Assembly: GCF_003711105.1 (NCBI RefSeq)
Contig: NZ_CP023865.1
Location: 310,001-374,000, forward strand
Reading direction: 5' to 3'
DNA: 64,000 bases
Origin: Actinoplanes teichomyceticus ATCC 31121
GTDB taxonomy: Bacteria > Actinomycetota > Actinomycetes > Mycobacteriales > Micromonosporaceae
The translations under genes and the position numbers were made by a program. The notes beneath the pieces were generated by a model, which saw nothing but the letters and a program-made list of their open reading frames with translations, did not search any database and was not told where the DNA came from. Below are positions 1 to 64,000 of the stretch, piece by piece. The first letter of the stretch is position 1. The number at the start of each line of letters is the position of its first letter.

Positions 1-1422
1 GACGCCGAGCGGCGCCTGCCGACCCTGGTGAAGGACCAGCCGCTGACCGCCGACGAGCTGGCCGCGGTGGACCACCACACCTCGCCGCCGGCCCGCTACA
101 CCGAGGCCTCGCTGGTCAAGGCGCTGGAGGAGCTCGGCATCGGCCGCCCGTCGACGTACTCGTCGATCATGCAGACCATCCAGGACCGCGGTTACGTGGA
201 CAAGCGCGGCCAGGCGATGATCCCGTCGTTCCTGGCGTTCGCGGTGATCGGCCTGCTCGAAGGGCACTACCCGCGCCTGGTGGACTACAACTTCACCGCC
301 GCGATGGAGGGCCAGCTCGACGACATCGCGGCCGGCGAGCACACCGCGCTGGACTTCCTCACCTCGTTCTACTTCGGCTCGCAGGCCAGCGGGGCGGACG
401 AGGAGATCGCCAAGGCCGGTGGCCTGAAGAAGATGGTCACCGAGAACCTCAGCGCGATCGACGCCCGTGAGGTCAACTCGATCCCGCTGTTCACCGACGA
501 GCAGAACCGGCAGGTCGTCGTCCGGGTCGGCAAGTTCGGGCCGTACCTGCAGCGCAAGGCGACCCAGGTGGCCGAGGGTGAGGAGCCGGTCGAGGACCGC
601 GCGTCGATCCCGGAGGGCCTGGCCCCCGACGAGCTGACCCCGGAGAAGGTCGCGGAGCTGTTCCTCGCCGGCAACGGGGACCGGACGCTGGGCGACGACC
701 CGGCGACCGGTGAGCCGGTCGTGGTCAAGTCCGGCCGCTACGGGGCGTACGTGCAGAGCGGTGAGCGCAGCTCGTCGCTGTTCGCCTCGCAGTCGCCGCA
801 GACCCTCACCCTGGAGCAGGCGTTGCAGCTGTTGTCGCTGCCCCGGGTGGTCGGCAGGGACCCGGACGGCAACGAGATCATCGCGCGTAACGGGCGGTAC
901 GGCCCGTTCATCCAGCGGCTCAAGGACTCGCGTTCGCTGGACAGCGAGGAGCGGCTCTTCACGGTCACCCTGGAGGAGGCGCTGGCCCTGCTGGCGGCGC
1001 CGAAGACCCGGCAGCGGGGCACGCCCAAGCCGCCGCTGCGCGAGCTGGGCACCGACCCGGCGACGGAGAAGCCGCTGGTCGTCAAGGACGGGCGGTTCGG
1101 GCCGTACGTGACCGACGGGGAGACCAACGCGACGCTGCGGCGCGGTCAGACGCCGGAGGAGCTGACGCTCCAGGAGGCGATCGAGATGCTGGCCGAGAAA
1201 CGCGCCAAGGGGCCGGTGAAGAAGACCACCCGCAAGGCGGCGGCCAAGAAGGCGCCGACCAAGGCGGCCGAGGGCGCCACCGTGGCGAAGAAGGCGACCA
1301 AGGCCACGAAGGCCACGGCGGCGAAGAAGGCGGCGCCCGCCAAGAAGGCCACGGCGGCGAAGAAGGCGGCGCCGGCCAAGAAGGCGGCCGCGGCGACGAA
1401 GGCCGCGGCCGAGCAGGCCTGA
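1..1422 (+). CDS. topA: DNA topoisomerase I, C-terminal part (5' end outside window)
   Basis: Type IA topoisomerase that relaxes negatively supercoiled DNA. The reading frame is open from base 1, so only the last 473 residues are visible; the Toprim domain and active-site tyrosine lie upstream. Visible are the end of the catalytic core (GIGRPSTYSS, about residues 47-56) and four C-terminal glycine/aromatic repeats: GKFGPYL at 177, GRYGAYV at 245, GRYGPFI at 298 and GRFGPYV at 364. The final 70 residues are a Lys/Ala-rich, histone-H1-like tail built from AKKAA/AKKAT units, as known for actinobacterial TopA, where it is thought to help processivity. It is convergent with the oxidase gene downstream and ends at a strong hairpin. 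Confidence 0.97.
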   Translation, partial: DAERRLPTLVKDQPLTADELAAVDHHTSPPARYTEASLVKALEELGIGRPSTYSSIMQTIQDRGYVDKRGQAMIPSFLAFAVIGLLEGHYPRLVDYNFTAAMEGQLDDIAAGEHTALDFLTSFYFGSQASGADEEIAKAGGLKKMVTENLSAIDAREVNSIPLFTDEQNRQVVVRVGKFGPYLQRKATQVAEGEEPVEDRASIPEGLAPDELTPEKVAELFLAGNGDRTLGDDPATGEPVVVKSGRYGAYVQSGERSSSLFASQSPQTLTLEQALQLLSLPRVVGRDPDGNEIIARNGRYGPFIQRLKDSRSLDSEERLFTVTLEEALALLAAPKTRQRGTPKPPLRELGTDPATEKPLVVKDGRFGPYVTDGETNATLRRGQTPEELTLQEAIEMLAEKRAKGPVKKTTRKAAAKKAPTKAAEGATVAKKATKATKATAAKKAAPAKKATAAKKAAPAKKAAAATKAAAEQA

Positions 1423-1433
1423 GCGGCGGTCCA

Positions 1434-1467
1434 CCCGGTGCCCGGCGGCCTCCCGCCGGGCACCGGG
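1434..1467. terminator. Bidirectional hairpin terminator after topA
   Basis: Perfect 15-bp inverted repeat (arms 1434-1448 and 1453-1467) with a 4-nt CCTC loop, lying between the convergent stop codons of topA and the lactone oxidase gene. There is no T-tract, as is usual in high-GC actinobacteria. Confidence 0.75.
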
Positions 1468-1476
1468 CGGACCGGG

Positions 1477-2772
1477 TCACCCCAGGACGCGGTCCAGGTA
1501 GTCGTTGGTGAAGACGCGGGCCGGGTCGAGGCGGTCGCGTACCGCCAGGAAGTCGTCGAATCTCGGGTACGCCGGGCGCAGGTCCGCCGCGGTCCGGTAG
1601 TGCAGCTTGCCCCAGTGCGGCCGCCCGCCCAGCGGCTCGCAGAGCGCTTCCAGCGCGCGGAAGTACGGCTCGTACGGGCTGCCGTGGAACTGGTGCACGG
1701 CGATGTAGGCGGACTCCCGGCCGTACCCGTGCGACAGCCAGACGTCGTCCGGGCCGGTGAAGCGCACCTCGACCGGGAAGAGCACCCGGAACGGCAGGGC
1801 GTCGATCAACCGGGGCAGCGCGTCGATCACCTCGGGCAGGGCGGCGCGGGGGATCTCGTACTCCATCTCGGTGAAGCGGACCCGGCGCCGGGTGCAGAAG
1901 ACCCGATCCGATCGGCCGGTGTAGCTGCGGGCGCTCAGCGCGCGGGCGGCGACCGCGTTCAGGGTCGGCACCACGCCCGCCCACCGTTGTCCGATTTCGC
2001 ATACACCTTGAAAAACCGTGTTGGACAGGAACTCGTCGTCCATCCAGCCGCGCAGGCGCGGCAGCGGCCGGTCGTCCGCCGTCACCCGGTTGTTGATCTT
2101 CAGCTGGGCCCGGTCGGTGTACGGGTACCAGTAGAACTCCACGTGATCGTTGCCCGGGATCCAGTCGTCGAGGCCGGCCAGCACGTCGGCCAGCGCCATC
2201 GGCCGCTCGTCGGCGCGCAGCGTGAACGCCGGCACGCAGCGCAGGGTCACCTCGACGAGCACGCCGAGCGCGCCCAGCCCGGCCCGCACCGCCGGGAACT
2301 CGGGCGAGTCCGGGCCGTACGTCCGGATCTCGCCGGAGGCGGTGACCATGGTGACCGCCGCCACGCAGGAGGCCAGTGTGGAGTGCCCGATCCCGGTGCC
2401 GTGCGTGGCGGTGGAGATCGCGCCGGCCACCGTCTGCATGTCGATGTCGCCCAGGTTCGGCATGGCCAGCCCGTGCCGGGCGAGCACCGCGTTCAGAGTG
2501 GACAACGGCATCCCGGCCTGCACGGTGACCAGCGGAGCGTCGACCGAGACGAGCTGGTTCAACCGGTGCAGCACCATGCGCTGGTCGTCGGCGACCGCGA
2601 TGGCGGTGAACGAGTGTCCGCTGCCGACCGTCTTGATCCGACGTCCGGCCCGGGCCGAGGCAGTGACCATGGCCGCCACCTCGTCGATGCCGCCCGGGGC
2701 GAGCACCTGGGCGACGGACTGCTGAGTGCGCGCCCAATTGGTCCACCGGCGGGCGATAACGGGTGTAGTCAT
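1477..2772 (-). CDS. D-arabinono-1,4-lactone oxidase family FAD protein
   Basis: 431-residue member of the aldonolactone oxidoreductase (ALO/GulLO) family, which oxidises aldono-1,4-lactones with covalently or tightly bound FAD. The N-terminal FAD-binding PCMH domain (about 10-180) contains VGSGHSFT, whose histidine is the usual flavin attachment site, and the THGTG segment. The C-terminal ALO domain ends with the typical HWGKLHY and RVFTNDYL motifs. The ATG at 2772 is chosen because GGAGGA precedes it at good spacing and the homologous region starts just after it; the frame stays open for 92 more codons upstream, but that stretch is proline/arginine-rich shadow. Substrate unknown. Divergent from the TetR gene at 2969. 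Confidence 0.88.
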   Translation of the reverse strand: MTTPVIARRWTNWARTQQSVAQVLAPGGIDEVAAMVTASARAGRRIKTVGSGHSFTAIAVADDQRMVLHRLNQLVSVDAPLVTVQAGMPLSTLNAVLARHGLAMPNLGDIDMQTVAGAISTATHGTGIGHSTLASCVAAVTMVTASGEIRTYGPDSPEFPAVRAGLGALGVLVEVTLRCVPAFTLRADERPMALADVLAGLDDWIPGNDHVEFYWYPYTDRAQLKINNRVTADDRPLPRLRGWMDDEFLSNTVFQGVCEIGQRWAGVVPTLNAVAARALSARSYTGRSDRVFCTRRRVRFTEMEYEIPRAALPEVIDALPRLIDALPFRVLFPVEVRFTGPDDVWLSHGYGRESAYIAVHQFHGSPYEPYFRALEALCEPLGGRPHWGKLHYRTAADLRPAYPRFDDFLAVRDRLDPARVFTNDYLDRVLG

Positions 2773-2968
2773 TCCGGCTTTTGTCCTCCGTCCGAGCGGA
2801 CACCAGCACCTGGCGTCCCGTCGATGCGCCTCGCTCGTTGATCCGAGTAACGTTCGATTTATCCCTGAGATCTGTCGCGACCTACCTGGAACCCGGCGGC
2901 TGCCGGTCCTGTGCAGGAGGTCTCCACCGTCGCGAACAGATCTCACTGTTGAGAGGGAGTGGCGACGC

Positions 2969-3598
2969 GTGTCGACACCAACCGTCACCACCGGCCCGCT
3001 GCGGCGGGTTCCGGTGCAGGGCAGAAGCGTTGCCCGGGTACAACGCATGCTCGACGCCTGTGCCGAGCTGGTGGACGAGGTCGGCTATGAGGGCCTGACC
3101 ACCACCCTGCTGGCGGAGCGCGCCGAGGTTGCCATCGGCTCGGTCTACCAGTTCTTCCCGGACAAGCGGGCCATCGTCCAGGCCCTGGCACTGCGCAACA
3201 TGGACGCCTATCTGCAGAGCCTCTCCGACCGGTTCGCGGCGGAGACGTTCACCCACTGGTGGGACGCGGTGGATGCGGCGATAGACGGTTACATCCACAT
3301 GCACCGCAGCGTCCCCGGTTTCCGTACGCTGCACTTCGGCGACGTCGTCGACCTGCACCTGCTGGACTCCGACCGGGACAACAACGCGGTGATCGCCGAG
3401 CGGCTGGCCGAGTTGCTGATGCAGCAGTTCCAGCTGATGGACCGGGCCCGGCTGCGGTTCGCGCTGCAGATCTCGGTGGAGGCCGCCGACGCGCTGATCA
3501 AGCTGGCGTTCCGGCGCGACCCGAGCGGGGACGAGTCGGTGCTGACCGAGGTCAAGGCGCTGATCCGGGAGTACCTGCACCGGCACGTCTCGGCCTGA
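2969..3598 (+). CDS. TetR/AcrR family transcriptional regulator
   Basis: 209-residue one-component repressor. The N-terminal helix-turn-helix spans about residues 20-65 (RVQRMLDACAELV, then TTTLLAERAEVAIGSVYQFF, a typical TetR recognition helix followed by F-x-x-K), and an all-helical ligand-binding domain follows. The GTG at 2969 is preceded by GAGAGGGAG at suitable spacing; longer frames upstream lack a ribosome binding site. It sits between the divergent lactone oxidase gene and the convergent PLP-enzyme gene, so it probably controls the 196-bp divergent promoter region 2773-2968. Ligand unknown. Confidence 0.87.
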   Translation: MSTPTVTTGPLRRVPVQGRSVARVQRMLDACAELVDEVGYEGLTTTLLAERAEVAIGSVYQFFPDKRAIVQALALRNMDAYLQSLSDRFAAETFTHWWDAVDAAIDGYIHMHRSVPGFRTLHFGDVVDLHLLDSDRDNNAVIAERLAELLMQQFQLMDRARLRFALQISVEAADALIKLAFRRDPSGDESVLTEVKALIREYLHRHVSA

Positions 3599-3611
3599 AG
3601 CGTGCCGGGGG

Positions 3612-4814
3612 TCAGCCCAGGAAGGCATGGCCCTCTCCCCGGTACGTCGGGGCCGGCGCCGCTGTCTCGCCGTCGATCAGCTGCAACTCGTTGACGTGCT
3701 CGCACAGCTCGCCGGCCTTGGCGTGACGGAACCACACCCGGTCGCCCGGGCGCAGCCGGTCGGCGGCCGCGCCCCGCAGCGGTGTCTGCACCTCACCGGG
3801 ACCCTCGTCGCCCTTGAACGAGAGCCCCTCGGGCAGGTACGGCGTGGGCAGCCGGGACGCCTCCGCCGGCCCCGAGGCGATCCAGCCGCCGCCCAGCACG
3901 GTGGCGATCCGCGGCGCCGGGCGACGGACCACGGAGAGCGCGAAGAACGCCGCCGGGGTGGGCCGCCAGCTGCGGTACGCGTCGAACAGGGTCGGGCCGT
4001 ACAGGCCGGAGCCGGCGGTGACCTCGGTGACCGACGGGTCGGCGCCGGTGGCGGCGACGCTGCCGGTCCCGCCGCCGTTGACGTACTCCAGCTCGGCGTG
4101 CTCGCGGACCGCCCGGACCGCCGCGGCGCGCCGCTCCAGCAGCTCCGCCCACGCGCGGCTCTGCATCAGCCGGATGGCGCGGGCGCGCAGGGCCCGGCCC
4201 GGCGGGGCGTCGCCCACGCCGGCGATGTGTGCCTCGTACGACATCATCGCGACCAGCCGGAACCCCGGCCGCGCGGCGATCCGGCGGGCCAGCGACCCGG
4301 CCTGGGCGGCGGAGTGCACCGGGGAGCGGCGGACCCCGACGTGCAGCGCTCCGGCGGGCCTCCACGACGCGTCGAGATCGAGACAGAGCCGGACGTCCGG
4401 CCGGGCGCCCGGCGCCGATCGGTCGACCAGATCCAGCTGGGACGGGTGGTCCACCATGATCGAGATGGCGGCGGCCAGCCGCTGGTCGCCGGTCAGCTCG
4501 CGCAGCGCGGCGCGGTCCGCGGTCGGGTACGCCACCAGCACGTCGTCGGTCACCCCGCGGCGCACCAGCCAGATCGCCTCGGCCAGGGTGTACGCCATCA
4601 CGCCGCGCCATCCCGGCCGGGCCAGCACCCGCTCCAGCAGGGCCCGGCAGCGCACCGATTTGCTGGCCACCCGGATCGGTTTCCCGGCCGCCAGGGCGGT
4701 CAGCCGGTCCGCGTTGTCGTCGAACGCGGCCAGATCGACCACCGCGATCGGAGTCTCCAGGTGACCGGTGGCCTTCTCGAGTCGCCGGCGTAGCGCGTCG
4801 CGGTCGGTGAGCAC
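3612..4814 (-). CDS. Alanine-racemase-fold PLP enzyme (amino acid deaminase/aldolase type)
   Basis: 400-residue protein with an N-terminal alanine racemase-like TIM barrel (about 20-270) and a C-terminal D-serine dehydratase-like domain (about 290-385). The PLP lysine is expected in VASKSVRC near residue 51. The C-terminal segment (WFRHAKAGELCEHVNEL) carries His and Cys residues where D-threonine aldolase and D-serine dehydratase bind a metal. These family features suggest deamination or retro-aldol cleavage of a D-amino acid; the actual substrate cannot be read from sequence. The pairing with a lactone oxidase and a TetR gene recurs in actinobacteria from memory, but a shared pathway is inference. 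Confidence 0.75.
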   Translation of the reverse strand: MLTDRDALRRRLEKATGHLETPIAVVDLAAFDDNADRLTALAAGKPIRVASKSVRCRALLERVLARPGWRGVMAYTLAEAIWLVRRGVTDDVLVAYPTADRAALRELTGDQRLAAAISIMVDHPSQLDLVDRSAPGARPDVRLCLDLDASWRPAGALHVGVRRSPVHSAAQAGSLARRIAARPGFRLVAMMSYEAHIAGVGDAPPGRALRARAIRLMQSRAWAELLERRAAAVRAVREHAELEYVNGGGTGSVAATGADPSVTEVTAGSGLYGPTLFDAYRSWRPTPAAFFALSVVRRPAPRIATVLGGGWIASGPAEASRLPTPYLPEGLSFKGDEGPGEVQTPLRGAAADRLRPGDRVWFRHAKAGELCEHVNELQLIDGETAAPAPTYRGEGHAFLG

Positions 4815-4946
4815 ACGCGCACGCTATCCCGAACCCGACCAACCCGAAAGACGCTCATCTCTGCTCCACCCGAAGGTGCGCACCCCCGATGACCTGGGGC
4901 GGCCGGATACAGTGCTGGCGAGCAGTGACCACGGGGAGGTAGGGCC

Positions 4947-7298
4947 ATCAACACCGAAAGCCGCCAGGAGACCGCGCCGGTAGACCTATCGGGTGCGGCC
5001 GCGCTGCGCTCGGTCCTGCGCATCCGTCCGTTCCGCCGGCTCTGGCTGGTGCTCGGGCTCGCGTCCTTCGGCGACTGGATCGGCCTGCTGGCCACCGGTC
5101 TCTTCGCCTCCGCCCAGTTCGACAACTCGGCGGCGCAGGGCGCCGCGTTCGGCGGCACGATCGCCGTGCGCCTGCTGCCGGCGCTGCTGCTCGGGCCGAT
5201 CGCGGGTGTCTTCGCCGACCGGTTCGACCGGCGTTACACAATGGTGATCACCGACCTGATCCGGTTCGTGTTCTACGGCTCGATCCCGCTGGTCCCGTTG
5301 TTCGGCGGGTCCGCCGGGCTCACCGTCACCTGGGCCACCATCGCCACCTTCGTCGGCGAGACGATCACTCTGATCTGGATCCCGGCCAAGGAGGCCGCGG
5401 TACCGAACCTCATCCCGAAATCCCGGATCGAGATCTCCAACCAGCTCACCCTGGTCACGACGTACGGCATCACGCCGATCCTGGCCGCCCTCGGCCTGTC
5501 CGCGCTGACCGCGGGCGTGCAGCACTCCGGGGTCACCCTGCCGGACTGGGCGCAGCCGGTGCAGCTGGCGCTCTACCTGAACGCGCTGTCCCGGCTGGCC
5601 ACCGCGCTGGTCGTGTTCTTCGGCATCCGGGAGATCGGCGGCAAGAGCGCGGCCCGGGAGCAGGCCGCCGAGCAGAGCATGACCCGGCAGTTCCTGGACG
5701 GGTGGAAGTACATCGGGCGTACCCCGCTGGTCCGCGGCCTGGTGCTGGGTATCTTCGGCGCCTTCGCGGCCGGCGGCGTGGTGATCGGCGCGGCCCGGAC
5801 GTACGCCACCTCGCTGGGCGCCGGTGAGGCGGCCTTCTCGCTGCTCTTCGGCGTCATCTTCCTGGGGCTGGCGGTCGGTATCGGGCTCGGCCCGATGATC
5901 GTCAAGGAGCTGTCCCGGCGCCGCTGGTTCGGCATGAGCATCGTGCTGTCCAGCGGCTCGGTGATGTTCCTGGGCCTGGCCTTCCACCTGTCCATGGCCC
6001 TGCTCGGGGCGCTGCTGGTGGGCGCCGGCGCGGGCATGGCGTTCCTGGCCGGTCTCACCCTGCTCTACGGCGAGGTGGAGGACGCGGTCCGCGGCCGGGT
6101 CTTCGCCGTGGTGCAGATCGGCGTCCGGATGGTGCTGCTGCTGGCCATCACCCTGGCCGGCCTGCTCGTCGGCCTGGGCAGCTCCCGGCAGCTCGACCTG
6201 GGCGCGGTCAGCGTCGACGTATCGTCCACCCGGGTGCTGCTGCTGGTGGCCGGCGCGATCGGGATCTGGGTCGGGGTCGGCGCGTTCCGGCAGATGGACG
6301 ACAAGAAGGGCGTGCCGGTCCTGGGCGACCTGTTCGGCTCGGTCCGGGGCCGCCCGCTCGCCCCGCCGGAGGAGTTCGTCCGGACCGGGGTCTTCGTGGT
6401 CTTCGAGGGCGGCGAGGGGGCCGGTAAGTCCACCCAGGTGAACCGGCTGGCCGACGCGCTGCGCGCGGAGGGCCGGGACGTGGTCGTCACCCGGGAGCCG
6501 GGCGCCACCGACATCGGCTCCCGCATCCGCGCCCTGGTGCTGGACAAGGAGCACGGCGCGGGGCCCTCGCCCCGGGCCGAGGCCCTGCTGTACGCCGCCG
6601 ACCGCGCGCACCACGTCGCCACCGTGGTCCGCCCGGCGCTGGCCCGCGGCGCGGTGGTGATCAGCGACCGGTACGTCGACTCGTCGCTGGCGTACCAGGG
6701 AGCCGGGCGTACCCTGCCGGTCCAGGAGATCTCCTGGCTCTCCTCCTGGGCGACCGGCGGCCTCAAGCCCGACCTGGTGGTCCTGCTCGATGTGGACCCG
6801 GGCGTGGGCCTGAGCCGGGTCAGCGCCCGGGGCGCGGGCGCCGACCGGCTGGAGAGCGAATCCCGCGGCTTCCACGAGCGGGTCCGGTACGCGTTCCTCG
6901 ACCTGGCCGCCGCCGACCCCAAGCGCTACCTGGTGCTGGACGCGGCGCGGCCGGCCGAGCAGATCGCGGCCGCGGTGTCGGAGCGCCTGACCCCGCTGCT
7001 GGTCGCGGCCACTCCGGCGGAGTCCGCGGCTACCCCGGCGGAGTCCGCGGCTACCCCGGCGGAGTCCGCGGCTACCCCGGCGGAGTCCGCGGCTACCCCG
7101 GCGGAGTCCGCGGCTACCCCGGCGGAGTCCGCGGCTACTCCGCCGCAGTCCGCCGCTACTCCGGCGCAGTCCGCGGCCACTTCGGGGCGATCCGGGGCTG
7201 CTTCGGCGGAGTCCGCGGCCACTCCGGTGGATCCGGCCGGCGAGGGGCCGGTGGCGCCCAGCGGGGCCGAGAAGCCCCCGGTGGACGGCCGCCCCTGA
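4947..7298 (+). CDS. tmk: MFS transporter-thymidylate kinase fusion with C-terminal heptapeptide repeats
   Basis: Bifunctional 783-residue protein. Residues about 25-455 form an MFS-like multi-helix membrane domain (FRRLWLVLGLASFGDWIGLL opens TM1). Residues about 480-685 are a complete dTMP kinase, making dTDP from dTMP: P-loop GGEGAGKST near 490, TREPGATDIG, and the DRY-type motif ISDRYVDSSLAYQGAGR. MFS-Tmk fusions are known in actinobacteria. The tail is eleven SAATPAE-like heptads. Start: an ideal GGGGAGGT lies before ATC at 4947, but no ATG, GTG or TTG occurs in frame between the stop at 4926-4928 and a GTG at 5049, and starting there would remove the start of TM1. ATC (or a CTG slightly downstream) is therefore inferred. 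Confidence 0.9.
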   Translation: MNTESRQETAPVDLSGAAALRSVLRIRPFRRLWLVLGLASFGDWIGLLATGLFASAQFDNSAAQGAAFGGTIAVRLLPALLLGPIAGVFADRFDRRYTMVITDLIRFVFYGSIPLVPLFGGSAGLTVTWATIATFVGETITLIWIPAKEAAVPNLIPKSRIEISNQLTLVTTYGITPILAALGLSALTAGVQHSGVTLPDWAQPVQLALYLNALSRLATALVVFFGIREIGGKSAAREQAAEQSMTRQFLDGWKYIGRTPLVRGLVLGIFGAFAAGGVVIGAARTYATSLGAGEAAFSLLFGVIFLGLAVGIGLGPMIVKELSRRRWFGMSIVLSSGSVMFLGLAFHLSMALLGALLVGAGAGMAFLAGLTLLYGEVEDAVRGRVFAVVQIGVRMVLLLAITLAGLLVGLGSSRQLDLGAVSVDVSSTRVLLLVAGAIGIWVGVGAFRQMDDKKGVPVLGDLFGSVRGRPLAPPEEFVRTGVFVVFEGGEGAGKSTQVNRLADALRAEGRDVVVTREPGATDIGSRIRALVLDKEHGAGPSPRAEALLYAADRAHHVATVVRPALARGAVVISDRYVDSSLAYQGAGRTLPVQEISWLSSWATGGLKPDLVVLLDVDPGVGLSRVSARGAGADRLESESRGFHERVRYAFLDLAAADPKRYLVLDAARPAEQIAAAVSERLTPLLVAATPAESAATPAESAATPAESAATPAESAATPAESAATPAESAATPPQSAATPAQSAATSGRSGAASAESAATPVDPAGEGPVAPSGAEKPPVDGRP
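7005..7235 (+). repeat. 21-bp coding tandem repeat in tmk tail
   Basis: Eleven 21-bp units encode the Ala/Thr/Pro/Glu/Ser-rich tail of the Tmk fusion. The first six are nearly identical at the DNA level (GCGGCTACCCCGGCGGAGTCC) and the last five diverge, as expected of a slippage-prone array that grew at one end. The unit length keeps the frame. Confidence 0.93.
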
Positions 7299-7321
7299 CG
7301 GCGGGCGCCGCGGTTGCCGGT

Positions 7322-7346
7322 CCCGGGCCGTCGGCGGCGGCCCGGG
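7322..7346. terminator. Hairpin between convergent tmk and esterase genes
   Basis: 9-bp perfect inverted repeat CCCGGGCCG/CGGCCCGGG (7322-7330 and 7338-7346) with a 7-nt loop, located between two convergent stop codons. Confidence 0.6.
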
Positions 7347-7353
7347 GCGGCTC

Positions 7354-8619
7354 CTAATCGCGGAACAACCGCAGCGGCACGGCGGCCGCCATCGCGGCCA
7401 TCCCGGCGTCGTTCGGGTGCAGGTGGTCGCCGCTGTCGTAGGCGGGGTTCAGCCGGAGCGGATCGGCCGGATCCCGCACCGCCGCGTCGAAGTCGATCAC
7501 CCCGTCGTACTCGCCGGAGGCGCGGATCCACCGGTTCAGCGCGGTCCGCTTGCGCTCGTTCTCCGGGCTGTAGAAGCCGAGCGTGTCGTCCTTGAACGGC
7601 AGCACGGTCGCGCCGTACGCCCGCAGCCCGGCCTGATGCGCCCGCGCGATCAACTGGCGGTGAGCCCAGATCAGGTCGTCCGCCGAGACCACCTCGTCCG
7701 GCGGCGCGGACGTCCCCGGATGCCCGAGATCATTCACGCCGAGCAGGACCACCAGGAACGCCGCGCCGGGCTGGGCGAGCACGTCCCGGTCGAAGCGGCG
7801 CAGCGCGCTCTGCCCGAAGTACGCCGCATACCCGACAGCCGGGCTGCCGACCGGTGGGTTCGGGTCGTGCAGCAGCCGGTTGCCGGAGACGCCGACGTTG
7901 GCCACCCCGCGGCGCAGGCGCACCCCGCGCAGCCGCGCGGCGAGCAGGTCGGGCCAGCGGTGGTCGGCGTTCGCGGCGGTGTTCGCGCCGTTGGTGATCG
8001 AGTCGCCGAGCGTGACGATCGCGCTGCCGGCGGCCTGCACGCTCACTCCGGACAGGAACAGGTACTGCTGGATCGTGCTGCTCGGCGTCACGTGCCGAGC
8101 CGCCGTCACGTTGCCGGCGGCGATCACGTTGTCCTGGAACGCGAACGCGGCCAGCGTGGTGACCGGGGTCCGCTCCGGCAGGTGGATGCTGATCACCAGG
8201 TGGGCGCCGCCGGGGACGCGCAGCGCGACCGGGTCGCTGACGATCGGCGCGCCGGCCGGGACGGTGACCGACCCGCGCCCGCCGAAGGTGACCCGGCGGT
8301 CCGTGCCGGGCACGGCGTCGGTGCTCGCGCCGCTGCCGGCGCGCAGCGCCACCCGTACCTCGCCGATCCGCAGCGGGGTGTCGCCGAACTCGTTGGTGAG
8401 CCGGATCCGCAGCCGGTCGCCGCCGAGGCTGAGGCGGACCACCTGGCGCACCGTCTGATCGGTCAGGACCAGGGGCGCGGTGGGCGGGATCGTGGTCGCG
8501 ACGGCCGCCCAGCTGGCGACCTCCCCGGGCGCGCCGGCCGCGGCGGCGGGGCTGCCGGGCAGCGTGCCGACGGCCGCGGCGGCACCGGTGAGTGCGAGGA
8601 CCCGGCGTCTGGTAGTCAT
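7354..8619 (-). CDS. Secreted SGNH/GDSL esterase (putative carbohydrate esterase)
   Basis: 421 residues. The N-terminus TTRRRVLALTGAAAA looks like a Tat-type export signal ending near residue 28. A beta-rich N-terminal domain (about 40-190) precedes the SGNH hydrolase domain with block I VTLGDSITNG (catalytic Ser near 207), the block II glycine in NVGVSGNRLL, block III LLGVNDLG and block V SGDHLHPND supplying Asp and His. Such proteins remove acyl groups from polysaccharides or lipids. It is divergent from the GH10 xylanase gene and shares a palindrome with it, so an acetyl-xylan esterase role is a reasonable inference. GGAGAG precedes the ATG. Confidence 0.85.
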   Translation of the reverse strand: MTTRRRVLALTGAAAAVGTLPGSPAAAAGAPGEVASWAAVATTIPPTAPLVLTDQTVRQVVRLSLGGDRLRIRLTNEFGDTPLRIGEVRVALRAGSGASTDAVPGTDRRVTFGGRGSVTVPAGAPIVSDPVALRVPGGAHLVISIHLPERTPVTTLAAFAFQDNVIAAGNVTAARHVTPSSTIQQYLFLSGVSVQAAGSAIVTLGDSITNGANTAANADHRWPDLLAARLRGVRLRRGVANVGVSGNRLLHDPNPPVGSPAVGYAAYFGQSALRRFDRDVLAQPGAAFLVVLLGVNDLGHPGTSAPPDEVVSADDLIWAHRQLIARAHQAGLRAYGATVLPFKDDTLGFYSPENERKRTALNRWIRASGEYDGVIDFDAAVRDPADPLRLNPAYDSGDHLHPNDAGMAAMAAAVPLRLFRD

Positions 8620-8627
8620 GTCACTCT

Positions 8628-8640
8628 CCGAAAGTTTCGG
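8628..8640. promoter_or_regulatory. Palindromic operator overlapping the esterase ribosome binding site
   Basis: Perfect 13-bp palindrome CCGAAAGTTTCGG. On the minus strand its end forms part of the CGGAGAG ribosome binding site of the esterase gene. The same core appears before the xylanase gene. CGAAA-type palindromes are associated with LacI-family control of Streptomyces xylanase genes; that parallel is from memory. Confidence 0.65.
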
Positions 8641-8793
8641 AAATCTTCGGGACAGATCTTCGTAACGTAGAGCCGCTCATCTATGGCGTCAAGAGCGGAA
8701 TATCCGCTGCTGCGCGATGCGAACGCTCGCTCGATCATCGATGGACAATCTTGACGGCTCCCACTCATTGTGCATAACGTTTCGCCACGTCCT

Positions 8794-8804
8794 CGAAACT
8801 TTCG
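8794..8804. promoter_or_regulatory. Palindromic operator overlapping the xylanase ribosome binding site
   Basis: Perfect 11-bp palindrome CGAAACTTTCG whose last G begins the ribosome binding site GGAGG (8804-8808), 12 nt before the xylanase ATG. Geometry is the same as on the esterase side, so a bound repressor would cover the start region of both genes. Confidence 0.65.
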
Positions 8805-8816
8805 GAGGCTTTTCAG

Positions 8817-9866
8817 ATGAGACTTGGTCGCATCGCCGCGGTCCTCGCGGTCGGTATCGCCATGGCCGGTTCCACGCCGGCCGGCGCCCACCCACGGGCG
8901 GACGACGATTCGCTACGGGCCGCCGCGCGCGGCTCCGGTGTACGGATCGGCACCGCCGTCGACATGTCCGCGCTCGCCGCCGACACGCCGTACCGGGAGG
9001 GCGTGGCCCGTGAGTTCGACACGGTCACCCCGGAGAACGTGATGAAGTGGGAGGCCGTCGAGCCGCAGCCCGGCGTGTACGACTGGGCCGCCGCCGACCG
9101 GCTGGTCGACTTCGCCCGCCAGAACGGGCAGCTGGTCCGCGGGCACACCCTGGTCTGGCACAGCCAGAACCCGGCCTGGCTGACCGAGGCCACGTACACC
9201 CCGGCGCAGCTGCGCACCATCCTGCGCAACCACATCTTCGCCGAGATGGGCCACTTCAAGGGCCGGATCTGGGCCTGGGACGTGGCCAACGAGGTCTTCA
9301 ACGAGGACGGCACCCTGCGCGACACCATCTGGCTGCGGGCGCTCGGCCCCGGCTACATCGCCGACGCGTTCCGCTGGGCCCACCAGGCCGACCCGAAGGC
9401 GCTGCTGTTCCTCAACGACTACAACAACGAGGGCATCAACGCCAAGAGCGACGCGTACTTCGCCCTGGTCAAGCAGCTGCGGGCGCAGGGCGTGCCGGTG
9501 CACGGGTACGGGATGCAGGGCCACCTGGCCGTGCACTACGGCTTCCCCGACACCGTCCTGGAGAACGTGCGGCGCTTCGACAAGCTCGGGCTGAAGACCG
9601 CGTTCACCGAGGTCGACGTGCGGATGCAGCTGCCCACCGACAGTGCGAAGGTGCAGGCGCAGGCCGAGGGATTCGGGTCGCTGCTGCGCGCCTGTCTGCT
9701 GGTGAAGCACTGTGTGTCGTACACGGTGTGGGGATTCACCGACAAGTACTCGTGGGTGCCCGGCGTCTTCGAGGGGGAGGGGTCGGCCACCCCGGCTGAC
9801 GAGAACTTCCAGGTCAAGCCGGCGTGGAACACGCTGCGGGACACGTTCCTGCTGGTCCGCCGCTGA
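8817..9866 (+). CDS. Secreted endo-1,4-beta-xylanase, GH10
   Basis: 349-residue extracellular xylanase. A Sec signal peptide (MRLGRIAAVLAVGIAMAGS, cleavage near AGA-HP, residue 24) is followed by a single GH10 TIM barrel. Visible family landmarks are TPENVMKWE, GHTLVWHSQ, the acid/base glutamate in WDVANEVFNE and the nucleophile glutamate in TEVDVRM. There is no linker or carbohydrate-binding module, so this is a minimal single-domain enzyme releasing xylo-oligosaccharides outside the cell. GGAGG lies 8 nt before the ATG. A GH1 beta-glucosidase in the window (60.0 kb) could act on related sugars but is not linked. Confidence 0.95.
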   Translation: MRLGRIAAVLAVGIAMAGSTPAGAHPRADDDSLRAAARGSGVRIGTAVDMSALAADTPYREGVAREFDTVTPENVMKWEAVEPQPGVYDWAAADRLVDFARQNGQLVRGHTLVWHSQNPAWLTEATYTPAQLRTILRNHIFAEMGHFKGRIWAWDVANEVFNEDGTLRDTIWLRALGPGYIADAFRWAHQADPKALLFLNDYNNEGINAKSDAYFALVKQLRAQGVPVHGYGMQGHLAVHYGFPDTVLENVRRFDKLGLKTAFTEVDVRMQLPTDSAKVQAQAEGFGSLLRACLLVKHCVSYTVWGFTDKYSWVPGVFEGEGSATPADENFQVKPAWNTLRDTFLLVRR

Positions 9867-9891
9867 GGCCAGCACGCCGCATCGGAGACCA

Positions 9892-9922
9892 GGCTGCGCC
9901 GGCACCGTCCGTCGGCGCAGCC
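9892..9922. terminator. Hairpin between convergent xylanase and holB
   Basis: 10-bp perfect inverted repeat GGCTGCGCCG/CGGCGCAGCC (9892-9901 and 9913-9922) with an 11-nt loop between the two convergent stops. Confidence 0.6.
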
Positions 9923-9939
9923 GCTCCCGGCGCGGACGC

Positions 9940-11139
9940 TCAGCCCTTCCAGAGGTTGAGCATCATCGTCTCGACGGCGATCTCCGGTTTGACGTTCTGA
10001 TTGATCGACTCCCGGCAGGCCAGCACCGCCTCCAAGCGGCGCAGCGTGCTCTCCGGCGACCACTTGCGCGCCGCCGCCTCGGACTGCGGCGCCGCGTCCC
10101 CGTGCACCACCGCCACCGGCGCGCGCAGCGCGGTGACCAGCACATCCCGGTAGAACCCGGCCAGGTCCACCAGCGCCCGGTCGAGCGCGTCGCGCTGCGC
10201 CCGGGTGGCCCGCGACTTCTGCCTCTTCTCCAGCTCCCTGATCTGCCCGGCCGCCCCGCGCATCGCGCCGGCCGCGCCCCGGCCGGTGCCGCCCGCGCCG
10301 AGCGCCTGCTCCAGCGCCGAACGCTCCGCGGCGTCGGTCTCCGTCACACTCGCCGCGGCCTCCGCCTTCGCCGCTGTGACCAGGGTCGCCGCCACGTCGA
10401 AGCAGGCACCCACCCCGGTCAGCCGTTTCGGCACCGCCAGCACCGCCTCCCGCCGGGCGCGGGCGTCCGCATCCGCCGCCAGCAGCCGGGCCCGGGTGAT
10501 GTCGCCCTGCGCCGCCGCGGCCGCCCAGGCCGCCGTCTCCGCGGCGAGGCCGTCCCGCTCCACCAGCGCCGCGGCCAGCGCGTCGGCGGGCGGCTGGCGC
10601 AGCGCCACCACCCGGCACCGGGACCGGATCGTCACCGAGATGTCGTCCGGATGCGTGGACGGGGTGCAGAGCAGGAACACCGTCCGCGGAGGCGGCTCCT
10701 CGATCGCCTTGAGCAGCGCGTTGCCGGCCGCCTCGGTGAGGCGGTCGGCGTCCTCGATCACCACGACCTGCCAGCGCCCCCCGGACGGCGCACTGGCCGC
10801 ACGCAACACCAGGGCGCGCATCTCCCCGACGCCGATGGAAAGCCCTTCCGGTACGACGAAGCGCACATCCGCGTGCGTGCGGCCGAGCACGGTGTGGCAG
10901 CCGTGACACTCGCCGCAGCCGCTCCCCTCCCGCTGACACTGCAGCGCCGCGGCGAACGCGCGCGCGGCCAGTGACCGCCCCGAGCCGGGCGGCCCGGTGA
11001 AGATCCACGCGTGGGTCATCGCCCCGCTGCCGACCGGCTCGCCGGCCACCACTCGGGCGGCGGCCGCGGCGGCCAGGCGCAGGGTCTCGACCGGCTCGTC
11101 CTGGCCCACCAGGTCGGAGAAGACATCGTGCGAGGTCAC
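9940..11139 (-). CDS. holB: DNA polymerase III delta' subunit
   Basis: 399-residue clamp-loader subunit of the AAA+ superfamily, a stator in the complex that loads the beta clamp. The Walker A position reads GPPGSGRS: the catalytic lysine is arginine, which fits delta' being unable to hydrolyse ATP. A zinc-binding cluster follows (CQREGSGCGECHGC), then the SRC-type arginine-finger motif (TIRSRCR). A GTG start gives MTSHDVFSDLVGQDEPVETL, the usual N-terminus. In many Gram-positives tmk, holB and ricT are close neighbours; here tmk and holB are separated by a convergent xylan cassette, and holB is on the opposite strand to tmk. Confidence 0.93.
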   Translation of the reverse strand: MTSHDVFSDLVGQDEPVETLRLAAAAAARVVAGEPVGSGAMTHAWIFTGPPGSGRSLAARAFAAALQCQREGSGCGECHGCHTVLGRTHADVRFVVPEGLSIGVGEMRALVLRAASAPSGGRWQVVVIEDADRLTEAAGNALLKAIEEPPPRTVFLLCTPSTHPDDISVTIRSRCRVVALRQPPADALAAALVERDGLAAETAAWAAAAAQGDITRARLLAADADARARREAVLAVPKRLTGVGACFDVAATLVTAAKAEAAASVTETDAAERSALEQALGAGGTGRGAAGAMRGAAGQIRELEKRQKSRATRAQRDALDRALVDLAGFYRDVLVTALRAPVAVVHGDAAPQSEAAARKWSPESTLRRLEAVLACRESINQNVKPEIAVETMMLNLWKG

Positions 11140-11262
11140 CCGACGATGGTATTGCGAAGCTCCGACATCGTCCGGACCGGTTGTCCCCCGTCCGGGTCGC
11201 GCAACGCGCCCTCCAGCGGGCGGGCGGTCTTCGGGGTGGGGCCTGCTCGCGCGGCTGCCCCC

Positions 11263-11508
11263 GTCCGTCGGGTGTCCGGTCTCCGTGGCGCGGTCCTGTC
11301 GTCGTCCGTCGGGTGTCCGGTCCCTGCGGCGCGGTCCTGTCGTCGTCCGTCGGATGTCCGGTCCCTGCGGCGCGGTCCTGTCGTCGTCCGTCGGGTGTCC
11401 GGTCCCCGCGGCGCGGTCCTGTCGTCGTCCGTCGGGTGTCCGGTCCCCGCGGCGCGGTCCTGTCGTCGTCCGCCGGATGCCCCGTCCCCGCGGCGTGATC
11501 CTGTCGCC
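11263..11508. repeat. 41-bp intergenic minisatellite, six copies
   Basis: Unit starts lie at 11263, 11304, 11345, 11386, 11427 and 11468, an exact 41-bp period (core CGGTCCTGTCGTCGTCCGTC). The outer copies are more diverged. The period is not a multiple of three and no frame has a plausible start, so it is not coding. It fills most of the 579-bp gap between holB and the operon at 11719; I see no gene in the rest of the gap. Confidence 0.95.
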
Positions 11509-11718
11509 GCCCCCGTGTTCGTTCCGTGCCGCCCGGTCCTGCCGCCCGCGTCCGCTTCGGGCTGTCGCCGGCCGCCCGGCCGCCGTCCCGCCACCGGTGT
11601 ATCCGGGCGTGACGCCGTACGGAAGTTATCCACAGAGGACACCACGGCCCCTCCGGGGCCGGTAGATTCTGCTTCCGGAACGCGACGGCGACATGACGCG
11701 TGGTGAGGAGCTCGGTGC

Positions 11719-12045
11719 ATGGCCCGGGAGATCGATGAGGCGTGGATCGATGAGGCGATCGACCGGTACAAGCGCATCGACGGCCTGCGCGCCGAGTTCG
11801 ACCAGGCCGTGGCGGCGCACCAGGTCTCGGTGCACTCGCCGGACCAGTCGATCGAGGTCGTGGTGACCGCGGCCGGCGACATCGTCGACGTCCGGGTGCA
11901 CGGTGGCCTGCGGCAGCGCGACACCGTCGAGTTCTCGCGGCAGCTGAAGGCCGTCGTCACCAGCGCCACCGAGGCGGCCCGCTGGGCACGGGAGAAGCTG
12001 CACGCCGAAATCTTCGGCTCGTTGCACTCCTTGGAGGGCCACTGA
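11719..12045 (+). CDS. YbaB/EbfC-family DNA-binding-like protein
   Basis: 108 residues. The central segment SPDQSIEVVVTAAGDIVDVRVHGG followed by a long C-terminal helix is the YbaB/EbfC fold pattern, a nucleoid-associated dimer family. It is the first gene of a tight three-gene operon: its stop is followed after one base by the next ATG. In actinomycetes, YbaB-like proteins often occur with WXG100-like small proteins of type VII secretion loci, which matches the two genes behind it. A GAGGAG element precedes the ATG. Function in this context is unknown. Confidence 0.72.
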   Translation: MAREIDEAWIDEAIDRYKRIDGLRAEFDQAVAAHQVSVHSPDQSIEVVVTAAGDIVDVRVHGGLRQRDTVEFSRQLKAVVTSATEAARWAREKLHAEIFGSLHSLEGH

Positions 12046-12046
12046 C

Positions 12047-12343
12047 ATGGACCGACTCGCTGACCGGATCGACCGGGCCGCCGCCGCGCTGGCCACGATC
12101 GACCGGCGTGTCCCCGAGCTGCAGCCGGGCGGCGCGGTGTTCGGCGCCGACGACGCCGGGCGTCCCGGCCGGGTGGGCCGGCGACTGCACGAGAGCTGGA
12201 CCGCGGTGTTGCAGGCCCGAGCCGGTGAGGCGGCCAAGCTCGCCGAGCGGCTGTCCGATCTGGCCCAGTCGGTGCGGGACGGATCGCGCGACTACGCCGA
12301 GACCGACGAGGCCGTCCAGCGCCGTCTCCTGCGGGGGCTGTGA
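12047..12343 (+). CDS. Small helical protein, probable type VII secretion target-like
   Basis: 98 residues, nearly all predicted helix with a central Gly/Pro-rich turn (LQPGGAVFGADDAGRPG). It lacks a clear WXG motif but has WTAVLQARAGEAA in the middle and the size of EspC/WXG100-like proteins. Its stop overlaps the next start by one base (TGATG), so translation is coupled with the WTG-motif protein. I infer a partner of that protein; no family can be named with certainty. Confidence 0.6.
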   Translation: MDRLADRIDRAAAALATIDRRVPELQPGGAVFGADDAGRPGRVGRRLHESWTAVLQARAGEAAKLAERLSDLAQSVRDGSRDYAETDEAVQRRLLRGL

Positions 12344-12951
12344 TGGACCCGCTCGATCGATTGATGGCCGCCGCCGGACCTTTGCTGAGCCGGGTCGACC
12401 AGGTGCTGTCCACGGCCGGCGCGCCGCAGGGGCACCGGGTCTGGCCCGAGCTGCGCCGGGTGCGGCTGCTTCCCGGCGACGCGGCCCGGGCGGTCGCCGC
12501 GTTGCGCCCGGCCGCGGTCGCCGAGGCGGCGCCGCAGCTGCGCGCGCAGGCCCGGGCCTGCGCCGACACGGCGGACGCGCTGCCCGTGGCCACGAGCTGG
12601 ACCGGCGACGCCGCCGAGGCGTACGAAGCGGCCCGCCGCCGCGCCGCCGAGCAACTCAACGCCGGCCCGGACAGCCTCTCCCGCCGGATGACCGCGACCG
12701 CCGACCTGGCCGACGCGCTCACCGACTGGATGACCAGCTCCCGTCACGAGCTGGCCGGCGCCCTGGCCGAGGCTCTCACCTCCGCCGAGGCGATGGCCCT
12801 GGCCACCGGCGGTGGCTTCCCCGATTCCGGCGAGGCCCGCGCCGCCGCTGACGTCGCGGCGTTGCTGCTCCGCACGGTCGGTGACAGCTACGACCGCGCC
12901 GAGCATCTCCTGGCGGACGCCGCTCCGCTGAGATCCCCGCAGCCGGTCTGA
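12343..12951 (+). CDS. WXG100-like helical protein
   Basis: 202 residues, mostly helical, with SWTGDAAEAYEAARR at about residues 84-98, the W-x-G turn and following Y-x-x-x-(D/E)-like pattern of ESX substrates, inside a longer protein than classic 100-residue members. No secretion ATPase (EccC/FtsK-like), EccD or mycosin is in the window, so if it is a type VII substrate its machinery is elsewhere. ATG at 12343 overlaps the previous stop; GTG at 12340 is an alternative. Confidence 0.62.
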   Translation: MDPLDRLMAAAGPLLSRVDQVLSTAGAPQGHRVWPELRRVRLLPGDAARAVAALRPAAVAEAAPQLRAQARACADTADALPVATSWTGDAAEAYEAARRRAAEQLNAGPDSLSRRMTATADLADALTDWMTSSRHELAGALAEALTSAEAMALATGGGFPDSGEARAAADVAALLLRTVGDSYDRAEHLLADAAPLRSPQPV

Positions 12952-12972
12952 CCGCCGGCAACGGGTCGCGCG

Positions 12973-13320
12973 ATGTTCACCGCCTCGCCGAGATCGCCGA
13001 AGATGCGCAACATCGCCGGTGACCCGCGGGTCTCGGTCGGTCTCTGCGCGCCGCTGGCCGGGCCGGCCAGCAGCCGCGGCGCGACTCCTCGGCCGCGCCC
13101 GGGTGCCCGGCCGGACGACCCGGCGCGGCTGCCCTGCCGGGAGGGGTTCCGCCGGGAGAGCGAACACGCCCGACGCGGCCGCCCGCTCACCGAACCACCC
13201 GCGGAGACCCTGGTCGTCATCGAGCCGGACCGCATCGTCTGCACCGAACACTGGATCCGCCGCGACGGTTTCGCCCCACGCCCGATCCGGCGGCGGCCCG
13301 CCCCTGACCGCGGAACCCGT
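12973..13320 (+). pseudogene. Possible remnant of a pyridoxamine-phosphate-oxidase-like gene
   Basis: Within a 600-bp stretch without an intact gene, this frame contains KMRNIAGDPRVSVGLC, which resembles the start of PNPOx-like flavin-binding proteins (K-x-R-N-x-x-x-D-P-R-V-S), and later ETLVVIEPDRIVCTEHWIR, like the C-terminal strand of the same family. The middle is low-complexity and no start with a ribosome binding site is seen. I read it as a decayed copy; the similarity is weak. Confidence 0.3.
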
Positions 13321-13477
13321 GTGCCCGCACGATCGACAGGTCGTGCAGGTGCCGCTGGTTGGTGGCCGCCTACCGAACCGGCCCGATCCGGCCGGTAGGC
13401 GACCACCAAGTCACTGTCGTGACGCGGAGCCGGGCATGTCGCTCATCCCGACGTCCGCAGTCTCCCCCGGCGCCTGC

Positions 13478-13583
13478 TGAGCGGGCGATCCGGAACATCA
13501 TGAGTCCTGGCGGCGCTGCCGGCCGCCCGATGAGCGGGCGATCCGGAACATCATGAGTCCCGGCGGCGCTGCCGGCCGCCCAG
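13478..13583. repeat. 53-bp direct duplication at the 3' end of the LPITG gene
   Basis: Two adjacent 53-bp copies (13478-13530 and 13531-13583) differ at only a few positions. The right copy contains the last codons and stop of the surface-protein gene; the left copy lies outside it. This is a recent tandem duplication of a gene end. Confidence 0.9.
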
Positions 13584-15428
13584 CAGGAATGCGCACAGCC
13601 CGCCGGCCAGCAGCCCCGCCCCGGTGATGAAGAGCTGCCCGATCGGCGGACCGGTGATCGGCAGCGTCTCGCGCGTCGCCCGCGTTCCGGCCCCGGCGGA
13701 CCGCTCGCCGGGCTCCGGCGTCACGGCGGCCGCCTCCAGCATCCCGATGCCGAGGTCGGCGACCACCGTGGACGGTTTCCGCCCGTCCCCGGCCGCACCG
13801 GCGGTACGCAGCACCGACACTTTGATCGCGGTGGCCCGGGCCACGAGCGCGCGCCCCTTCGTGGCCTGCCGGGCCTCGCCGAGCGACACCCGGACGATCA
13901 CCCCGCCGGTGCCGTCCGCCGCCGGTGCCCCGGCTCCCGGCGGGCCGGACTTCGCCGTGGACGGCGCCGGCAGCCCGGGAATCGACGGTAGCGGCGAGGC
14001 CCCGGCGGGCAGCACCGGTACGAGCTCGGACTCGGTCACCGGCCCGAGGTCGCGCAGGGTGACGTCGACGTGGTCACCGGGCGCGTCGAGACGCGTACCG
14101 GAAAGGCCCGAGCCGGACACCTCGACGACCGCGGGCCGATAGCGGACCTCGCCACCGTCCACGGCCGACATGCCGACCCGCAGGGTCGGCGCCCGCAGCA
14201 CCCGGACCCGCACCCGGCCACCGGCGAGGTCGATCCGGCCGGCGTTCACGGTCGCCGAGGCGACCGATTCCGCGCGTCCGCCGCGCCGGTTCAGCGCGGT
14301 GCTGCTCAGGCTCGACATCCTTTCCGGTACGCGCACCAGCTCCCCGTTCCCGCCGGTCAGCGTGACGCTGTCCAGCCTCGTCGCGGACCGTGAGATCTCC
14401 CCGCCGGCCGCCCCGCAGCCCATCGCCGTTTCCCAGCGCGCGTACGCGGACACGGTTCCGCCACCCACCTGGAGCGGTCCGAACCGCCCCGGCCCGGTGT
14501 GCTGCTCGGTCGGCTCCGGGTGCGACGGTGGCGCCTGCTGCAACACCTGCTCCGCGGCGGGCGCGCCGGGTGCCCGACCGTTCAGCACCAGCCCGGCCGC
14601 CGCGGACTTCACCGGCGCGTTCGCGATCATGACGGTACGGGCGTCGCCGACCCCGACACCGCGGATCAGCGGTGCACGGTCCCCCGGGCGGCGGCCGAGC
14701 GTGGCGGGAACGAGCCTGCCAGCCGGTGGCGCCACCGGGGCGGACACGTTCGATCCGGTGCCGTCGCGGGCACCGGCCGGGTCCGGCGGCCCGTCGGCCG
14801 GCCTGCCGTTCACGCTCGGCGGCCCGTCGGCCGGACCGCCGTTCGCGCCTCCTGGGCCGTCGGGGCGGGCCGGACCGCCGGAGCCGCCCGGACTCTGCGG
14901 GGACGGCGGGGCGCTGTCCGTCGTACCCGAGCCGGCCGGAGGCCGCCCGCCACCCGGCGCCGGAGTGCCCGCGCCGGGCTCCTCCGGCGCCGGCCCGGTG
15001 CTCTCCGGTGGCGTCGTCGACGGCCGCTCCCGGCCCTCGCCCTCCGGGATCCCTCCCTCGTGCTCGCGTTGCGGGACACCGCGCAGGTCCAGCCGCTGCA
15101 CCCGGAGCAGCTCCGCCTCGGCCTGCGCCGCATACCGCTCGGCCCGCGCACACCGCGCCGGAGCGATGCGCCCGGCGGCGGATCCGGCGCGCCCGGCGGC
15201 GGATCCGGCGCGCCCGGCCCCCGCCGCCACCGGCCCGCCGATCGCCGCGGCGAGCCGGGACGGCGAGACTCCGGGGCCGGGTGCCGCCACCCCGGGTGGG
15301 GGCATCGACGCGGCCCGCGCCGCGGCGCTCACCTCGGGCGATGCGGCGAGCGCGGGCAGCGGCGCGGCGAGCGCGCCCGCGAAGCCGAGCGCGGCGACGC
15401 TGGCGGCCATCGACCTGGCGGGTGTCAT
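13551..15428 (-). CDS. Secreted, sortase-anchored surface protein (LPITG motif)
   Basis: 625 residues. A Sec signal (MTPARSMAASVAALGFAGAL, cleavage near ALA-AS) leads into an Ala/Gly/Pro-rich region with short repeats (GRAGSAA; GRPADGPP) up to about residue 270. A beta-rich globular part follows (about 300-560) with two cysteines at most. The C-terminus has ETLPITG, a hydrophobic segment (LFITGAGLLAGGLCAFLLGG) and a positive tail RQRRRDS: a complete cell-wall sorting signal. AAAGGAA precedes the ATG. It resembles actinobacterial LPXTG/LAETG-anchored proteins of unknown role. No sortase gene is in the window. Confidence 0.78.
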   Translation of the reverse strand: MTPARSMAASVAALGFAGALAAPLPALAASPEVSAAARAASMPPPGVAAPGPGVSPSRLAAAIGGPVAAGAGRAGSAAGRAGSAAGRIAPARCARAERYAAQAEAELLRVQRLDLRGVPQREHEGGIPEGEGRERPSTTPPESTGPAPEEPGAGTPAPGGGRPPAGSGTTDSAPPSPQSPGGSGGPARPDGPGGANGGPADGPPSVNGRPADGPPDPAGARDGTGSNVSAPVAPPAGRLVPATLGRRPGDRAPLIRGVGVGDARTVMIANAPVKSAAAGLVLNGRAPGAPAAEQVLQQAPPSHPEPTEQHTGPGRFGPLQVGGGTVSAYARWETAMGCGAAGGEISRSATRLDSVTLTGGNGELVRVPERMSSLSSTALNRRGGRAESVASATVNAGRIDLAGGRVRVRVLRAPTLRVGMSAVDGGEVRYRPAVVEVSGSGLSGTRLDAPGDHVDVTLRDLGPVTESELVPVLPAGASPLPSIPGLPAPSTAKSGPPGAGAPAADGTGGVIVRVSLGEARQATKGRALVARATAIKVSVLRTAGAAGDGRKPSTVVADLGIGMLEAAAVTPEPGERSAGAGTRATRETLPITGPPIGQLFITGAGLLAGGLCAFLLGGRQRRRDS

Positions 15429-15548
15429 GGCGGTTCCTTTCGACGCGAGCCGCCGGGGCGGCGTCTACGGGACTGGCCAACGAAGGTCGATGGGGGTGGT
15501 TGCGCGGTATCTATGCGACAACCCTCGCGGGTAGTTCAAAACCGGCAT

Positions 15549-15577
15549 TTGGTGCGGCTTGCTCGGGGCCGTAGGGT
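15549..15577 (+). promoter_or_regulatory. Promoter of the RicT-like gene (leaderless)
   Basis: -35-like TTGGTG (15549-15554), 17-bp spacer, -10 TAGGGT (15572-15577). The ATG at 15585 lies 7 nt beyond, so the predicted transcript starts at or next to the start codon, and no ribosome binding site is present. Confidence 0.55.
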
Positions 15578-15584
15578 TGGTCGC

Positions 15585-16427
15585 ATGGGCATGCTGTGCG
15601 CGGTCAGCTTCAACCGGTATGGCCGCCTCTACTACCTCGACCCGGGTGAGTTCACGCCCTCGGTCGGCGACCGCGTGCTGGTGCCGACCGACGACGGCCC
15701 CGAGGTGGCGGAGTGCGTCTGGGCGCCGCAATGGGTCACCGAGGACACCGACGGCTTTCCCAAGATCATGGGGCTCGCCGCCGACGACGACCTGCGCCGC
15801 GACGAGCTGCTCCGCAAGCGCAAGGCCGAGGCCAAGGTCGCCGCCAAGAAACTGATCAAGGCGCACGAGCTGCCGATGAAGGTTGTCGCCGTCGATCACG
15901 TGCTGGACCAGGGCGGCGCCAACGGCCCGCGTACGACGATCTACTTCACCGCCCCGCACCGGGTCGATTTCCGCTCACTGGTCCGGGACCTCGGCGCCAC
16001 CCTGCACTGCCGGGTCGAGCTGCGCCAGCTCTCCGCCCGCGACTCGGCCCGGGTGCAGGGCGGCATCGGCTCGTGCGGCCGGGACCTGTGCTGTGCCACC
16101 TTCCTCACCGACTTCGAGCCGGTCACCATCCGGATGGCGAAGGACCAGGACCTGCCGCTCAATCCGCTGCGCATCTCCGGCGCCTGCGGACGCCTGATGT
16201 GCTGCCTGAAGTATGAACATCCGCTGTACGCCCGTTTTGCGGAGTCCGCCCCCTCCATCGGCTCGCGAGTGACGACGCCTGAAGGCGACGGTCGGGTGGT
16301 CGCACACAGCGTCCCCAAAGACTCCGTGATCGTGCGGATGGATGCGGACGGCTCCCGATGCTCGTGCTCACGAGCTTCCGTCTGCGGGCCGAGACAGGCA
16401 CATGAGGAGCGATACAGCGAAGGCTGA
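15585..16427 (+). CDS. ricT: PSP1-domain protein, RicT/YaaT homologue
   Basis: 280 residues. The PSP1 C-terminal domain is clear: VELRQLSARDSARVQGGIGSCG, then CGRDLCCATFL and GRLMCCLKYEH, giving the conserved cysteines used for Fe-S cluster binding in Bacillus RicT, which with RicA and RicF affects RNase Y-dependent mRNA processing. RicA and RicF partners are not seen here, so the role in this organism is open. Proximity to holB and tmk matches the conserved tmk-holB-ricT neighbourhood of Gram-positives. A serine/cysteine-rich tail (RCSCSRASVCGP) is extra. The ATG at 15585 begins the conserved MLCAVSFNRYG region. Confidence 0.78.
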   Translation: MGMLCAVSFNRYGRLYYLDPGEFTPSVGDRVLVPTDDGPEVAECVWAPQWVTEDTDGFPKIMGLAADDDLRRDELLRKRKAEAKVAAKKLIKAHELPMKVVAVDHVLDQGGANGPRTTIYFTAPHRVDFRSLVRDLGATLHCRVELRQLSARDSARVQGGIGSCGRDLCCATFLTDFEPVTIRMAKDQDLPLNPLRISGACGRLMCCLKYEHPLYARFAESAPSIGSRVTTPEGDGRVVAHSVPKDSVIVRMDADGSRCSCSRASVCGPRQAHEERYSEG

Positions 16428-16511
16428 GCTCCACGGGACCGGGTGGATGACCAGGTCACCCACCGAGCAGGTCGGCCCCGGGGACCATCTGGTCCGCACC
16501 GTCGCCGAGGG

Positions 16512-17057
16512 TCAGGCAACCCGGCCGAGACGTGCGAGAACCCGGGTGGTGCGATCGCCGTCGGTGGTGGTGATCGCTGGTCGGCACATGCCGTCCATGT
16601 GCAGAGCCTCGCCGAGGCGGTCGGCGCCCTGCTCGATCCGGTCGAGCTCGGCGTCGGTGAGGCCGGCGTCAAGCCCGGCGGCGCGGGCCAGGTCCCACCG
16701 GTGGATGTACATGTCCCACACGTAGAACTGCTCGAAAGTCGCCCCGATCGTCGTCGGGCCGAAGAACCAGTCGATGGTCCGGCCGACGTGGTCGTCATCC
16801 GCCAGGGCGTCGAGCACACGCCGGGTGTGCTGGTGCCACGCGGCGACCGGGTCGGTGTCGAAGTCCGGCGCACTGCCGAGATTCACGCCGTTGGTGGTCA
16901 GCGTCTCATGCTGGGTCTCGGCGAGATGCCTGACGACGTCCCGCGCGCTCCAGCCCGCGCAGGGGGAGGGCGCGTCCCATGCCTGCGGCGGCACCGCCTC
17001 GACGACGGCGGTCAACGGGCGGAGGGCGGTCTGGTACTGCGTCGCGGTGTCGGTCAT
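16512..17057 (-). CDS. TIGR03086-type DinB/mycothiol-dependent metalloprotein
   Basis: 181-residue four-helix protein of the DinB/maleylpyruvate isomerase superfamily. Metal-ligand histidines fit VRHLAETQHE (about 42-51) and MYIHRWDLARA (about 133-143), and WDAPSPCAGWSARDVVRHL is the family N-terminal signature. Some relatives are mycothiol-dependent isomerases or transferases; the substrate here is unknown. It is divergent from an AraC-type regulator with only 38 bp between starts, a common pairing that suggests control by that regulator. Confidence 0.8.
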   Translation of the reverse strand: MTDTATQYQTALRPLTAVVEAVPPQAWDAPSPCAGWSARDVVRHLAETQHETLTTNGVNLGSAPDFDTDPVAAWHQHTRRVLDALADDDHVGRTIDWFFGPTTIGATFEQFYVWDMYIHRWDLARAAGLDAGLTDAELDRIEQGADRLGEALHMDGMCRPAITTTDGDRTTRVLARLGRVA

Positions 17058-17095
17058 GCGTGGGACCCTATGAGCATGGCTCCAGGTGGGACTTG

Positions 17096-17971
17096 ATGAA
17101 ACCCGACACCGCCGGCGGCATCGACGTCGACGCTGAGGCCGGCGTCGTCGTGAGCACGGTGCGCCGTAACCCGGCGGAGCTGGCGCATCTGACCGGCCCG
17201 CCCGACGCCTGTCACCGGACCTACCGGCACGCCGCGAGCGCGGACCTCGCCGGGCTGCTGCGTCGGTTCTGGATTCCGGTCTGGTCCGTGCCGCCGGGGG
17301 AGGAGGCGCCGCAGCGGATCCTGCAGGATCCCGCCTGCCTCGTCGTGATCGGCGGCGACTACGCGCGCTTCTACGGCGTCGCGCCCGAGCTGTCGACGAC
17401 GACGCTCAGCGGTGACGGATGGGCCGTCGGGTTGGTGCTGGCGCCGGCTGCGGGTCACAGGATCGCCGGCCCGGTCGGCGACCTCAATGACCGCTACGTC
17501 GACCTGGAGGAGGTGCTCGGCGACGACGGGCGAGCCGTCGCCGACCGGGTACGGAGCCTTATGGCGCCGAATCCGCACGACCCGGCGGCCCACCGAGCCG
17601 TCATGGGCGCGTGCGAGGACACCTTGCGACGCTTCCTGCCGCTCGACGCGGACGGCGAACTCGTCAACGCTCTGGTCGCCGCCGTCGAGAACGATCGGGA
17701 ACTGCTGCAGGTCGCGCAGATCTGCGAGCGGTTCGACATCGGCGAGCGAGCCCTGCAGCGCCTCCTGCGCCGCCGCCTCGGGCTCACCCCCAAGTGCCTC
17801 ATCCAGCGCCGGCGGCTGCAGGCGGCCGCTGAGCGGCTGCGTCGGGAGAGCACCACTCAGGCCGATCTGGCCGCCGCCGTAGGCTACGCCGATCAGGCGC
17901 ACATGATCCGGGACTTCGTGCACGTCACCGGGACGACCCCCGGGCAGTTCCCCGCGGCGCAGCGATCATGA
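17096..17971 (+). CDS. AraC-family transcriptional regulator
   Basis: 291 residues. The N-terminal sensing region (about 25-175) is of the small uncharacterised type with FWIPVWSVPPGEE and DRYVDLEEVLG. The C-terminal AraC domain (about 190-285) holds two helix-turn-helix units, ERFDIGERALQRLLRRRLGL and AAAVGYADQAHMIRDFVHVT, and ends GTTPGQF as in the family. AGGTGG lies 6 nt before the ATG at 17096. It likely regulates the divergent DinB-like gene and itself from the 38-bp gap. Effector unknown. Confidence 0.83.
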   Translation: MKPDTAGGIDVDAEAGVVVSTVRRNPAELAHLTGPPDACHRTYRHAASADLAGLLRRFWIPVWSVPPGEEAPQRILQDPACLVVIGGDYARFYGVAPELSTTTLSGDGWAVGLVLAPAAGHRIAGPVGDLNDRYVDLEEVLGDDGRAVADRVRSLMAPNPHDPAAHRAVMGACEDTLRRFLPLDADGELVNALVAAVENDRELLQVAQICERFDIGERALQRLLRRRLGLTPKCLIQRRRLQAAAERLRRESTTQADLAAAVGYADQAHMIRDFVHVTGTTPGQFPAAQRS

Positions 17972-18065
17972 CACCTGCCCAACGGCGCGACCAGGCGCGG
18001 ACCGACCCGATGCTGAAAGTGGTCGTTCGGAGCCCGGGTGAGCAGCCCGCGCGCGGGGCAGCGGC

Positions 18066-19868
18066 CTACTCCCGGCCGCCGCGCGCGGTCGGGATCGTGG
18101 CGTGGCCGGGGTGGGGCGTGCCCGGCCCGGCGATGACGATCGGTGGCTCGATGCGGTGCACGGTGAGGGGTTGCTCGGGGCGCAGCCACGGCGCGTGCGG
18201 CTCACCGTCCGGGTCGGCCGCCCACCTGTGGCAGACCCGGTGCACGCCGAGCGGGTGGATGGTCAGCGTGCCGGTCGCGTCGATGTGCAGGCGCAGGAAG
18301 CTCTTCGCGTCCTCGATGCCCTGCCCGGCGTACAGCTCGTTGAGATTGACGTCGAACGCTCCGGCGACCAGCAGGTAGAGCGCCAGCAGCTGGGTCGCCG
18401 CGACGGCGATCACCGGGCCGTACAGGATCGCCGCGATGGCGAACGGTCCCGGCCACGCCCAGTCCTGGAACGGCAGCCGCAGCCACACCCACGTGCCCCC
18501 GGCGGCGAGCGCGATCTGTGCCAGGCCGTGGGTGACGCCGAGGATCCAGTGCCGCGCGTGTTTCGACGAGGCCGCGCCCGGCGGTTTCGCGAACAGCACC
18601 GTACCGGCCAGGATCAGCACGAGCATCAGCACCAGCGGGATGCTGAACAGCCGCTGGATGCTGCCGCCCTGCCGGGCCGCGCCGGCCATCGGCAGCATGG
18701 TCAGGGTGTGGATGATGCCGAGCATCGTGGCGAAGCCGGCGTTGCGTCGCGGCACCCGGTGGAACACGCCCCAGCTCAGCCGCCGGGACGTCCGTACGTC
18801 CGGGAAGCGGGCCACCAGGTCGTACTCCCGGCTGCGGCTGCGGTTGCGGGTCATGCTCTCGCGCGGCGGCACGACGAGCCGCTGCGGCAGCTTGTGGGTG
18901 CCCAGAAGGTACGCCCCGCCGCCCCCGCAGGTGATCAGTTCCCGGTCCTCGCCGGTGTAGCGCGCGTAGTGGTGCAGGTCCCCGGAGACGAGCACGCGCA
19001 CCTGGGCACCGGTGGGCGCGAGGATGGTGCGGATGAAGTAGTCGACCGCGTCGTACGCCTCGGGGTGGACCTCGGCCTTCACCCACGTGGGCGACGGCGT
19101 CATCAGGATGACCCGGTCGTCCGGCTCGACCTGCCGGGCGGCCCGCTCGAAGTAGAGCAGCTGCGGATCGTCGATGTACGCCCCGAACTGCTCGTCGACC
19201 GCGAACAGCCACCAGTTGCCCGGCAGCTTCACGGCGAAGTACGACCGGCGCTGCTCGGTGCGCCACCCGCCGATGTGGCCGTCCTTGCGGCGGGCGAACA
19301 GGCGCAGGAAGGCGGTCAGCCCGTCGTACCAGTCATGGTTTCCCGGCAGCGCGAACAGCGTGGGGCGCGGCTCCCCGGGCGGCGCCTCCGGCAACGCCGC
19401 GCGGTACGGCCCCTTCATCCGGTTCTCGTAGCCGTCGCCGCTGGCCAGCGGGTAGACCTGGTCGCCGCCCATCAGCAGCAGCCGCCCGCGCGGCAGCACG
19501 GCGCCGTCCACGGCGAGCTCGCGCTGGGCGAGCAGCCAGGCGATCGAATACGTCGCGTCGAAGCCGTCCCCGAGGTCGGCGACGTAGTCCAGCCAGATCT
19601 CGCCGTCGGCGGTCGCCGAGTGATCGAAGAAGTCGTCATCCAGCGCGTTCTGCAGCTCCCGCTTGTCCATGTACGCGCCGAACAGGATGGCGAGCAGCGC
19701 CCGCAGGCCGGTGCTGAGCAGCAGCAGCGGCGCGAGCCAGCCGATCGGCTTCCGGGGCGTGAACCCGAGCTGCTGCGGATCGAGACTGCTCGGCCGCGAC
19801 GGCACGGCCCGCTCCGCCTCGGCCGGACGCGGCTGCGGAACGACAGGCATCGACTGATCGTTCGTCAC
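18066..19868 (-). CDS. Membrane-bound metallophosphoesterase
   Basis: About 600 residues. A first hydrophobic segment (IGWLAPLLLLSTGLRALLAI) precedes a calcineurin-like phosphoesterase domain with DLGDGFD, GGDQVYP, PGNHDWYDG and SGDLHHYARY supplying the two-metal ligands; several transmembrane segments follow in the C-terminal third (IPLVLMLVLILAGTVLF and others). The substrate is unknown. Start is uncertain: GTG at 19868 (MTNDQSMPV) is chosen over a longer frame from 19952 that approaches the tRNA gene; neither has a good ribosome binding site. Confidence 0.8.
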   Translation of the reverse strand: MTNDQSMPVVPQPRPAEAERAVPSRPSSLDPQQLGFTPRKPIGWLAPLLLLSTGLRALLAILFGAYMDKRELQNALDDDFFDHSATADGEIWLDYVADLGDGFDATYSIAWLLAQRELAVDGAVLPRGRLLLMGGDQVYPLASGDGYENRMKGPYRAALPEAPPGEPRPTLFALPGNHDWYDGLTAFLRLFARRKDGHIGGWRTEQRRSYFAVKLPGNWWLFAVDEQFGAYIDDPQLLYFERAARQVEPDDRVILMTPSPTWVKAEVHPEAYDAVDYFIRTILAPTGAQVRVLVSGDLHHYARYTGEDRELITCGGGGAYLLGTHKLPQRLVVPPRESMTRNRSRSREYDLVARFPDVRTSRRLSWGVFHRVPRRNAGFATMLGIIHTLTMLPMAGAARQGGSIQRLFSIPLVLMLVLILAGTVLFAKPPGAASSKHARHWILGVTHGLAQIALAAGGTWVWLRLPFQDWAWPGPFAIAAILYGPVIAVAATQLLALYLLVAGAFDVNLNELYAGQGIEDAKSFLRLHIDATGTLTIHPLGVHRVCHRWAADPDGEPHAPWLRPEQPLTVHRIEPPIVIAGPGTPHPGHATIPTARGGRE

Positions 19869-19964
19869 GACAGGCACACTAGTCGCGGGGTACGACAACC
19901 GCCCGCGCGGAAGAGCAACCCGGGTGAGCGGCGGTCGGTCGATGCCGTACACTGAGTCACTGTT

Positions 19965-20038
19965 GCCGCCTTAGCTCAGTCGGCTAGAGCGACGCACTCG
20001 TAATGCGTAGGTCGTCGGTTCGATTCCGACAGGCGGCT
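19965..20038 (+). tRNA. tRNA-Thr (anticodon CGT)
   Basis: 74-nt cloverleaf without encoded CCA. Acceptor arms GCCGCCT and AGGCGGC pair fully; the anticodon stem ACGCA/TGCGT encloses loop CTCGTAA with anticodon CGT at 19999-20001; the T arm contains GGTTCGATTCC. The 3' half is the integration site of the adjacent element. Confidence 0.95.
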
Positions 20039-20039
20039 C
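19997..20039 (+). repeat. attL: tRNA-Thr 3' half
   Basis: 43-bp copy of the integration site, running from the anticodon loop to just past the acceptor stem. It matches 25146-25188 with one mismatch (G at 20007 against T at 25156). Confidence 0.92.
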
Positions 20040-20047
20040 GGGGAGAA

Positions 20048-20079
20048 AGCCCAGGTCAGTGACCTGGGCTTCTTCTTTT
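20048..20079 (+). terminator. Terminator after tRNA-Thr
   Basis: Stem AGCCCAGGTC/GACCTGGGCT (20048-20057 and 20061-20070) with an AGT loop, followed by TCTTCTTTT. A diverged copy follows attR. The integrase fragment on the other strand ends inside it. Confidence 0.85.
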
Positions 20080-20565
20080 GAAGAGATCGACGACGGCGTC
20101 CGGTAAGCCCGCAGTCCGCAGATGGTCCGCGCCCCGTGTGGCGGTCTGGTCGAGGCGGTCCGCTACGTGGTCGAGGTCGCCCTCGAAGAGGTCCGCGTAC
20201 ACGTCGAGGGTCATGGCCGCGGAGGCGTGGCCGAGCATCCGCTGGACCGCCTTGACGTTGGCGCCGGCCGCCACAGCGAGAGACGCCGCAGTGTGCCGCA
20301 GGTCGTGCGGAGTCAGGCCGGTCAGGCCCACCGATTCCGCCGCCGGAGTGAAGAACCGGGGCCGGAAGTTCGTGTTCCGCAGCGGCCCTCCGTTCGGCGA
20401 AGTGAACACGAGCGCGTCTCTGGACTTGCCGGCAACGTGAGCGGCCAGTTCCTCGACGAGGAAACGCGGGATCGGCACGGAGCGCCGCTGGTGGTTCTTC
20501 GGAGTGCCCTCGATCAGCTCCCCACGTACTTCGCTGAATACCACCGCCACGTTGACCCGGCGCCT
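20056..20565 (-). pseudogene. C-terminal fragment of a tyrosine-recombinase integrase
   Basis: About 165 codons matching the C-terminal catalytic domain of phage/AICE integrases: GTPKNHQRRSVPIPRFLVEEL, then the His-x-x-Arg box in LTPHDLRHTAASLAV, a histidine in VQRMLGHASAAMTLDVYADLF and the nucleophile Tyr in the same stretch. The N-terminal arm-binding domain and the first catalytic arginine are absent; the frame runs directly into RepSA sequence at about 20560. It cannot be active as it stands. It lies next to attL, as int does in AICEs. Confidence 0.85.
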
Positions 20566-20846
20566 GCGTACTGGACGTTCCAACCCACGGCGCGGCGCAG
20601 GTTCTGCCAATACCTGTCGAGCAGCCGTGGGAAATGGACGGCGTCCCAGGCCGCGCCGATAGTCGTACCGGGCCGGGTCGATGGGTGTGCCGAGCAGCGG
20701 GTCATCGTCGGTGTGCCGGCGACGGCAGGCACACGGCCGCCCGGCGTGGATCGAGTGGACCGGGCCGTAACTGTCCAGGGTCGGAGTCAGCCACATCGAG
20801 GGCCGGTGCTCGAGCGCAGGGATGCGTTGGAAATACTCACCGACCT
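20560..20846 (-). pseudogene. N-terminal/middle fragment of an AICE replication initiator (RepSA type)
   Basis: Two frames joined by a small frameshift near 20650 read RPSMWLTPTLDSYGPVH, then DDPLLGTPIDPARYDYRR and AWDAVHFPRLLDRYWQNLRR and AVGWNVQYAG. This is the conserved central part of RepSA-type initiators from pSAM2-like elements (P-S-M-x-L-T-x-T-L-x-S-Y-G and F-P-x-L-x-D-R-x-W-Q-N-L-R-R), recognised from memory. The usual continuation is missing because the sequence passes into integrase at about 20560. A deletion therefore removed the rest of repSA, any xis and the integrase N-terminus. Confidence 0.8.
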
Positions 20847-20932
20847 AACGTGCGACCACACCCCTGCTCTATGCCATGAAGGCTGGATGGGATGGCGGAA
20901 GGGCGGCAGCTGCCTTCGAGTGGCCGACCTAA

Positions 20933-21799
20933 CTAAGCAAAGGTTCGAAGGAACGCAATCGCATCAATGGCGCCGGCAAAACTAGCCTCAATGTGATCGC
21001 CGTTGGTGTAGACCAGCCTAACTTCGAACCGAATAAATCGCGCAGTCGCGGGACCGATTGAGTAAGAGTCGATAGCCAAGATGGCTTGCTCTAGTTCGGT
21101 GAACTGTTGCGGATTGCCATGCAGAGGAACTACAGTGACGTAGTCGACCTTGCGAATAATGCGCCCCTCTAGCTCCGCAACAAAGACTTCAAGATCTTTT
21201 TTCATGGTCTCGCGCAGATCGGCAGCTAGCTCTTGGCGCTTCGGTAGAGATTTGCCATTAAAAGCGTCGCATTGCTTCTGCCAAAAGTGATCTGGGGTGC
21301 CCTCACCGAGTCCGTTGATGTCAATCCCGTGTCGCGAGAATACCGCCACTGTCCGGACGAAGTCAAAATGAAGCACAACGTATCCATTGGTCGTAAGCTG
21401 GGTGAGAGCTGGCTTGGTCCACTCGCCAGCTACGACGGCGGCCCCGGTTGGCTTCACTTTAGCCCATGCCATAAGGACCGGGTCCAAAGCACCAGAAATT
21501 TCCTGGGCTTTAGCTTTGCTGTGTTTTGTATATCGACGCCATGCCGACTCGATGAATGCAGCTGGATTCCCCTGCTTACTCCTGGTGCCGCCGCGTTCAA
21601 GCACGAAATCGAGATCGTGCCCATTACCCTTACCGTCCCGCCATGTCACCTTCTTCCCTGAGCGGACCCCCGGCCTATCCCCGAAGCTGTCAAGGTAAAG
21701 GTCGTGCTTTCGGGCAAGATCCTGCAAAACAGGCTTGAGTGCTGCTTCCAACACACCGCCGATGATCTGCCCTAACAAGTGACCAGGTGCTTCTGCCAT
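20933..21799 (-). CDS. Probable type II restriction endonuclease
   Basis: 288 residues. Its ATG overlaps the methyltransferase stop by one base (TGATG), so the two are translationally coupled. HDLDFVLERGG (about 57-67) and AFIESAWRRYTKHSKAKAQEI (about 78-98) give an acidic-core pattern compatible with a PD-(D/E)XK nuclease, and the second stretch resembles enzymes encoded next to type II methyltransferases. Assignment rests on this pattern plus the coupling; the target sequence is unknown. Codon use is clearly less GC-rich than the chromosomal genes. An in-frame ATG 20 codons upstream (21859) lies inside the methyltransferase gene and is less likely. Confidence 0.68.
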   Translation of the reverse strand: MAEAPGHLLGQIIGGVLEAALKPVLQDLARKHDLYLDSFGDRPGVRSGKKVTWRDGKGNGHDLDFVLERGGTRSKQGNPAAFIESAWRRYTKHSKAKAQEISGALDPVLMAWAKVKPTGAAVVAGEWTKPALTQLTTNGYVVLHFDFVRTVAVFSRHGIDINGLGEGTPDHFWQKQCDAFNGKSLPKRQELAADLRETMKKDLEVFVAELEGRIIRKVDYVTVVPLHGNPQQFTELEQAILAIDSYSIGPATARFIRFEVRLVYTNGDHIEASFAGAIDAIAFLRTFA

Positions 21800-23082
21800 C
21801 AGTCGACCACCCAAAGCCGTCCCTCGTGGAGCGGCACTCGATGCTTCCGATTTTCCCACTTATCGTTACGAGTGCGAACCTTCTCAAATCTCCAGTCACG
21901 GAAGCCTGCTGCGATAGCAAGCGTGCCAAGCCACTTTTCGACGGGAACATGAACTCCGTAGGGTGCGGAGTCGCCGACAACGAAACATACTTGGCCACCA
22001 GTGGCAGTGGACCGTCGAATCTGTTGCCAAGCGGTGGCCATGTCATCGAAGTACGCCACAATCATCGAGTGATAAGCTTTCTTACCTCCTTTCGTCTGTC
22101 GAACCTCCGCTAGTTCAGCGTAAACCTCGGCGAGTTCCGCGCGTATGGGATCAAGGCCCGGCGAACTTTCCAGAACAGCATGGCCGTCATACCGGGCCAT
22201 CTGCTGCGTACATGACCGTACAAGTTTTTGCCGGAGCGGCTTAAGGTCGCCCCAGGATGCGATATCGCCAAGAAAGGTCATTTCCAATCTGGCGCTATCG
22301 GCATAATCATAGTTGTTGGCGTATGGCGGCGATGTGATCACTAGGTCCGCCCAACCTTCGCCAATTTCGAAGGGTTGCCTTACGTCAGCCTCAGAAAGCA
22401 GTGCCTGTGGCGCGGAAGGTAGCTCAGACTGGCGCAATGCCATGTCGCGGCCCATAATCTCTACTTGCTCTTGGAACGCATCGAAAGCCAGAGCCACCTT
22501 GGCTTTAGACTTGCCAGGGAGGACATACTGCCATTGTGCCGTACCCACGGGTGAACACTTACGAAGGATGGCAACCAAAGCTAACCACAGCAGGTCATCG
22601 ATGTCATCCCCCTGCTTGTACTCGTCGAGGGCGTTACGAAGAGCGAGCAAGGGACCAAGCGACTCCGGGGGGAAGCACTTGACGGTAAGATCGCTAGCCT
22701 CCGACAAGTCAGGTTGCAGATCATCGGCAGCAGCAATGACCTTCTTGGCGCGGACTCGAAACTCGTCTACGTTGGCGCTCCAGAGGAGCTTAGCTTGAGC
22801 TACGCGAGCGACAAAGGGGTGGAGCTCGACCCCTGCGCTCTCGGCTCCCACTGCTTGGGCTGCGAGTAGCGTCGTGCCAGAGCCCGCGAACGGATCTAGG
22901 ACGCGTCTTGCGGCATGCTTCTCAACCTCGGTTGCTACCCAGTCCGCGGAGAAGCCAGCTGAGTAGCGGAACCATCGGTGAACTGGCAGGGACATGTTGT
23001 TCGCAAAGGTCGTGCTGTTCGTCGACCTCCGCGTTACCGCCGCGGGCTCGGCGAAGAGGGTCGATTGAATCGGCTGTGGCAT
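21799..23082 (-). CDS. DNA methyltransferase (amino-methyltransferase, probable m4C type)
   Basis: 427 residues. S-adenosylmethionine motif I is RVLDPFAGSGTTLLAA (about 60-75) and catalytic motif IV is TSPPYANNYDYAD (about 258-270); SPPY is typical of N4-cytosine and some N6-adenine enzymes. The roughly 190 residues between the motifs would hold target recognition. Together with the coupled nuclease gene it forms a type II restriction-modification unit. Start: ATG at 23082 is preceded by TAGCAT (minus strand, 23094 to 23089) and only 6 nt, with no ribosome binding site, so the message is probably leaderless. Lower GC than its surroundings points to horizontal origin. Confidence 0.88.
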   Translation of the reverse strand: MPQPIQSTLFAEPAAVTRRSTNSTTFANNMSLPVHRWFRYSAGFSADWVATEVEKHAARRVLDPFAGSGTTLLAAQAVGAESAGVELHPFVARVAQAKLLWSANVDEFRVRAKKVIAAADDLQPDLSEASDLTVKCFPPESLGPLLALRNALDEYKQGDDIDDLLWLALVAILRKCSPVGTAQWQYVLPGKSKAKVALAFDAFQEQVEIMGRDMALRQSELPSAPQALLSEADVRQPFEIGEGWADLVITSPPYANNYDYADSARLEMTFLGDIASWGDLKPLRQKLVRSCTQQMARYDGHAVLESSPGLDPIRAELAEVYAELAEVRQTKGGKKAYHSMIVAYFDDMATAWQQIRRSTATGGQVCFVVGDSAPYGVHVPVEKWLGTLAIAAGFRDWRFEKVRTRNDKWENRKHRVPLHEGRLWVVD

Positions 23083-23339
23083 GGGGCGATGCTACGGCAC
23101 AGATGACATAGACGGCGTTTGCAGTGCCGCTAGGAACAGGGGTAGGGACCGGCAGCGGGCGGCGAACGGAAGCACGGGACACGGGCGGCCAAGCTGTGTC
23201 GAGGGTCAGGGAGCGTTTGCCCGCGTTCGAACACGTGTGTCCTAGTCTCGCACGCATCGCGCGAACCCAAACCACAGACAGGAGTCTTGCGCCGGTTAGT
23301 CAATCTTGGCGTTTTCATCCATCCGCAACGCTGGGCGCC

Positions 23340-23367
23340 TTGTCGAAGACATCTGGACGTGTACGGT
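23340..23367 (+). promoter_or_regulatory. Leaderless promoter of the EVE-like gene
   Basis: -35-like TTGTCG (23340-23345), 16-bp spacer, -10 TACGGT (23362-23367), then 6 nt to ATG at 23374. The 291-bp gap 23083-23373 also contains the divergent methyltransferase promoter. Confidence 0.5.
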
Positions 23368-23373
23368 GAGGGC

Positions 23374-23898
23374 ATGGTTGATCAGGCGGCTCACCTTTTC
23401 GTGATCGGGGAACGCCGAGCGCTCGCATGGGTCCTCACACAATCAAAGATGGGTTTCACCAAGCCTGGCGATGCACGGTCCCTATCGGCAGGGGATATTG
23501 CTTACATATACACGACCAGATCATGCTTTGGTAATCCAAAAGTCCATCGAAGCCGCGTCATTGGTAAAGCCCGAGTGCTTTCCAAAATTCGCTACTTGAG
23601 CCGACGGCAGATAGTTGGCGGACATATCATTTCAGCCGACTGCGAGATTGAACTGATGAACCTATGTCCGTACGGAGATGGTGTTGACTTTGCGGCCCTC
23701 GTTCCCAGACTTTCTGGTTTTACAGACTCTGGGTGGGCCACCCAAGTCCGGCGCAGCGCTCGACCGCTGGCCCAAGGGGATGCGAGCATATTGAGTGCCG
23801 AACTGCATAAACTGGCTGCCGCACCCGCCCTCGTTATCCAAGATTATCTGACCCGGGAAGATAGTGGGGCGGCAAGCCATGACGCCGGTCGTGCGTAA
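23374..23898 (+). CDS. EVE/PUA-like domain protein
   Basis: 174 residues from ATG 23374. The pattern HLFVIGERRALAWVL, SLSAGDIAYIYTTRSCFGNP and SRVIGKARVLSK resembles the EVE/PUA-like fold (G-D-x-x-x-x-Y and I-G-x-x-x-V features), a small domain that in other systems binds modified bases in DNA or RNA. It is encoded divergently from the restriction-modification pair, so recognition of modified DNA is an attractive inference, but the family match is by eye and no catalytic domain is attached. Composition is less GC-rich than the chromosome, as for the rest of the cargo. Confidence 0.6.
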   Translation: MVDQAAHLFVIGERRALAWVLTQSKMGFTKPGDARSLSAGDIAYIYTTRSCFGNPKVHRSRVIGKARVLSKIRYLSRRQIVGGHIISADCEIELMNLCPYGDGVDFAALVPRLSGFTDSGWATQVRRSARPLAQGDASILSAELHKLAAAPALVIQDYLTREDSGAASHDAGRA

Positions 23899-24039
23899 CG
23901 AATCGCAATGAATATGCTGGCGTTGACAGCTAAAGCTGACACCTACCTGCTCGCTCGTGCTTGACGAATTGCTCGACGGTCGCGCCCGCCCAATGCTGCG
24001 GCATGAACAGACTGCCGAATTAGTCTTTTCTGGATCAAG

Positions 24040-24059
24040 GCGCCGCGCAAGCGCGGCGC
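24040..24059. repeat. 20-bp palindrome in the mobile element
   Basis: Arms GCGCCGCGC (24040-24048) and GCGCGGCGC (24051-24059) around AA, in the 250-bp gap before the membrane protein gene. It may be a terminator for the gene at 23374 or a protein-binding site of the element. Confidence 0.6.
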
Positions 24060-24148
24060 GGGCCGGTCGCGCTCGGCCTGCTGGCGGGCTCCGCCGGCAT
24101 CGGCCGGCACGCCGGCCAGGACTTGATCGACGCGGACACAATGACGCC

Positions 24149-24904
24149 ATGGGTGAGGTTCAAAGCTGGGTGGTGCCGATCAGTGCGAAGACCGCTGGCG
24201 CGTTGGTGGGCGGCGGCGTTGGAAGCTTGATCGTGCTGGCCGGCTTGGCGACAAGCAATCCGCTGCTGGTGATCGGGGGGCCGGCGTTGGCCGCTGCGGC
24301 CACTGAGCGCATGACCGAATTTGCTGTGAAGCAGTGGACCGATCGAGCGGAGCGCGTCGAGCGATTCGGGACTACTGCTGCTGAGCAGTCGGGTACCTCG
24401 CTGGAGACGCTGCTCGATGATGCGGTAGCGGATCCACAGAAGCTGGAGGTTCTCAGCCGGGCGGCTGAGGCCGCATCACGGGCTCTCGATCAGGAGAAGA
24501 TCGATCTGCTGGCCCGCGTCTACGCATCAGGCGTTTACGACCAGGCGTTGATCGATGAGAGCAACATCCTGATCGACAATATTCGACAGATCGAGGGGCC
24601 GCACATCCGAGTCATGCAGGTCTTGGCCTCGCCAGGTCCGCGCACCTTGAAGATCGGCGAGAAGGACGCAGGGCAAACGATCGAGGCTTGGCCAGAACCG
24701 GAACTTGCCGTCGCGGCCAAGGCTGGAGATGCGTTGTCGGCGCTCATCGCGAAGCTGGTCAGCCTAGGGTTCGTCTACGACGAGGGACAGGGGCGTTGGG
24801 ACTACCAGCCGTTCTGGCAGCTCACTCCTCTCGGTAGGAACTGCCTCACCTACCTGGCACAGAGGGTGCCGTCGGACCACGATGGTGTCGGGTCGGCGTC
24901 GTAG
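24149..24904 (+). CDS. Membrane-anchored protein of unknown function, element cargo
   Basis: 251 residues. A hydrophobic hairpin (about 12-50: AGALVGGGVGSLIVLAGLAT then NPLLVIGGPALAAAA) is followed by a long helical cytoplasmic part (ALDQEKIDLLARVYASGVYD and DESNILIDNIRQIEGPHIRV) and a C-terminal region ending FWQLTPLGRNCLTYL, which looks like a winged-helix end (LTPLGR). I do not recognise a family. It lies between the EVE-like gene and attR and is therefore cargo. A membrane helper or effector of the defence island is possible but unsupported. The ATG at 24149 has a weak ribosome binding site. Confidence 0.62.
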   Translation: MGEVQSWVVPISAKTAGALVGGGVGSLIVLAGLATSNPLLVIGGPALAAAATERMTEFAVKQWTDRAERVERFGTTAAEQSGTSLETLLDDAVADPQKLEVLSRAAEAASRALDQEKIDLLARVYASGVYDQALIDESNILIDNIRQIEGPHIRVMQVLASPGPRTLKIGEKDAGQTIEAWPEPELAVAAKAGDALSALIAKLVSLGFVYDEGQGRWDYQPFWQLTPLGRNCLTYLAQRVPSDHDGVGSAS

Positions 24905-25145
24905 ATGCTGCCGCGCCGCTTCGCGGCTTGCCCTCGAATATCGGGGTGCGGCGGTGGCGATGGTCGCTGAGGGCTCGTGCGGTTGTGCGCGGTAGCGCCG
25001 ACCACGAGAGACGACCGGCCAAGATCGAGTAGTCCGCATCTGGTCCGCGCGAAGTCCGCAGAGGCAGTGAAGTGCTGTCAGATCTTGACAAGCGTTTCCG
25101 CAGTTCAGCGACGTTCGCGCAGCTAGATCAACGATTTTGTTTGGT

Positions 25146-25188
25146 CTCGTAATGCTTAGGTCGTCGGTTCGATTCCGACAGGCGGCTC
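25146..25188 (+). repeat. attR: second copy of the tRNA-Thr 3' half
   Basis: Matches 19997-20039 with one mismatch that would break the anticodon stem. There is no 5' half, so it is not a tRNA gene. The 241 bp before it (24905-25145) are the element's right arm; I see no gene there. Confidence 0.92.
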
Positions 25189-25194
25189 AGAAAG

Positions 25195-25229
25195 AAACCC
25201 CAGGTCACCGACCTGGGGTTTCTTCTTTT
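25195..25229 (+). terminator. Terminator copy after attR
   Basis: 12-bp stem AAACCCCAGGTC/GACCTGGGGTTT (25195-25206 and 25210-25221) followed by CTTCTTTT; a diverged copy of the hairpin behind tRNA-Thr. Confidence 0.75.
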
Positions 25230-25314
25230 GATGAATTCCACGACGGTCCGGTCCGTCGATGGTTCGCATCCTGCCGTGCGACCCGGTCGAGCGGTCCGCC
25301 ACCCGGTCGAGGGG
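25216..25314 (-). pseudogene. Second integrase 3' remnant outside attR
   Basis: On the minus strand DRVADRSTGSHGRMRT followed by GPDRR aligns with HVADRLDQTATRGADHLRT and LPDAVV at the end of the 20.1-kb integrase fragment, and the DNA past the hairpin is likewise similar. This is the end of a second, related integrase, placed where an element previously inserted at the same tRNA would have had its own. The interval 25230-25473 holds nothing else that I can recognise. Confidence 0.6.
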
Positions 25315-25473
25315 CGGCTCCTTGATCCAAGGGCGGCGCGGGTGATCCACAGGTCAGGGGCCCGGTGGGCCAGGCCCGGTCGATCCGGTGGCGCCGGCCG
25401 CCCGGCTCAGGGGAGGGCGACCCGACATGGCGCCCCGTATACTTTGCCCTCCACAAATCGGACAGGATAGTTG

Positions 25474-26757
25474 ATGCCCTCACCCTCGGCTGCACTCACA
25501 CCTACCAAGCGCAATCTGATCGTGGCCGCCTGGATCGTGGCCGGCATCGTGGCGGGATTGCAGGCTTGGGGCGGGCTGAGCCGGCCGTTGCCGGACCGGC
25601 TCTCCGACATGCAGGTCTACCTCGGCGCGGTGGGCGATCTGTGGGGCGGCGGCAGCCTCTACGACTTCGCGGCGCAGAACGGCGCGGCGCCGTTCACCTA
25701 TCCGCCGTTCGCCGGCCTGGTGTTCGCTGTGCTGCACTGGGTGCCGTTCACGCCGATGGCCGTCATCTGGGAGATCTGCACGTTCGCCGTCGTGGTCGGC
25801 ATCGCGGTGGTGGTGGCCCGGCGGGCCGAGATCACCTTCCTGGACCGGCGTGTGCTCGCCCCGCTCCTGGCCCTCGTGCTGTTCGCGTCCGCGCCGATCT
25901 CTAGCAATTTCCGGTTCGGGCAGATCAGCGTCTTCCTGGTGGCCGCGGTCCTGGTGGACGCCCTCCAGCTCGCGTCGCCGCGCTGGCGGGGGATAGCGAC
26001 CGGCATCGCCGGGGCGATCAAGCTGACTCCGATGGTCTTCGTGCCCTACTACTGGTTCTCCGGTCAGCGTCGTACCGCGATCGTCTCCACCATCACGTTC
26101 GTGGTGTGCAGCGGACTCGGCTGGCTCGTTCTGCCGGGCGACTCGGTGCGGTTCTGGTTCACCGAGATCTGGGACGTCAACCGGGTGGGCAACATCGCCA
26201 CCGGCGGCAACCAGTCGCTCAACGGCGCGATGCTGCGCTGGGGTCTGCCCGAGGGCGCCCGGACCGCCGCCGCCGTCATCGGCCTGATCGTCGTTGCCGT
26301 GGCGCTGTACCGGGCTTCGCTCGCGTACCGGCAGAATCGCCTGCTGCTCGCGGCCGTGACCGTCGGTGCCGCTGGGTTGGTGCTCTCCCCGGTGTCCTGG
26401 ACACATCACCAGGTGTGGTTGGTGCTCGGCGCGCTGCTGGTGGTCGGCGCCAGCCGGGCGCTCATGATCGGCTGGTCGGTTCTGGTCCTGCTGGTGATGA
26501 TCGTGCCGGTGACGTCCCTGGGGTCCGCGCTGGGCGACGAGGTCGTGCTCGGCAACGCCCGGCTCTGGCTGGCCGTGGCCCTGGCGGCTGTCGTCCCGGC
26601 CATTCTCCGGCCGGCCGGGAACGGGACGGCGCCACCGGCGGGCCGGAGCGGCGGATCGGGCCACCCATCAGCCGTCCAGGAAGGCGCTAGTACCCTTCCG
26701 CAACGCAGGACTGGGGCCGGTCCGGCTCGCACCCGTGATCGAGGAGTTCTCCCATGA
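25474..26757 (+). CDS. GT87-type polytopic mannosyltransferase (DUF2029)
   Basis: 427-residue membrane glycosyltransferase with about ten predicted helices. DMQVYLGAVGDLWGGGSLYDF in the first loop (catalytic acidic residue region of the GT-C fold), FTYPPFAGLVF and later SPVSWTHHQVW are hallmarks of the GT87/DUF2029 family, which transfers mannose from polyprenyl-phosphate-mannose to cell-envelope glycolipids such as phosphatidylinositol mannosides. The acceptor here is unknown. Start ATG 25474 has AGGA upstream; TTG 25471 is an alternative. Its stop overlaps the next gene's ATG (ATGA), so both are coupled. Confidence 0.8.
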   Translation: MPSPSAALTPTKRNLIVAAWIVAGIVAGLQAWGGLSRPLPDRLSDMQVYLGAVGDLWGGGSLYDFAAQNGAAPFTYPPFAGLVFAVLHWVPFTPMAVIWEICTFAVVVGIAVVVARRAEITFLDRRVLAPLLALVLFASAPISSNFRFGQISVFLVAAVLVDALQLASPRWRGIATGIAGAIKLTPMVFVPYYWFSGQRRTAIVSTITFVVCSGLGWLVLPGDSVRFWFTEIWDVNRVGNIATGGNQSLNGAMLRWGLPEGARTAAAVIGLIVVAVALYRASLAYRQNRLLLAAVTVGAAGLVLSPVSWTHHQVWLVLGALLVVGASRALMIGWSVLVLLVMIVPVTSLGSALGDEVVLGNARLWLAVALAAVVPAILRPAGNGTAPPAGRSGGSGHPSAVQEGASTLPQRRTGAGPARTRDRGVLP

Positions 26758-27824
26758 CCGACCATGTCGTCGCCGATGCCGCCGAACCACCGGCGCGGGT
26801 CGACCAGGAGCACGAGCGAACCGCGCCTGAGCTGGACCGGAAGGCCCCGGCGGGCCGGCGCAGGACGCTCGCGATGGGGTGCTGGGTGGCGCTGTTCGTC
26901 GCCGCGGTGCTGTCGTGGGGTCTGCCGACGGACCCGGTCTACGCGTTCCTGTGGCTGTGGGCGCTCGCTGTCGCCTGGCGTTTCGGCCGTCCCTGGCGCG
27001 AGCACCTGGCCTTCGCCAGGGACTGGGTTCCCGTCGTCCTGCTGCTGACCCTCTACAACCTGTCCCGCGGCTTCGCCGACAACATCCGTACGCCGCACGT
27101 GACCGAGATGATCGACGCCGACAGGTGGATGTTCGGTTGGATGACCGGCGGCGAGGTGCCGACCGTCTGGCTCCAGCAGCGCCTCTACGTACCGGACGAC
27201 GTGCAGTGGTGGGAAGCGCTCGTCAGCATGGTCTACCTCTCGCACTTCGTCGCCTCGCTCGGCACCGCGATCGTTCTCTGGCTGGTCGCCCGTCACCGCT
27301 GGGCCCAGTTCATGCGTCGCTGGTTCGTCCTCGGCCTGGCCGGCCTGGCCACGTACTTCGTCTACCCGGCGGCACCCCCCTGGTGGGCCGCGGTCAACGG
27401 CTACCTGGACCACAGCGTGCCTCGGTTGAGCCTCCGCGGCGGCCAGGAACTGGGTATGCACGGCGCCTTCAGCATCGTCAAGCTGGGCCAGGCGGCCGCC
27501 AACCCGGTAGCCGCCATGCCGTCGCTGCACACCGCCTACGCGTTGATGGTCGTGCTCTTCTTCGCGCTGATGGTCCGCAAGCGTTGGTGGCCGCTGCTGG
27601 CCCTCTACCCGCTGGCGATGACATTCACGCTGGTCTACTCCGGGGAGCACTACGTCATCGACGTGCTGGTCGGCTGGGCCTACGTGGTCTTCGCCTTCAC
27701 CGTCGTGTGGCTCGGCGAACGCTGGTGGCGCGAGCGCCGCGCGCGAACCGCGGCCGACGGCACACCTGTACGCGCCGAGCAGCGGGAACCCAGCGCCGAC
27801 GGGTCGGTGAGGACCTCGGTGTAA
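26754..27824 (+). CDS. PAP2-superfamily membrane phosphatase/phosphotransferase
   Basis: 356 residues, six or more transmembrane helices after a charged 35-residue N-terminus. The PAP2 signature is AAMPSLHTAYAL (about 255-266) and YSGEHYVIDVLVGW (about 300-313), holding the catalytic histidines; RGFADNIR in an early loop matches inositol-phosphorylceramide-synthase-like relatives (AUR1 type). With the coupled GT87 enzyme it suggests a lipid-linked sugar or inositol-lipid step at the membrane. It ends at a hairpin terminator. Confidence 0.82.
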   Translation: MTDHVVADAAEPPARVDQEHERTAPELDRKAPAGRRRTLAMGCWVALFVAAVLSWGLPTDPVYAFLWLWALAVAWRFGRPWREHLAFARDWVPVVLLLTLYNLSRGFADNIRTPHVTEMIDADRWMFGWMTGGEVPTVWLQQRLYVPDDVQWWEALVSMVYLSHFVASLGTAIVLWLVARHRWAQFMRRWFVLGLAGLATYFVYPAAPPWWAAVNGYLDHSVPRLSLRGGQELGMHGAFSIVKLGQAAANPVAAMPSLHTAYALMVVLFFALMVRKRWWPLLALYPLAMTFTLVYSGEHYVIDVLVGWAYVVFAFTVVWLGERWWRERRARTAADGTPVRAEQREPSADGSVRTSV

Positions 27825-27861
27825 CCGCATCGACCGAGTCGCTTGCGGCTCGCGGACAGTT

Positions 27862-27895
27862 CGCCTTCGAAGTGAATTCGAAGGCGTTTCTGTTT
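27862..27895 (+). terminator. Rho-independent terminator after the PAP2 gene
   Basis: 10-bp stem CGCCTTCGAA/TTCGAAGGCG (27862-27871 and 27877-27886), 5-nt loop, then TTTCTGTTT. Confidence 0.8.
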
Positions 27896-28121
27896 GTTGG
27901 GAAATCGTCCGCGAGCGGTGCGGCCCGATTCGATTCGACCGCGTTCTTCGGGCGGACCGTCTTGTGGATGTCGGCGTCGGAGGCCGGGGGTGGTGCGAAT
28001 CCGGACGCTGATTCGTGAATGCGTAACGGAATGGGTTACGCGATGAACGGGTCCGGTGCGATCCTGTTTCTTTCCGGACTTATCCGTATGGTCGGCGGGA
28101 TGGATGGTCCGCCCTGACTGA

Positions 28122-28174
28122 CGCGGAACTCCGAGTGACGTATCTCGTGCGAGGTCGTCACTCGGAGTTCCGCG
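28122..28174. repeat. Perfect 19-bp inverted repeat
   Basis: Arms 28122-28140 and 28156-28174 (CGCGGAACTCCGAGTGACG and its exact complement) around a 15-nt loop, in the 447-bp gap between convergent genes. It may be the terminator of the small secreted protein gene or a short palindromic element. No gene is seen in 27896-28271. Confidence 0.8.
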
Positions 28175-28271
28175 AATTCATGCCTGGCCGGGGTGGGATA
28201 CGGCATTTCCCGTACGTCCGTCACCGTCCTGGACGGTCACCGGGCGTACGCCGCGTCTCCCCCGTGACGGG

Positions 28272-28673
28272 TCAGACCCGGACCGCGCCACCCTCGTAGG
28301 TGGAGCCGCTCACGCTGTTCCACGCGCTCCGGTAGGTGCCGCTGCCGTGCGACTTGGTGATGGAGCAGGTGTCGCCGGAGTAGTACTTGCCGCTGCAGCT
28401 GCTGTAGGAGCCGCTGGGCGTGACGATGACCAGCTTGCCGCTGATGTAGGTGCTGTTGCTGGCCACCGTGACGTAAGCCTTGGCGGCGGTCGAGCTGGTC
28501 TGCACCACGCAAACCTTGAAAGAGCCCTGGCTCAGGGAGTAGGTGAGGCAGCTGGGGGTGTATGCGAACGCCGGCGAAGCCGGGAGAACGGCGAGCGATG
28601 CGACCGCGGCCGCGCCCGATGCGATAGCCGTCAGGACGCCACGCTTCAACTTGCTATTCATGCTGATTTTCAC
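28272..28673 (-). CDS. Small secreted cysteine-containing protein
   Basis: 133 residues. Sec signal LKRGVLTAIASGAAAVASLA with cleavage after AFA (about residue 37). The mature part of about 95 residues is Ser/Thr/Tyr/Gly-rich with four cysteines (PSCLTY, FKVCVV, YSSCSG, GDTCSI), likely two disulphides and a beta-sandwich. No family recognised. AAAGG lies 4 nt before the GTG at 28673; an in-frame ATG at 28661 is the other possible start. The low Arg and high Ser/Thr composition suits an extracellular protein. Confidence 0.75.
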   Translation of the reverse strand: MKISMNSKLKRGVLTAIASGAAAVASLAVLPASPAFAYTPSCLTYSLSQGSFKVCVVQTSSTAAKAYVTVASNSTYISGKLVIVTPSGSYSSCSGKYYSGDTCSITKSHGSGTYRSAWNSVSGSTYEGGAVRV

Positions 28674-28955
28674 TGAGCCTTTCCCCGTTGTGGAACACGC
28701 GTTGAACGCCGAGGAGACGAACCGGAATTCCTCGGTGCGCCCGAACTCTATATCAACGTGGGGGAACCTTTCAATGGATCTTCTTTATGGGCGCCGTACG
28801 GTAGATGGGCCCCGGTCCCGTGGGTGACGGTGAGTGACGCGGGTGGGGGCGCGACGGCGCTCGGCGTGGCCGGCGGCGCCGAGCGTGGTGACGGTCCCGC
28901 GCCGGAGAGCCGTGCCAGGGTGCTCACCCCGCCGGGCGGTCGCCCGGCTGTCGGC

Positions 28956-29159
28956 TCAGGACTCCGGGTCCTCGGCGATCTCGGGCCGGTGCTCGCGGAT
29001 CCACGCCTCGACGTCCTCCACCCGCCACACCGAGCCCATCACGAGCTCGTCGTACGGCTCCGGGAAGCCCTTCTGCCGGGTGATGACGTGGGCGCGCTGG
29101 CGTGTGACGCCGAGCCGGTCGGCGATCTCGCTGGTGTCGTAGAGGCGTCCCATACCCAC
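28956..29159 (-). CDS. Small helix-turn-helix (MerR/AlpA-like) DNA-binding protein
   Basis: 67 residues: LYDTSEIADRLGVTRQRAHV is a typical MerR/excisionase-like helix-turn-helix, followed by GFPEPYDELVMGSVWRVEDV and WIRE, the usual wing and C-terminal helix of AlpA/excisionase-type proteins. Start: TAGCGT (minus strand 29171-29166), then 6 nt, then GTG at 29159, so leaderless; ATG at 29153 is an alternative. It is divergent from the small-gene cassette at 29400 and could regulate it. I see no gene in 28674-28955. Confidence 0.78.
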   Translation of the reverse strand: MGMGRLYDTSEIADRLGVTRQRAHVITRQKGFPEPYDELVMGSVWRVEDVEAWIREHRPEIAEDPES

Positions 29160-29213
29160 ATGATCACGCTATGTACTCTCGCACTTGATGGTGAGAAACG
29201 GTCGAGTGCGGCG

Positions 29214-29234
29214 ACATCTGTCAACGACAGGTGT
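29214..29234. promoter_or_regulatory. Imperfect palindrome between the HTH gene and the small-gene cassette
   Basis: ACATCTGTC-AAC-GACAGGTGT, 8 of 9 positions paired, in the 240-bp divergent region. A candidate operator for the HTH protein or a cassette regulator. Confidence 0.45.
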
Positions 29235-29399
29235 AATGTCCGCGACGGCGGCGGTGGGCACGTCCAGCGTCGAGAGCGGTTGCGCTCGCCGCCGTCCCCA
29301 GGTGACGGCGGGGCCGGTTCCCGTCTAGACAAAGCGTGGAAAATGCACCGGCCTCGCCGTCGCCGACCCCCCGGAGCGACTCGGCGTGGAGGCGATGGC

Positions 29400-29561
29400 A
29401 TGCGCGCACGACGAACCGTCCGCTGGTGGATCCGCCCCCGGCGAAGCCCGCGGAACCACTGCCGGTGCGGCATCCAGAGCTGCCCGTACGCCCCGTACCC
29501 CGATGATGTCGAGCGGACCGGAGGCGACACCGTGATCACCACGCTGAGGGAGGCAGACTGA
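29400..29561 (+). CDS. 53-residue basic protein with Cys cluster (cassette gene 1)
   Basis: MRARRTVRWWIRPRR followed by NHCRCGIQSCPYAPYPDD: a strongly basic N-terminus and three close cysteines with a histidine, a possible small metal site. GGAGG lies 7 nt before the ATG, and the TGA overlaps the ATG of the next gene by one base. Both facts support translation, although the protein is too short for family assignment. Confidence 0.55.
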   Translation: MRARRTVRWWIRPRRSPRNHCRCGIQSCPYAPYPDDVERTGGDTVITTLREAD

Positions 29562-29881
29562 TGGAGCGACACGAGTACCCGCCGGCGGGCGTGGTGCACA
29601 CCGCCGACTGCGAGGACGCCCCACCCGGACTGCTGACCCTGCCGGCGCAGGCGCTCAGGGGGTCGCACGACCGGCCGCACCGCTGCGTCAACTCCGCGGC
29701 CGTCGCGGCGAACCGGCCGCTGGTGATCGAGCGCGTCGCCTACGAGCCCCACCCGTACGAGGAGTCCACCATCCACCCGGTCGACGCCACCAAGCCCCTG
29801 TGCCGGACCTGCCGGGGCACCCACGGCGTGGATCCGGCGGCGTACCGGCCGCAGCAGCCGACCCTGCTGCTGCCCCGATGA
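29561..29881 (+). CDS. 106-residue hypothetical protein with CxxC/His motif (cassette gene 2)
   Basis: GGGAGG lies before the ATG. Features: HTADCEDAP near the N-terminus, HRCVNS in the middle and LCRTCRGTHG near residue 81, a CxxC pair that may bind zinc with the histidines. No family recognised. It overlaps gene 1 by one base and gene 3 by four bases (ATGA), so the set looks translated as a chain. Confidence 0.55.
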   Translation: MERHEYPPAGVVHTADCEDAPPGLLTLPAQALRGSHDRPHRCVNSAAVAANRPLVIERVAYEPHPYEESTIHPVDATKPLCRTCRGTHGVDPAAYRPQQPTLLLPR

Positions 29882-30030
29882 GCGGGCCCGCGACGCCGGC
29901 CCGCCACCTCGCGGTGAGCTGCGACAGGTGCGGGGCCGCATCGGGTGAGCCCTGCATCAACTGGCGCACCGGCAAACCGCTGACGGCGTTCTCCGCGCAC
30001 GAGACCCGGCGCCGGAAGGCCGCTCGATGA
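29878..30030 (+). CDS. 50-residue zinc-ribbon protein (cassette gene 3)
   Basis: VSCDRCGAASGEPCINWRTGK followed by FSAHETRRRKAAR: a C-x2-C...C...H pattern with a basic C-terminus, like the small zinc-finger proteins found in actinophages and actinomycete accessory regions (C-P-x-C-G-A-x-x-G-x-P-C ... H-x-x-R). Its ATG overlaps the previous stop and its stop overlaps the next ATG, both as ATGA. Probably nucleic-acid binding by analogy. Confidence 0.6.
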   Translation: MSGPATPARHLAVSCDRCGAASGEPCINWRTGKPLTAFSAHETRRRKAAR

Positions 30031-30284
30031 CCGGCCCGGACGGCGCCGGCTGCCGCGGCATCGTGGCGGGGTCCCCGGGAAGGTTGATCGCGCGCCGCTG
30101 TCACCGCCACCGAGTCGCCGATCCCGGAGGGTGGTCAGAGCGGCAGCGGTATCGGGTTCACATCCTCGTACCGGGTGGCGGTGACGAGCCGCCCCTGAGC
30201 CACCGGGGCGTCATAGAGTCGCCCGGGCCCGAACCTGGCGGCCACCGGCCGCAGACCCGGAACCAGCACCTTGACCGTGGGTAA
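30027..30284 (+). CDS. Possible fourth small gene of the cassette
   Basis: Frame of 85 codons opening with ATGA overlap and GGAAGG 6 nt upstream, so initiation is plausible. From about base 30135 it runs antisense to the YcaO remnant, and its arginine/proline-rich composition there looks like a shadow. Either a short true gene or a fortuitous extension. Confidence 0.3.
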   Translation: MTGPDGAGCRGIVAGSPGRLIARRCHRHRVADPGGWSERQRYRVHILVPGGGDEPPLSHRGVIESPGPEPGGHRPQTRNQHLDRG

Positions 30285-30410
30285 TGGGAGGTCGGGGCGG
30301 GTCTGGTCGCGGACCATCATCTCCATGCCGTGGCGGCGGCCGATCGTCTCGGCGGCCATGACGTCGTCGCGCAGGCCCTTCCCGCCGAGGTGGTCCGGCC
30401 CGGGCTCACC
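30135..30410 (-). pseudogene. Truncated 3' end of a YcaO (TOMM cyclodehydratase) gene
   Basis: The frame reads LRDDVMAAETIGRRHGMEM, then VRDQTRPDLPLPTVKVLVPG and ARFGPGRLYD, ending RYEDVNPIPLPL. D-x-T-R-P-D-x-x-x-P-x-V-K-V-x-V-P-G-L and G-P-G-R-L-Y-D are features I recall from the C-terminus of YcaO proteins that make azolines in thiazole/oxazole-modified peptides, and the last residues fit their terminal PxPxP-like motif. Only about 90 codons remain; the ATP-binding part is absent and the frame has no ribosome binding site. A cyclodehydratase locus was probably here and was deleted. Confidence 0.55.
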
Positions 30411-30436
30411 GCGTTCGCCGCTCCGGTCCGCGACGG

Positions 30437-31084
30437 TCAGGCGGTCTGGACGAGATAGTCGCCCAGGGCCGGCTCGAGCAGCCCGAAGCTGACCGCGGCC
30501 GCGGCGGCGGCCCGGCGGTCGGTCTGGTCCTGCGGCATGCCGTCGCGCACCAGGGAGCGGACCAGCCGGAACAGCACCCGGTGTGCGGCGGCGAGCTGGG
30601 CCGCGGCGGCACGGGTGTGGTCGGCGTCCCCGGCCCCGTCCTCGGCGGCGAGCGCGGCGGCGAGTGCCTCCTCCCGCCGCTCGTCGATCTCGCGTTCCCG
30701 GGCGCGCAACCGTGGGCTCTCGTGCACCAGGCGGGCGAAGCCCGCGGAGGAGTGCCCGGTGAGCACCGGGTACGTCCCGCCCAGCGCGGCCAGGTACTGC
30801 CGGTGCAGCCCGTGCAGCACCGACTCGCCGGGGCGGCGGGCGCGCACCGCGGCGGCCAGGCTGTCCTCGACGAGGGCGTACGCGTCGAAGACGAGATCCT
30901 CCTTGAGCGGGAAGTAGTTGGTGACCGTCATCTTCGACACGCCGGCCGCCGCGGCCACATCAGCGATGGTGACGTTGTCGAACCCGTGCTCGATGAACAG
31001 CACGGTGGCCTGGTGGGCGAGCCGTTCCCTGGTTGCCTGCTTCTTCAGTTCGCGCAGCCCCGTCACGTCGCTCATGCCGGTCAT
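30437..31084 (-). CDS. TetR family regulator of the MFS/mca unit
   Basis: 215 residues. The N-terminal helix-turn-helix is TIADVAAAAGVSKMTVTNYF followed by P-L-K-E-D, canonical for TetR. The ligand-binding domain is Ala-rich and helical. It is divergent from the DHA2 exporter gene; the 68-bp gap contains CATAA/TTATG half-sites across the exporter's -35 region, which suits autoregulated repression. M1 (31084) and M4 (31075) are both possible starts. Confidence 0.87.
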   Translation of the reverse strand: MTGMSDVTGLRELKKQATRERLAHQATVLFIEHGFDNVTIADVAAAAGVSKMTVTNYFPLKEDLVFDAYALVEDSLAAAVRARRPGESVLHGLHRQYLAALGGTYPVLTGHSSAGFARLVHESPRLRAREREIDERREEALAAALAAEDGAGDADHTRAAAAQLAAAHRVLFRLVRSLVRDGMPQDQTDRRAAAAAAVSFGLLEPALGDYLVQTA

Positions 31085-31104
31085 GGTAGCCGCATTGTGC
31101 TCAA

Positions 31105-31146
31105 CATAAAATTATGCTTGACATAAATATTTACTCGACCTAAGTT
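31105..31146 (+). promoter_or_regulatory. Exporter promoter with overlapping TetR-type half-sites
   Basis: -35 TTGACA (31118-31123), 17-bp spacer, -10 TAAGTT (31141-31146), ATG at 31153: consensus -35 and leaderless start. Half-sites CATAA (31105-31109), TTATG (31112-31116) and CATAA (31122-31126) form two inverted pairs overlapping the -35 box. This AT-rich patch stands out from its GC-rich surroundings. Confidence 0.7.
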
Positions 31147-31152
31147 CGTCGC

Positions 31153-32586
31153 ATGTCCGATCGCCTCGACCCCGCACTGCTCCGCGTGGCCGCCGTGCTC
31201 GTCCCGGGCGCCGTGCTGGCCCAACTGGACACCACGATCGTCAGCGTCGGCATCGGCTCCGTGGCCGAGGGCGTGCACGCCGACCTGCTCACCGTGCAGT
31301 GGGTGACCACCGGCTACCTGCTCGCCGTCGCGCTCGTGGCGCCGCTCTCCGGCTGGTTGGTCCACCGCTTCGGCGGCAAGCGCGTCTGGCTGCTGGCCGT
31401 CGCGGTGTTCGTCCTCGGCTCGGCGCTCAGCGGGCTCGCCACGACGGCCGGCGCCCTGATCGCGTTCCGGGCGCTGCAGGGCCTCGGCGGCGGGCTCATG
31501 CAGCCGGTCGGGCAGGCGCTGATCGCCCGGATCGCCGGACCGGCTCGCATCGGCCGGCTCGTCGGGCTCATCACCACGCCGGTCTCGCTCGCGCCGATCG
31601 CCGGACCGGTCCTGGGCGGCCTGCTCACCACCGGCCCCGGCTGGCGCTGGATGTTCTTCGTCAACCTGCCGATCGGCCTGGCCGCGCTCGTGCTGGCCGC
31701 CCGGCTGGTCCCGCCCGACGACGCCGAGCGGGATCGCACGCTGCGCCTCGACGCGCCCGGTCTGCTGCTGCTCCCACCCGGCCTGGTCGCCCTGGTCTAC
31801 GGACTCTCACTGAGTGGCCCGGACGCCGACCCGGCGGCCCGCGCCGCCCTGCTGGGGTACGGGGCCATCGCGCTGATCGCCTACGTGGCGCACGCTCTGC
31901 GGACCACCCGGACGCCCCTGCTCGACCTGAGCCTGTTCGCCGGCCGCGGCTTCACCCTCGCCGCGGTCAACACCTTCCTGATCGGCGCCGCGCTGTACGG
32001 ATCGATGCTGCTGATCCCCCTGTACCTCGTGCAGGCGTACGCGTTGAGCCCGCTCGCCGCCGGCCTCGCCCTGGCCCCGCAGGCACTGGGCATGGCCGTG
32101 GTGGCCCCGTTGGCGGGTCGCTGGACCGACCGGCACGGCCCCCGCGCGGTGTCCCTGCTCGGCATCGCGGCCATCGTCGCCGGCACCGTCCCGTTCCTGC
32201 TCACCGGCTCCCGACCGCCACTGTTCCTGCTGGTGGGGGCGCTGTTCGTCCGGGGCTTGGGGCTCGGCGCGGTGGTGCCGCCGAACGCGGCCGCCACGTA
32301 CACGTCGGTCACCCGCGCGCAGGTTCCGGCCGCCACCGGGGTGCGTACCGTGCTGAACCGCATCGGCGGCTCGATCGGTACGGCCGTGCTGGCCATCATC
32401 CTGCAGACGGCGCTGGGCGACTCCACCGCGGATGCCGCGTTCGGCCACACCTTCGGCTGGGTGGTCGCGTTCGCCGTACTGACCCTGATCCCCGCCGCGA
32501 TGTATCCGCGGCACGCCCCCGGCAGGCCCGCGGCCGGTCCCGCGCCCGGGAAGACCGGGACGCTCGTCGAAGGAGGTACCCGATGA
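31153..32586 (+). CDS. DHA2-type MFS drug exporter (EmrB/QacA family)
   Basis: 477 residues, 14 predicted helices. LDTTIVSVGIGSVAEGV in TM1 is the DHA2 motif D1, RFGGKRVWLLAV is motif A, and ALQGLGGGLMQPVGQALI and GPVLGGLL match motifs B and C of proton-coupled drug antiporters. It is divergent from a TetR gene with overlapping operator-like half-sites and overlaps the following mca gene by ATGA. Export of a toxic compound, or of the mercapturic acid product released by Mca, is the natural inference. Confidence 0.88.
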   Translation: MSDRLDPALLRVAAVLVPGAVLAQLDTTIVSVGIGSVAEGVHADLLTVQWVTTGYLLAVALVAPLSGWLVHRFGGKRVWLLAVAVFVLGSALSGLATTAGALIAFRALQGLGGGLMQPVGQALIARIAGPARIGRLVGLITTPVSLAPIAGPVLGGLLTTGPGWRWMFFVNLPIGLAALVLAARLVPPDDAERDRTLRLDAPGLLLLPPGLVALVYGLSLSGPDADPAARAALLGYGAIALIAYVAHALRTTRTPLLDLSLFAGRGFTLAAVNTFLIGAALYGSMLLIPLYLVQAYALSPLAAGLALAPQALGMAVVAPLAGRWTDRHGPRAVSLLGIAAIVAGTVPFLLTGSRPPLFLLVGALFVRGLGLGAVVPPNAAATYTSVTRAQVPAATGVRTVLNRIGGSIGTAVLAIILQTALGDSTADAAFGHTFGWVVAFAVLTLIPAAMYPRHAPGRPAAGPAPGKTGTLVEGGTR

Positions 32587-33467
32587 CCCCGCCCACCCGC
32601 ACCGACCTGTCCGGGCTGCGACTGCTCAGCGTGCACGCCCATCCGGACGACGAGTCCAGCAAGGGCGCCGCCACGCTGGTGAAGTACTCCCGGGCCGGCG
32701 CGGACGTCCTGGTCTGCACCATGACCGGCGGTGAGCGCGGCAGCGTGCTCAACCCGGCGCTGGACCGCCCGGAGGTCCGGGCCGAGCTGCCCGCCCGGCG
32801 CCGGGCCGAGATGGCCCGCGCCCGCGAGATCCTCGGGGTGCGGCAGCGGTTCCTCGGCTTCGTCGACTCCGGCCTGGTCGCCAACGGTGACGTGCCGCCG
32901 GACAGCTTCGCGGCGCAACCCGTCGACGTCGCGACCCGGCCGCTGGTCGAGGCGGTCCGCGAGTTCCGGCCGCACGTCATGATCGCGTACGACGAGAACG
33001 GCGGGTACCCGCACCCGGATCACATCAAGGCCAACCAGGTCGCGGTGGCCGCCTTCCTGGCCGCCGGCGACCCGTCGCGATATCAGGACTGCGGTCCGGT
33101 GTGGAGCCCGCAGAAGCTCTACTACACCTGCGCCTTCAACCGGGACTACTTCGAGGCCATCCACCGGGCGATGCTCGACGCCGGCCTGGACTCCCCGGCC
33201 GGTGAGGTGCTGGCCGGCTGGCCCGAGGACTGGCCGGCCTGGGAGGTGACCACCCGCATCGAGTGCGCCGAGTACTTCCCGATCCGGCGGGCCGCGCTGC
33301 TGGCCCACGAGACGCAGGTGAACCCGGACGGCCCGGAACTGTCCTGCCCGCTGGACCTGGAGATGAAGGTCTGGCCCACCGAGGACTACCACCTCGTCTC
33401 CTCGTCGGTGCCGACCCACCTGCCGGAGACCGACCTGTTCGCCGGGGTGGTGCCGGACCGGCCCTGA
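32583..33467 (+). CDS. mca: Mycothiol S-conjugate amidase
   Basis: 294 residues of the LmbE/PIG-L zinc amidase family. Zinc and catalytic motif SVHAHPDDESSKGAA at about 14-28 and GGYPHPDHIKAN at about 138-149; VCTMTGGERGSVLNPALDRP and LVSSSVPTHLPETDLF follow the Mca rather than the MshB pattern. Mca cleaves mycothiol S-conjugates into mercapturic acids, which are exported, and glucosamine-inositol, which is recycled. Coupling to an exporter and a TetR gene makes a small detoxification operon. This may be an additional copy beside a housekeeping mca elsewhere. Confidence 0.87.
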   Translation: MTPPTRTDLSGLRLLSVHAHPDDESSKGAATLVKYSRAGADVLVCTMTGGERGSVLNPALDRPEVRAELPARRRAEMARAREILGVRQRFLGFVDSGLVANGDVPPDSFAAQPVDVATRPLVEAVREFRPHVMIAYDENGGYPHPDHIKANQVAVAAFLAAGDPSRYQDCGPVWSPQKLYYTCAFNRDYFEAIHRAMLDAGLDSPAGEVLAGWPEDWPAWEVTTRIECAEYFPIRRAALLAHETQVNPDGPELSCPLDLEMKVWPTEDYHLVSSSVPTHLPETDLFAGVVPDRP

Positions 33468-33886
33468 ACGCGTCCACCGCTGTTCGAGGCCGGCGCGAGC
33501 CGGCCCGGACACGCTGGCCCGGTCCGACATCACCGGCATCGGACAGAGGCCAGCATGCGCGCGGTGGGCGCAGCCGTAACCGGCGGTGAAACCCCGGCAG
33601 CCCGGGCCGTGGCAGCCGCGGTGGACGCTTTGCCGATCGCTGGCCCGCGGCTCGAAGCGGACCGCTCTCACCCTGACCCCGCCGGCCGTGGCGGCGTTCC
33701 TCACCGCCTCCGCGCTCGCCCCGGTCGCCGCCGCGCTCGTGCTCCCCCCGGCCGCGGCCGTCGCCGCGGTCGTCGCCCAGCTCGGCGGCATGGGCACCAA
33801 CTATCTCGCGGACGTGGTCGCCGAGGCGGGCCGCCGGGTCCGTGTCCCGGACGGCGGCCGCCGACGGGCTGGCCCCCGCCCACCGC
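33468..33886. other. 419-bp gap with possible gene fragment
   Basis: No intact gene. On the plus strand about 33662-33845 encodes LTPPAVAAFLTASALAPVAA and QLGGMGTNYLADVVAEAG, which looks like protein-coding sequence but has no start site and no recognisable full-length partner. It may be a fragment left after deletion. Confidence 0.3.
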
Positions 33887-35077
33887 CTACCGTTCGAGCG
33901 GGGCGGGCGGCAGCGGCTTGAGCGCCGAGGACAGCGTGATCGAGACGACCAGCAGCGCGGCGACGGCGAGCAGGCCGCGGGACACGGTCATGTGGTCGCC
34001 GAGGAAGCCGATCAGTGGCGGGCCGCCGAGAAAGGCGATGTAGCCGATCGAGGCCACCACGCCGACCCGGGGCGCGGCCTTGGCCGGGTCGTCGGCGGCC
34101 GCGCTCATCCCGACCGGGAAGCCGAGTGACGCCCCGATGCCCCACAGCAGCGCGCCGGCGAAGGCGACCACCGGATGTGAGCCGAAGGCGAACAGCAGCA
34201 GGCCGGCCAGGCCGATCACGGCGAGCGCGCGCAGCACCATGACCCGGCCGTACCGGTCCAGCAGGCCGGGGCCGTACCAGCGGCCGATGGTCATGGCGGC
34301 CAGGAACACCGCGAAGGCGAGCGTGCCGGTGCCGGCCGAGGTGCCGTAGTCGTCGATCATGGCGACGCTGATCCAGTCGATGCCGGCGCCCTCGGTGAAC
34401 GCGAAGGCGAGCACGAACACCCCGATCAGCAGGGTGCGCGGCTCCCGCCAGAAGGTGAGGGCGGACGGGCGTTCGCCGGCCGGCGAGTCGTCCTGGGCGG
34501 CCTGGTCCGGCCCGAACTTCTGGACCGCCACCGTGACGATCGCGGCCGATGCCACGATCATGATCACCATGTGCCAGGTGACCGAGATGCCGGCGGCCAC
34601 CGCGCCCGCTCCCAGGAGCGCGCCGGCCACCGTGCCGATGCTGTAGCCGGCATGGAACCGCGGCATGATCGCCCGGCCGAGCCGCTGCTCCACCGCCGCG
34701 CCCTGCACGTTCATCGCCACGTCCCACGCGCCGGTGGCGAAGCCGTACACGTAGAGGCCGGTGACCACCGGGACCACCCCGAACCGGTAGCCGACCGCCA
34801 CCGCGCTCAGCGACAGCCCGAGCACCACGGCCATCACGGCCACCGTGTGCCGCGAGCCGAACCGGCCGACGATGTGCCCGGCCAGCGGCAGCGAGGTGAT
34901 CGACCCGATCGCGGCGGCCAGCAGCACCAGCCCCAGCCGGGACGGGGTCAGGTCCAGCTCGTCGCGGATCTGCGGAATCCGGGCGGCAAAGCTGGCCATC
35001 GCGACGCCCAGGAAGATGAAAGCGAGGTAGACCGCACGGGTGGTCGCCCGCAGGTCCGGCACGGCGGTAGTGGTCAC
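33887..35077 (-). CDS. MFS transporter (YbjJ/fucose-permease-like)
   Basis: 396 residues, 12 predicted helices. VYLAFIFLGVAMASFAARIP in TM1, then RIPQIRDELDLTPSRLG and GRFGSRHTVAVMAV are typical of the YbjJ-like MFS branch, and WDVAMNVQGAAVEQRLGR followed by FHAGYSIG is a strong signature of it. Substrate unknown. GTG at 35077 is chosen because the protein begins right before TM1; the frame is open much further upstream but only as antisense of the flavoprotein gene. The two starts are 61 bp apart and divergent. Confidence 0.83.
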   Translation of the reverse strand: MTTTAVPDLRATTRAVYLAFIFLGVAMASFAARIPQIRDELDLTPSRLGLVLLAAAIGSITSLPLAGHIVGRFGSRHTVAVMAVVLGLSLSAVAVGYRFGVVPVVTGLYVYGFATGAWDVAMNVQGAAVEQRLGRAIMPRFHAGYSIGTVAGALLGAGAVAAGISVTWHMVIMIVASAAIVTVAVQKFGPDQAAQDDSPAGERPSALTFWREPRTLLIGVFVLAFAFTEGAGIDWISVAMIDDYGTSAGTGTLAFAVFLAAMTIGRWYGPGLLDRYGRVMVLRALAVIGLAGLLLFAFGSHPVVAFAGALLWGIGASLGFPVGMSAAADDPAKAAPRVGVVASIGYIAFLGGPPLIGFLGDHMTVSRGLLAVAALLVVSITLSSALKPLPPAPLER

Positions 35078-35125
35078 CGCGTGACGGTAGTCGCTCGCGC
35101 TGCGGGCCGCACCGCCGCGCATGTC

Positions 35126-35131
35126 TAGACT
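35126..35131 (+). promoter_or_regulatory. -10 element of the flavoprotein gene
   Basis: TAGACT followed by 7 nt and GTG 35139. It lies after the alternative ATG 35121, which argues that translation starts at the GTG of a leaderless message. Confidence 0.5.
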
Positions 35132-35138
35132 CGGATCC

Positions 35139-36317
35139 GTGCTGGTGGAGCCGGTCTGGGACGTCGCAGTGATCGGAGCGGGCCCGGCCGGGCTGGCGGC
35201 CGCGCACGCCGCCGCGTCCCAGGGGGCGCGGGTCGTGGTGCTGGAGCGCGCCGCGCACCCGCGGTACAAGACCTGCGGCGGGGGCCTGCTGGGCAGTTCG
35301 CTGCGGTTGAGCTCGGAGCGGCTCGCGGTTCCGGTGCGGGACACCATCACCGACATCACGTTCACACTGGACGGGCGGCGCGCGTTCACCCGTACCTCGG
35401 CCGGTGAGCCGCTGCTCGCGCTGGTCCGACGGGACGACTTCGACCAGGCCTGGTGCGAGGCCGCGGTGCGGGCGGGCGCGACGGTACGCCAGCACGCCCA
35501 GGTCCGCGCCCTCACGCAGGACGAGCACGGGGTCACCGTGACGCTCGACGGCGGCGCCACGGTCACCGCCCGGGTGGCGATCGGCGCCGACGGCTCGGCC
35601 GGGATCACCAGCCGGCACGTCGGGGTCGTCTTCGAGCAGCAGGACCTCGGCCTGGAGGTGGAGCTGGCGGCCACGCGTGCGGACCGGGAGCGCTGGCGCG
35701 GCCGGGTGCTGCTCGACTGGGGACCGGTCCCGGGTTCGTACGGCTGGGTGTTTCCCAAGGACGACGAGCTGACCGTCGGCGTGATCATGGAGAAGGGCCG
35801 CGGCGCGGACACCAAGCGCTACCTGCGTGACTTCGTCGAGCGGCTGGGCCTGGCGGGCCGGGCGGTGCTGCGCGACTCCGGGCACCTGACCCGGTGCCGG
35901 GCCGCGGCCTCGCCGGTGCGCCACGGCCGGGTGCTGGTCGCCGGCGACGCCGCCGGCCTGCTCGAACCGTGGACCAGGGAGGGCATCAGCTACGCGCTGC
36001 GGTCCGGGACGTGGGCGGGGCGGATCGCCGCCGGATCCGAGGACCTTTCCGCGTACGACCGGATCGTCGCCGAGCGGCTGCAGCCCGAGATGATCGCCGG
36101 CCGTCGCCTGCTCGGGGTCTTCGGCCGGTATCCGTCCATGCTGCACACCGCGATGTCGAGCGCGCTGGGCTGGCGGGCGTTCACCGGCTTCTGCCGGGGG
36201 GAGTTCTCGATGGCCGGGGCGTTGCGCCGCCCGGCGGTCCAGGCCGCGCTGCGCCTGCTGGGCAGCCGGCCGGCACAGGTCCGACGGGCTGCCGATCAGC
36301 GCGACGGCTCCGGCTAG
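35139..36317 (+). CDS. Geranylgeranyl-reductase-family FAD oxidoreductase
   Basis: 392 residues. Rossmann FAD motif VAVIGAGPAGLAAAHAAA at the N-terminus, HPRYKTCGGGLLGSS (the family Cys/Gly motif), and the second FAD motif GRVLVAGDAAGLLEPWTREG. Such enzymes reduce isoprenoid double bonds of lipids or menaquinone side chains. GTG 35139 rather than ATG 35121 is chosen from the TAGACT position. It ends 4 bases inside the convergent DUF6226 gene. Confidence 0.85.
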   Translation: MLVEPVWDVAVIGAGPAGLAAAHAAASQGARVVVLERAAHPRYKTCGGGLLGSSLRLSSERLAVPVRDTITDITFTLDGRRAFTRTSAGEPLLALVRRDDFDQAWCEAAVRAGATVRQHAQVRALTQDEHGVTVTLDGGATVTARVAIGADGSAGITSRHVGVVFEQQDLGLEVELAATRADRERWRGRVLLDWGPVPGSYGWVFPKDDELTVGVIMEKGRGADTKRYLRDFVERLGLAGRAVLRDSGHLTRCRAAASPVRHGRVLVAGDAAGLLEPWTREGISYALRSGTWAGRIAAGSEDLSAYDRIVAERLQPEMIAGRRLLGVFGRYPSMLHTAMSSALGWRAFTGFCRGEFSMAGALRRPAVQAALRLLGSRPAQVRRAADQRDGSG

Positions 36318-36892
36318 GCGCGTACCGGCCAGGGCGCCCACCGCACCGGGGCGGCGAATCCGCCCCGCCGGGCGTCCCGGGCCGCGGCCGCGGAGAGCGG
36401 CCCCTCCCGGTCGGCTTCGATTCCGGCGCCGATCAGCCGGGCCTCGTACCAGGAGCCGCTCATGCCGCGGCGGACCCGCTCCCACAGACCGCCGTCGACC
36501 ATGGCGAGGGCGTGGCGGCGCAGCTGGCGGCTGAGCAGTTGCGGGTCCGCGTCGCAGGTGTCGCACCCACAGACCGGCAGCACCTCCAGCCACCACCAGC
36601 CCATCCGCAGGTGCAGGCCGGGATCGGTGAACTGGATCGCCAGTGGCGCCGCCGCCGGCGTGCGTGGGATGAGCCGGACGGTCCGCACGAGCGCCTCGTC
36701 GGGCCCGAGCGGTTCCTTGGTCTCCCGGCGCTCCACCTGGTAGCGCTCGGTGAGCTCGTCCAGCAGGGTGTCGGCCGCCTCGTGCAGCGTGGTGAAGCGG
36801 TCTCGATCGGTGGCGTACTGATTGCCGTCCACCAGTGCAGTATGGCGCGCCCGGCCCGCGACACTCAGCCGCTCCGGTGGGTTCGGATTCAT
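36314..36892 (-). CDS. DUF6226-like protein
   Basis: 192 residues, soluble. WWWLEVLPVCGCDTCDADPQ at about 98-117 gives a CxCxxC cluster that may bind a metal; LGPDEALVRTVRLIPRTPAA and LTERYQVERRE are other conserved-looking parts. The match to DUF6226 is from memory, and the function of that family is unknown. Its ATG overlaps the stop of the DUF397 gene (ATGA), so the two are coupled. Confidence 0.6.
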   Translation of the reverse strand: MNPNPPERLSVAGRARHTALVDGNQYATDRDRFTTLHEAADTLLDELTERYQVERRETKEPLGPDEALVRTVRLIPRTPAAAPLAIQFTDPGLHLRMGWWWLEVLPVCGCDTCDADPQLLSRQLRRHALAMVDGGLWERVRRGMSGSWYEARLIGAGIEADREGPLSAAAARDARRGGFAAPVRWAPWPVRA

Positions 36893-37089
36893 GCGGTGCC
36901 GAACTCGCCGGCCTTGATCCCGGCCAGGAAGGCCTCCCAGACCTCCCGGGTGAAGGTCAGTGGAGGGCTGTCAGGGTTCTTGGAGTCGCGGATCAGGAAC
37001 AATTCCCCGACTCGCGCGACCTCGACGCACGCGCCGGTGGCACACCGTTTACTCCGCCGCCAGCACATTCCCCTGGTGGTTCCGATCAT
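36889..37089 (-). CDS. DUF397 protein (copy A)
   Basis: 66 residues: MCWRRSKRCATGACVEVARV, then IRDSKNPDSPPLTFTREVWE and FLAGIKAGEF. DUF397 proteins are small partners of XRE-DUF5753 regulators (the Streptomyces Scr1/Scr2 and WhiJ-type families, described as toxin/antitoxin-like or developmental). GGAGGTGC lies 5-6 nt before ATG 37089, which excludes the longer frame from 37158. The ATGA overlap with the DUF6226 gene is unusual. Confidence 0.85.
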   Translation of the reverse strand: MIGTTRGMCWRRSKRCATGACVEVARVGELFLIRDSKNPDSPPLTFTREVWEAFLAGIKAGEFGTA

Positions 37090-37289
37090 TCTTGCACCTC
37101 CGTGGTGGTCCGAAATCCACGGTATGCGAACCCGGCGGAGGTGGAAGGGGTGCGACATGAGTGAAAACGAAAGGACGCCGCTTATCTCACAAATTGCGAG
37201 TTATGCGGCGCTCGTTGTGACGGGAATATGTATTTTGTGAGTATTTTTGAACGGCCCGCACCTGGTCGGAGCGGGCCGCCCGTGACCCT

Positions 37290-37484
37290 TCAGAAACGGA
37301 ACTCGCCCGCGGTGACGCCCTCGATGAATGCATCCCATTCGGCCTTGGTGAAGGTCAGGGCGGCGGCTTCGGGGTTCTTCGAATCGCGGATCAGGTAGTT
37401 ATCGTCGACCTTGGCCACCTCGACGCAGGTCGACGTGCCGCATCGGCTGCTCTTGCGCCATGCGGGCCCGTTGGTGTCTTTCAT
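37290..37484 (-). CDS. DUF397 protein (copy B)
   Basis: 64 residues: GPAWRKSSRCGTSTCVEVAK, then IRDSKNPEAAALTFTKAEWD and FIEGVTAGEFRF. Clear paralogue of the neighbouring DUF397 gene. GGAGAG precedes ATG 37484. It follows the XRE-DUF5753 gene (37551) in the same direction with a 66-bp gap, the standard order of these pairs. Confidence 0.87.
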   Translation of the reverse strand: MKDTNGPAWRKSSRCGTSTCVEVAKVDDNYLIRDSKNPEAAALTFTKAEWDAFIEGVTAGEFRF

Positions 37485-37550
37485 CGGGAATCTCTCCACA
37501 GGTTCTGTGCCGGGCCCGGAGTGGGCGCGGCCTCGGTTATTCATGTGTAT

Positions 37551-38462
37551 TCATGTGTGCGCCCGGGCCGAGCGGTTCTGGTGGCCGTGTTCCAGGGCTG
37601 CGATCTGCTGCCGGATGAAGGCGATCGTGTCGTCCTCGTCCGCGGCTTCCTGCCAAACCTTGTCGAAACGCGCGCGATGTTTCGCGGTGGCTTCCCGGTC
37701 CTCGATCATCTCGTCGCCGAGGCCGGTCTCCCGGTAGAGCACCTCGCCCTCGCCGAAGGCGAGCAGGTCGAAACTGGCGTTGTTGGTGACCGACGCGTCC
37801 AGGCGGAACGGGACCATCCGCATCCGGATGGCGCCGTTGGCGGCGAGGCCGGCCAGCTCGCCGAGCTGCTCGGCGAAGACCGCCGGGCCACCGATGGTGC
37901 GCCGCAGCACCGACTCGTCCACCATCACCAGGATCTCCACCTGTCCGGACGCGGCGCGCTGGAGCAGCGACTCGCGGCGCAGCCGGCGCGCCTCGATGCG
38001 GCGGGCGGTCTGATGGTCGCTGAGCTCGTCCTCGAAACGGGTCATCAGGGCCCGGGCGTAGCGTGGGGTCTGCAGGTGCCCGGGCACGTAGTAGATCGAG
38101 TACGACCGGATCCCGGTCGACTCGTTCTCGTACTCCACGAGCTTGCGGGTGGCGTCGGTGAGGTTCTCCCGGAAATCCGGGGTGTGGTACCACGCCTGGC
38201 GCTGCCTGGTCCGGGCGATCCGGGTGTCCGCGACCAGCGAGCCGACCAGTGCCCGGTCCCGGATGCCGAGGTAGCTCAGCAGGGCCCGGAGGTCGTTCGG
38301 CGAGATGGACACGTCACCGTTCTCGATCCGGATCACCTTGCTGAGCGACCACTCCATCTCCTCGGCGACCTGCAGCTGGGTCAGGTCGGCCCGCTCCCGC
38401 GCCTCACGGAGCGCGAGCCGTACGCGCCGGCGTGCGACGGTGGGTGAGTCACCCTCAGTCAT
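37551..38462 (-). CDS. XRE-family regulator with DUF5753 domain (copy 1)
   Basis: 303 residues. N-terminal helix-turn-helix RADLTQLQVAEEMEWSLSKV with IENGDVSISP (about 24-57), then the DUF5753 domain (about 90-290) with SIYYVPGHLQTPRYARALM and MVDESVLRRTIGGPAVFAEQ. It pairs with DUF397 genes downstream in a Scr1/WhiJ-like arrangement. A near-identical paralogue lies at 39965. GAAGG lies 5 nt before the ATG. An 18-bp motif shared with the paralogue lies 108 bp upstream. Confidence 0.9.
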   Translation of the reverse strand: MTEGDSPTVARRRVRLALREARERADLTQLQVAEEMEWSLSKVIRIENGDVSISPNDLRALLSYLGIRDRALVGSLVADTRIARTRQRQAWYHTPDFRENLTDATRKLVEYENESTGIRSYSIYYVPGHLQTPRYARALMTRFEDELSDHQTARRIEARRLRRESLLQRAASGQVEILVMVDESVLRRTIGGPAVFAEQLGELAGLAANGAIRMRMVPFRLDASVTNNASFDLLAFGEGEVLYRETGLGDEMIEDREATAKHRARFDKVWQEAADEDDTIAFIRQQIAALEHGHQNRSARAHT

Positions 38463-38569
38463 GTGACCTTCATCGTTGAAGTGGTCGAGACGGGTCTGCG
38501 GTGCAGCGGTGTCAGTCTGCTACCTCGCTGGTTGCTCAGTGGCTTTCAGCGAGGTTGCGAACATCCTAG

Positions 38570-38587
38570 TTACTGTCCTATCAGAAC
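38570..38587. promoter_or_regulatory. Conserved motif upstream of XRE copy 1
   Basis: TTACTGTCCTATCAGAAC, identical to 40938-40955 upstream of XRE copy 2, in a region where the rest of the sequence differs. Probable promoter or operator element. Confidence 0.6.
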
Positions 38588-38657
38588 GAGACGTGCGGGG
38601 CGGGGTTTTGCTGCGATAGGCCGCTGTCACCCGTTAGGAAGGGGCCGTCCGCCCTGG

Positions 38658-39104
38658 TCAGGCGGGAGTCAGCGGAAAATCGCCGGGGGTGTGCCGGCCG
38701 TTTTCCAGGGCGCGGCACAGGGCCCGGCGGACCTGGTTGAAGGTCCGTGCATCACTCGACGAGTAGAGCAGCACCGGGGTGCCGTGGTACTGCGCGTGCA
38801 GCTCCCAGCGGCGCGGCCGGCGCCAGAGAAGGGCGAGCAGTGGGCCGGTGAGCGCGAGCAGGCCGATCACGTACAGTTTCGGGTTCGCCAGCAGGGTCCA
38901 CCCGGCGGCGACGGCCAGCAGGGTGCCGGCGGCCAGATGCGGCGCATAGGGACGGATGCGTGCCGGGGCCCGCACCGATCCGGCGTGGCGCAGATCGGCA
39001 ATGGCGAAGGTCAATGACCGCGGTGTGGTGTGCCAGACGAAATGCGCCTCGGTGACCTCGGCGTCCGATCCGCTGTAGTAGGTGCGGGTGCCGCGTGTGC
39101 TCAT
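38658..39104 (-). CDS. DUF6232-like membrane protein
   Basis: 148 residues. A basic N-terminal part (RTYYSGSDAEVTEAHFVW) is followed by a hydrophobic hairpin (about 57-95: LAAGTLLAVAAGWTLLANPK then LYVIGLLALTGPLLALL) and a C-terminal domain (WELHAQYHGTPVLLYSSSD, VRRALCRALEN) typical of DUF6232. Function unknown. AAGGAG lies 7-8 nt before ATG 39104. It sits between the shared promoter motif and the hairpin of XRE module 1 and has no counterpart in module 2. Confidence 0.72.
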   Translation of the reverse strand: MSTRGTRTYYSGSDAEVTEAHFVWHTTPRSLTFAIADLRHAGSVRAPARIRPYAPHLAAGTLLAVAAGWTLLANPKLYVIGLLALTGPLLALLWRRPRRWELHAQYHGTPVLLYSSSDARTFNQVRRALCRALENGRHTPGDFPLTPA

Positions 39105-39246
39105 GGCGCACTCCTTCTCGCCGTACCTTGCGAGGCGGAGAGGGCCGGAGCCACCATTGGCGAAAGACGTATCCCCGCCTCGCTCGTGCAGCACTGGAAC
39201 AGTCGCGATGGGACGTCGCGCAAGAACAAAGTGCGGTAGAGGTGGG

Positions 39247-39280
39247 ACAACGGCACCCGTTTGCCGCCGGGTGCCGTTGT
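39247..39280. repeat. Hairpin of XRE module 1
   Basis: 13-bp perfect arms ACAACGGCACCCG/CGGGTGCCGTTGT (39247-39259 and 39268-39280), loop TTTGCCGC. The same hairpin core recurs at 41014. The gap 39105-39512 contains this, plus a block at 39325-39387 similar to 41087-41148; no gene is seen. Confidence 0.8.
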
Positions 39281-39512
39281 TCGTCTCTCCCTCCAACTCC
39301 GCCCTTGTTGCTCTGCCTTGAGTGAAGCACGCCAGGTATCGGCTCGCCACTGCGCTAACTGCCATATTGCAGATTGCGGAGAAGCGGGTGACGCGCAGGA
39401 TATTCGGCGACCGGCACGCACGGTGGCGTTTCGCCGCCCTAGGTACCGGGAATGCCAACCGAGGATGCCGCGACGAACCTGTATTTTCGCAGGTAGGGGA
39501 GGGCGAAGCCGG

Positions 39513-39971
39513 ATGGAGAGCCGACTGAGGATCGCGGGACAGGCAGTACAACCCGTACTGGTGATGTTCCCGCTCGGCCTGTTCGCAATGGCCGTTTTGT
39601 TCGATCTCGCCGACTTGCTCGGCGGGCCTACCATCATGGGCGCGCTGGCCTACTGGAACCTCGTCGCCGGCCTGGTCGTCGGCGTGCCGGCGATGCTGGC
39701 CGGGGCGGTCGACGTGATGCTGCTGCGCCGGCCCCAGGCGCGCCGGCTGGGGGCGCTGCGCACCCTGATCAACATCGGCGTGCTGGTCGCCTTCGCGGTG
39801 ATCCTGATGGTGCGGATCCGGGCGCAGGACCGGGTGGCCGGCGGCGGACTGCTCTTCGTCGAGATCCTCGCCCTCGGCCTGGCCGGGTTCGGCGCATGGT
39901 TCGCCGGCGAGCTCGCCAACGGCCGCGCCCCGGCCTTCGCCCGCGCCGCCGCGGGCCCGCGCGACTACTGA
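39513..39971 (+). CDS. DUF2231-type membrane protein
   Basis: 152 residues, four predicted helices: QPVLVMFPLGLFAMAVLFDL, LAYWNLVAGLVVGVPAMLAG, LRTLINIGVLVAFAVILMV and LLFVEILALGLAGFGAWFAG. H/P-containing TM1 and the size match DUF2231. Function unknown. GGGGAGGG precedes ATG 39513 and the gene overlaps the convergent XRE copy 2 by 7 bases. Confidence 0.8.
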   Translation: MESRLRIAGQAVQPVLVMFPLGLFAMAVLFDLADLLGGPTIMGALAYWNLVAGLVVGVPAMLAGAVDVMLLRRPQARRLGALRTLINIGVLVAFAVILMVRIRAQDRVAGGGLLFVEILALGLAGFGAWFAGELANGRAPAFARAAAGPRDY

Positions 39972-40849
39972 GCCTGCTCCATGCTGTGGATCTGACTCTT
40001 GACGAAGGTGATGGTGGCCGCCTCGTCCGCCACCTCGTGCCAGACCTTGTCGTACCGGGCGCGGTGCTTGGCCGTGGTGTCCCGGTCCTCGATCATCTCG
40101 TCGCCGAGGCCGGTCTCCCGGTAGAGCACCTCCCCCTCGCCGAGGGTGAGCAGGTCGAAGCTGGCGTTGTTGGTGACCGACGCATCCAGTGAGAACGGCA
40201 CCATCCGGATCGTGATGGCATCGGTCTCGGCGAGGCGGAGCAGCTCCCGCAGCTGCTCGGCGAAGACCGCCGGGCCGCCGATGGTGCGCCGCAGCACCGA
40301 CTCGTCCACCATCACCAGGATCCGTACGTCGCCGGAGGCGGCCCGGGCCAGCAGCGACTCCCGGCGCAGCCGGCGCGCCTCGATGCGACGCTCCCGCTGG
40401 CTCTCGGACAGCTCGTCCTCGAAGCGGGTCATCAGTGCCGCCGCGTAGGCCGGGGTCTGCAACGGGCCGGGCACGTAATACACCGAGTACGACCGCATCT
40501 GGGCGGCCTCGTTCTCGTACTCGATCAGCTTGCGGGTGGCGTCGGTCAGGTTCTCCCGGAACTCCGGCTTCTGGTACCAGACCTGACGCTGCCGGGTGCG
40601 GGCGATCCGGGCGTCCGCGACCAGCGCCGCGACCGTGGGCTTGTCCTTGATGCCCAGGTACGCCAGCAGCGGCCGCAGATCGTTCGGCGAGATCGACACG
40701 TCGCCGTTCTCGATCCGGATGACCTTGCTGAGCGACCACTCCATCTCGTCGGCGACCTGGAGCTGGGTCAGGTCGGCCCGTTCCCGGGCCTCGCGGAGCG
40801 CGAGCCGGACGCGCCGGCGTGCGACGGTGGGCGAGTCACCCTCAGGCAT
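39965..40849 (-). CDS. XRE-family regulator with DUF5753 domain (copy 2)
   Basis: 294 residues, same domain layout as copy 1 and close identity along its length (ATRKLIEYENEAAQMRSYSV against ATRKLVEYENESTGIRSYSI). No DUF397 gene follows; instead it runs into the convergent DUF2231 gene. The C-terminal tail differs (FVKSQIHSMEQAQ). GAAGGA precedes the ATG. It may recognise the same operator as copy 1. Confidence 0.9.
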   Translation of the reverse strand: MPEGDSPTVARRRVRLALREARERADLTQLQVADEMEWSLSKVIRIENGDVSISPNDLRPLLAYLGIKDKPTVAALVADARIARTRQRQVWYQKPEFRENLTDATRKLIEYENEAAQMRSYSVYYVPGPLQTPAYAAALMTRFEDELSESQRERRIEARRLRRESLLARAASGDVRILVMVDESVLRRTIGGPAVFAEQLRELLRLAETDAITIRMVPFSLDASVTNNASFDLLTLGEGEVLYRETGLGDEMIEDRDTTAKHRARYDKVWHEVADEAATITFVKSQIHSMEQAQ

Positions 40850-40937
40850 GGGTCCTTCATCGTCTGGTCGTGGGCGCCCCGACGGGCGATCACCCGGCGG
40901 GGGCCGGGATCCCCCGTGGGCTCCCGGACAATTTCTA

Positions 40938-40955
40938 TTACTGTCCTATCAGAAC
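40938..40955. promoter_or_regulatory. Conserved motif upstream of XRE copy 2
   Basis: TTACTGTCCTATCAGAAC, an exact match to 38570-38587, 89 bp upstream of the start. Confidence 0.6.
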
Positions 40956-41013
40956 AGCGGCCGCAAGCGTTCGGTAGTGACAACCGCACGCCGGGTGCGC
41001 GCCCACAAGGAAA

Positions 41014-41039
41014 CGGCACCCGGTTGCCGCCGGGTGCCG
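41014..41039. repeat. Hairpin of XRE module 2
   Basis: 10-bp perfect arms CGGCACCCGG/CCGGGTGCCG (41014-41023 and 41030-41039), loop TTGCCG. Diverged copy of the hairpin at 39247. The 309-bp gap 40850-41158 has no gene. Confidence 0.75.
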
Positions 41040-41158
41040 AACTGCTCCCCCGCTACGCATCCGCCCGCGTAGCTCTGGAAATCCAGTCAAGCACGCCATC
41101 CGGCCGTTCGCCAGCAGACGAAGTGCCATGCTGCAGACTGCCAAGCGGCTTTTCGCCG

Positions 41159-42082
41159 TCAGGCTGCCGGGATGACCGATTCGCGATCGTCAACGGGGGC
41201 GATGCGTTCGGCCGGACCGGTCACCACCGAGGCGTCGGCCGCCACCGCGGCGCAGACCCGGACGAACGCCGCGACCGCGGGGGAGTGGCTGTCCTGCGGC
41301 CAGGCCACGGTCAGCGTGGTCGGCGCGAGATCGCGCACCGGGCGGTACGCGATCGTCGGGCGCGGGTGCCGGCGGGCCACCGACAGCGGCGCGAACAGGA
41401 CCATGCTGCCGAGCTCGATCAGATTGAAGATCTGCGCGAGGTCCAGCTGCCGGGCCGGCGGCGCGAAGTCCCGCGACTCCCGGTCGGCCGGCTCGCCGTT
41501 CGGCAGGGTGTGGCCGGCCAGGTCGGCCAGGCACAGCTCGGTACGCGCGGCGAGCGGGTCGCCGGCCGGTAACGCGACCAGGCGCGGCTCGGTCAGCAGC
41601 GGCTCGCGGTCCAGTCCGCGCTCGTCGAACGGGGTGGGCAGCAGCGCCACGTCGGCCCGGCCGTCGTGCAGCGCCGGCACCTGCTCACCGCGGCCGCCGA
41701 GCAGCACCTCGACCGGCAGCGCGGCCGGCTCGCGCCGGTACTCGTCGAGGATGCGGGGCAGCAGGCCGGCGTCGAAGTCGGCCTTCAGCGCGACCCGCAG
41801 CGCCGGCTCGGGGCGTCCGGCGTTGCGCGCCCGCCGGACGGCCGCCTGTACCGCGTCCAGCGCGATCCGGGCGTCGTGCAGCAGGGCCGCGCCGGCCGGG
41901 GTGAGCGCGACCTGACGGGTGGTGCGCTCCAGCAGTCGTACGCCCAGCTGCCGTTCCAGCTCGCGGATCGCCCGGGAGAGTGGGGGCTGGGCCATGCCGA
42001 GGCGCTCGGCTGCCCGACCGAAGTGCAGTTCCTCGGCGACGGCGACGAAGTAGCGGAGCTGGCGTACCTCCACGTCATTCAT
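41159..42082 (-). CDS. LysR-family transcriptional regulator
   Basis: 307 residues. N-terminal winged helix LRYFVAVAEELHFGRAAERL, GMAQPPLSRAIRELERQLG, RLLERTTRQVALTPAG; the C-terminal effector domain is of the periplasmic-binding type. It is divergent from the NmrA-like gene with a 102-bp gap and probably activates it. Effector unknown. Confidence 0.9.
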   Translation of the reverse strand: MNDVEVRQLRYFVAVAEELHFGRAAERLGMAQPPLSRAIRELERQLGVRLLERTTRQVALTPAGAALLHDARIALDAVQAAVRRARNAGRPEPALRVALKADFDAGLLPRILDEYRREPAALPVEVLLGGRGEQVPALHDGRADVALLPTPFDERGLDREPLLTEPRLVALPAGDPLAARTELCLADLAGHTLPNGEPADRESRDFAPPARQLDLAQIFNLIELGSMVLFAPLSVARRHPRPTIAYRPVRDLAPTTLTVAWPQDSHSPAVAAFVRVCAAVAADASVVTGPAERIAPVDDRESVIPAA

Positions 42083-42184
42083 ACCGCCACGGTATCAATG
42101 GGGGCCGGATCGGTCCTTCACGGTGGCTCCGGGCCCCGGTTGACTGGCAGGAGAACGTTCGTACCGGAAAAAGGGGTGAAAAGC

Positions 42185-43069
42185 ATGATTGTGGTGACCG
42201 CGCCCACCAGTCGGATCGGCTCCCAGCTGCTCGGCGACCTGCTCGCCGCCGGCGCCGAGGTGCGGGTGATCGCCCGCGACCCGGCCCGGCTCCGGCCGGA
42301 CGTCCGGGACCGGGTCGACGTCGTAACCGGATCGCACGGCGACGCGGAGGTCGTCGACGCGGCCTTCGCCGGCGCGGAGTCGGTGTTCTTCCTCCCGCCG
42401 CCGGACCCGCACGCCGCCGAGCTGCGCAGCGTCTACCTGGACTTCGTGGCGCCGGCCCGGGAGGCGTTCGGCAAGCGGGGCGTCGCCCGGGTGGTCGGCG
42501 TCTCGGCGCTGGGCCGCGGCACGCCGATGGCCGCGAACGCCGGGCACGTCACGCTGTCGCTGGAGATGGACGACGTGATCGCCGGCAGCGGCGTGGCCTA
42601 CCGGGCGCTGGCCATGCCGTCCTTCATGGACAACCTGCTCCACCAGGTCGAGGCGATCCGGCAGGGCCGCTTCTTCGGGCCGCTGCCGGCCGAGCTGGCG
42701 GCGCCCACCTGCGCCACCCGGGACATCGCCGCGACCGCGGCCCGGCTCCTGCTCGACGGGAGCTGGGCCGGCACCGGCTTCGCCGAGGTCCCGGTGCTCG
42801 GCCCGGCCGATCTGTCGGCCGCCGACCAGGCCCGGATCATGTCCGAGGTGCTGGGCCGGCCGATCCGGTACGAGCACGTGCCGCTCGACGCGTTCCGCGC
42901 CGGCCTGCTCGCGACCGGGATGTCCGCGTCGGTGGCACAGGGCATGGTGGACATGATGGCCGCCAAGGCGGCCGGCCTGGACAACGCGCAGCGGCGCACG
43001 CCGGACAACACCACGCCCACCACGTTCCGCCAGTGGTGCGAGCAGGTTCTGGCGCCGGCCCTCGGCTGA
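42185..43069 (+). CDS. NmrA-like NAD(P)-binding protein
   Basis: 294 residues, atypical short-chain dehydrogenase fold. N-terminal VVTAPTSRIGSQLLGDLLAA is a modified nucleotide-binding glycine motif (T-x-x-x-R-I-G, where T-G-x-x-G-x-x-G is usual); VRVIARDPARLRPDVRDR, FFLPPPDPHAAELR and RALAMPSFMDNLLHQV follow the NmrA/azoreductase-like (YtfG/QOR2) pattern. It may be a quinone reductase or redox sensor. GGGGTGA lies before ATG 42185. Likely target of the divergent LysR regulator. Confidence 0.82.
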   Translation: MIVVTAPTSRIGSQLLGDLLAAGAEVRVIARDPARLRPDVRDRVDVVTGSHGDAEVVDAAFAGAESVFFLPPPDPHAAELRSVYLDFVAPAREAFGKRGVARVVGVSALGRGTPMAANAGHVTLSLEMDDVIAGSGVAYRALAMPSFMDNLLHQVEAIRQGRFFGPLPAELAAPTCATRDIAATAARLLLDGSWAGTGFAEVPVLGPADLSAADQARIMSEVLGRPIRYEHVPLDAFRAGLLATGMSASVAQGMVDMMAAKAAGLDNAQRRTPDNTTPTTFRQWCEQVLAPALG

Positions 43070-43088
43070 GGCCCGCCGCCACTCCCGT

Positions 43089-43126
43089 GCGGCGGCCACC
43101 GGCCGGGCACGGCCGGTGGCCGCCGC
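43089..43126 (+). terminator. Strong hairpin terminator after the NmrA-like gene
   Basis: 16-bp perfect stem (43089-43104 and 43111-43126) with loop GGGCAC, 20 bp after the stop. Confidence 0.8.
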
Positions 43127-43304
43127 GCCGGGGCGTAAGTGGCAAAAGCGGTTCGGTTCTTTCTGGCCGACCGTTCGGCCGGGGCCTTCGGCCCGTAGGT
43201 CCAGAACTTCCCGCGCAGGCTGGAAAGGCTTACCGGGGACATCGACACTTCCTCGGTACGACGGTTCCGACCCGTCGTGCCGGCGTATCGAGGAAAGGAA
43301 ACCC

Positions 43305-44069
43305 ATGCGCAAGTCTCTTGTCCGCCGCGGCGGATCGGCGCTTCTGGCCACCCTCGCGGCGATGACCACGGTCGGATTGGCCGCCTCCCCGGCGCGGGCC
43401 GACATCTCGGTCGCCGCGGTCGGTCTCTCCACCACCGCGGTCGTCCTCGACGGCGATGCCGGCTGCGGCAACCGCACCCGGGTCACCGTCAAGGTCTACG
43501 ACCCCCGGCCCAGCGAGGACGAGATCTTCGGCGTCAACGCGCACGTGGTCGCGCCCGACGGCGACGACGCCGACTTCCTGCTGATGAAGTACAGCTCCCG
43601 CAGCGGAAACTACGCCTACTACACCGACAACGTGTTCCTCTGCGGCTTCCACGACCCCGGGACCTACCGGGTACGGGTCGAGGTGACCTGGTGGGACCAG
43701 AGCGTGGCCGACAGCCGGGTCGCGGAGCGGGCGGCCACCTTCGCGGTGCGGCGGCCCACGGCGCTGACCTACAACGCGACGCCGGAGCCGGTGCGCAAGG
43801 GCAGCAAGCTGACCCATACCGGGCGGCTCACCTTCGACCCGTACGGCTACGGCGCGAAGTACGGCGCCAAGGGGGTGGCGATCCGGTTCTACTTCCGGGC
43901 CACCGGCACGAAGAGCTACGTCTACCAGGGGCAGACGGTCACCGGCAAGAACGGCACGTACACCAGGAAGCTGACCGCGACGAAGTCCGGCACCTGGAAG
44001 GCCGTCTACCCGGGCAGCTCGACGCGCCAGGCACAGGTGCGCTACGACGCCGTCAAGGTGAAGAGCTAG
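43305..44069 (+). CDS. Secreted protein with Ig-like repeats, unknown function
   Basis: 254 residues. Sec signal (VRRGGSALLATLAAMTTVGL, cleavage after ARA, residue 32). The mature part has two beta-rich segments: about 33-150 with two cysteines (GDAGCGNRT and VFLCGFHD, probably a disulphide) and about 155-254 with TYNATPEPVRKGSKLTHTGR and GTWKAVYPGSSTRQAQVRYD, the pattern of actinobacterial Ig-like/calcium-binding repeats. GGAAAGGAAA precedes the ATG. Extracellular role unknown. Confidence 0.8.
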   Translation: MRKSLVRRGGSALLATLAAMTTVGLAASPARADISVAAVGLSTTAVVLDGDAGCGNRTRVTVKVYDPRPSEDEIFGVNAHVVAPDGDDADFLLMKYSSRSGNYAYYTDNVFLCGFHDPGTYRVRVEVTWWDQSVADSRVAERAATFAVRRPTALTYNATPEPVRKGSKLTHTGRLTFDPYGYGAKYGAKGVAIRFYFRATGTKSYVYQGQTVTGKNGTYTRKLTATKSGTWKAVYPGSSTRQAQVRYDAVKVKS

Positions 44070-44118
44070 GCGCGACGCGCCCGGGGCCGGACCGGTCCCG
44101 GGCGGGCCCCGGCGCTCG

Positions 44119-45417
44119 TCAGCCGGCCGCGCGAGCCTCGGCGCCGGCGGCCCACTCCTCGTCGGCGGCCTGCTTCAACGCCAGGCCGTCCGCGCCGTCG
44201 TAGCCGACGAACCTGGGCAGCATCGCGGCCAGCGCCAGGCTGCCGGCCACGCACAGCGCGCCGCCGACCCAGATCGAGCCGCTGATGCCGAGCGAGGTAC
44301 GGGCCATCATGCCGGAGCGGAGCTGGCCCAGCAGCGGGCCGGTGGTGTACGAGAGCATCTCGATGCCGGCCAGCCGGCCCCGCAGGTGATCCGGGACGGT
44401 CTGATTCCAGATGATCATGCGGAACAGGCCGGAGATCATGTCCGCGGCACCCGCGAAGGCCAGGCAGAACAGGGTCAGCCAGAGCCAGTGGGACAGGCCG
44501 ACGCCGACGATGCCGACGCCCCAGAACGTGGCTGCGATGATCACCATCAGGCCGTGCCGGTGCACCCGCTGGGTCCAGCCCGAGCCGACCGTGGCCAGCA
44601 GCGAGCCGACCGCGGGCGCGGCGTAGAGCAGGCCGAGCACCTGCGGGCCGCCCAGCCGGTCGGCCAGGAACGGGTAGAGCGCCGACGGCATGCCGAAGAA
44701 CATGGCGTTGATGTCGACCAGGTACGTGCCGAGCAGCTCGGGCCGGGACCTGGCGTACTTCAGGCCGGTGAGCACGCTGTTCAGCGACGGCCGGTCGGCG
44801 GCCGGGGGCGGCGGGACCGACTTGACCATGGTCAGGCAGACCAGCGAGACCGCGAAGGTGAGCAGGTCGAACGTGTAGACCCAGGCCAGGTCGAGCGAGG
44901 CGATCAGGATGCCGGCCAGGGACGGGCCGACCAGCTGGGAGAACTGCATGCTCAGCGACTGCAGGGCCATCGCGGCCGGCAGCTGGTCGGCCTTGACCAG
45001 CCGGGGCAGCATCGCCCCCATGGCGGGGCGTTGCAGACCGGCCACCGCGGCGGTGAGGAACGCGCAGACGTAGAGCAGCCACAGGTGCGGCTCGTCGGAG
45101 AGCGAGTTGATCAGCAGCAGGCCGCAGATCAGGGCGAGCGCCGCCTCGCTGCCCCGGACCAGCAGCCGCCGGTCCAGGTAGTCGGCGAGCGCGCCGCCCA
45201 CGAACGCCATGATCAGGATCGGGGCCAGCTCGCAGACACCGATCAGGCCGACCATCAGCGGGTCGTCGGTCAGCTTCGCCACCTGGTACGGGATGGTGAC
45301 GTAGCTGATGAACGACCCGAAACTGGTCACCGCGCCGCTGATGAAGACGAGCCGGAAATCCCGGGAGGTGCGTAACGGGGTGGGGTCCACGCTCAGCCGG
45401 CGTTTACGGTCGGTCAC
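44119..45417 (-). CDS. MFS exporter (EntS-like)
   Basis: 432 residues, 12 helices. DFRLVFISGAVTSFGSFISY in TM1 and LADYLDRRLLVRGSEAALAL (motif A) match the enterobactin-exporter-like MFS_3 group, also common for macrolide efflux. IWNQTVPDHLRGRLAGIEML is a conserved loop of this group. No siderophore genes are near. GTG 45417 is preferred (AGGAT upstream, TDRKRRLS N-terminus) over 45450. Confidence 0.83.
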   Translation of the reverse strand: MTDRKRRLSVDPTPLRTSRDFRLVFISGAVTSFGSFISYVTIPYQVAKLTDDPLMVGLIGVCELAPILIMAFVGGALADYLDRRLLVRGSEAALALICGLLLINSLSDEPHLWLLYVCAFLTAAVAGLQRPAMGAMLPRLVKADQLPAAMALQSLSMQFSQLVGPSLAGILIASLDLAWVYTFDLLTFAVSLVCLTMVKSVPPPPAADRPSLNSVLTGLKYARSRPELLGTYLVDINAMFFGMPSALYPFLADRLGGPQVLGLLYAAPAVGSLLATVGSGWTQRVHRHGLMVIIAATFWGVGIVGVGLSHWLWLTLFCLAFAGAADMISGLFRMIIWNQTVPDHLRGRLAGIEMLSYTTGPLLGQLRSGMMARTSLGISGSIWVGGALCVAGSLALAAMLPRFVGYDGADGLALKQAADEEWAAGAEARAAG

Positions 45418-45475
45418 GAGGGGCCATCCTGCCCGGGAAAGCCCGCTCACGCACCGCGATTTACGCCATATCCAG

Positions 45476-45964
45476 CTACTTCATCACCAGCCGGCCGGTC
45501 GCCTCGAACGTCGCCAGGTCGGCCATCGCCTCGTCGATCACCATCGAGTGCGGCCCGGGCAGCGCGTCCAGCGCGAAGAAGCCGGCGTCCACGCTCTCCT
45601 CGGTCTGCCGGAGCAGCTCGCCCTCCCAGGTGTGCACCCGGAACGCCATCAGCACCTGCTGGTACGTGTGCCCGTAGTCGTTGGTGTAGGTGTGTGCGGT
45701 GTAGAACGCGTACGGCGTGAGCGAGGTGGCCCGCAGGCCGGTCTCCTCCCACAGCTCGCGGACCGCGCACTGCTCCATGCTCTCGCCCAGCTCCATCGCC
45801 CCGGCCGGGATGGCCCAGCGGTGGTTGTCCGAGCGCTGGATCAACAGCAGCCGGTTCTGCTCGTCCAGCAGCACGGTCCGTGCGCCGACGAAGAAGATCG
45901 TGTCGGTGTCGCCGATGCTCGCGCGCACCCTACCCAGGTAAGACTCTGCCCACGTCAATGCCAC
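45476..45964 (-). CDS. Nudix hydrolase
   Basis: 162 residues. Nudix box GAMELGESMEQCAVRELWEE-TG at about 55-76, complete with the G-x5-E-x7-REUxEExGU pattern. FVGARTVLLDEQNRLLLIQR is the first strand of the fold. Substrate cannot be inferred. It lies 14 bp after the Ku stop-to-start junction region, same strand as Ku, and may be co-transcribed with it. Confidence 0.9.
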   Translation of the reverse strand: MALTWAESYLGRVRASIGDTDTIFFVGARTVLLDEQNRLLLIQRSDNHRWAIPAGAMELGESMEQCAVRELWEETGLRATSLTPYAFYTAHTYTNDYGHTYQQVLMAFRVHTWEGELLRQTEESVDAGFFALDALPGPHSMVIDEAMADLATFEATGRLVMK

Positions 45965-45978
45965 GGATCCGAGCCTAC

Positions 45979-46929
45979 TTACGCGGACTTCTTCGTGGCC
46001 TTCGCAGCGCTGGTCGATTTCCGCGCAGCGGTGGTCTTCTTGGTGGCTGCCGTGCTTTTCGTGGCCTTTTTCGCGGGAGTGGCCTTCTTCACGGCCTTCT
46101 TGGTCGACTTCTCCGCGTCGGCCGCCGGCGTACCGGACGGGGCCTGCTCGCCACGTGCCTTGCGGGCCCGTTCCACCGAGGCCTTGAGCGCGGCCATCAG
46201 GTCGATCGCCGCCGGCGCCGCCTCCTGTGCCTCCTCCGGCTGGACCACCTCGCGGCCCTCCACCTTGGCGTCGATGACCTCCTGCAGCGCGGCCCGGTAG
46301 TTGTCGGTGAACTCGTCGGGCTGGAAGTCGGCGGCCATCGAGTCGATCAGGGAACTGGCCATGGCCAGCTCGGCCGGCCGGGTCTCGATGTCATCGTCGA
46401 GGAAACCGAACTCCGGGGCGCGCACCTCGTCCGGCCAGAGCATGGTGTTGAGCACCAGCACGTCGTCGCGGACCCGCAGGGTGGCGAGCTGCTCCCGCTG
46501 CCGCAGGGCGATCTTCACGACGGCCACCCGGTCGGCGTCCCGCAGCGCGTCGCGCAGCAGCACGTACGGTTTCGCCGCCTGTCCCTCCGGTTCCAGGTAG
46601 TACGCCTTGGCGAACAGGATCGGGTCGATCTGCTCGGCCGGCACGAATTCGAGCACGTCAATGGCGCGGGACGTGCTCAGCGGCAGGTCGGCGAAGTCCT
46701 CGTCGGTCAGGATGACCATCTCGCCGCCGCCGATGTCATACCCTTTCGCGATGTCGTCGTAGGGGACCACCTCGCCGTCGACCGAGCAGGTGCGCTGGTA
46801 CTTGATCCGGCCCCCGTCGGTGCGGTGCACCTGGTGGAAGCGGATGTCCTTCTCCTCGGTCGCCGAGTAGAGCCGGACGGCGATCGACACCAGACCGAAC
46901 GAGACCGCGCCTTTCCAGATCGCCCGCAT
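45979..46929 (-). CDS. ku: Ku protein, non-homologous end joining
   Basis: 316-residue homodimeric DNA end-binding protein that recruits LigD. MRAIWKGAVSFGLVSIAVRL is the universal bacterial Ku N-terminus; YDIGGGEMVILTDEDF and LEFVPAEQIDPILF are in the beta-barrel core. A Lys/Ala/Thr-rich tail of about 60 residues follows (KKAVKKATPAKKATKSTAAT), like the extended tails of mycobacterial Ku that bind DNA. GGGAGA precedes ATG 46929. Divergent from the LigD ligase gene with a 92-bp gap. Confidence 0.95.
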   Translation of the reverse strand: MRAIWKGAVSFGLVSIAVRLYSATEEKDIRFHQVHRTDGGRIKYQRTCSVDGEVVPYDDIAKGYDIGGGEMVILTDEDFADLPLSTSRAIDVLEFVPAEQIDPILFAKAYYLEPEGQAAKPYVLLRDALRDADRVAVVKIALRQREQLATLRVRDDVLVLNTMLWPDEVRAPEFGFLDDDIETRPAELAMASSLIDSMAADFQPDEFTDNYRAALQEVIDAKVEGREVVQPEEAQEAAPAAIDLMAALKASVERARKARGEQAPSGTPAADAEKSTKKAVKKATPAKKATKSTAATKKTTAARKSTSAAKATKKSA

Positions 46930-47021
46930 GAAGTCTCCCACCCCTTGGGTTTCGGCACCTGATCAGGATGGCATCACTGAGACGACTGCGTAAGGTGAAC
47001 GCTTTTGCCTATGGTGATCGG

Positions 47022-47963
47022 GTGACGGGATCACCGCTGTCCCCGATGCTCGCGACCGCGGGCCGGCTCCCGGTGGGCGCCGGCTGGAGTTACGAGTTCA
47101 AGTGGGACGGCGTCCGGGTGCTGACCGCGTTCGGTGGCGGGGCGCCGCGGCTGTTCGCCCGCTCCGGCGCGGAGGTGACCGCGGCGTACCCGGAGATCGC
47201 CGGACTGCGCCTGCCGGAGGGCACCGTGCTCGACGGCGAGATGGTCTGCTTCGACGCCGCCGGGCGGCCGTCGTTCCCCGCGCTCGCCGAGCGGATGCAC
47301 GTACGCGAGCGCAACCGCGCCGCCCGGCTGGCCGCCACCCTCCCGGTCACCTACCTGATCTTCGACCTGTTGCGGCTCGGCGGCACCGACTGCACCGGCC
47401 TGCCCTACCTGGCCCGGCGCGAGCGCCTGGAGCGGCTGGACCCGGCCGGTCCGAGCTGGATGGTGCCGCCCGCGTTCGGCGACGGCCCGGCCACCGCGGC
47501 CGCCGCCCGGGAGAACCGTCTGGAGGGCGTGCTCGCCAAGCGTTGCGATTCGCTCTACCTGCCCGGCCAGCGCTCGCCGGACTGGATCAAGGTCAAGTTC
47601 GACCGGACCGGCGACTACGTGATCGGCGGCTGGCGTCCGGGCGTCCGCAGGCTCGGCGGCCTGCTGATCGGCGTGCCGACCGCGGACGGCCTGGCCTTCC
47701 GCGGCCGGGTGGGCGGCGGGATCGGCGCGACGGTGGAGACCGAGCTGCTGTCCCGGCTGGCGCCGCTGGCCGCCGGCCGGTCGCCGTTCGCGCCCGGCGC
47801 GGTGCCGCGCGCGGACGCCCGAGGAGCCCATTGGGTACGCCCGGAGCTGGTCGCCGAGGTGCGCTACGGCGACCAGACCCCGGACCGCCGGCTGCGCTTC
47901 CCGCGTTTCCTGCGGTTGCGCGACGACAAGCAGCCCGGGGAGTGTGCCGACGATGCCCCGTGA
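47022..47963 (+). CDS. ligD: ATP-dependent DNA ligase, LigD ligase module
   Basis: 313 residues. Nucleotidyltransferase motif I EFKWDGVRV (adenylated lysine near residue 25), then LDGEMVCFD (motif III), LEGVLAKRCDSLYLPG (motif IV) and DWIKVKF (motif V), followed by an OB-fold. This is the ligase part of LigD as a separate protein. Start: TATGGT (47010-47015), 6 nt, GTG 47022, with no ribosome binding site, so leaderless. Overlaps the polymerase module gene by 11 bases. Confidence 0.92.
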   Translation: MTGSPLSPMLATAGRLPVGAGWSYEFKWDGVRVLTAFGGGAPRLFARSGAEVTAAYPEIAGLRLPEGTVLDGEMVCFDAAGRPSFPALAERMHVRERNRAARLAATLPVTYLIFDLLRLGGTDCTGLPYLARRERLERLDPAGPSWMVPPAFGDGPATAAAARENRLEGVLAKRCDSLYLPGQRSPDWIKVKFDRTGDYVIGGWRPGVRRLGGLLIGVPTADGLAFRGRVGGGIGATVETELLSRLAPLAAGRSPFAPGAVPRADARGAHWVRPELVAEVRYGDQTPDRRLRFPRFLRLRDDKQPGECADDAP

Positions 47964-48861
47964 CCGGCTGGTCGTACGGATCGAGGGGCGCGAGGTCGAG
48001 CTCTCCAACCTCGACAAGGTGCTGTACCCGGCGGCCGGCTTCACCAAGGGCGAGGTGATCGACTACTACACCCGGATCGCGCCGGTGATGCTGCCGCACC
48101 TGCGCGACCGCGCGGCCACCCGGATCCGTTACCCGAACGGGGTGGGGGGCGCGCACTTCTTCGAGAAGAACAAGCCCGCGGGCACGCCGGACTGGGTGCG
48201 CCTGGAACGGCTGCCCGTTCCCGGCTCCACGAAGAGCCGCGAGACCATCGACTTCGTGGTCGTCGACGACCTGCCCACCCTGGTCTGGCTGGCCAACCTC
48301 GCGGCGATCGAGTTGCACACTCCGCAGTGGCGGGTCCGGGCCGAGCCGGACCTGCTGGTGGTCGATCTGGACCCGGGGGCGCCGGCCGGGCTCCGGGAGT
48401 GCTGCGCGGTGGCGGTGCTGATGCGCGACCGGCTGGCCCAGGACCTGATCGCGGCGTACCCGAAGACGTCCGGGAAGAAGGGTATGCAGCTGTGCTGCCC
48501 GATCTCCGGGACACAGGGCTCGGACGTGGTCTCCGGTTACGCCCGGCGGGTGGCCGAGGAGCTGGCGAGGCTGGTGCCCGGGTCGATCACCGCGAAGATG
48601 GCCAGGCAGCTACGCCCCGGGAAGATCTTCATCGACTGGAGCCAGAACAACGCGGCCAAGACGACGGTCACGCCGTACTCGTTGCGGGCCGGCGCCGTAC
48701 CGACCGCTTCGACGCCGCTGACCTGGGCGGAGACCGAGGCGATGGCGACCGGGGCGGCCCCGGCGCGGCAGTTCGGGGCGGCGGAGGCGCTGGACCGCGC
48801 GGAACGGCACGGGGACCTGCTCGCCGACCTGCTGCGACCGGGTCCCGCGCTGCCCGGGTGA
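47953..48861 (+). CDS. ligD: LigD polymerase (primase-like) module
   Basis: 302 residues of the archaeo-eukaryotic primase fold. NLDKVLYPAAGFTKGEVIDY opens the domain; catalytic acidic residues are in LLVVDLDPG (about 138-146); KTSGKKGMQLCCPI and FIDWSQNNAAKTTVTPYSLR are conserved LigD-POL motifs. It fills gaps and adds ribonucleotides at breaks during end joining. GGGGAG precedes ATG 47953; GTG 47944 is less likely. There is no nuclease (PE) module in the window, so LigD is split into at least two proteins. Confidence 0.92.
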   Translation: MPRDRLVVRIEGREVELSNLDKVLYPAAGFTKGEVIDYYTRIAPVMLPHLRDRAATRIRYPNGVGGAHFFEKNKPAGTPDWVRLERLPVPGSTKSRETIDFVVVDDLPTLVWLANLAAIELHTPQWRVRAEPDLLVVDLDPGAPAGLRECCAVAVLMRDRLAQDLIAAYPKTSGKKGMQLCCPISGTQGSDVVSGYARRVAEELARLVPGSITAKMARQLRPGKIFIDWSQNNAAKTTVTPYSLRAGAVPTASTPLTWAETEAMATGAAPARQFGAAEALDRAERHGDLLADLLRPGPALPG

Positions 48862-48911
48862 GGTCCCGGTCCGACGACCCCTCCCGGACGTGCGGCGATC
48901 GGCGGCCCGGC

Positions 48912-49379
48912 TCAGCCGGCCTTGACGCCGGCGACCACGCCGTCGATGGCGGCCTGGTCCTCGGGGCGGAAGGCGGCGCGCGGAATCGCGATCGTGACGG
49001 CGCCGTGCCGGAGCAGCCACATGTCCGGAAGGGTGCGCACCCAGGACAGCCCGGACCACTCCACCCGGGACGAACTGGACGGCATCCGGGTCTCGACGCC
49101 GGTCCACGTGACGGTGTAGCGGACCGGGGTGGTCAGCATGTGCCGCTGTTGCAGCCAGCCGATCAGTGCCATCCACTCCGGGGCGAGGCCGACGAACAGC
49201 CCGAGTCCGGTCATGAGCGCAAAAACGGCCTCCTGCCTACGGGCGAAGAGCAGGGCGCCCAGGACGGTGACGATCAGGGACAGCACCCGCTGGCGGCGCG
49301 GATGGCGGCGGTAGAGCGTCACCGTGATCGTGCGGCGGAGCCAGGCATAGGTGTATCGAAATTCCCCGTGTACCTCCAC
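48912..49379 (-). CDS. YcxB-like membrane protein
   Basis: 155 residues. Two transmembrane helices (VLSLIVTVLGALLFARRQ and AVFALMTGLGLFVGLAPEWM) in the first half and a cytoplasmic C-terminal domain with VRYTVTWTGVETRMPSSSSR, VEWSGLSWVRTLPDMWLL and IAIPRAAF, the typical order of YcxB-like proteins. Function unknown. The ATG at 49379 faces the PadR promoter region (123-bp gap). Confidence 0.77.
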   Translation of the reverse strand: MEVHGEFRYTYAWLRRTITVTLYRRHPRRQRVLSLIVTVLGALLFARRQEAVFALMTGLGLFVGLAPEWMALIGWLQQRHMLTTPVRYTVTWTGVETRMPSSSSRVEWSGLSWVRTLPDMWLLRHGAVTIAIPRAAFRPEDQAAIDGVVAGVKAG

Positions 49380-49472
49380 GGCGGAGAGTATGGCACGACG
49401 TGATCTCGCGGGACGCCGACCGGATCGAGCGCCGCCCGGCGCGCGCTTCGCCTCCGGTGGCGGCGGTAGCTA

Positions 49473-49491
49473 TACCTTGCGACGCAAGGTA
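49473..49491. promoter_or_regulatory. PadR operator with leaderless promoter
   Basis: 19-bp perfect palindrome TACCTTGCGACGCAAGGTA. The -10 TACTGT (49490-49495) begins inside its right end and lies 7 nt before ATG 49503, so the operator fills the -10/-35 spacer. Confidence 0.75.
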
Positions 49492-49502
49492 CTGTGTCGA
49501 AC

Positions 49503-49847
49503 ATGGCAGAGGGAGCGCAGTTGGCCTCCGGGCTCCGGCGCGGCACATTGGAGTTCTGCGTGCTCGCGATGGTGGAGTTCGAGGATCGGTACGGCACCGA
49601 GATCGTCCGGCGGCTCGCCGAGGAGCGGACCCTCGCCGCGACCGAGGGCACCATCTACCCGCTGCTGTCCCGGTTGCGCCGCGGTGGCCTGCTGGACAGC
49701 AAGTGGGCCGAGTCGCCGAGCGGCCCGCCCCGGCGCTACTACAGCCTCACCCCGTCCGGGCGGTCCGCGCTCGAGCATTTCCGCACCGAGTGGGTGTCGT
49801 TCCGTCAGACCGTCGACCGTCTCGTGGGAACCGGTGGAATCGCATGA
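49503..49847 (+). CDS. PadR-family transcriptional regulator
   Basis: 114 residues. Winged helix of the short PadR-s2 type: GTLEFCVLAMVEFEDRYGTE, EGTIYPLLSRLRRGGLLDSK, PPRRYYSLTPSGRSAL. PadR repressors usually control themselves and a coupled membrane gene. The palindrome at the promoter and the ATGA overlap with the HAAS-domain gene fit that pattern. GTG 49494 lies inside the -10, so ATG 49503 is the start. Confidence 0.9.
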   Translation: MAEGAQLASGLRRGTLEFCVLAMVEFEDRYGTEIVRRLAEERTLAATEGTIYPLLSRLRRGGLLDSKWAESPSGPPRRYYSLTPSGRSALEHFRTEWVSFRQTVDRLVGTGGIA

Positions 49848-50266
49848 AGCCTGACCAGACCGACGTGGTCGGTGAGTACCTGCACGAGGTGGACCTGCGC
49901 CTGAGCGGCCTGCCGCTGCTGCAACGGCGGGAACTGCTGGCCGACCTGGCGGCGCACATCGCCACCGAGCGCACCGAGCGCAACGTGCGCAGCGAGGGCG
50001 AGCTGCTGGAGATCCTGGAACGGCTCGGCAGCCCCGAGGTGGTCGCCGCCGCGGCGTACGAGGAGGCCGGCGCCGCGCGCACGCCCACGGCCACCGCACC
50101 GGTCGCCCCGCGCCCGGCCCCGACGTCGCAGCGCCACCGCTGGATCATCGGAGCCGTGGCGGTCGTGGGCCTGGTGATCGTGCTGTGCCTGGGCGCCGCG
50201 CTCACCATGAGCCGCGGCGAGTCCGGCCCGGCGCCGGCGCCCGTCGCCCCGGCGCAGGCGCCCTAA
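49844..50266 (+). CDS. HAAS/DUF1700-type membrane protein
   Basis: 140 residues. VVGEYLHEVDLRLSGLPLLQ and LLEILERLGSPEVVAAAAYE form the helical HAAS-like domain that accompanies PadR regulators; one transmembrane helix (WIIGAVAVVGLVIVLCLGAA) and a Pro/Ala-rich tail follow. In this family the membrane protein is the regulated partner of PadR. It overlaps PadR by ATGA and the convergent helicase gene by 4 bases. Confidence 0.8.
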   Translation: MKPDQTDVVGEYLHEVDLRLSGLPLLQRRELLADLAAHIATERTERNVRSEGELLEILERLGSPEVVAAAAYEEAGAARTPTATAPVAPRPAPTSQRHRWIIGAVAVVGLVIVLCLGAALTMSRGESGPAPAPVAPAQAP

Positions 50267-51924
50267 TCCACCTGCGGCAGCGGCGGGCCGAGCACGTCGT
50301 CCGCGTCCACGATGGTGTACGCGTACCCCTGCTCGGCCAGGAAGCGCTGCCGGTGCGCGGCGTACTCGGTGTCGATCGTGTCCCGGGACACCACGGTGTA
50401 GAAGTGCGCCTGCCGCCCGTCGCCCTTGGGTCGCAGCACCCGGCCCAGGCGCTGCGCCTCCTCCTGGCGGGAGCCGAACGTGCCGGAGACCTGGACGGCC
50501 ACCGCCGCCTCGGGCAGGTCGATGGAGAAGTTGCCCACCTTCGACAGCACGAGCGTGCGCAGCTCGCCGGAGCGGAACGCGTCGAACAACCGCTCCCGTT
50601 CCCGGTTCGTGGTCGAACCCTCCACGATCGGGGCGTCGAGATATTCGCCCAGCTCGTGCAGTTGGTCGAGGAAACCGCCGATGACCAGCACCTGCTCCTG
50701 CGGATGCCGGCCCACCAGCGCGCGTACCACCGGCAGTTTGGTGCGGGCGGTGGCGGCTACCCGGTAGCGCTCCTCGGCGTCGGTCACCGCGTACGCCATC
50801 CGCTCCGCCTCGGTGAGCGTGACCCGGACCTCGACGCACTCCGCCGGGGCGATCCAGCCCTGCGCCTCGATGTCCTTCCACGGCGCGTCGTACCGCTTCG
50901 GGCCGATCAGCGAGAAGACGTCGCCCTCCCGGCCGTCCTCGCGCACCAGCGTCGCGGTCAGGCCCAGCCGCCGGCGCGCCTGCAGGTCCGCGGTGAACCG
51001 GAAGATCGGCGCGGGCAGCAGGTGCACCTCGTCGTAGATGACCAGTCCCCAGTCCCGGGCGCCGAACAGGTCCAGGTGGGTGAAGGCGCCGCCGCGGCGG
51101 GAGGTGAGCACCTGGTAGGTCGCGATGGTGACCGGCCGGATCTCCTTGCGCTCGCCGCTGTACTCGCCGATCTCCTCCTCGGTCAGCGAGGTACGCGCGA
51201 TCAGCTCCCGCTTCCACTGCCGGCCGGCCACCGTGTTGGTCACCAGGATCAGCGTGGTCGCCCTGGCGGTCGCCATCGCCGCCGCGCCGACCAGGGTCTT
51301 GCCGGCGCCGCAGGGCAGCACCACCACGCCGGAGCCGCCGGCCCAGAAACCGTCCACCGCCTCCCGCTGGTACGACCGCAGCGTCCAGCCGTCCTGCGCC
51401 AGCTCGATCGGGTGCGCCTCGCCGTCGACGTAACCGGCCAGGTCCTCGGCCGGCCAGCCCAGCTTGAGCAGCGCCTGCTTGAGCCGCCCGCGCTCGGACG
51501 GGTGCACCGCGATGGTCTCGTCGTCGATCCGCGCGCCGAGCATCCCGGCCAGCTTCTTCGACTTCGACACCTCCAGCAGCACGAACTTGTCGAGCCCGCG
51601 CAGGACCAGCCCGTGCACCGGGTCGTTGGCCAGTTGCAGCCGGCCGTAGCGGTCCATCGTCTCGGCGACGTCGACCAGCAGGGCGTGCGGTACCGGGTAC
51701 CGGGAGAACTTGATCAGCGCGTCGACCACGCTCTCCGCGTCGTGGCCGGCGGCCCGCGAGTTCCACAACCCCAGCGGGGTCAGCCGGTAGGTGTGCACGT
51801 GCTCCGGCGAGCGCTCCAGCTCGGCGAACGGCGCGATGGCCATCCGGCACGCCTGCGCGTCCGGGTGATCGACTTCCAGAAGCAGGGTCTTGTCCGACTG
51901 CACGATCAGTGGTCCGTTGGTCAC
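50263..51924 (-). CDS. XPB/Ssl2-type DNA repair helicase
   Basis: 553 residues, superfamily 2 helicase. N-terminal damage-recognition-like part with GPLIVQSDKTLLLEVDHPDA; helicase motifs include LRSYQREAVDGFW (Q/Ia region), VVLPCGAGKTLVGAAAM (Walker A), VIYDEVHLLP (DEVH, motif II), GLTATLVREDGREGDVFSLI (motif III and RED loop) and the C-terminal QEEAQRLGRVLRPKGDGRQA (motif VI). Bacterial XPB homologues unwind DNA 3' to 5' and are implicated in repair. GTG 51924 is preferred; the frame extends to 51981. The partner gene upstream (52030) is same-strand and probably co-transcribed. Confidence 0.9.
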   Translation of the reverse strand: MTNGPLIVQSDKTLLLEVDHPDAQACRMAIAPFAELERSPEHVHTYRLTPLGLWNSRAAGHDAESVVDALIKFSRYPVPHALLVDVAETMDRYGRLQLANDPVHGLVLRGLDKFVLLEVSKSKKLAGMLGARIDDETIAVHPSERGRLKQALLKLGWPAEDLAGYVDGEAHPIELAQDGWTLRSYQREAVDGFWAGGSGVVVLPCGAGKTLVGAAAMATARATTLILVTNTVAGRQWKRELIARTSLTEEEIGEYSGERKEIRPVTIATYQVLTSRRGGAFTHLDLFGARDWGLVIYDEVHLLPAPIFRFTADLQARRRLGLTATLVREDGREGDVFSLIGPKRYDAPWKDIEAQGWIAPAECVEVRVTLTEAERMAYAVTDAEERYRVAATARTKLPVVRALVGRHPQEQVLVIGGFLDQLHELGEYLDAPIVEGSTTNRERERLFDAFRSGELRTLVLSKVGNFSIDLPEAAVAVQVSGTFGSRQEEAQRLGRVLRPKGDGRQAHFYTVVSRDTIDTEYAAHRQRFLAEQGYAYTIVDADDVLGPPLPQVD

Positions 51925-52029
51925 CCGTCTGCCCTTCACCGAGCCCACGTCCGGCTCAGCCGTACCCGGGGCTCTTTCCATCGAGCCGAAAAGCCAACCA
52001 ACCAGTCTGCCACGCCGATCTCCGGCGTC

Positions 52030-54417
52030 CTACTCCTCGGTGACCGCCGCGGTGATCCGGTGCAGGGCGAAGGTGTGCAGGCTCTCGCCCCGCTCGTCCT
52101 CGGCGCGCAGGTATCCGGCGCTCAGCGAGACCGGCCGGACCAGGCGGGACAGGGTGGCGCCGTGCGAGTCGACGTACCCCACCCAGACCTTGGCCCGGTC
52201 CCGGACCGCCTGCTGCAGCACCGCCATCGCCTGGCTGTGCTGCTGCACCGCGGTCAGGCCGGGCCCGGCCTGACCGTGCGCGGCCCGCACGGTGACCGGC
52301 GCGCGCCGCGCCGCCCGGGTCGCGATGTCGCCGCGCCGCAACTGCTCCACCACGCCGGCCAGGCGCGGGCCGGACAGCATCGGCGGCCCGGCCGGCTCGG
52401 CGATCCGCGGCGTGCGGGTCGGCGCCCGCCGGGCCTTCGGCCGGGTCAGCACCGCCGCGCCGCCGGCGTCCTCGGCCACCGGCGCGAAACCGGCCTCGCG
52501 CAGCGCGCCCAGCAGCCGGGCCACCGGGCGCGGGCTGACCAGCACGGTCGGCGCGATCCGCCGCAGGTCCAGCCCGGCCACCCGCTTGTCCGAGAGCACC
52601 TCGGCGAGCAGCGCCTCGTCGTCGCTGCGCAGGTAGGAGCCGGCCGAGCCGCTGCGCAGCCCACCGTGCCGCCGGGCGGCGTCGTCGATCAGGTACTCCA
52701 GGGTCTGCGGCACCGGGGTGCGCGACCGCCGGCGGAACACGGCGTGCAGATCGTCGGCGGTGTAGCCGACGTCCAGGGCGCGCCGCACGCTGGCCGGGGT
52801 GACCCGGAAGACGCTGGCCCCGCCGGCCGACTCGGGCTCGGCCAGCACGTCCAGCTCGGCGGCCAGCTCCGGCTCCGGCGGCCCGGGCACCACCACGGTC
52901 AGGTCGGCCTGCACCAGGACGTGGTCGACCGGGGCGGGCAGCAGGTGGTCCAGGGCGCGGACGGCGTCCGCCGGGGCCTCCTCCGGGTGCAGGCCCAGCG
53001 GATCGCTCTCGGCCGGCTCCGGGTCGCTGAGCAGGAGCCTGGCGTACGACGTGAGCGCGCCCAGCCCGGTGATCCCGAGCAGCGCGGCCCCGGTGAAGCC
53101 GTCGCGGTGCCCGAGCTCGCGCCCCCGCGCCCGGCGCGGCGCCTGCCAGGCCAGCAGCGCGAGCAGGTCGTCGACGGCGGGCGCCGCGCCCGGCTCCAGA
53201 TCGGCGAGCGCGTCCAGCGCCTCCCGCCGGGCCTGTGGCGCGCCGGCCCGTTCGGCGTCCGGGGCGAGCGCGTTGATCGGCCGGTCCCGCTCGTCGCGCC
53301 GGCCGACCAGGCCGGGCTGGCGTGTCATGGCCAGCCAGGCCCGGGCCAGCGCCGCCCAGCGCTGCGCCATCCCGGCCGCGCGCCACATGTCGTACGCCCC
53401 GGTGGGCAGGAAGAGGTCCGGCGCCGTGCCGGGCGACCGGTGCCCGCCGGCCTCCGCCTCGCCGAGCAGGCCGGCCGCGTACGCCACCTCGACCAGCAGG
53501 GCCGCGCCCGCTTCGTCCACGCCGGCCGCGCGGGCCAGCCGCTTGAGGTCGCGCACGCCCAGCCCGCCGGTCTTGAGCACCGCGGCCGGCTCGGCCGCCA
53601 GCGCCTCCAGCACCGCCTCGGTGGCGCGCACCGCCTCCATGGTCTGCCCGGCGCCGGCCGAGTCCACCGACTTCGGGTCGCGCACCGGCGCGTCCGGCAG
53701 CGGCGGGAACGGCCGCAGCGCGCCCAGCGGCCCGGTGTCCCGGCGCAGCAGCAGCCCCACCTCGCGGGGCAGCTCGACCAGCTCGCCGTCCGGCCGGGGC
53801 GCCCTTCCGGCCTCCGAGATCGGCACCAGGATGTGCTGGTCGACCAGCCACCGGATGGGTTCGGCCTTGGACTCGCGGCCCAGCGCGCCGACCGGCGGCC
53901 CGGCGGCGAGCCGGTCCAGCACGGCACGGGCGCCCGGCGGCGCGGCCAGCACGGTGCGGCGCAGCTTGGCCCGGTCGGCGACGAGCGCGGCCGCGTGCGC
54001 GTCCAGGTAGTCGGCGGGCCGGCCGAGCCCGGCCGGGTACGGCGAGGTGACCTCGTCGACCGCGCCCACCACCTGGAGCGCGTCGAGCGGGCCGTGCAGC
54101 AGGAAACGCACCCGGAGGCGGTCGATCGCCACCCGCACGTCGTCGGCGGCCACCCCGGTGGCCAGCTCCAGGATGGCGTCCACCGAGGTGAGGGCGGTGT
54201 CCGCGGCGCGGGTGACCCGCGCCGCGTCGAGGATCGTCAGGGTGAACTCGTCCAGCGCGTCCAGGCAGCGGGCGACCGATCCGCGCGACTGCGCGCGCAC
54301 GGCCAGCGCCGAGATGTCGGCGGGCACCGGAACGACCAGGTCAGGGCGCAGTTGAAGGAGCGCGCCCAGCGCCTCGTCGGGCAGCGACCGGAGTTGATCC
54401 GCAAATGTGGTGGCCAT
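52030..54417 (-). CDS. Helicase-associated protein with C-terminal WYL-like domain
   Basis: 795 residues. LRSLPDEALGALLQLRPDLV opens an XPB/Ssl2 N-terminal-like winged-helix region; VDHVLVQADLTVVVPGPPEP and ELDVLAEPESAGGASVFRVT belong to the helicase C3-type domain. The end, AVRDRAKVWVGYVDSHGATL and LVRPVSLSAGYLRAEDE, looks like a WYL ligand-sensing domain. It has no ATPase motifs. Such proteins accompany XPB genes in actinobacteria, so a complex or a regulatory link is inferred. Start: TAGCGT then 8 nt, then ATG 54417, apparently leaderless; TTG 54426 is less likely. Confidence 0.78.
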   Translation of the reverse strand: MATTFADQLRSLPDEALGALLQLRPDLVVPVPADISALAVRAQSRGSVARCLDALDEFTLTILDAARVTRAADTALTSVDAILELATGVAADDVRVAIDRLRVRFLLHGPLDALQVVGAVDEVTSPYPAGLGRPADYLDAHAAALVADRAKLRRTVLAAPPGARAVLDRLAAGPPVGALGRESKAEPIRWLVDQHILVPISEAGRAPRPDGELVELPREVGLLLRRDTGPLGALRPFPPLPDAPVRDPKSVDSAGAGQTMEAVRATEAVLEALAAEPAAVLKTGGLGVRDLKRLARAAGVDEAGAALLVEVAYAAGLLGEAEAGGHRSPGTAPDLFLPTGAYDMWRAAGMAQRWAALARAWLAMTRQPGLVGRRDERDRPINALAPDAERAGAPQARREALDALADLEPGAAPAVDDLLALLAWQAPRRARGRELGHRDGFTGAALLGITGLGALTSYARLLLSDPEPAESDPLGLHPEEAPADAVRALDHLLPAPVDHVLVQADLTVVVPGPPEPELAAELDVLAEPESAGGASVFRVTPASVRRALDVGYTADDLHAVFRRRSRTPVPQTLEYLIDDAARRHGGLRSGSAGSYLRSDDEALLAEVLSDKRVAGLDLRRIAPTVLVSPRPVARLLGALREAGFAPVAEDAGGAAVLTRPKARRAPTRTPRIAEPAGPPMLSGPRLAGVVEQLRRGDIATRAARRAPVTVRAAHGQAGPGLTAVQQHSQAMAVLQQAVRDRAKVWVGYVDSHGATLSRLVRPVSLSAGYLRAEDERGESLHTFALHRITAAVTEE

Positions 54418-54495
54418 CGTCTTCAACGCTAACGTTCATGGGACGATGGTGACGGGTCCGGGCGTGGCCGGACCTCGATCAGAGGAGGACCGAAC

Positions 54496-54696
54496 GTGGC
54501 GTCAGAGGGCAAGCTGCCGGGCACCCAGGTGTCGAAGACTAGGGGCGGCCAGGGGCGTGGCGTCGACATGAAGGGTCAGCTGCACGTCTCCGAGCTGGTC
54601 TCCGACCGTGCGGCCGCGCCGTCGCCGTTCGGCGACGACCAGACCTTCCCGCTGCCGGTGGAGAGCCTGCGCTACCACGAGTCCCACGGCCAGTGA
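54496..54696 (+). CDS. Small conserved-looking acidic/basic protein, unknown
   Basis: 66 residues from GTG 54496 with GGAGGA 6-7 nt upstream. KTRGGQGRGVDMKGQLHVSE and SPFGDDQTFPLPVESLRYHE are the distinctive parts. Disordered in appearance, no family recognised. It lies 28 bp before the HAD gene and is probably in its operon. Confidence 0.65.
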   Translation: MASEGKLPGTQVSKTRGGQGRGVDMKGQLHVSELVSDRAAAPSPFGDDQTFPLPVESLRYHESHGQ

Positions 54697-54724
54697 CCCG
54701 GTCCGGCCCGCGGGGCCGCCGGGC

Positions 54725-55351
54725 ATGACCGCGGCGGTCGGCTTCGACCTGGACATGACCCTGATCGACTCCCGGCCGGGGATCCGGGCCGCGTACCACG
54801 CGCTCACCGCCGAGACCGGCGTCTTCGTCGACGCCGACCTGGCGGTGAGCCGGCTGGGTCCGCCGTTGCGGACCGAGTTGCGCCACTGGTTCCCGCCCGA
54901 GGACGTGGAGGCCGCGGTCACCACCTACCGGGCGCTCTACCCGGCGTACGCGATCGAGCCGTCCGTGCCGACCCCGGGCGCCGTGGCGGCGCTCGCCGCG
55001 GTCCGCTCGGCCGGGTTGCGGGTGGTCGTGGTCACCTCGAAACTGGGCCGGCTGGCCCGGTTGCATCTCGACCATCTGGGCATGCGGGTCGACGAGCTGG
55101 CCGGTGACCTGTTCGCCGAGGGCAAGGCGGCCGCGCTGGTGCAGCACGGGGTGCGGTGGTTCGTCGGGGATCACCGGGCGGACATGGTGGCCGCGCGCAC
55201 GGCCGGGGTGCCGGGGATCGGCGTGGTCACCGGGCCGTGCCCGGCGGACGAGCTCCGGGCGGCCGGAGCGTCGTACGTGTTGCCCGATCTGACCGAATTC
55301 CCGGCACTTCTGGAGCAGATTGCAGTTGGGTCCGGGCCTGGAGCTGGATAG
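54725..55351 (+). CDS. HAD-family phosphatase
   Basis: 208 residues. HAD motif I VGFDLDMTLIDS with nucleophile Asp at residue 8, motif II VVTSKLGR, and motif III/IV FVGDHRADMVAARTAG. A cap of about 60 residues after motif I places it with phosphoglycolate-phosphatase-like enzymes. Substrate unknown. It lies 46 bp before the cold-shock gene. Confidence 0.88.
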   Translation: MTAAVGFDLDMTLIDSRPGIRAAYHALTAETGVFVDADLAVSRLGPPLRTELRHWFPPEDVEAAVTTYRALYPAYAIEPSVPTPGAVAALAAVRSAGLRVVVVTSKLGRLARLHLDHLGMRVDELAGDLFAEGKAAALVQHGVRWFVGDHRADMVAARTAGVPGIGVVTGPCPADELRAAGASYVLPDLTEFPALLEQIAVGSGPGAG

Positions 55352-55397
55352 GCTCCCCGTGAGCAGTTGTGTCCATTGAGTGAAGTTGAGGTCAGCG

Positions 55398-55784
55398 GTG
55401 CCCACGGGTCGAGTGAAGTGGTACGACGCGACGAAGGGATTCGGATTCGTCACCAGTGATGAGGGCGGAGACGTGTTCCTGCCCAAGGGTGCGCTGCCGG
55501 CGGGGGTCACCGACCTGAAGACGGGCCAGCGGATCGAGTTCGGCGTGGTGGACAGCCGCAAGGGCGCCCAAGCCCTCGGTGTGAAGCTGCTGGACGCCCC
55601 GCCGTCGCTGGCCGAGCTGCGCCGGCGCCCGCCGGAGGAGATGGCCAGCATGATCGAAGACATGATCAAGGTGCTGGAGAACACCGTGCAGCCGGCCCTG
55701 CAGCGCGGCCGCTACCCGGACAAGAAGACCTCGCTGAAGATCGCGCAGCTGGTGCACGCGGTCGCCCGCGAGTTCGAGATCTAG
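55398..55784 (+). CDS. Cold-shock domain protein with C-terminal extension
   Basis: 128 residues. The cold-shock domain fills residues 1-65: GRVKWYDATKGFGFVTSDEG (RNP1 KGFGFV) and DVFLPKGAL (RNP2-like). A helical extension of about 60 residues follows (MASMIEDMIKVLENTVQPAL), which is characteristic of the actinobacterial long form found beside mqnD. Binds single-stranded RNA or DNA. GAGGT lies before GTG 55398. Convergent with mqnD, 3 bp apart. Confidence 0.9.
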   Translation: MPTGRVKWYDATKGFGFVTSDEGGDVFLPKGALPAGVTDLKTGQRIEFGVVDSRKGAQALGVKLLDAPPSLAELRRRPPEEMASMIEDMIKVLENTVQPALQRGRYPDKKTSLKIAQLVHAVAREFEI

Positions 55785-55787
55785 GCT

Positions 55788-56612
55788 TCACCCTTTCGCG
55801 CCGGCGAAGGCCGGCACGGCAGGCGTCAGACCCGCCGCCGCCGCACGCCCGAGCAGGGCGTCGGCGGCGGCGAGCCCGTCTTCGCCCAGGTCCAGGGTGA
55901 ATTCGTTGACGTAGAGCTCGATGTGCTGCTTGACCACGGCCGGTTCCATCTCCTGCGCGTTGGCGAGGATGAACTCCTGGCTGGCGGCCGGGTCCAGCCA
56001 GCCGTGGCGCAGCGACCCGCGGATCCACCCGGTCGCCTCGGCCGGGTCGACGGCGCCCTTCTTCGCCAGGATCGCGCCGAGCGGGATCGGCAGGCCGGTG
56101 TCCGCCTCCCACCACTCGCCCAGGTCGGCCAGGGCGGTCAGGCCGTAGCGCTGGTAGGTGAAGCGGGCCTCGTGGATGACCAGGCCGGCGTCGTACCGCC
56201 CGGCGGCCACCCCGGGCATGATCTGGTGGAACGGCACCACCTCGATCCGGGCCGGCGGGTGCCCGGCCGACCAGAGCCGCATCAGCAGGTACGCCGTCGT
56301 GCGGTCGCCGGGCACCGCCACGGTGGCGCCGGTCAGGTCGGCGCGCTGCCCCCGGGTCAGCACCAGCGGTCCGCAGCCGCGGCCCAGCGCGCCGCCGCAG
56401 GGCAGCAGATCGTAGGAGTCCAGCAGCCACGGCAGCGCCGCGTAACTCACCTTGACCAGGTCGAACTGGCCGCGTTCGGCGGCCGTGTTGGTCACGTCCA
56501 CGTCCGCGAAGGTCAGGTCGATGCCGGGCGCGCCGGGGACCAGGCCGTGAATCAGGGCATGGAAGACGAACGTGTCGTTCGGGCAGGGGGAGACCGCGAG
56601 GGAGAGCGCCAC
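55788..56612 (-). CDS. mqnD: 1,4-dihydroxy-6-naphthoate synthase
   Basis: 274 residues of the MqnA/MqnD family with a periplasmic-binding-protein fold. LAVSPCPNDTFVFHALIHGL is the MqnD N-terminal signature; GGALGRGCGPLVLTR and LVIHEARFTYQRYGL are further conserved parts. It converts cyclic de-hypoxanthine futalosine to 1,4-dihydroxy-6-naphthoate in the futalosine pathway of menaquinone synthesis. The pathway enzyme MqnB (futalosine hydrolase) appears at the right edge of the window on the same strand. Confidence 0.93.
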   Translation of the reverse strand: MALSLAVSPCPNDTFVFHALIHGLVPGAPGIDLTFADVDVTNTAAERGQFDLVKVSYAALPWLLDSYDLLPCGGALGRGCGPLVLTRGQRADLTGATVAVPGDRTTAYLLMRLWSAGHPPARIEVVPFHQIMPGVAAGRYDAGLVIHEARFTYQRYGLTALADLGEWWEADTGLPIPLGAILAKKGAVDPAEATGWIRGSLRHGWLDPAASQEFILANAQEMEPAVVKQHIELYVNEFTLDLGEDGLAAADALLGRAAAAGLTPAVPAFAGAKG

Positions 56613-56783
56613 GGGTCAACGCTAGTCCGGCCCCGTGCGGGACGCCCCGGGGGTTGCTTGTCCAGTGCGCCACACCGCATGTTGCCGCAGAGAAGAATAT
56701 TCACATTCATCTCTGGCATTAACGGCATGTGAATTTCTACACTCCGCCTTGACGGATCATCTGATCTACCAAGGGGGTGTGCC

Positions 56784-58812
56784 GTGGTTCGTAAGCTGCT
56801 CGCCGGCGTCCTGGTACTGGGCCTCGTCGGCGGACTGTCCGCGCCCGCCGAGGCGGCGGCGACCTGGACGCCCGCCTACGACCTGGAGGGCGCGTGCGTC
56901 ACCCTGCAGGCCTTCAACGGATCCAGCTCGCTCGGCTACGTCGTCAAGGACACCGTCGGGTACGGCTTCACCGGCACGGCGTCGAAGGCCGAGCCGTTCC
57001 GGTTCGAGGCCACCCAGCTCGGCCGGTACACACTGCGTGACCACACCGGCGCGCCGCCGTACCAGAGCATGCTCGGCTGGGTGTGGGCCGGCGACGCGTA
57101 CGGGGAGCGCTCGGACTGGACGGTGACCTCCTCCGCCGGCAGGTACCGGCTGGTCAGCACGGCCACCGGGCAGCAGATGGGGTCGTACCTGGGCGGGCTC
57201 GGCGCGGGCAGCGCGACCATGGTGCTGACCCCGGCGAGCGGCTGCGCGGCGATCCCGGACATCGCCACCGGGGTGAGCGGCGCCCCCGGCCCCGCGGTGG
57301 ACTCCGCGGGCCGGCTGGTCGGCTGGATCGACGCGCACGCGCACGTCACCGCCGCCGCGGCGTTCGGCGGATCGATGCACTGCGGGGACGCGTACGCGGC
57401 CGGCGGCGCCCCCGGTCGCGCTGGCCGGCTGCCCCTCGCACGCCACCCTGGGCTGGGGCGCGCTGCTGGAGGCGATCATCGCCGGCACCGATCCGATCAA
57501 CTCGTCCGAGCGCGGCTGGCCGTCGTTCACCGACTGGCCGCAGCCGGACACGATGCTCCACGAGGCGTCGTACTTCCGCAGCCTGGAACGCGCCTGGCAG
57601 TCCGGCCAGCGGGTGCTCAACGTGCTGCTGGTGGCCAACCGGGTGATCTGCGGGCTGACCGCGCAGCACACCTCCTGCGACGAGATGGACCAGATCCGGG
57701 CGCAGGCGGCGTACCTGCGCGGGATGCAGGACTACATCGACGCCCGCAGCGGCGGCCCGGGCCGCGGGTGGTTCCGGCTGGCCACCACGCCGGCCGAGGT
57801 ACGGGCCATCGCCGCGCAGGGCAAACTGGCGGTCACCATCGGCGTGGAGAACTCGGAGATCTTCGGCTGCCGCGAGATCGGCGACGTGCCGCAGTGCACC
57901 ACCGCCGACATCGACGCCGGGCTGGCCGAGCTGCAGGGCATCGGGGTCAGCGGCCTCTACCCGGTGCACAAGTTCGACAACGCGTTCGGCGGCACCCGGT
58001 TCGACTCCGGCGTCAACGGGGCCGCGGTGAACGCCGGCAACCTGCTGTCCACCGGGCACTGGTGGCAGGCGACCAGCTGCACCGGCCCGTCCGACAACGA
58101 GCAGCCGCTGGTCAGCGACGACCTGGCCAAGCTCCTCGAACTCGGCGTCGAGCTGCCGGCCGGGACGATCCTGCCGGTCTACCCGAGCGGGAAGATCTGC
58201 AACGTCCGCGGGCTGACCACGCTCGGGCGGTACCTGATCCAGAAGATGATGGACCGGGGCATGATCATCCATGTCGACCACATGAGCGTGCGGACCGCGA
58301 CCGCGGTGCTCGACATGGCCGAGCGGGCCGGGTACGCCGGGGTCGCCTCGGTGCACACCTGGAGCGACCGGGCCCTGGTGAACCGGCTGCTCGGGGTCGG
58401 CGGGTTCGTCGCGTCGTACGCGTTCGCCGCCACCGACGACGGCACCGGCACCCCGACGTTCCTCGACGAGTGGCGGGCCAACCGGGCGCTCGCCAACGGC
58501 GGCCGGATCACCGGGTACGGCGTCGGCTCCGACGTCAACGGGCTGGGCCCGCAGGCCGAACCCCGCCGCAGCGCCGGAAGCAGCCCGCTCGCCTACCCGT
58601 TCACCGCGCTGAACGGGACGACGGTCGCCAAGCAGGTCTGGGGCACCCGCACCTTCGACCTGAACACCGACGGCGTCGCCCAGTACGGGCTGTACGCCGA
58701 CTGGATCACCGACCTGGTGGACCAGGCCGGAGCGGACCGGGCGCTGCTCGCCCGGCAGTTGATGAGCGGGGCCGAGGCGTACGTCGCGATGTGGGAGCGG
58801 GCCCGCGCGTGA
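56784..58812 (+). pseudogene. Secreted dipeptidase-like metallohydrolase, frameshifted
   Basis: Signal peptide (MVRKLLAGVLVLGLVGGLSA, GTG start with AAGGGGG upstream), a beta-rich N-terminal domain, then WIDAHAHVTAAAAFGG (metal-binding HxH), HVDHMSVRTATAV, ASVHTWSDRALVN and GYGVGSDVNGLGP of an amidohydrolase/renal-dipeptidase-like TIM barrel. The frame breaks at the C5 run 57409-57413: removing one C joins ...AAGGAP to VALAGCPSHATLGWGALLEA without other damage, giving about 675 residues. It is a pseudogene, a phase-variable tract or a sequencing error. The downstream MFS gene overlaps its stop as GTGA. Confidence 0.7.
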
Positions 58813-60005
58813 CCGATACCGTCACCGGCGCGCCGGTGCGCACCCGGTGGATGGTCGCGTACGCGCTGGCCATGACCGGGGTGGCGGCGGGCTGGTTCGG
58901 GCCGATCCAGATCCTGCTGCCCGAGCAGGCCGAGCGGCTCGCCGGTGCGGACGGCAAGGAGGCGCTGCTCGCGCTGGTGACCGCGACCGGCGCGGCCGCC
59001 TCCCTGGTCGCCAACCCGGTCTGGGGCGCCCTGTCCGACCGGATGGGCGCCCGGCGCCGGCCGATCCTCGTGGCCGGCGCCGGGCTCGGCGTCGCCGGGC
59101 TGCTGGTGCTGGCCGGGGCCGGGTCCACCGGCGTCATGGTCACCGGCTGGGTGCTGGTCCAGGCCGGGCTGAACGGCCCACTCGCCGCGCTGGCCGCGAT
59201 GATCGGCGACCGGGTGCCGGAGCGGCAGCGCGGCACGGTCGGCGCCCTGTTCGGCGTCGCGCAGATCGCCGGGGTGCTGCTCGGCACCGCCCTGGCGGTC
59301 GTGACCGGCCAGGGCGCGCCCGGCTACCTCGCGGTGGCCGTGGCGGTGCCCGCGCTCGGACTCGCGCTGCTGCTGACGCACCGCTCCCCGGGCGCCGCGC
59401 CGGTCGCCCGGGCGCCGGTCCGGTGGGCGGTCCTGCTCCGGCCCGGCGCCCGGTTCGCCTGGGCCTGGCTGATCCGGTTCCTGCTCAACCTGGTCAACGC
59501 GCTGATGTTGGTCTATCTCTTCTACTTCCTGTCCGACCGGGTCCGGGTGGCCGACGCGGCGCTCTGGGTGCTCGTGCTGACCGTGGTCAACGTGCTGTTC
59601 GCCGGGCTGGTCGGGTTCGCCGGCGGGGTGCTGTCGGACCGCTGGGCACGCCGCCGGGTGTTCGTCGCGGCAGGCGCGGTCACCCTGGCCGCCGGGGCCG
59701 TGCTGCTCGCCCTGGTCCCGGTGGCGCCGGTGGTGATCGTGGCATCGGTGCTCGTCGGGGCCGGATGGGGCGCCTACGTCGCGGTCGACATGGCGGTGCT
59801 CACGCACGTGCTGCCGGACTCCGGGACCCGGGCCACCATGCTCGGGGTCGCCAACATCGCCGGAACCCTGCCGCAGCTGCTCGCCCCGGTGCTCGCCGCG
59901 CCGCTGGTCACCTCGCCCGGCGGCTATCGCAGCCTCTACCTGCTCACCGCCGTTCTCGCGCTGCTCGCCCTGGCACTCCTGCCGCGGCTGCGCGCACTGC
60001 CCTGA
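58809..60005 (+). CDS. MFS transporter (sugar/GPH-like)
   Basis: 398 residues, 12 helices. WFGPIQILLPEQAERLAGAD in the first loop and LSDRMGARRRPILVAGAG (motif A) resemble SLC45/MFS transporters found beside GH1 glucosidases. Start GTG overlaps the dipeptidase-like stop by 4 bases, and the GH1 gene follows after 10 bp, so the three form an operon. Import of a glycoside for the GH1 enzyme is the likely role. Confidence 0.82.
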   Translation: MTDTVTGAPVRTRWMVAYALAMTGVAAGWFGPIQILLPEQAERLAGADGKEALLALVTATGAAASLVANPVWGALSDRMGARRRPILVAGAGLGVAGLLVLAGAGSTGVMVTGWVLVQAGLNGPLAALAAMIGDRVPERQRGTVGALFGVAQIAGVLLGTALAVVTGQGAPGYLAVAVAVPALGLALLLTHRSPGAAPVARAPVRWAVLLRPGARFAWAWLIRFLLNLVNALMLVYLFYFLSDRVRVADAALWVLVLTVVNVLFAGLVGFAGGVLSDRWARRRVFVAAGAVTLAAGAVLLALVPVAPVVIVASVLVGAGWGAYVAVDMAVLTHVLPDSGTRATMLGVANIAGTLPQLLAPVLAAPLVTSPGGYRSLYLLTAVLALLALALLPRLRALP

Positions 60006-60015
60006 AAGGACCCGC

Positions 60016-61383
60016 ATGGCCCCCGACTTCCCGCAGTTCCCGCCGGGCTTCCGGTTCGGCATGGCCACCTCGGCGTACCAGATCGAGGGCGCCTGGGACG
60101 CCGACGGCAAGGGCCCGAGCATCTGGGACACCTTCACGGCGCGGCCCGGCACGGTCCGGCACGGCGAGGACGGCCGGGTGGCCATCGACCACTACCACCG
60201 GTACGCCGAGGACGTCGGCCACATCGCCGCGGCCGGGGTGCGCGACTACCGCTTCTCCGTCTCCTGGCCCCGGGCGCTGGCCGGCGGCCGGGCCCTCGAC
60301 TTCTACGATCGGCTCGTCGACGCGCTGCTGGCCGCCGGGGTCCGCCCGGTCCCCACCCTCTACCACTGGGACCTGCCGCAGGAGCTGGAGGACCGCGGCG
60401 GCTGGCTGAACCGGGACACCGCGCACCGGCTCGCCGACCACGCCGGTGTCCTGGCCCGGCGGCTCGGCGACCGGGTCCGGGACTGGATCACCATGAACGA
60501 GATGAACGTGCACACCCTCTACGGGTACGCGCTCACCGACCACGCCCCGGCCCGCGGGCTCGGCCTCGCCGCGCTGCCCGCCGCACATCACCAGCTGCTC
60601 GCCCACGGACTCGCCGTGCGGGTGCTGCGGGCCCACGGCGCGGACGCGGTCGGCGTCGCCAACCAGCACTTCCCGGTGAGCGCGGCGAGCGAGGACCCGG
60701 CCGACCTGCGCGCCGCGGAGACGTTCCGCACCCTGACGAACTGGACGTTCTCCGATCCGATCCTGCTCGGCGGTTACCCGGACGAGACGATCCGGGCCGG
60801 GGTGGGCGTGCCGGACGCCCGGCTGGACCGGGACCTGGAGCTGATCGGGGCCCCGCTGGACTTCTACGGCGTCAACTTCTACGAGCCGACCACGATCGAG
60901 GCGCCCCGGGCCGGAAAGGACTACACCGGGGTGCTGGAGGTGGACATCCCCGACGGTATGCCGTTCTCACCGGTGCCGGTGAAGAGCGACGAACGTACCG
61001 ATTTCGGCTGGGCGATCGTGCCCGGCGCGCTCACCGAGATCCTGCTCGCCCTCCGCGGTCGCTATCCGGCGCTGCCCCCGGTCATCGTCACCGAGAACGG
61101 CGCGTCGTTCCACGACGCTCCACCCGGCCCGGACGGCCGGGTACCCGATCCGCGCCGGATCTCCTATCTGGACGCACACCTGCGCGCGGTCGCCGCCGCG
61201 ATCGACTCCGGGGTACGGGTGGACGGGTTCTACGTGTGGTCGGCGTTCGACAACTTCGAGTGGGCCGCCGGTTACGACGAGCGGTTCGGTCTGGTCCATG
61301 TGGACCGGCACACCCTCTCCCGGACGCGGAAAGACTCCTGGCACTGGTACCGCGACCTGATCGCCGCCCAGCGCCGCCCGTGA
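60016..61383 (+). CDS. GH1 beta-glucosidase
   Basis: 455 residues, single GH1 TIM barrel, cytoplasmic (no signal). FRFGMATSAYQIEGAW is the N-terminal GH1 signature, the acid/base glutamate is in WITMNEMN (TFNEP-like), and the nucleophile is in VIVTENGASF. WSAFDNFEWAAGYDERFGLV is the conserved C-terminal stretch. It hydrolyses terminal beta-glucosides, for example cellobiose. AAAGGA precedes the ATG. Operon with the MFS gene. Confidence 0.95.
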   Translation: MAPDFPQFPPGFRFGMATSAYQIEGAWDADGKGPSIWDTFTARPGTVRHGEDGRVAIDHYHRYAEDVGHIAAAGVRDYRFSVSWPRALAGGRALDFYDRLVDALLAAGVRPVPTLYHWDLPQELEDRGGWLNRDTAHRLADHAGVLARRLGDRVRDWITMNEMNVHTLYGYALTDHAPARGLGLAALPAAHHQLLAHGLAVRVLRAHGADAVGVANQHFPVSAASEDPADLRAAETFRTLTNWTFSDPILLGGYPDETIRAGVGVPDARLDRDLELIGAPLDFYGVNFYEPTTIEAPRAGKDYTGVLEVDIPDGMPFSPVPVKSDERTDFGWAIVPGALTEILLALRGRYPALPPVIVTENGASFHDAPPGPDGRVPDPRRISYLDAHLRAVAAAIDSGVRVDGFYVWSAFDNFEWAAGYDERFGLVHVDRHTLSRTRKDSWHWYRDLIAAQRRP

Positions 61384-61438
61384 CGGCGGTTCACCGGTCG
61401 CCGCCCGTGACGCCTATGCGCCGGAGCCGATCGCGGCG

Positions 61439-61528
61439 CCGGTTCAGCGGTCGCCGTTCGTGACGCCGGCACCGGTCCAGCGGTCGCCGTTCGTGACGCC
61501 GGCGCCGGTTCAGCGGTCGCCGGCGGGC
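61439..61528. repeat. 33-bp tandem repeat after the GH1 gene
   Basis: CAGCGGTCGCC recurs at 61445, 61478 and 61511 with a 33-bp period, preceded by a degenerate copy at about 61389. The last copy enters the 3' end of the TetR gene. Confidence 0.85.
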
Positions 61529-62121
61529 CGGCGCAGCTGGCTGACGAAATCGTCGGCGAGACGGGTCAGGCGCTCCGCCCGGCCCTCCTCGGCCCACCCG
61601 TCCACCAGGCTGAGCAGGGTGCTGCCCTCGACCAGGATGATGAAGTCGTCGATCACCGCCTCGTCGGTGACGCCGGTCCGCAACTCGTCCCGCTCGCGGG
61701 CCTCCCGCAGGCAGTTGTGCAGGTGCCCGCGGATCGCCCGGTGCGACCGGCGCCGCGACTCGGCCAGCCGCGGGTGGGACAGCGCCGCCCCGGCGAACGC
61801 CACGTTGACGTGCGCGTCCGCGGCCCGCTCCGGGTCCAGCGGCAGCACCGCGTCCAGCGCGGCGCGCAGCGCGGCCAGGCCGTAGCGGTCGCCGCCGAGC
61901 CGGAAGGCACGCTCCACGATCCGTTCGTAGACCGCCTGCTGCGCGGCGACGAGGATGTCATCCTTGCCGCCGAGGAAATGCGCGAGCACGCTGAGCGAGC
62001 AACCCGCCTCGTCGGCGATCGCCCGGGTCGTGGTCCCCTCGACGCCGCGCGCCCGGACCACCCGCCAGGTGGCCGCGAGCAGCTCCGCCCGGCGCGCCTC
62101 GCGATCGACCAGCCTGGGCAC
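61510..62121 (-). CDS. TetR family regulator (BetI/AcrR-like)
   Basis: 203 residues. RAELLAATWRVVRARGVEGT, TRAIADEAGCSLSVLAHFLG and GKDDILVAA are the TetR helix-turn-helix; the C-terminal domain (TLLSLVDGWAEEGRAERLTR) is of the BetI type. Convergent with the GH1 operon and divergent from nothing; it may control the MFS gene at 62370, which is on the same strand upstream of it. Confidence 0.86.
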   Translation of the reverse strand: MPRLVDREARRAELLAATWRVVRARGVEGTTTRAIADEAGCSLSVLAHFLGGKDDILVAAQQAVYERIVERAFRLGGDRYGLAALRAALDAVLPLDPERAADAHVNVAFAGAALSHPRLAESRRRSHRAIRGHLHNCLREARERDELRTGVTDEAVIDDFIILVEGSTLLSLVDGWAEEGRAERLTRLADDFVSQLRRPAGDR

Positions 62122-62170
62122 CCGCCCAGCTTAGCCAGCCACCGCCGACACCAGGTGCGCCGAGGCTTTC

Positions 62171-62361
62171 GCGCCGGGCGCGCTGGCATCTCCGGTGGGC
62201 GCGGCCGGCATCTCCGGTGGGCCTCGGGTTTGCGCCGGGCGCGGCATCCCCGGTGGGCCTCGGGTTTTGCGCCGGGCGCGGCCGGCATCCCCGGTGGGTC
62301 TCGGCCTTTGCGCCGGGCGCGGCCTGCATCCCCGGTGGGCTGAGGCTTCGCGCCGGGCGCG
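62171..62361. repeat. About 40-bp intergenic minisatellite
   Basis: GCGCCGGGCGCG recurs at 62171, 62232, 62269, 62310 and 62350, with GCATCCCCGGTGGGC between copies; spacing is 37-41 bp after the first. It fills the gap between the TetR and MFS genes. Confidence 0.85.
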
Positions 62362-62369
62362 GATTGGCC

Positions 62370-63542
62370 TCAGGCGGGGTGGGCCGGCTCCTGGACGGCG
62401 AGGTGGCGCAGGGCGCGGGCCGCCGGAACGGCCAGGATCACGCCGGCCACCGGGATGAGGAACGCGACACGCAGGCCGACCGGTTCGGACAGCGCGCCGA
62501 GCAGGACCGCGCCCAGCAGCGCCCCGCCATAGTTGAACAGGTTCACCCGGGCGATCACCTCGTCGCTGCTTCGCGCCGCCGCCTCACCGGCCGCGCTGAA
62601 CGCCAACGGGACGAGCACCCCCACGCCGAACCCGGCAATCGCGAACCCGGTCACCGCCGCGCCCACCGACGGCAGCAGCACGACCAGCCCGCAGCCGGCC
62701 GCGCACACCGCGAGCGCGCCCAGCGCCATCGCCAGCCGACCGGCGCGGGGTACCAGGTGGTCCGCGATCAGGCGGCTGACCAGCACGGCCGCCTGGTAGG
62801 CGGCGTATCCCAGCGGCGCGACCGAGGCCGCGGCGGACAGCGAATCCGCCAGGTAGACCGAGCTCCAAGTGCTCACCGCCGAATCGACCAGGAACGCGGT
62901 GAAGACCAGCAGGCCGCAGACCCGGACCACCCGTCGCACCACGCGGCCACCGCTGTCGTGCGCCACCCGGGAACGCTCGGTACGGCCCGGCTCGAACCGC
63001 CGCCACCCGGCCAGCCCGACCAGCACCGCGAACCCGGCCGCCGCGCCCACCGCGACCGACGCCCCACCACCGCCGGCCACCGATCCCGACATGAGCAGGG
63101 CCGCGGCGATGGCGGCCGCGGTGTACGCGGCGAACAGGCGGCTCATCACGCTGCGGCGCAGGCGCGCCTGGACCAGCACGCCCTGCATGCTCAGCGAGGC
63201 GTCGACGGCGCCCAGGCCGACGCCGTAGAGCAGCAGCACGGTCACGAAGACGGCGTTCGGGGCGCTCACGGTCGTCCCGGCCAGCCCCGCGCCGACCAGG
63301 AACAGACCGGTGGCCAGCGCGTACCGGCTGCCCCGGCGGCCGGCGACCCGGTCGGCCACCACCGAGCCGCCGGCCGCGGCCACACAGACCAGCAGCAGGA
63401 TCGCCGACACGAAGGCGTCGCTGAGGTCCTGCCGCTCCTTGAAGGCGGGCAGGGCGGTGACGACGGCCGCGTACCCGAGCCCCTGAGCGGCGTAGCCGGC
63501 GCCGATCAGGCGGGCCCGAGCCCCGGCGCTCATGTCGGTCAT
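62370..63542 (-). CDS. MFS transporter
   Basis: 390 residues, 12 helices, YbjJ-like branch (RLIGAGYAAQGLGYAAVVTA, ADRVAGRRGSRYALATG as motif A, GVGLGAVDASLSMQGVLVQA). Substrate unknown. It lies upstream of the TetR gene on the same strand across the minisatellite. ATG 63542 or 63533. Confidence 0.82.
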   Translation of the reverse strand: MTDMSAGARARLIGAGYAAQGLGYAAVVTALPAFKERQDLSDAFVSAILLLVCVAAAGGSVVADRVAGRRGSRYALATGLFLVGAGLAGTTVSAPNAVFVTVLLLYGVGLGAVDASLSMQGVLVQARLRRSVMSRLFAAYTAAAIAAALLMSGSVAGGGGASVAVGAAAGFAVLVGLAGWRRFEPGRTERSRVAHDSGGRVVRRVVRVCGLLVFTAFLVDSAVSTWSSVYLADSLSAAASVAPLGYAAYQAAVLVSRLIADHLVPRAGRLAMALGALAVCAAGCGLVVLLPSVGAAVTGFAIAGFGVGVLVPLAFSAAGEAAARSSDEVIARVNLFNYGGALLGAVLLGALSEPVGLRVAFLIPVAGVILAVPAARALRHLAVQEPAHPA

Positions 63543-63829
63543 CCCGCCTCGCCCATCGTTGGAGCGACGAAAATCACACGCTCATTCAGCGCAGCATGCC
63601 GGGCGTGATCGTCCACGGCAACAGATTCGTGTAAAGGAATGCGCCTTCCTCGTGGTGCGGGCGCTCTGTGCCGGCCCGGTCCCTGGCCGCACCGGCTGCT
63701 CGCGCGGCCGGCCTCGTCGCGTCTCGGGGGGCTGGTCGCCGTGCGGGCTCGCTCGGTTCGGGTTGCCGGCCTATCGCGGTTCGCGGAGCCCGCCGGGCCT
63801 GATCGGCCGCTTCGTCCAGCGGCCGGCTG
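63543..63829. other. Intergenic region, nothing recognised
   Basis: 287 bp between the MFS start and the mqnB stop. No gene, tRNA or clear hairpin seen. Confidence 0.5.
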
Positions 63830-64000
63830 TCAGGGCAGGGTGTGCAGGGCGGGGGCGGCGGCCCGCAGGGCCGCGAAAGCGTCGGCCAGGCGCCAGGTGG
63901 CGCGGTCCCGGGGGCCGACCGGGTTGGAGATGCTGCGCAGCTCGGCGAACGGGACACCGGCGTCGGCGGCGGCGACCGCCACGCCGTAGCCCTCCATCGC
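63830..64000 (-). CDS. mqnB: Futalosine hydrolase, C-terminal part (5' end outside window)
   Basis: The last 56 residues are visible, AMEGYGVAVAAADAGVPFAE then RSISNPVGPRDRATWRLADA, ending ALHTLP. MEG(Y/F)GVA with the following A-x-x-x-G-V-P-F-x-E-x-R-x-x-S-N-x-V-G-P-R-D is the conserved nucleosidase end of MqnB, which splits futalosine into hypoxanthine and dehypoxanthine futalosine. Same strand as mqnD at 55.8 kb, with which it is adjacent in Streptomyces. Confidence 0.88.
   Translation of the reverse strand, partial: AMEGYGVAVAAADAGVPFAELRSISNPVGPRDRATWRLADAFAALRAAAPALHTLP

Follow-up and report, generated by a model that had tools for sequence, protein, structure and literature searches.

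Taken as a whole, a 5.15-kb interval of the Actinoplanes teichomyceticus ATCC 31121 chromosome is best explained, with high probability in our view, as a decayed AICE that has retained restriction-modification (R-M) genes. The interval lies in the 64,000-nucleotide stretch of DNA that we analyzed (NZ_CP023865.1, positions 310,001 to 374,000; "the window", to whose numbering coordinates refer), and it holds fragments of AICE-specific genes, in AICE order, between two att copies (Table 1), as expected of an AICE remnant. We regard it as a clear case of AICE decay leaving defense cargo in the chromosome. An earlier note on this DNA had proposed an AICE origin with integration at tRNA-Thr, which is borne out by the integrase and RepSA matches and by an AICE at the same tRNA in a congener (locus L077).

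Table 1. Features of the decayed element and its borders
Feature	Position	Strand	Evidence
tRNA-Thr(CGT)	19965–20039	+	ARAGORN; Rfam tRNA
attL (tRNA-Thr(CGT) 3′ half)	19997–20039	+	Repeat comparison
Tyrosine integrase, C-terminal part	20056–20564	-	PF00589, E 2.2e-14; 81% aa identity to L077 integrase
RepSA internal fragment, both ends missing, frameshift near 20654	20562–20850	-	NF041486, E 1.1e-10; tblastn, two frames
Type II restriction endonuclease (REase) gene	20933–21802	-	PADLOC REase_II PDLC03525, E 5e-125, profile positions 1–287 of 288
Type II DNA methyltransferase gene	21799–23082	-	PADLOC MTase_II PDLC03306, E 3e-159; PF01555
Cargo ORF, 174 aa	23374–23898	+	Protein search: two relatives besides itself
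BLK, conserved double hairpin	24011–24117	+	32-copy alignment; covariation; model R1
Slot cargo ORF	24149–24904	+	74% homologue right behind BLK in another genome (L098)
M3, motif closing the cargo slot	24907–24932	+	26 nt identical to consensus
attR (43-nt duplicate of tRNA-Thr 3′ half, one mismatch)	25146–25188	+	Repeat comparison
Terminator hairpin and C-terminal-end remnant of a second, older integrase (outside the 5.15-kb element)	25189–25312	listed +; coding sense -	76% identity, E 3e-32

The element is bounded by copies of the tRNA-Thr 3′ half

The 43-bp direct repeat of the tRNA-Thr(CGT) 3′ half, described earlier as surrounding about 5.1 kb, is readily seen: attL and attR are identical at 42 of 43 nucleotides and enclose 5.15 kb. 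The direct repeat continues past the tRNA half (19997–20071 and 25146–25220, 89% identity across 75 nt), and beyond it the homology crosses the terminator and enters the integrase gene (19997–20176 versus 25146–25312; Table 1). Since the homology of both repeats reaches integrase coding sequence, the right repeat is a junction to an older remnant. The integrase scrap to the right of attR shows that the tRNA-Thr site has served more than one element. At another locus (L085), a comparable integrase scrap, judged by eye, follows tRNA-Thr.

The comparison with sister tRNA-Thr loci, proposed in the earlier note as a way to define the empty site, succeeded on one side. The left neighbor of tRNA-Thr is common to 19 of the 20 fetched loci, but the right neighbor was not found beside tRNA-Thr in any relative, and the exact empty or pre-integration site cannot be read. 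The best relative of the right neighbor (L010, in genome G007) lies on a different contig from the one bearing the tRNA-Thr of that genome.

An integrase stub is joined to an internal piece of RepSA

The integrase of the window corresponds to amino acids 217–376 of the 377-aa integrase of L077, and the RepSA fragment to amino acids 275–371 of the 660-aa RepSA of this genome, in two frames (20850–20653 and 20654–20562; 76% and 94%, respectively). As had been claimed, RepSA frames pass into the C-terminal half of an integrase: the minus-strand frame 20056–20796 matches both RepSA and Phage_integrase (2.2e-14), and the junction at 20562–20564 joins the integrase stub to the RepSA piece at the DNA level. 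The two RepSA motifs cited earlier sit in separate frames. Against NF041486, the frame scores 41 bits, far below the cut-off of 700, as expected of a fragment compared with a full-length model, and against the Pfam RepSA model it narrowly misses the cut-off of 34 (31.1 bits, 1.8e-7). At the nucleotide level, the RepSA fragment is 85% identical to positions 8508–8761 of L039, another AICE of this genome. The similarity to RepSA on which the earlier note had staked its interpretation of the 20.56–20.85 kb frames is therefore present, and the agreement of two profile libraries with the 85% nucleotide identity to a full-length repSA rules out a chance resemblance.

We further used tblastn to compare positions 19965–25312 with an integrase, an xis-like protein, RepSA, TraB, GntR, and two more L039 proteins. 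Integrase and RepSA alone matched credibly, and neither TraB (two queries) nor GntR nor a credible xis was found in this range. A lone xis match of 15 residues (E 0.048) was regarded as noise. Of the features of an intact pSAM2-type AICE, the element thus has the att repeat at the tRNA 3′ end and lacks a complete integrase with xis, a complete and unshifted RepSA-type replication gene, and an FtsK-like TraB. As such, it should be unable to excise, replicate, or transfer alone.

Apparently intact relatives share the gene order

Three relatives appear to be intact, namely, L077 (at the same tRNA-Thr), L039 (at tRNA-Arg), and L176 (at tRNA-Gly). L077 has genes for the integrase and RepSA with an HTH_17-domain ORF lying between them, as well as a relative of TraB and a copy of att; its TraB was called by 33% identity to the TraB of L039, which has an FtsK_SpoIIIE domain, and had no Pfam match at E 0.01. 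L039 shares with the window RepSA and two right-arm blocks in conserved order. In L176, the tRNA is followed by integrase, RepSA, FtsK/TraB, a GntR relative, BLK, M3, and att. The earlier expectation of intact relatives with xis and tra genes is satisfied by L077 and L039, each of which has an xis-like ORF and TraB, and the order repSA-xis-int-att assumed for the element is supported. The order at the right end of the window element (BLK, cargo, M3, att) likewise matches that of apparently intact relatives. Since the window retains the ends of this gene order, the interpretation as an AICE remnant holds.

The R-M pair is the recognizable defense cargo

The REase and methyltransferase frames are open from end to end, with the REase start overlapping the methyltransferase stop, and the pair is apparently intact at the gene level. 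The two are neighboring full-length genes of type II families in PADLOC and hence make up a predicted type II R-M system. The AlphaFold2 (AF2) model of the REase has a pLDDT of 91; Foldseek returned weak matches, among them the restriction enzymes BstEII, BsoBI, and EcoO109I, and a PDB sequence search with the REase gave nothing useful. On sequence grounds, the pair is the sole recognizable defense among the cargo. The earlier statement that the defense cargo comprises the only intact genes needs to be narrowed: the R-M pair does look intact, but the two other cargo ORFs are open as well, and neither matched a Pfam or PADLOC model. The 174-aa ORF looks EVE/PUA-like; its AF2 model reached a pLDDT of 50, and the fold was left unused.

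Among 67 genomes of the genus, the REase is present in this one and in none of the other 66, which fits the expectation for recently acquired cargo. Among named relatives, the one closest to the methyltransferase (74%) is at locus L215 of Actinoplanes solisilvae, whose 17 kb gave no match to an AICE protein, to BLK, or to the REase.

Many AICEs carry a covarying double hairpin, BLK, close to their right end

The wider point is BLK: this covarying hairpin is widespread, and model R1 finds it in 63 of 101 genomes of the family. Two-sided changes occur in 8 of its 30 pairs in the MAFFT alignment and in 15 of 30 in the model-fitted alignment, as expected of a folded structure under selection. Rfam has no match across BLK at E ≤ 1, which rules out a known RNA family at that threshold. 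Phages gave no match, plasmids a single partial one (37% of the query), and matches outside the family are weak (43.6 bits at most). The literature we consulted describes neither BLK nor M3, although this does not establish their absence from print.

In many AICEs, BLK lies near the right att and is followed by a variable cargo slot and then by M3. Where AICE genes are present, most loci keep BLK in one orientation (exception: G076, same strand). A six-frame comparison of the slot cargo revealed three groups that share genes. The integrase is truncated in or against BLK in 6 of 13 truncated copies. Genome G024 has two BLK matches 200 bp apart, and G023, in which RepSA is present, has one weak match away from RepSA.

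Single-strand origins (sso) are rich in hairpins, and our guess is that BLK is such an origin. Intermediates of pair changes favor no strand (17 G-T versus 22 A-C cells, p 0.52, with column pair 79–135 excluded), which mildly favors a structure at the DNA level over a role of BLK as leader RNA for the cargo gene; column pair 79–135 itself, T-G in 37 of 49 sequences, points towards an RNA leader instead. Tentatively, we propose that in the RepSA-type AICEs of the Micromonosporaceae compared here the undescribed, structured BLK would frame, together with M3, a swappable cargo slot beside attR; that BLK would, most likely as an sso, act on single-stranded DNA in the course of rolling-circle replication; and that its hairpins would form a preferred breakpoint, such that decay would repeatedly leave att, integrase stub, BLK, cargo, M3, and att. 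We consider this proposal possible yet doubtful, one reason being that no AICE protein is recognized within ~10 kb in 9 of 20 BLK loci of the genus. If BLK is AICE-specific, small, gene-poor AICE remnants could be detected without any AICE protein, BLK would offer a candidate replication or transfer site open to testing, and it might account for AICE decay often halting at one place.

The decay of the element calls for at least two losses

The earlier note held that xis, the repSA end, and the integrase start had been lost, in agreement with the integrase stub, the lack of a credible xis, and a RepSA piece that stops at amino acid 371. It had also attributed these losses to one deletion, which would account for the integrase-RepSA junction alone. 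RepSA amino acids 1–274 and everything upstream, including traB and kor, are also missing, so that a second deletion or a replacement is needed between RepSA and the R-M genes. A single-deletion history is thereby ruled out, and at least two losses are required, since RepSA has neither of its ends and carries a frameshift. A first deletion would have taken the integrase start, xis, and the RepSA 3′ end, and at least one further event the RepSA 5′ part, traB, and kor, leaving the apparently intact R-M pair and the two other cargo genes. The pair, which would restrict incoming DNA and whose loss could cost the host, is probably the cause of the element's retention.

The R-M genes might never have been AICE cargo, having arrived instead as an independent defense island inserted into an already decayed stub. 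The methyltransferase homologue at L215, with neither BLK nor AICE proteins around it, fits this history, as does the absence of RepSA up to the R-M side, which insertion plus deletion would produce; however, the R-M position corresponds to the stretch of variable genes between the GntR gene and BLK in L039 (about four larger ORFs, 13044–17241, picked by eye), and PMC9513070 lists R-M systems among AICE cargo. We therefore hold an independent island to be conceivable, with the balance against it. A decayed AICE with its own R-M cargo, our preferred reading, could in principle still be mobilized by a same-family integrase, since both attL and attR are present. The element may be fixed, as the earlier note stated, but both att sites survive. 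That the element is a live cis-mobilizable one, with att copies selected for transfer and co-excision whenever a related AICE arrives at this tRNA-Thr, goes further and strikes us as rather unlikely. Both att copies have been kept, related integrases occupy tRNA-Thr in several congeners (L080 has two further att copies), and PMC9513070 proposes that helpers in tandem can mobilize defective AICEs in cis, but none of the 66 other genus genomes carries the element, with the REase as its marker, and at the DNA level no second integrase of the same family appears in this genome among the matches listed.

The right end raises the further idea that BLK and M3 are the structured ends of a mobile cassette carrying a swappable gene, rather than AICE backbone. 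They keep one shared orientation around 63–1141 bp of mostly unrelated DNA, and genome G100 contains three BLK copies inside 6 kb, each with different downstream DNA; the nine loci without a recognized AICE protein point the same way. Yet wherever AICE genes are recognized, BLK and M3 hold a fixed place relative to these genes and to att, and the repeated unit of G100 also takes in ~450 bp before BLK, as in accreted elements. No recombinase was seen tied to the BLK-M3 pair, and an insertion into the integrase gene is unlikely because, past BLK, the six joined loci gave no match to an N-terminal integrase part, save for 14 residues in G083. A cassette is thus improbable.

Comparison with known elements

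Compared with pSAM2-type AICEs (RepSA, TraB/FtsK, tyrosine integrase at a tRNA 3′ end), the window element has the same att repeat, RepSA family, and order repSA-xis-int-att, with cargo toward the other end, but it lacks complete int, xis, rep, tra, and kor. CIMEs, a term associated with Pavlovic (2004; listed among the references of PMC3218068), are reportedly cis-mobilizable elements derived from ICEs. The window element resembles them in being an att-bounded island, with attL and attR kept and the integrase and transfer modules absent, in tandem with other elements; unlike CIMEs, which come from T4SS ICEs, it is of AICE lineage, and its mobilization is hypothetical. Decay, the accretion of multiple elements at a single tRNA, and R-M cargo are shared with the defective AICEs (DAICEs) and accreted AICE remnants of Streptomyces described in PMC9513070 (Choufa et al. 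2022). DAICEs are defined there by the presence of traB with int and/or rep missing; the window element lacks traB and corresponds to what those authors call a remnant devoid of traB. BLK may be likened to the single-strand origins of actinobacterial rolling-circle plasmids, such as sti of pIJ101, as noncoding sites of rolling-circle elements (PMC4170104). Within the same genus, pACPL of Actinoplanes sp. SE50/110 is, in contrast to the decayed window element, an intact AICE with int, xis, repSA, tra, and spd, for which PMC3364876 reports extrachromosomal copies.

Integrase and RepSA pieces are joined, and at least two losses are required

The RepSA-integrase fusion that the earlier note had described beside the left repeat is borne out by family matches and by comparison with relatives. 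Specifically, the minus-strand frame at 20056-20796 scores against RepSA models at E 1.1e-10 (NF041486) and 1.8e-7 (Pfam, slightly under that family's cut-off), and against PF00589, the integrase family, at 2.2e-14. Alignment to both proteins, as had been advised, found both similarities: the integrase (int) piece corresponds to residues 217-376 of 377 in relatives (81%) and the RepSA piece, split over two frames (76% and 94%), to residues 275-371 of 660, with the join at 20562-20564. The two RepSA motifs quoted at the time are present, yet in different frames. A single deletion had been offered as the explanation, but at least two losses are required, one at 20562 (the int start, the excisionase gene xis and the RepSA 3' end) and one at ~20850 (the RepSA 5' part through kor). 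Searches with relatives' proteins matched no TraB, GntR or credible xis in the window element.

To place these losses, we used related AICEs (Table). In one congener locus (L176), the order is tRNA-Gly, int, RepSA, TraB (FtsK_SpoIIIE), a GntR relative, the conserved double hairpin BLK, the motif M3 and att; relative to this order, the window element keeps the first and last parts and lacks the middle. The window's own genome is a single contig of 8.29 Mb; at a tRNA-Arg(CCT) in it lies an AICE of 12.7 kb that appears intact (L039, G000:C1:514001-534000). Near the right end of this AICE, two more blocks are shared with the window, collinear and equally oriented. In L039, ORF 9398-9925 has no Pfam family match and is labelled Spd from position alone. 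Comparison of the tRNA-Thr locus among congeners, the other check proposed earlier, turned up an AICE of the same integrase family (81%) at this tRNA in G030 (L077), with an HTH_17 ORF, RepSA, a TraB relative and an att copy. The window element would be unable to move by itself, and its att sites could still be substrates.

Features of the window element and of two related AICEs
Locus	Feature	Position	Remarks
Window	tRNA-Thr(CGT)	19965-20039	ARAGORN
Window	REase	20933-21802	nearly full-length type II PADLOC profile, E 5e-125
Window	MTase	21799-23082	nearly full-length type II PADLOC profile, E 3e-159
Window	BLK	24011-24117	one copy of repeat
L039	int		Pfam integrase, barely above cut-off
L039	small ORF		reads as excisionase
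L039	RepSA		85% DNA identity to window RepSA fragment
L039	TraB		FtsK_SpoIIIE protein
L039	GntR/UTRA regulator
L039	att repeat		62 nt
L039	BLK and M3		both present
L077	HTH_17 ORF	between int and RepSA
L077	RepSA
L077	TraB relative		33% to L039 TraB, E 6e-48; no Pfam match at E 0.01
L077	att copy	at 12.8 kb distance

The tRNA-Thr gene is an integration hotspot

The 3' half of tRNA-Thr is repeated at 25146-25188 with 1 mismatch in 43. Since a metallophosphoesterase gene is the left neighbour in 19 of the 20 loci fetched from congeners, and several of these loci also hold integrase relatives, we regard the gene as an integration hotspot. The similarity does not stop at attR: it extends to the right across a terminator and into integrase codons (76% between 19997-20176 and 25146-25312), judged by this match the stub of an older element. 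A comparable integrase scrap, judged by eye, follows tRNA-Thr in L085. At one T-arm base pair, either T-A or A-T, the att copy agrees with the host tRNA-Thr in 11 of 12 comparisons (window 19997-20039 / 25146-25188, L072, L073, L077-L083, L090), as though att copies were kept in step with the host gene.

The cargo comprises a restriction-modification pair and a variable slot

The defence cargo had been called the only intact genes. This stands for the REase and MTase, which look intact and coupled because their profiles are covered nearly in full and the genes overlap by 4 bases; it does not extend to ORFs 23374-23898 and 24149-24904, for which there is no ground for a defence label and no Pfam or PADLOC match at E 1. 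The REase structure model is confident (pLDDT 91) and its Foldseek matches are weak, with E below 1e-3 for AF1548 alone (title: function unknown) and restriction enzymes and Can2 among the weaker rows; the fold is probably PD-(D/E)XK. Of 67 genus genomes, the window's is the single one in which the REase gene was found. The likeliest benefit would be restriction of foreign DNA by the pair. The MTase has a relative in Actinoplanes solisilvae (74%), less than 1 kb from tRNA-Ser (L215, 8001-10085), and the 17 kb fetched there gave no match to the REase. The protein search gave just two further relatives of the 174-residue product of ORF 23374-23898, which modelled poorly; we presume, from its appearance, an EVE/PUA-type protein.

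Across 21 loci with both motifs, the BLK-M3 interval spans 63-1141 bp, and six-frame comparison divides its DNA into 17 groups without mutual similarity at E 1e-4, three of them shared (by 2, 3 and 2 loci). The interval is therefore a variable cargo slot with some sharing. One shared group joins the window and L098, where a 74% homologue of ORF 24149-24904 directly follows BLK. M3 precedes att by 209-210 bp in L163, L169 and L176, ~240 bp in the window and 410 bp in L039. A further BLK-cargo-M3 unit lies elsewhere in the window's genome (L040, G000:C1:1300001-1318000, at 6598-7425); tRNA-Gly and tRNA-Pro are ~10 kb away, and the matches listed nearby include integrase-like sequences but no RepSA.

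BLK is widespread, appears to fold and lies in many AICEs

The alignment of 32 BLK copies has sharp edges. The covariance model R1 gave 36 matches in 20 near-complete genus genomes, 15 of which have BLK. A family sample of 101 genomes from 44 genera has it in 63 genomes and 28 genera; beyond the family the model matched weakly. Two-sided changes occur at 8 of 30 pairs in the MAFFT alignment. The model-fitted alignment of 49 distinct sequences, which favours the structure, has 96.6% of its cells paired and two-sided changes at 15 of 30 pairs; shuffles give 4.3 (none of 500 as many as 15) and slid structures 7 at most. BLK seems to be under selection for folding.

Comparing two match lists by hand, we found BLK on the opposite strand within about 12 kb at 8 of 31 RepSA loci (20 genomes; window counted as one); given 36 BLK matches, the chance of this is roughly estimated at 8e-12. 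A ninth locus (G076) has BLK ~4.4 kb off on the same strand, and the other 22 have none within 15 kb among the matches listed. Of 20 family loci, chosen among better BLK matches in mostly single-contig genomes and including two from one tandem array, 15 have AICE protein matches in the 15 kb preceding BLK, on the opposite strand, and 12 have M3 (at least 26 nt) in the 2 kb that follow BLK. Among 20 genus BLK loci, most chosen for the absence of a nearby RepSA match, three have AICE transfer proteins (L169, L175, L176), four more have integrase pieces, four a weak GntR match alone and nine no AICE protein; M3 follows BLK in ten, once at 2.6 kb. These nine could be eroded remnants or elements of a different kind.

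Our best guess is that BLK would serve rolling-circle replication, either as a single-strand origin or as some other site recognised in single-stranded form, because it is usually single per element, usually in one orientation, folded, and has variants without clear strand bias. For pIJ101, PMC4170104 gives sti as the single-strand origin.

Five BLK matches spaced ~16.0 kb in G139:C1:3884789-3948973 (L195, L196) look like a tandem array of one AICE; both units read match int, RepSA and TraB, the TraB of one in pieces. L197 (7500-14021) contains a 570-bp repeat three times, with BLK at the end of each copy and differing DNA after it; these copies look like accreted minimal AICE remnants.

Truncated integrases often end at BLK

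Of 26 integrase places, chosen by eye among the matches listed, four gave no integrase match, seven are full or nearly full and 13 are clearly truncated on the N-terminal side; two whose first 73 or 114 residues are unmatched (G024 at 4917 kb; G065:C84, two frames) were left out of the truncated count. The truncated end lies in or against BLK in 6 of the 13 (6 of 15 including the two unclear), namely in G080, G076, G032, G019, G083 and G078, where the BLK copy itself is cut or rearranged. Beyond BLK, the missing integrase part is unmatched in all six, save for 14 residues in G083. The window stub, joined to RepSA, is outside the six. With a target of 1%, a naive binomial puts 6 of 13 at 2e-9 and 4 of 13 at 8e-6. 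It presumes independence, which the nearly alike break positions of G032 and G083 make doubtful for these two, and ignores selection to keep cargo. These ends are suggestive of BLK as a truncation breakpoint. In L162 (8474-10105), an L039-type int is matched in two pieces and followed within ~120 bp by a 5'-cut BLK, possibly another deletion stopping in BLK.
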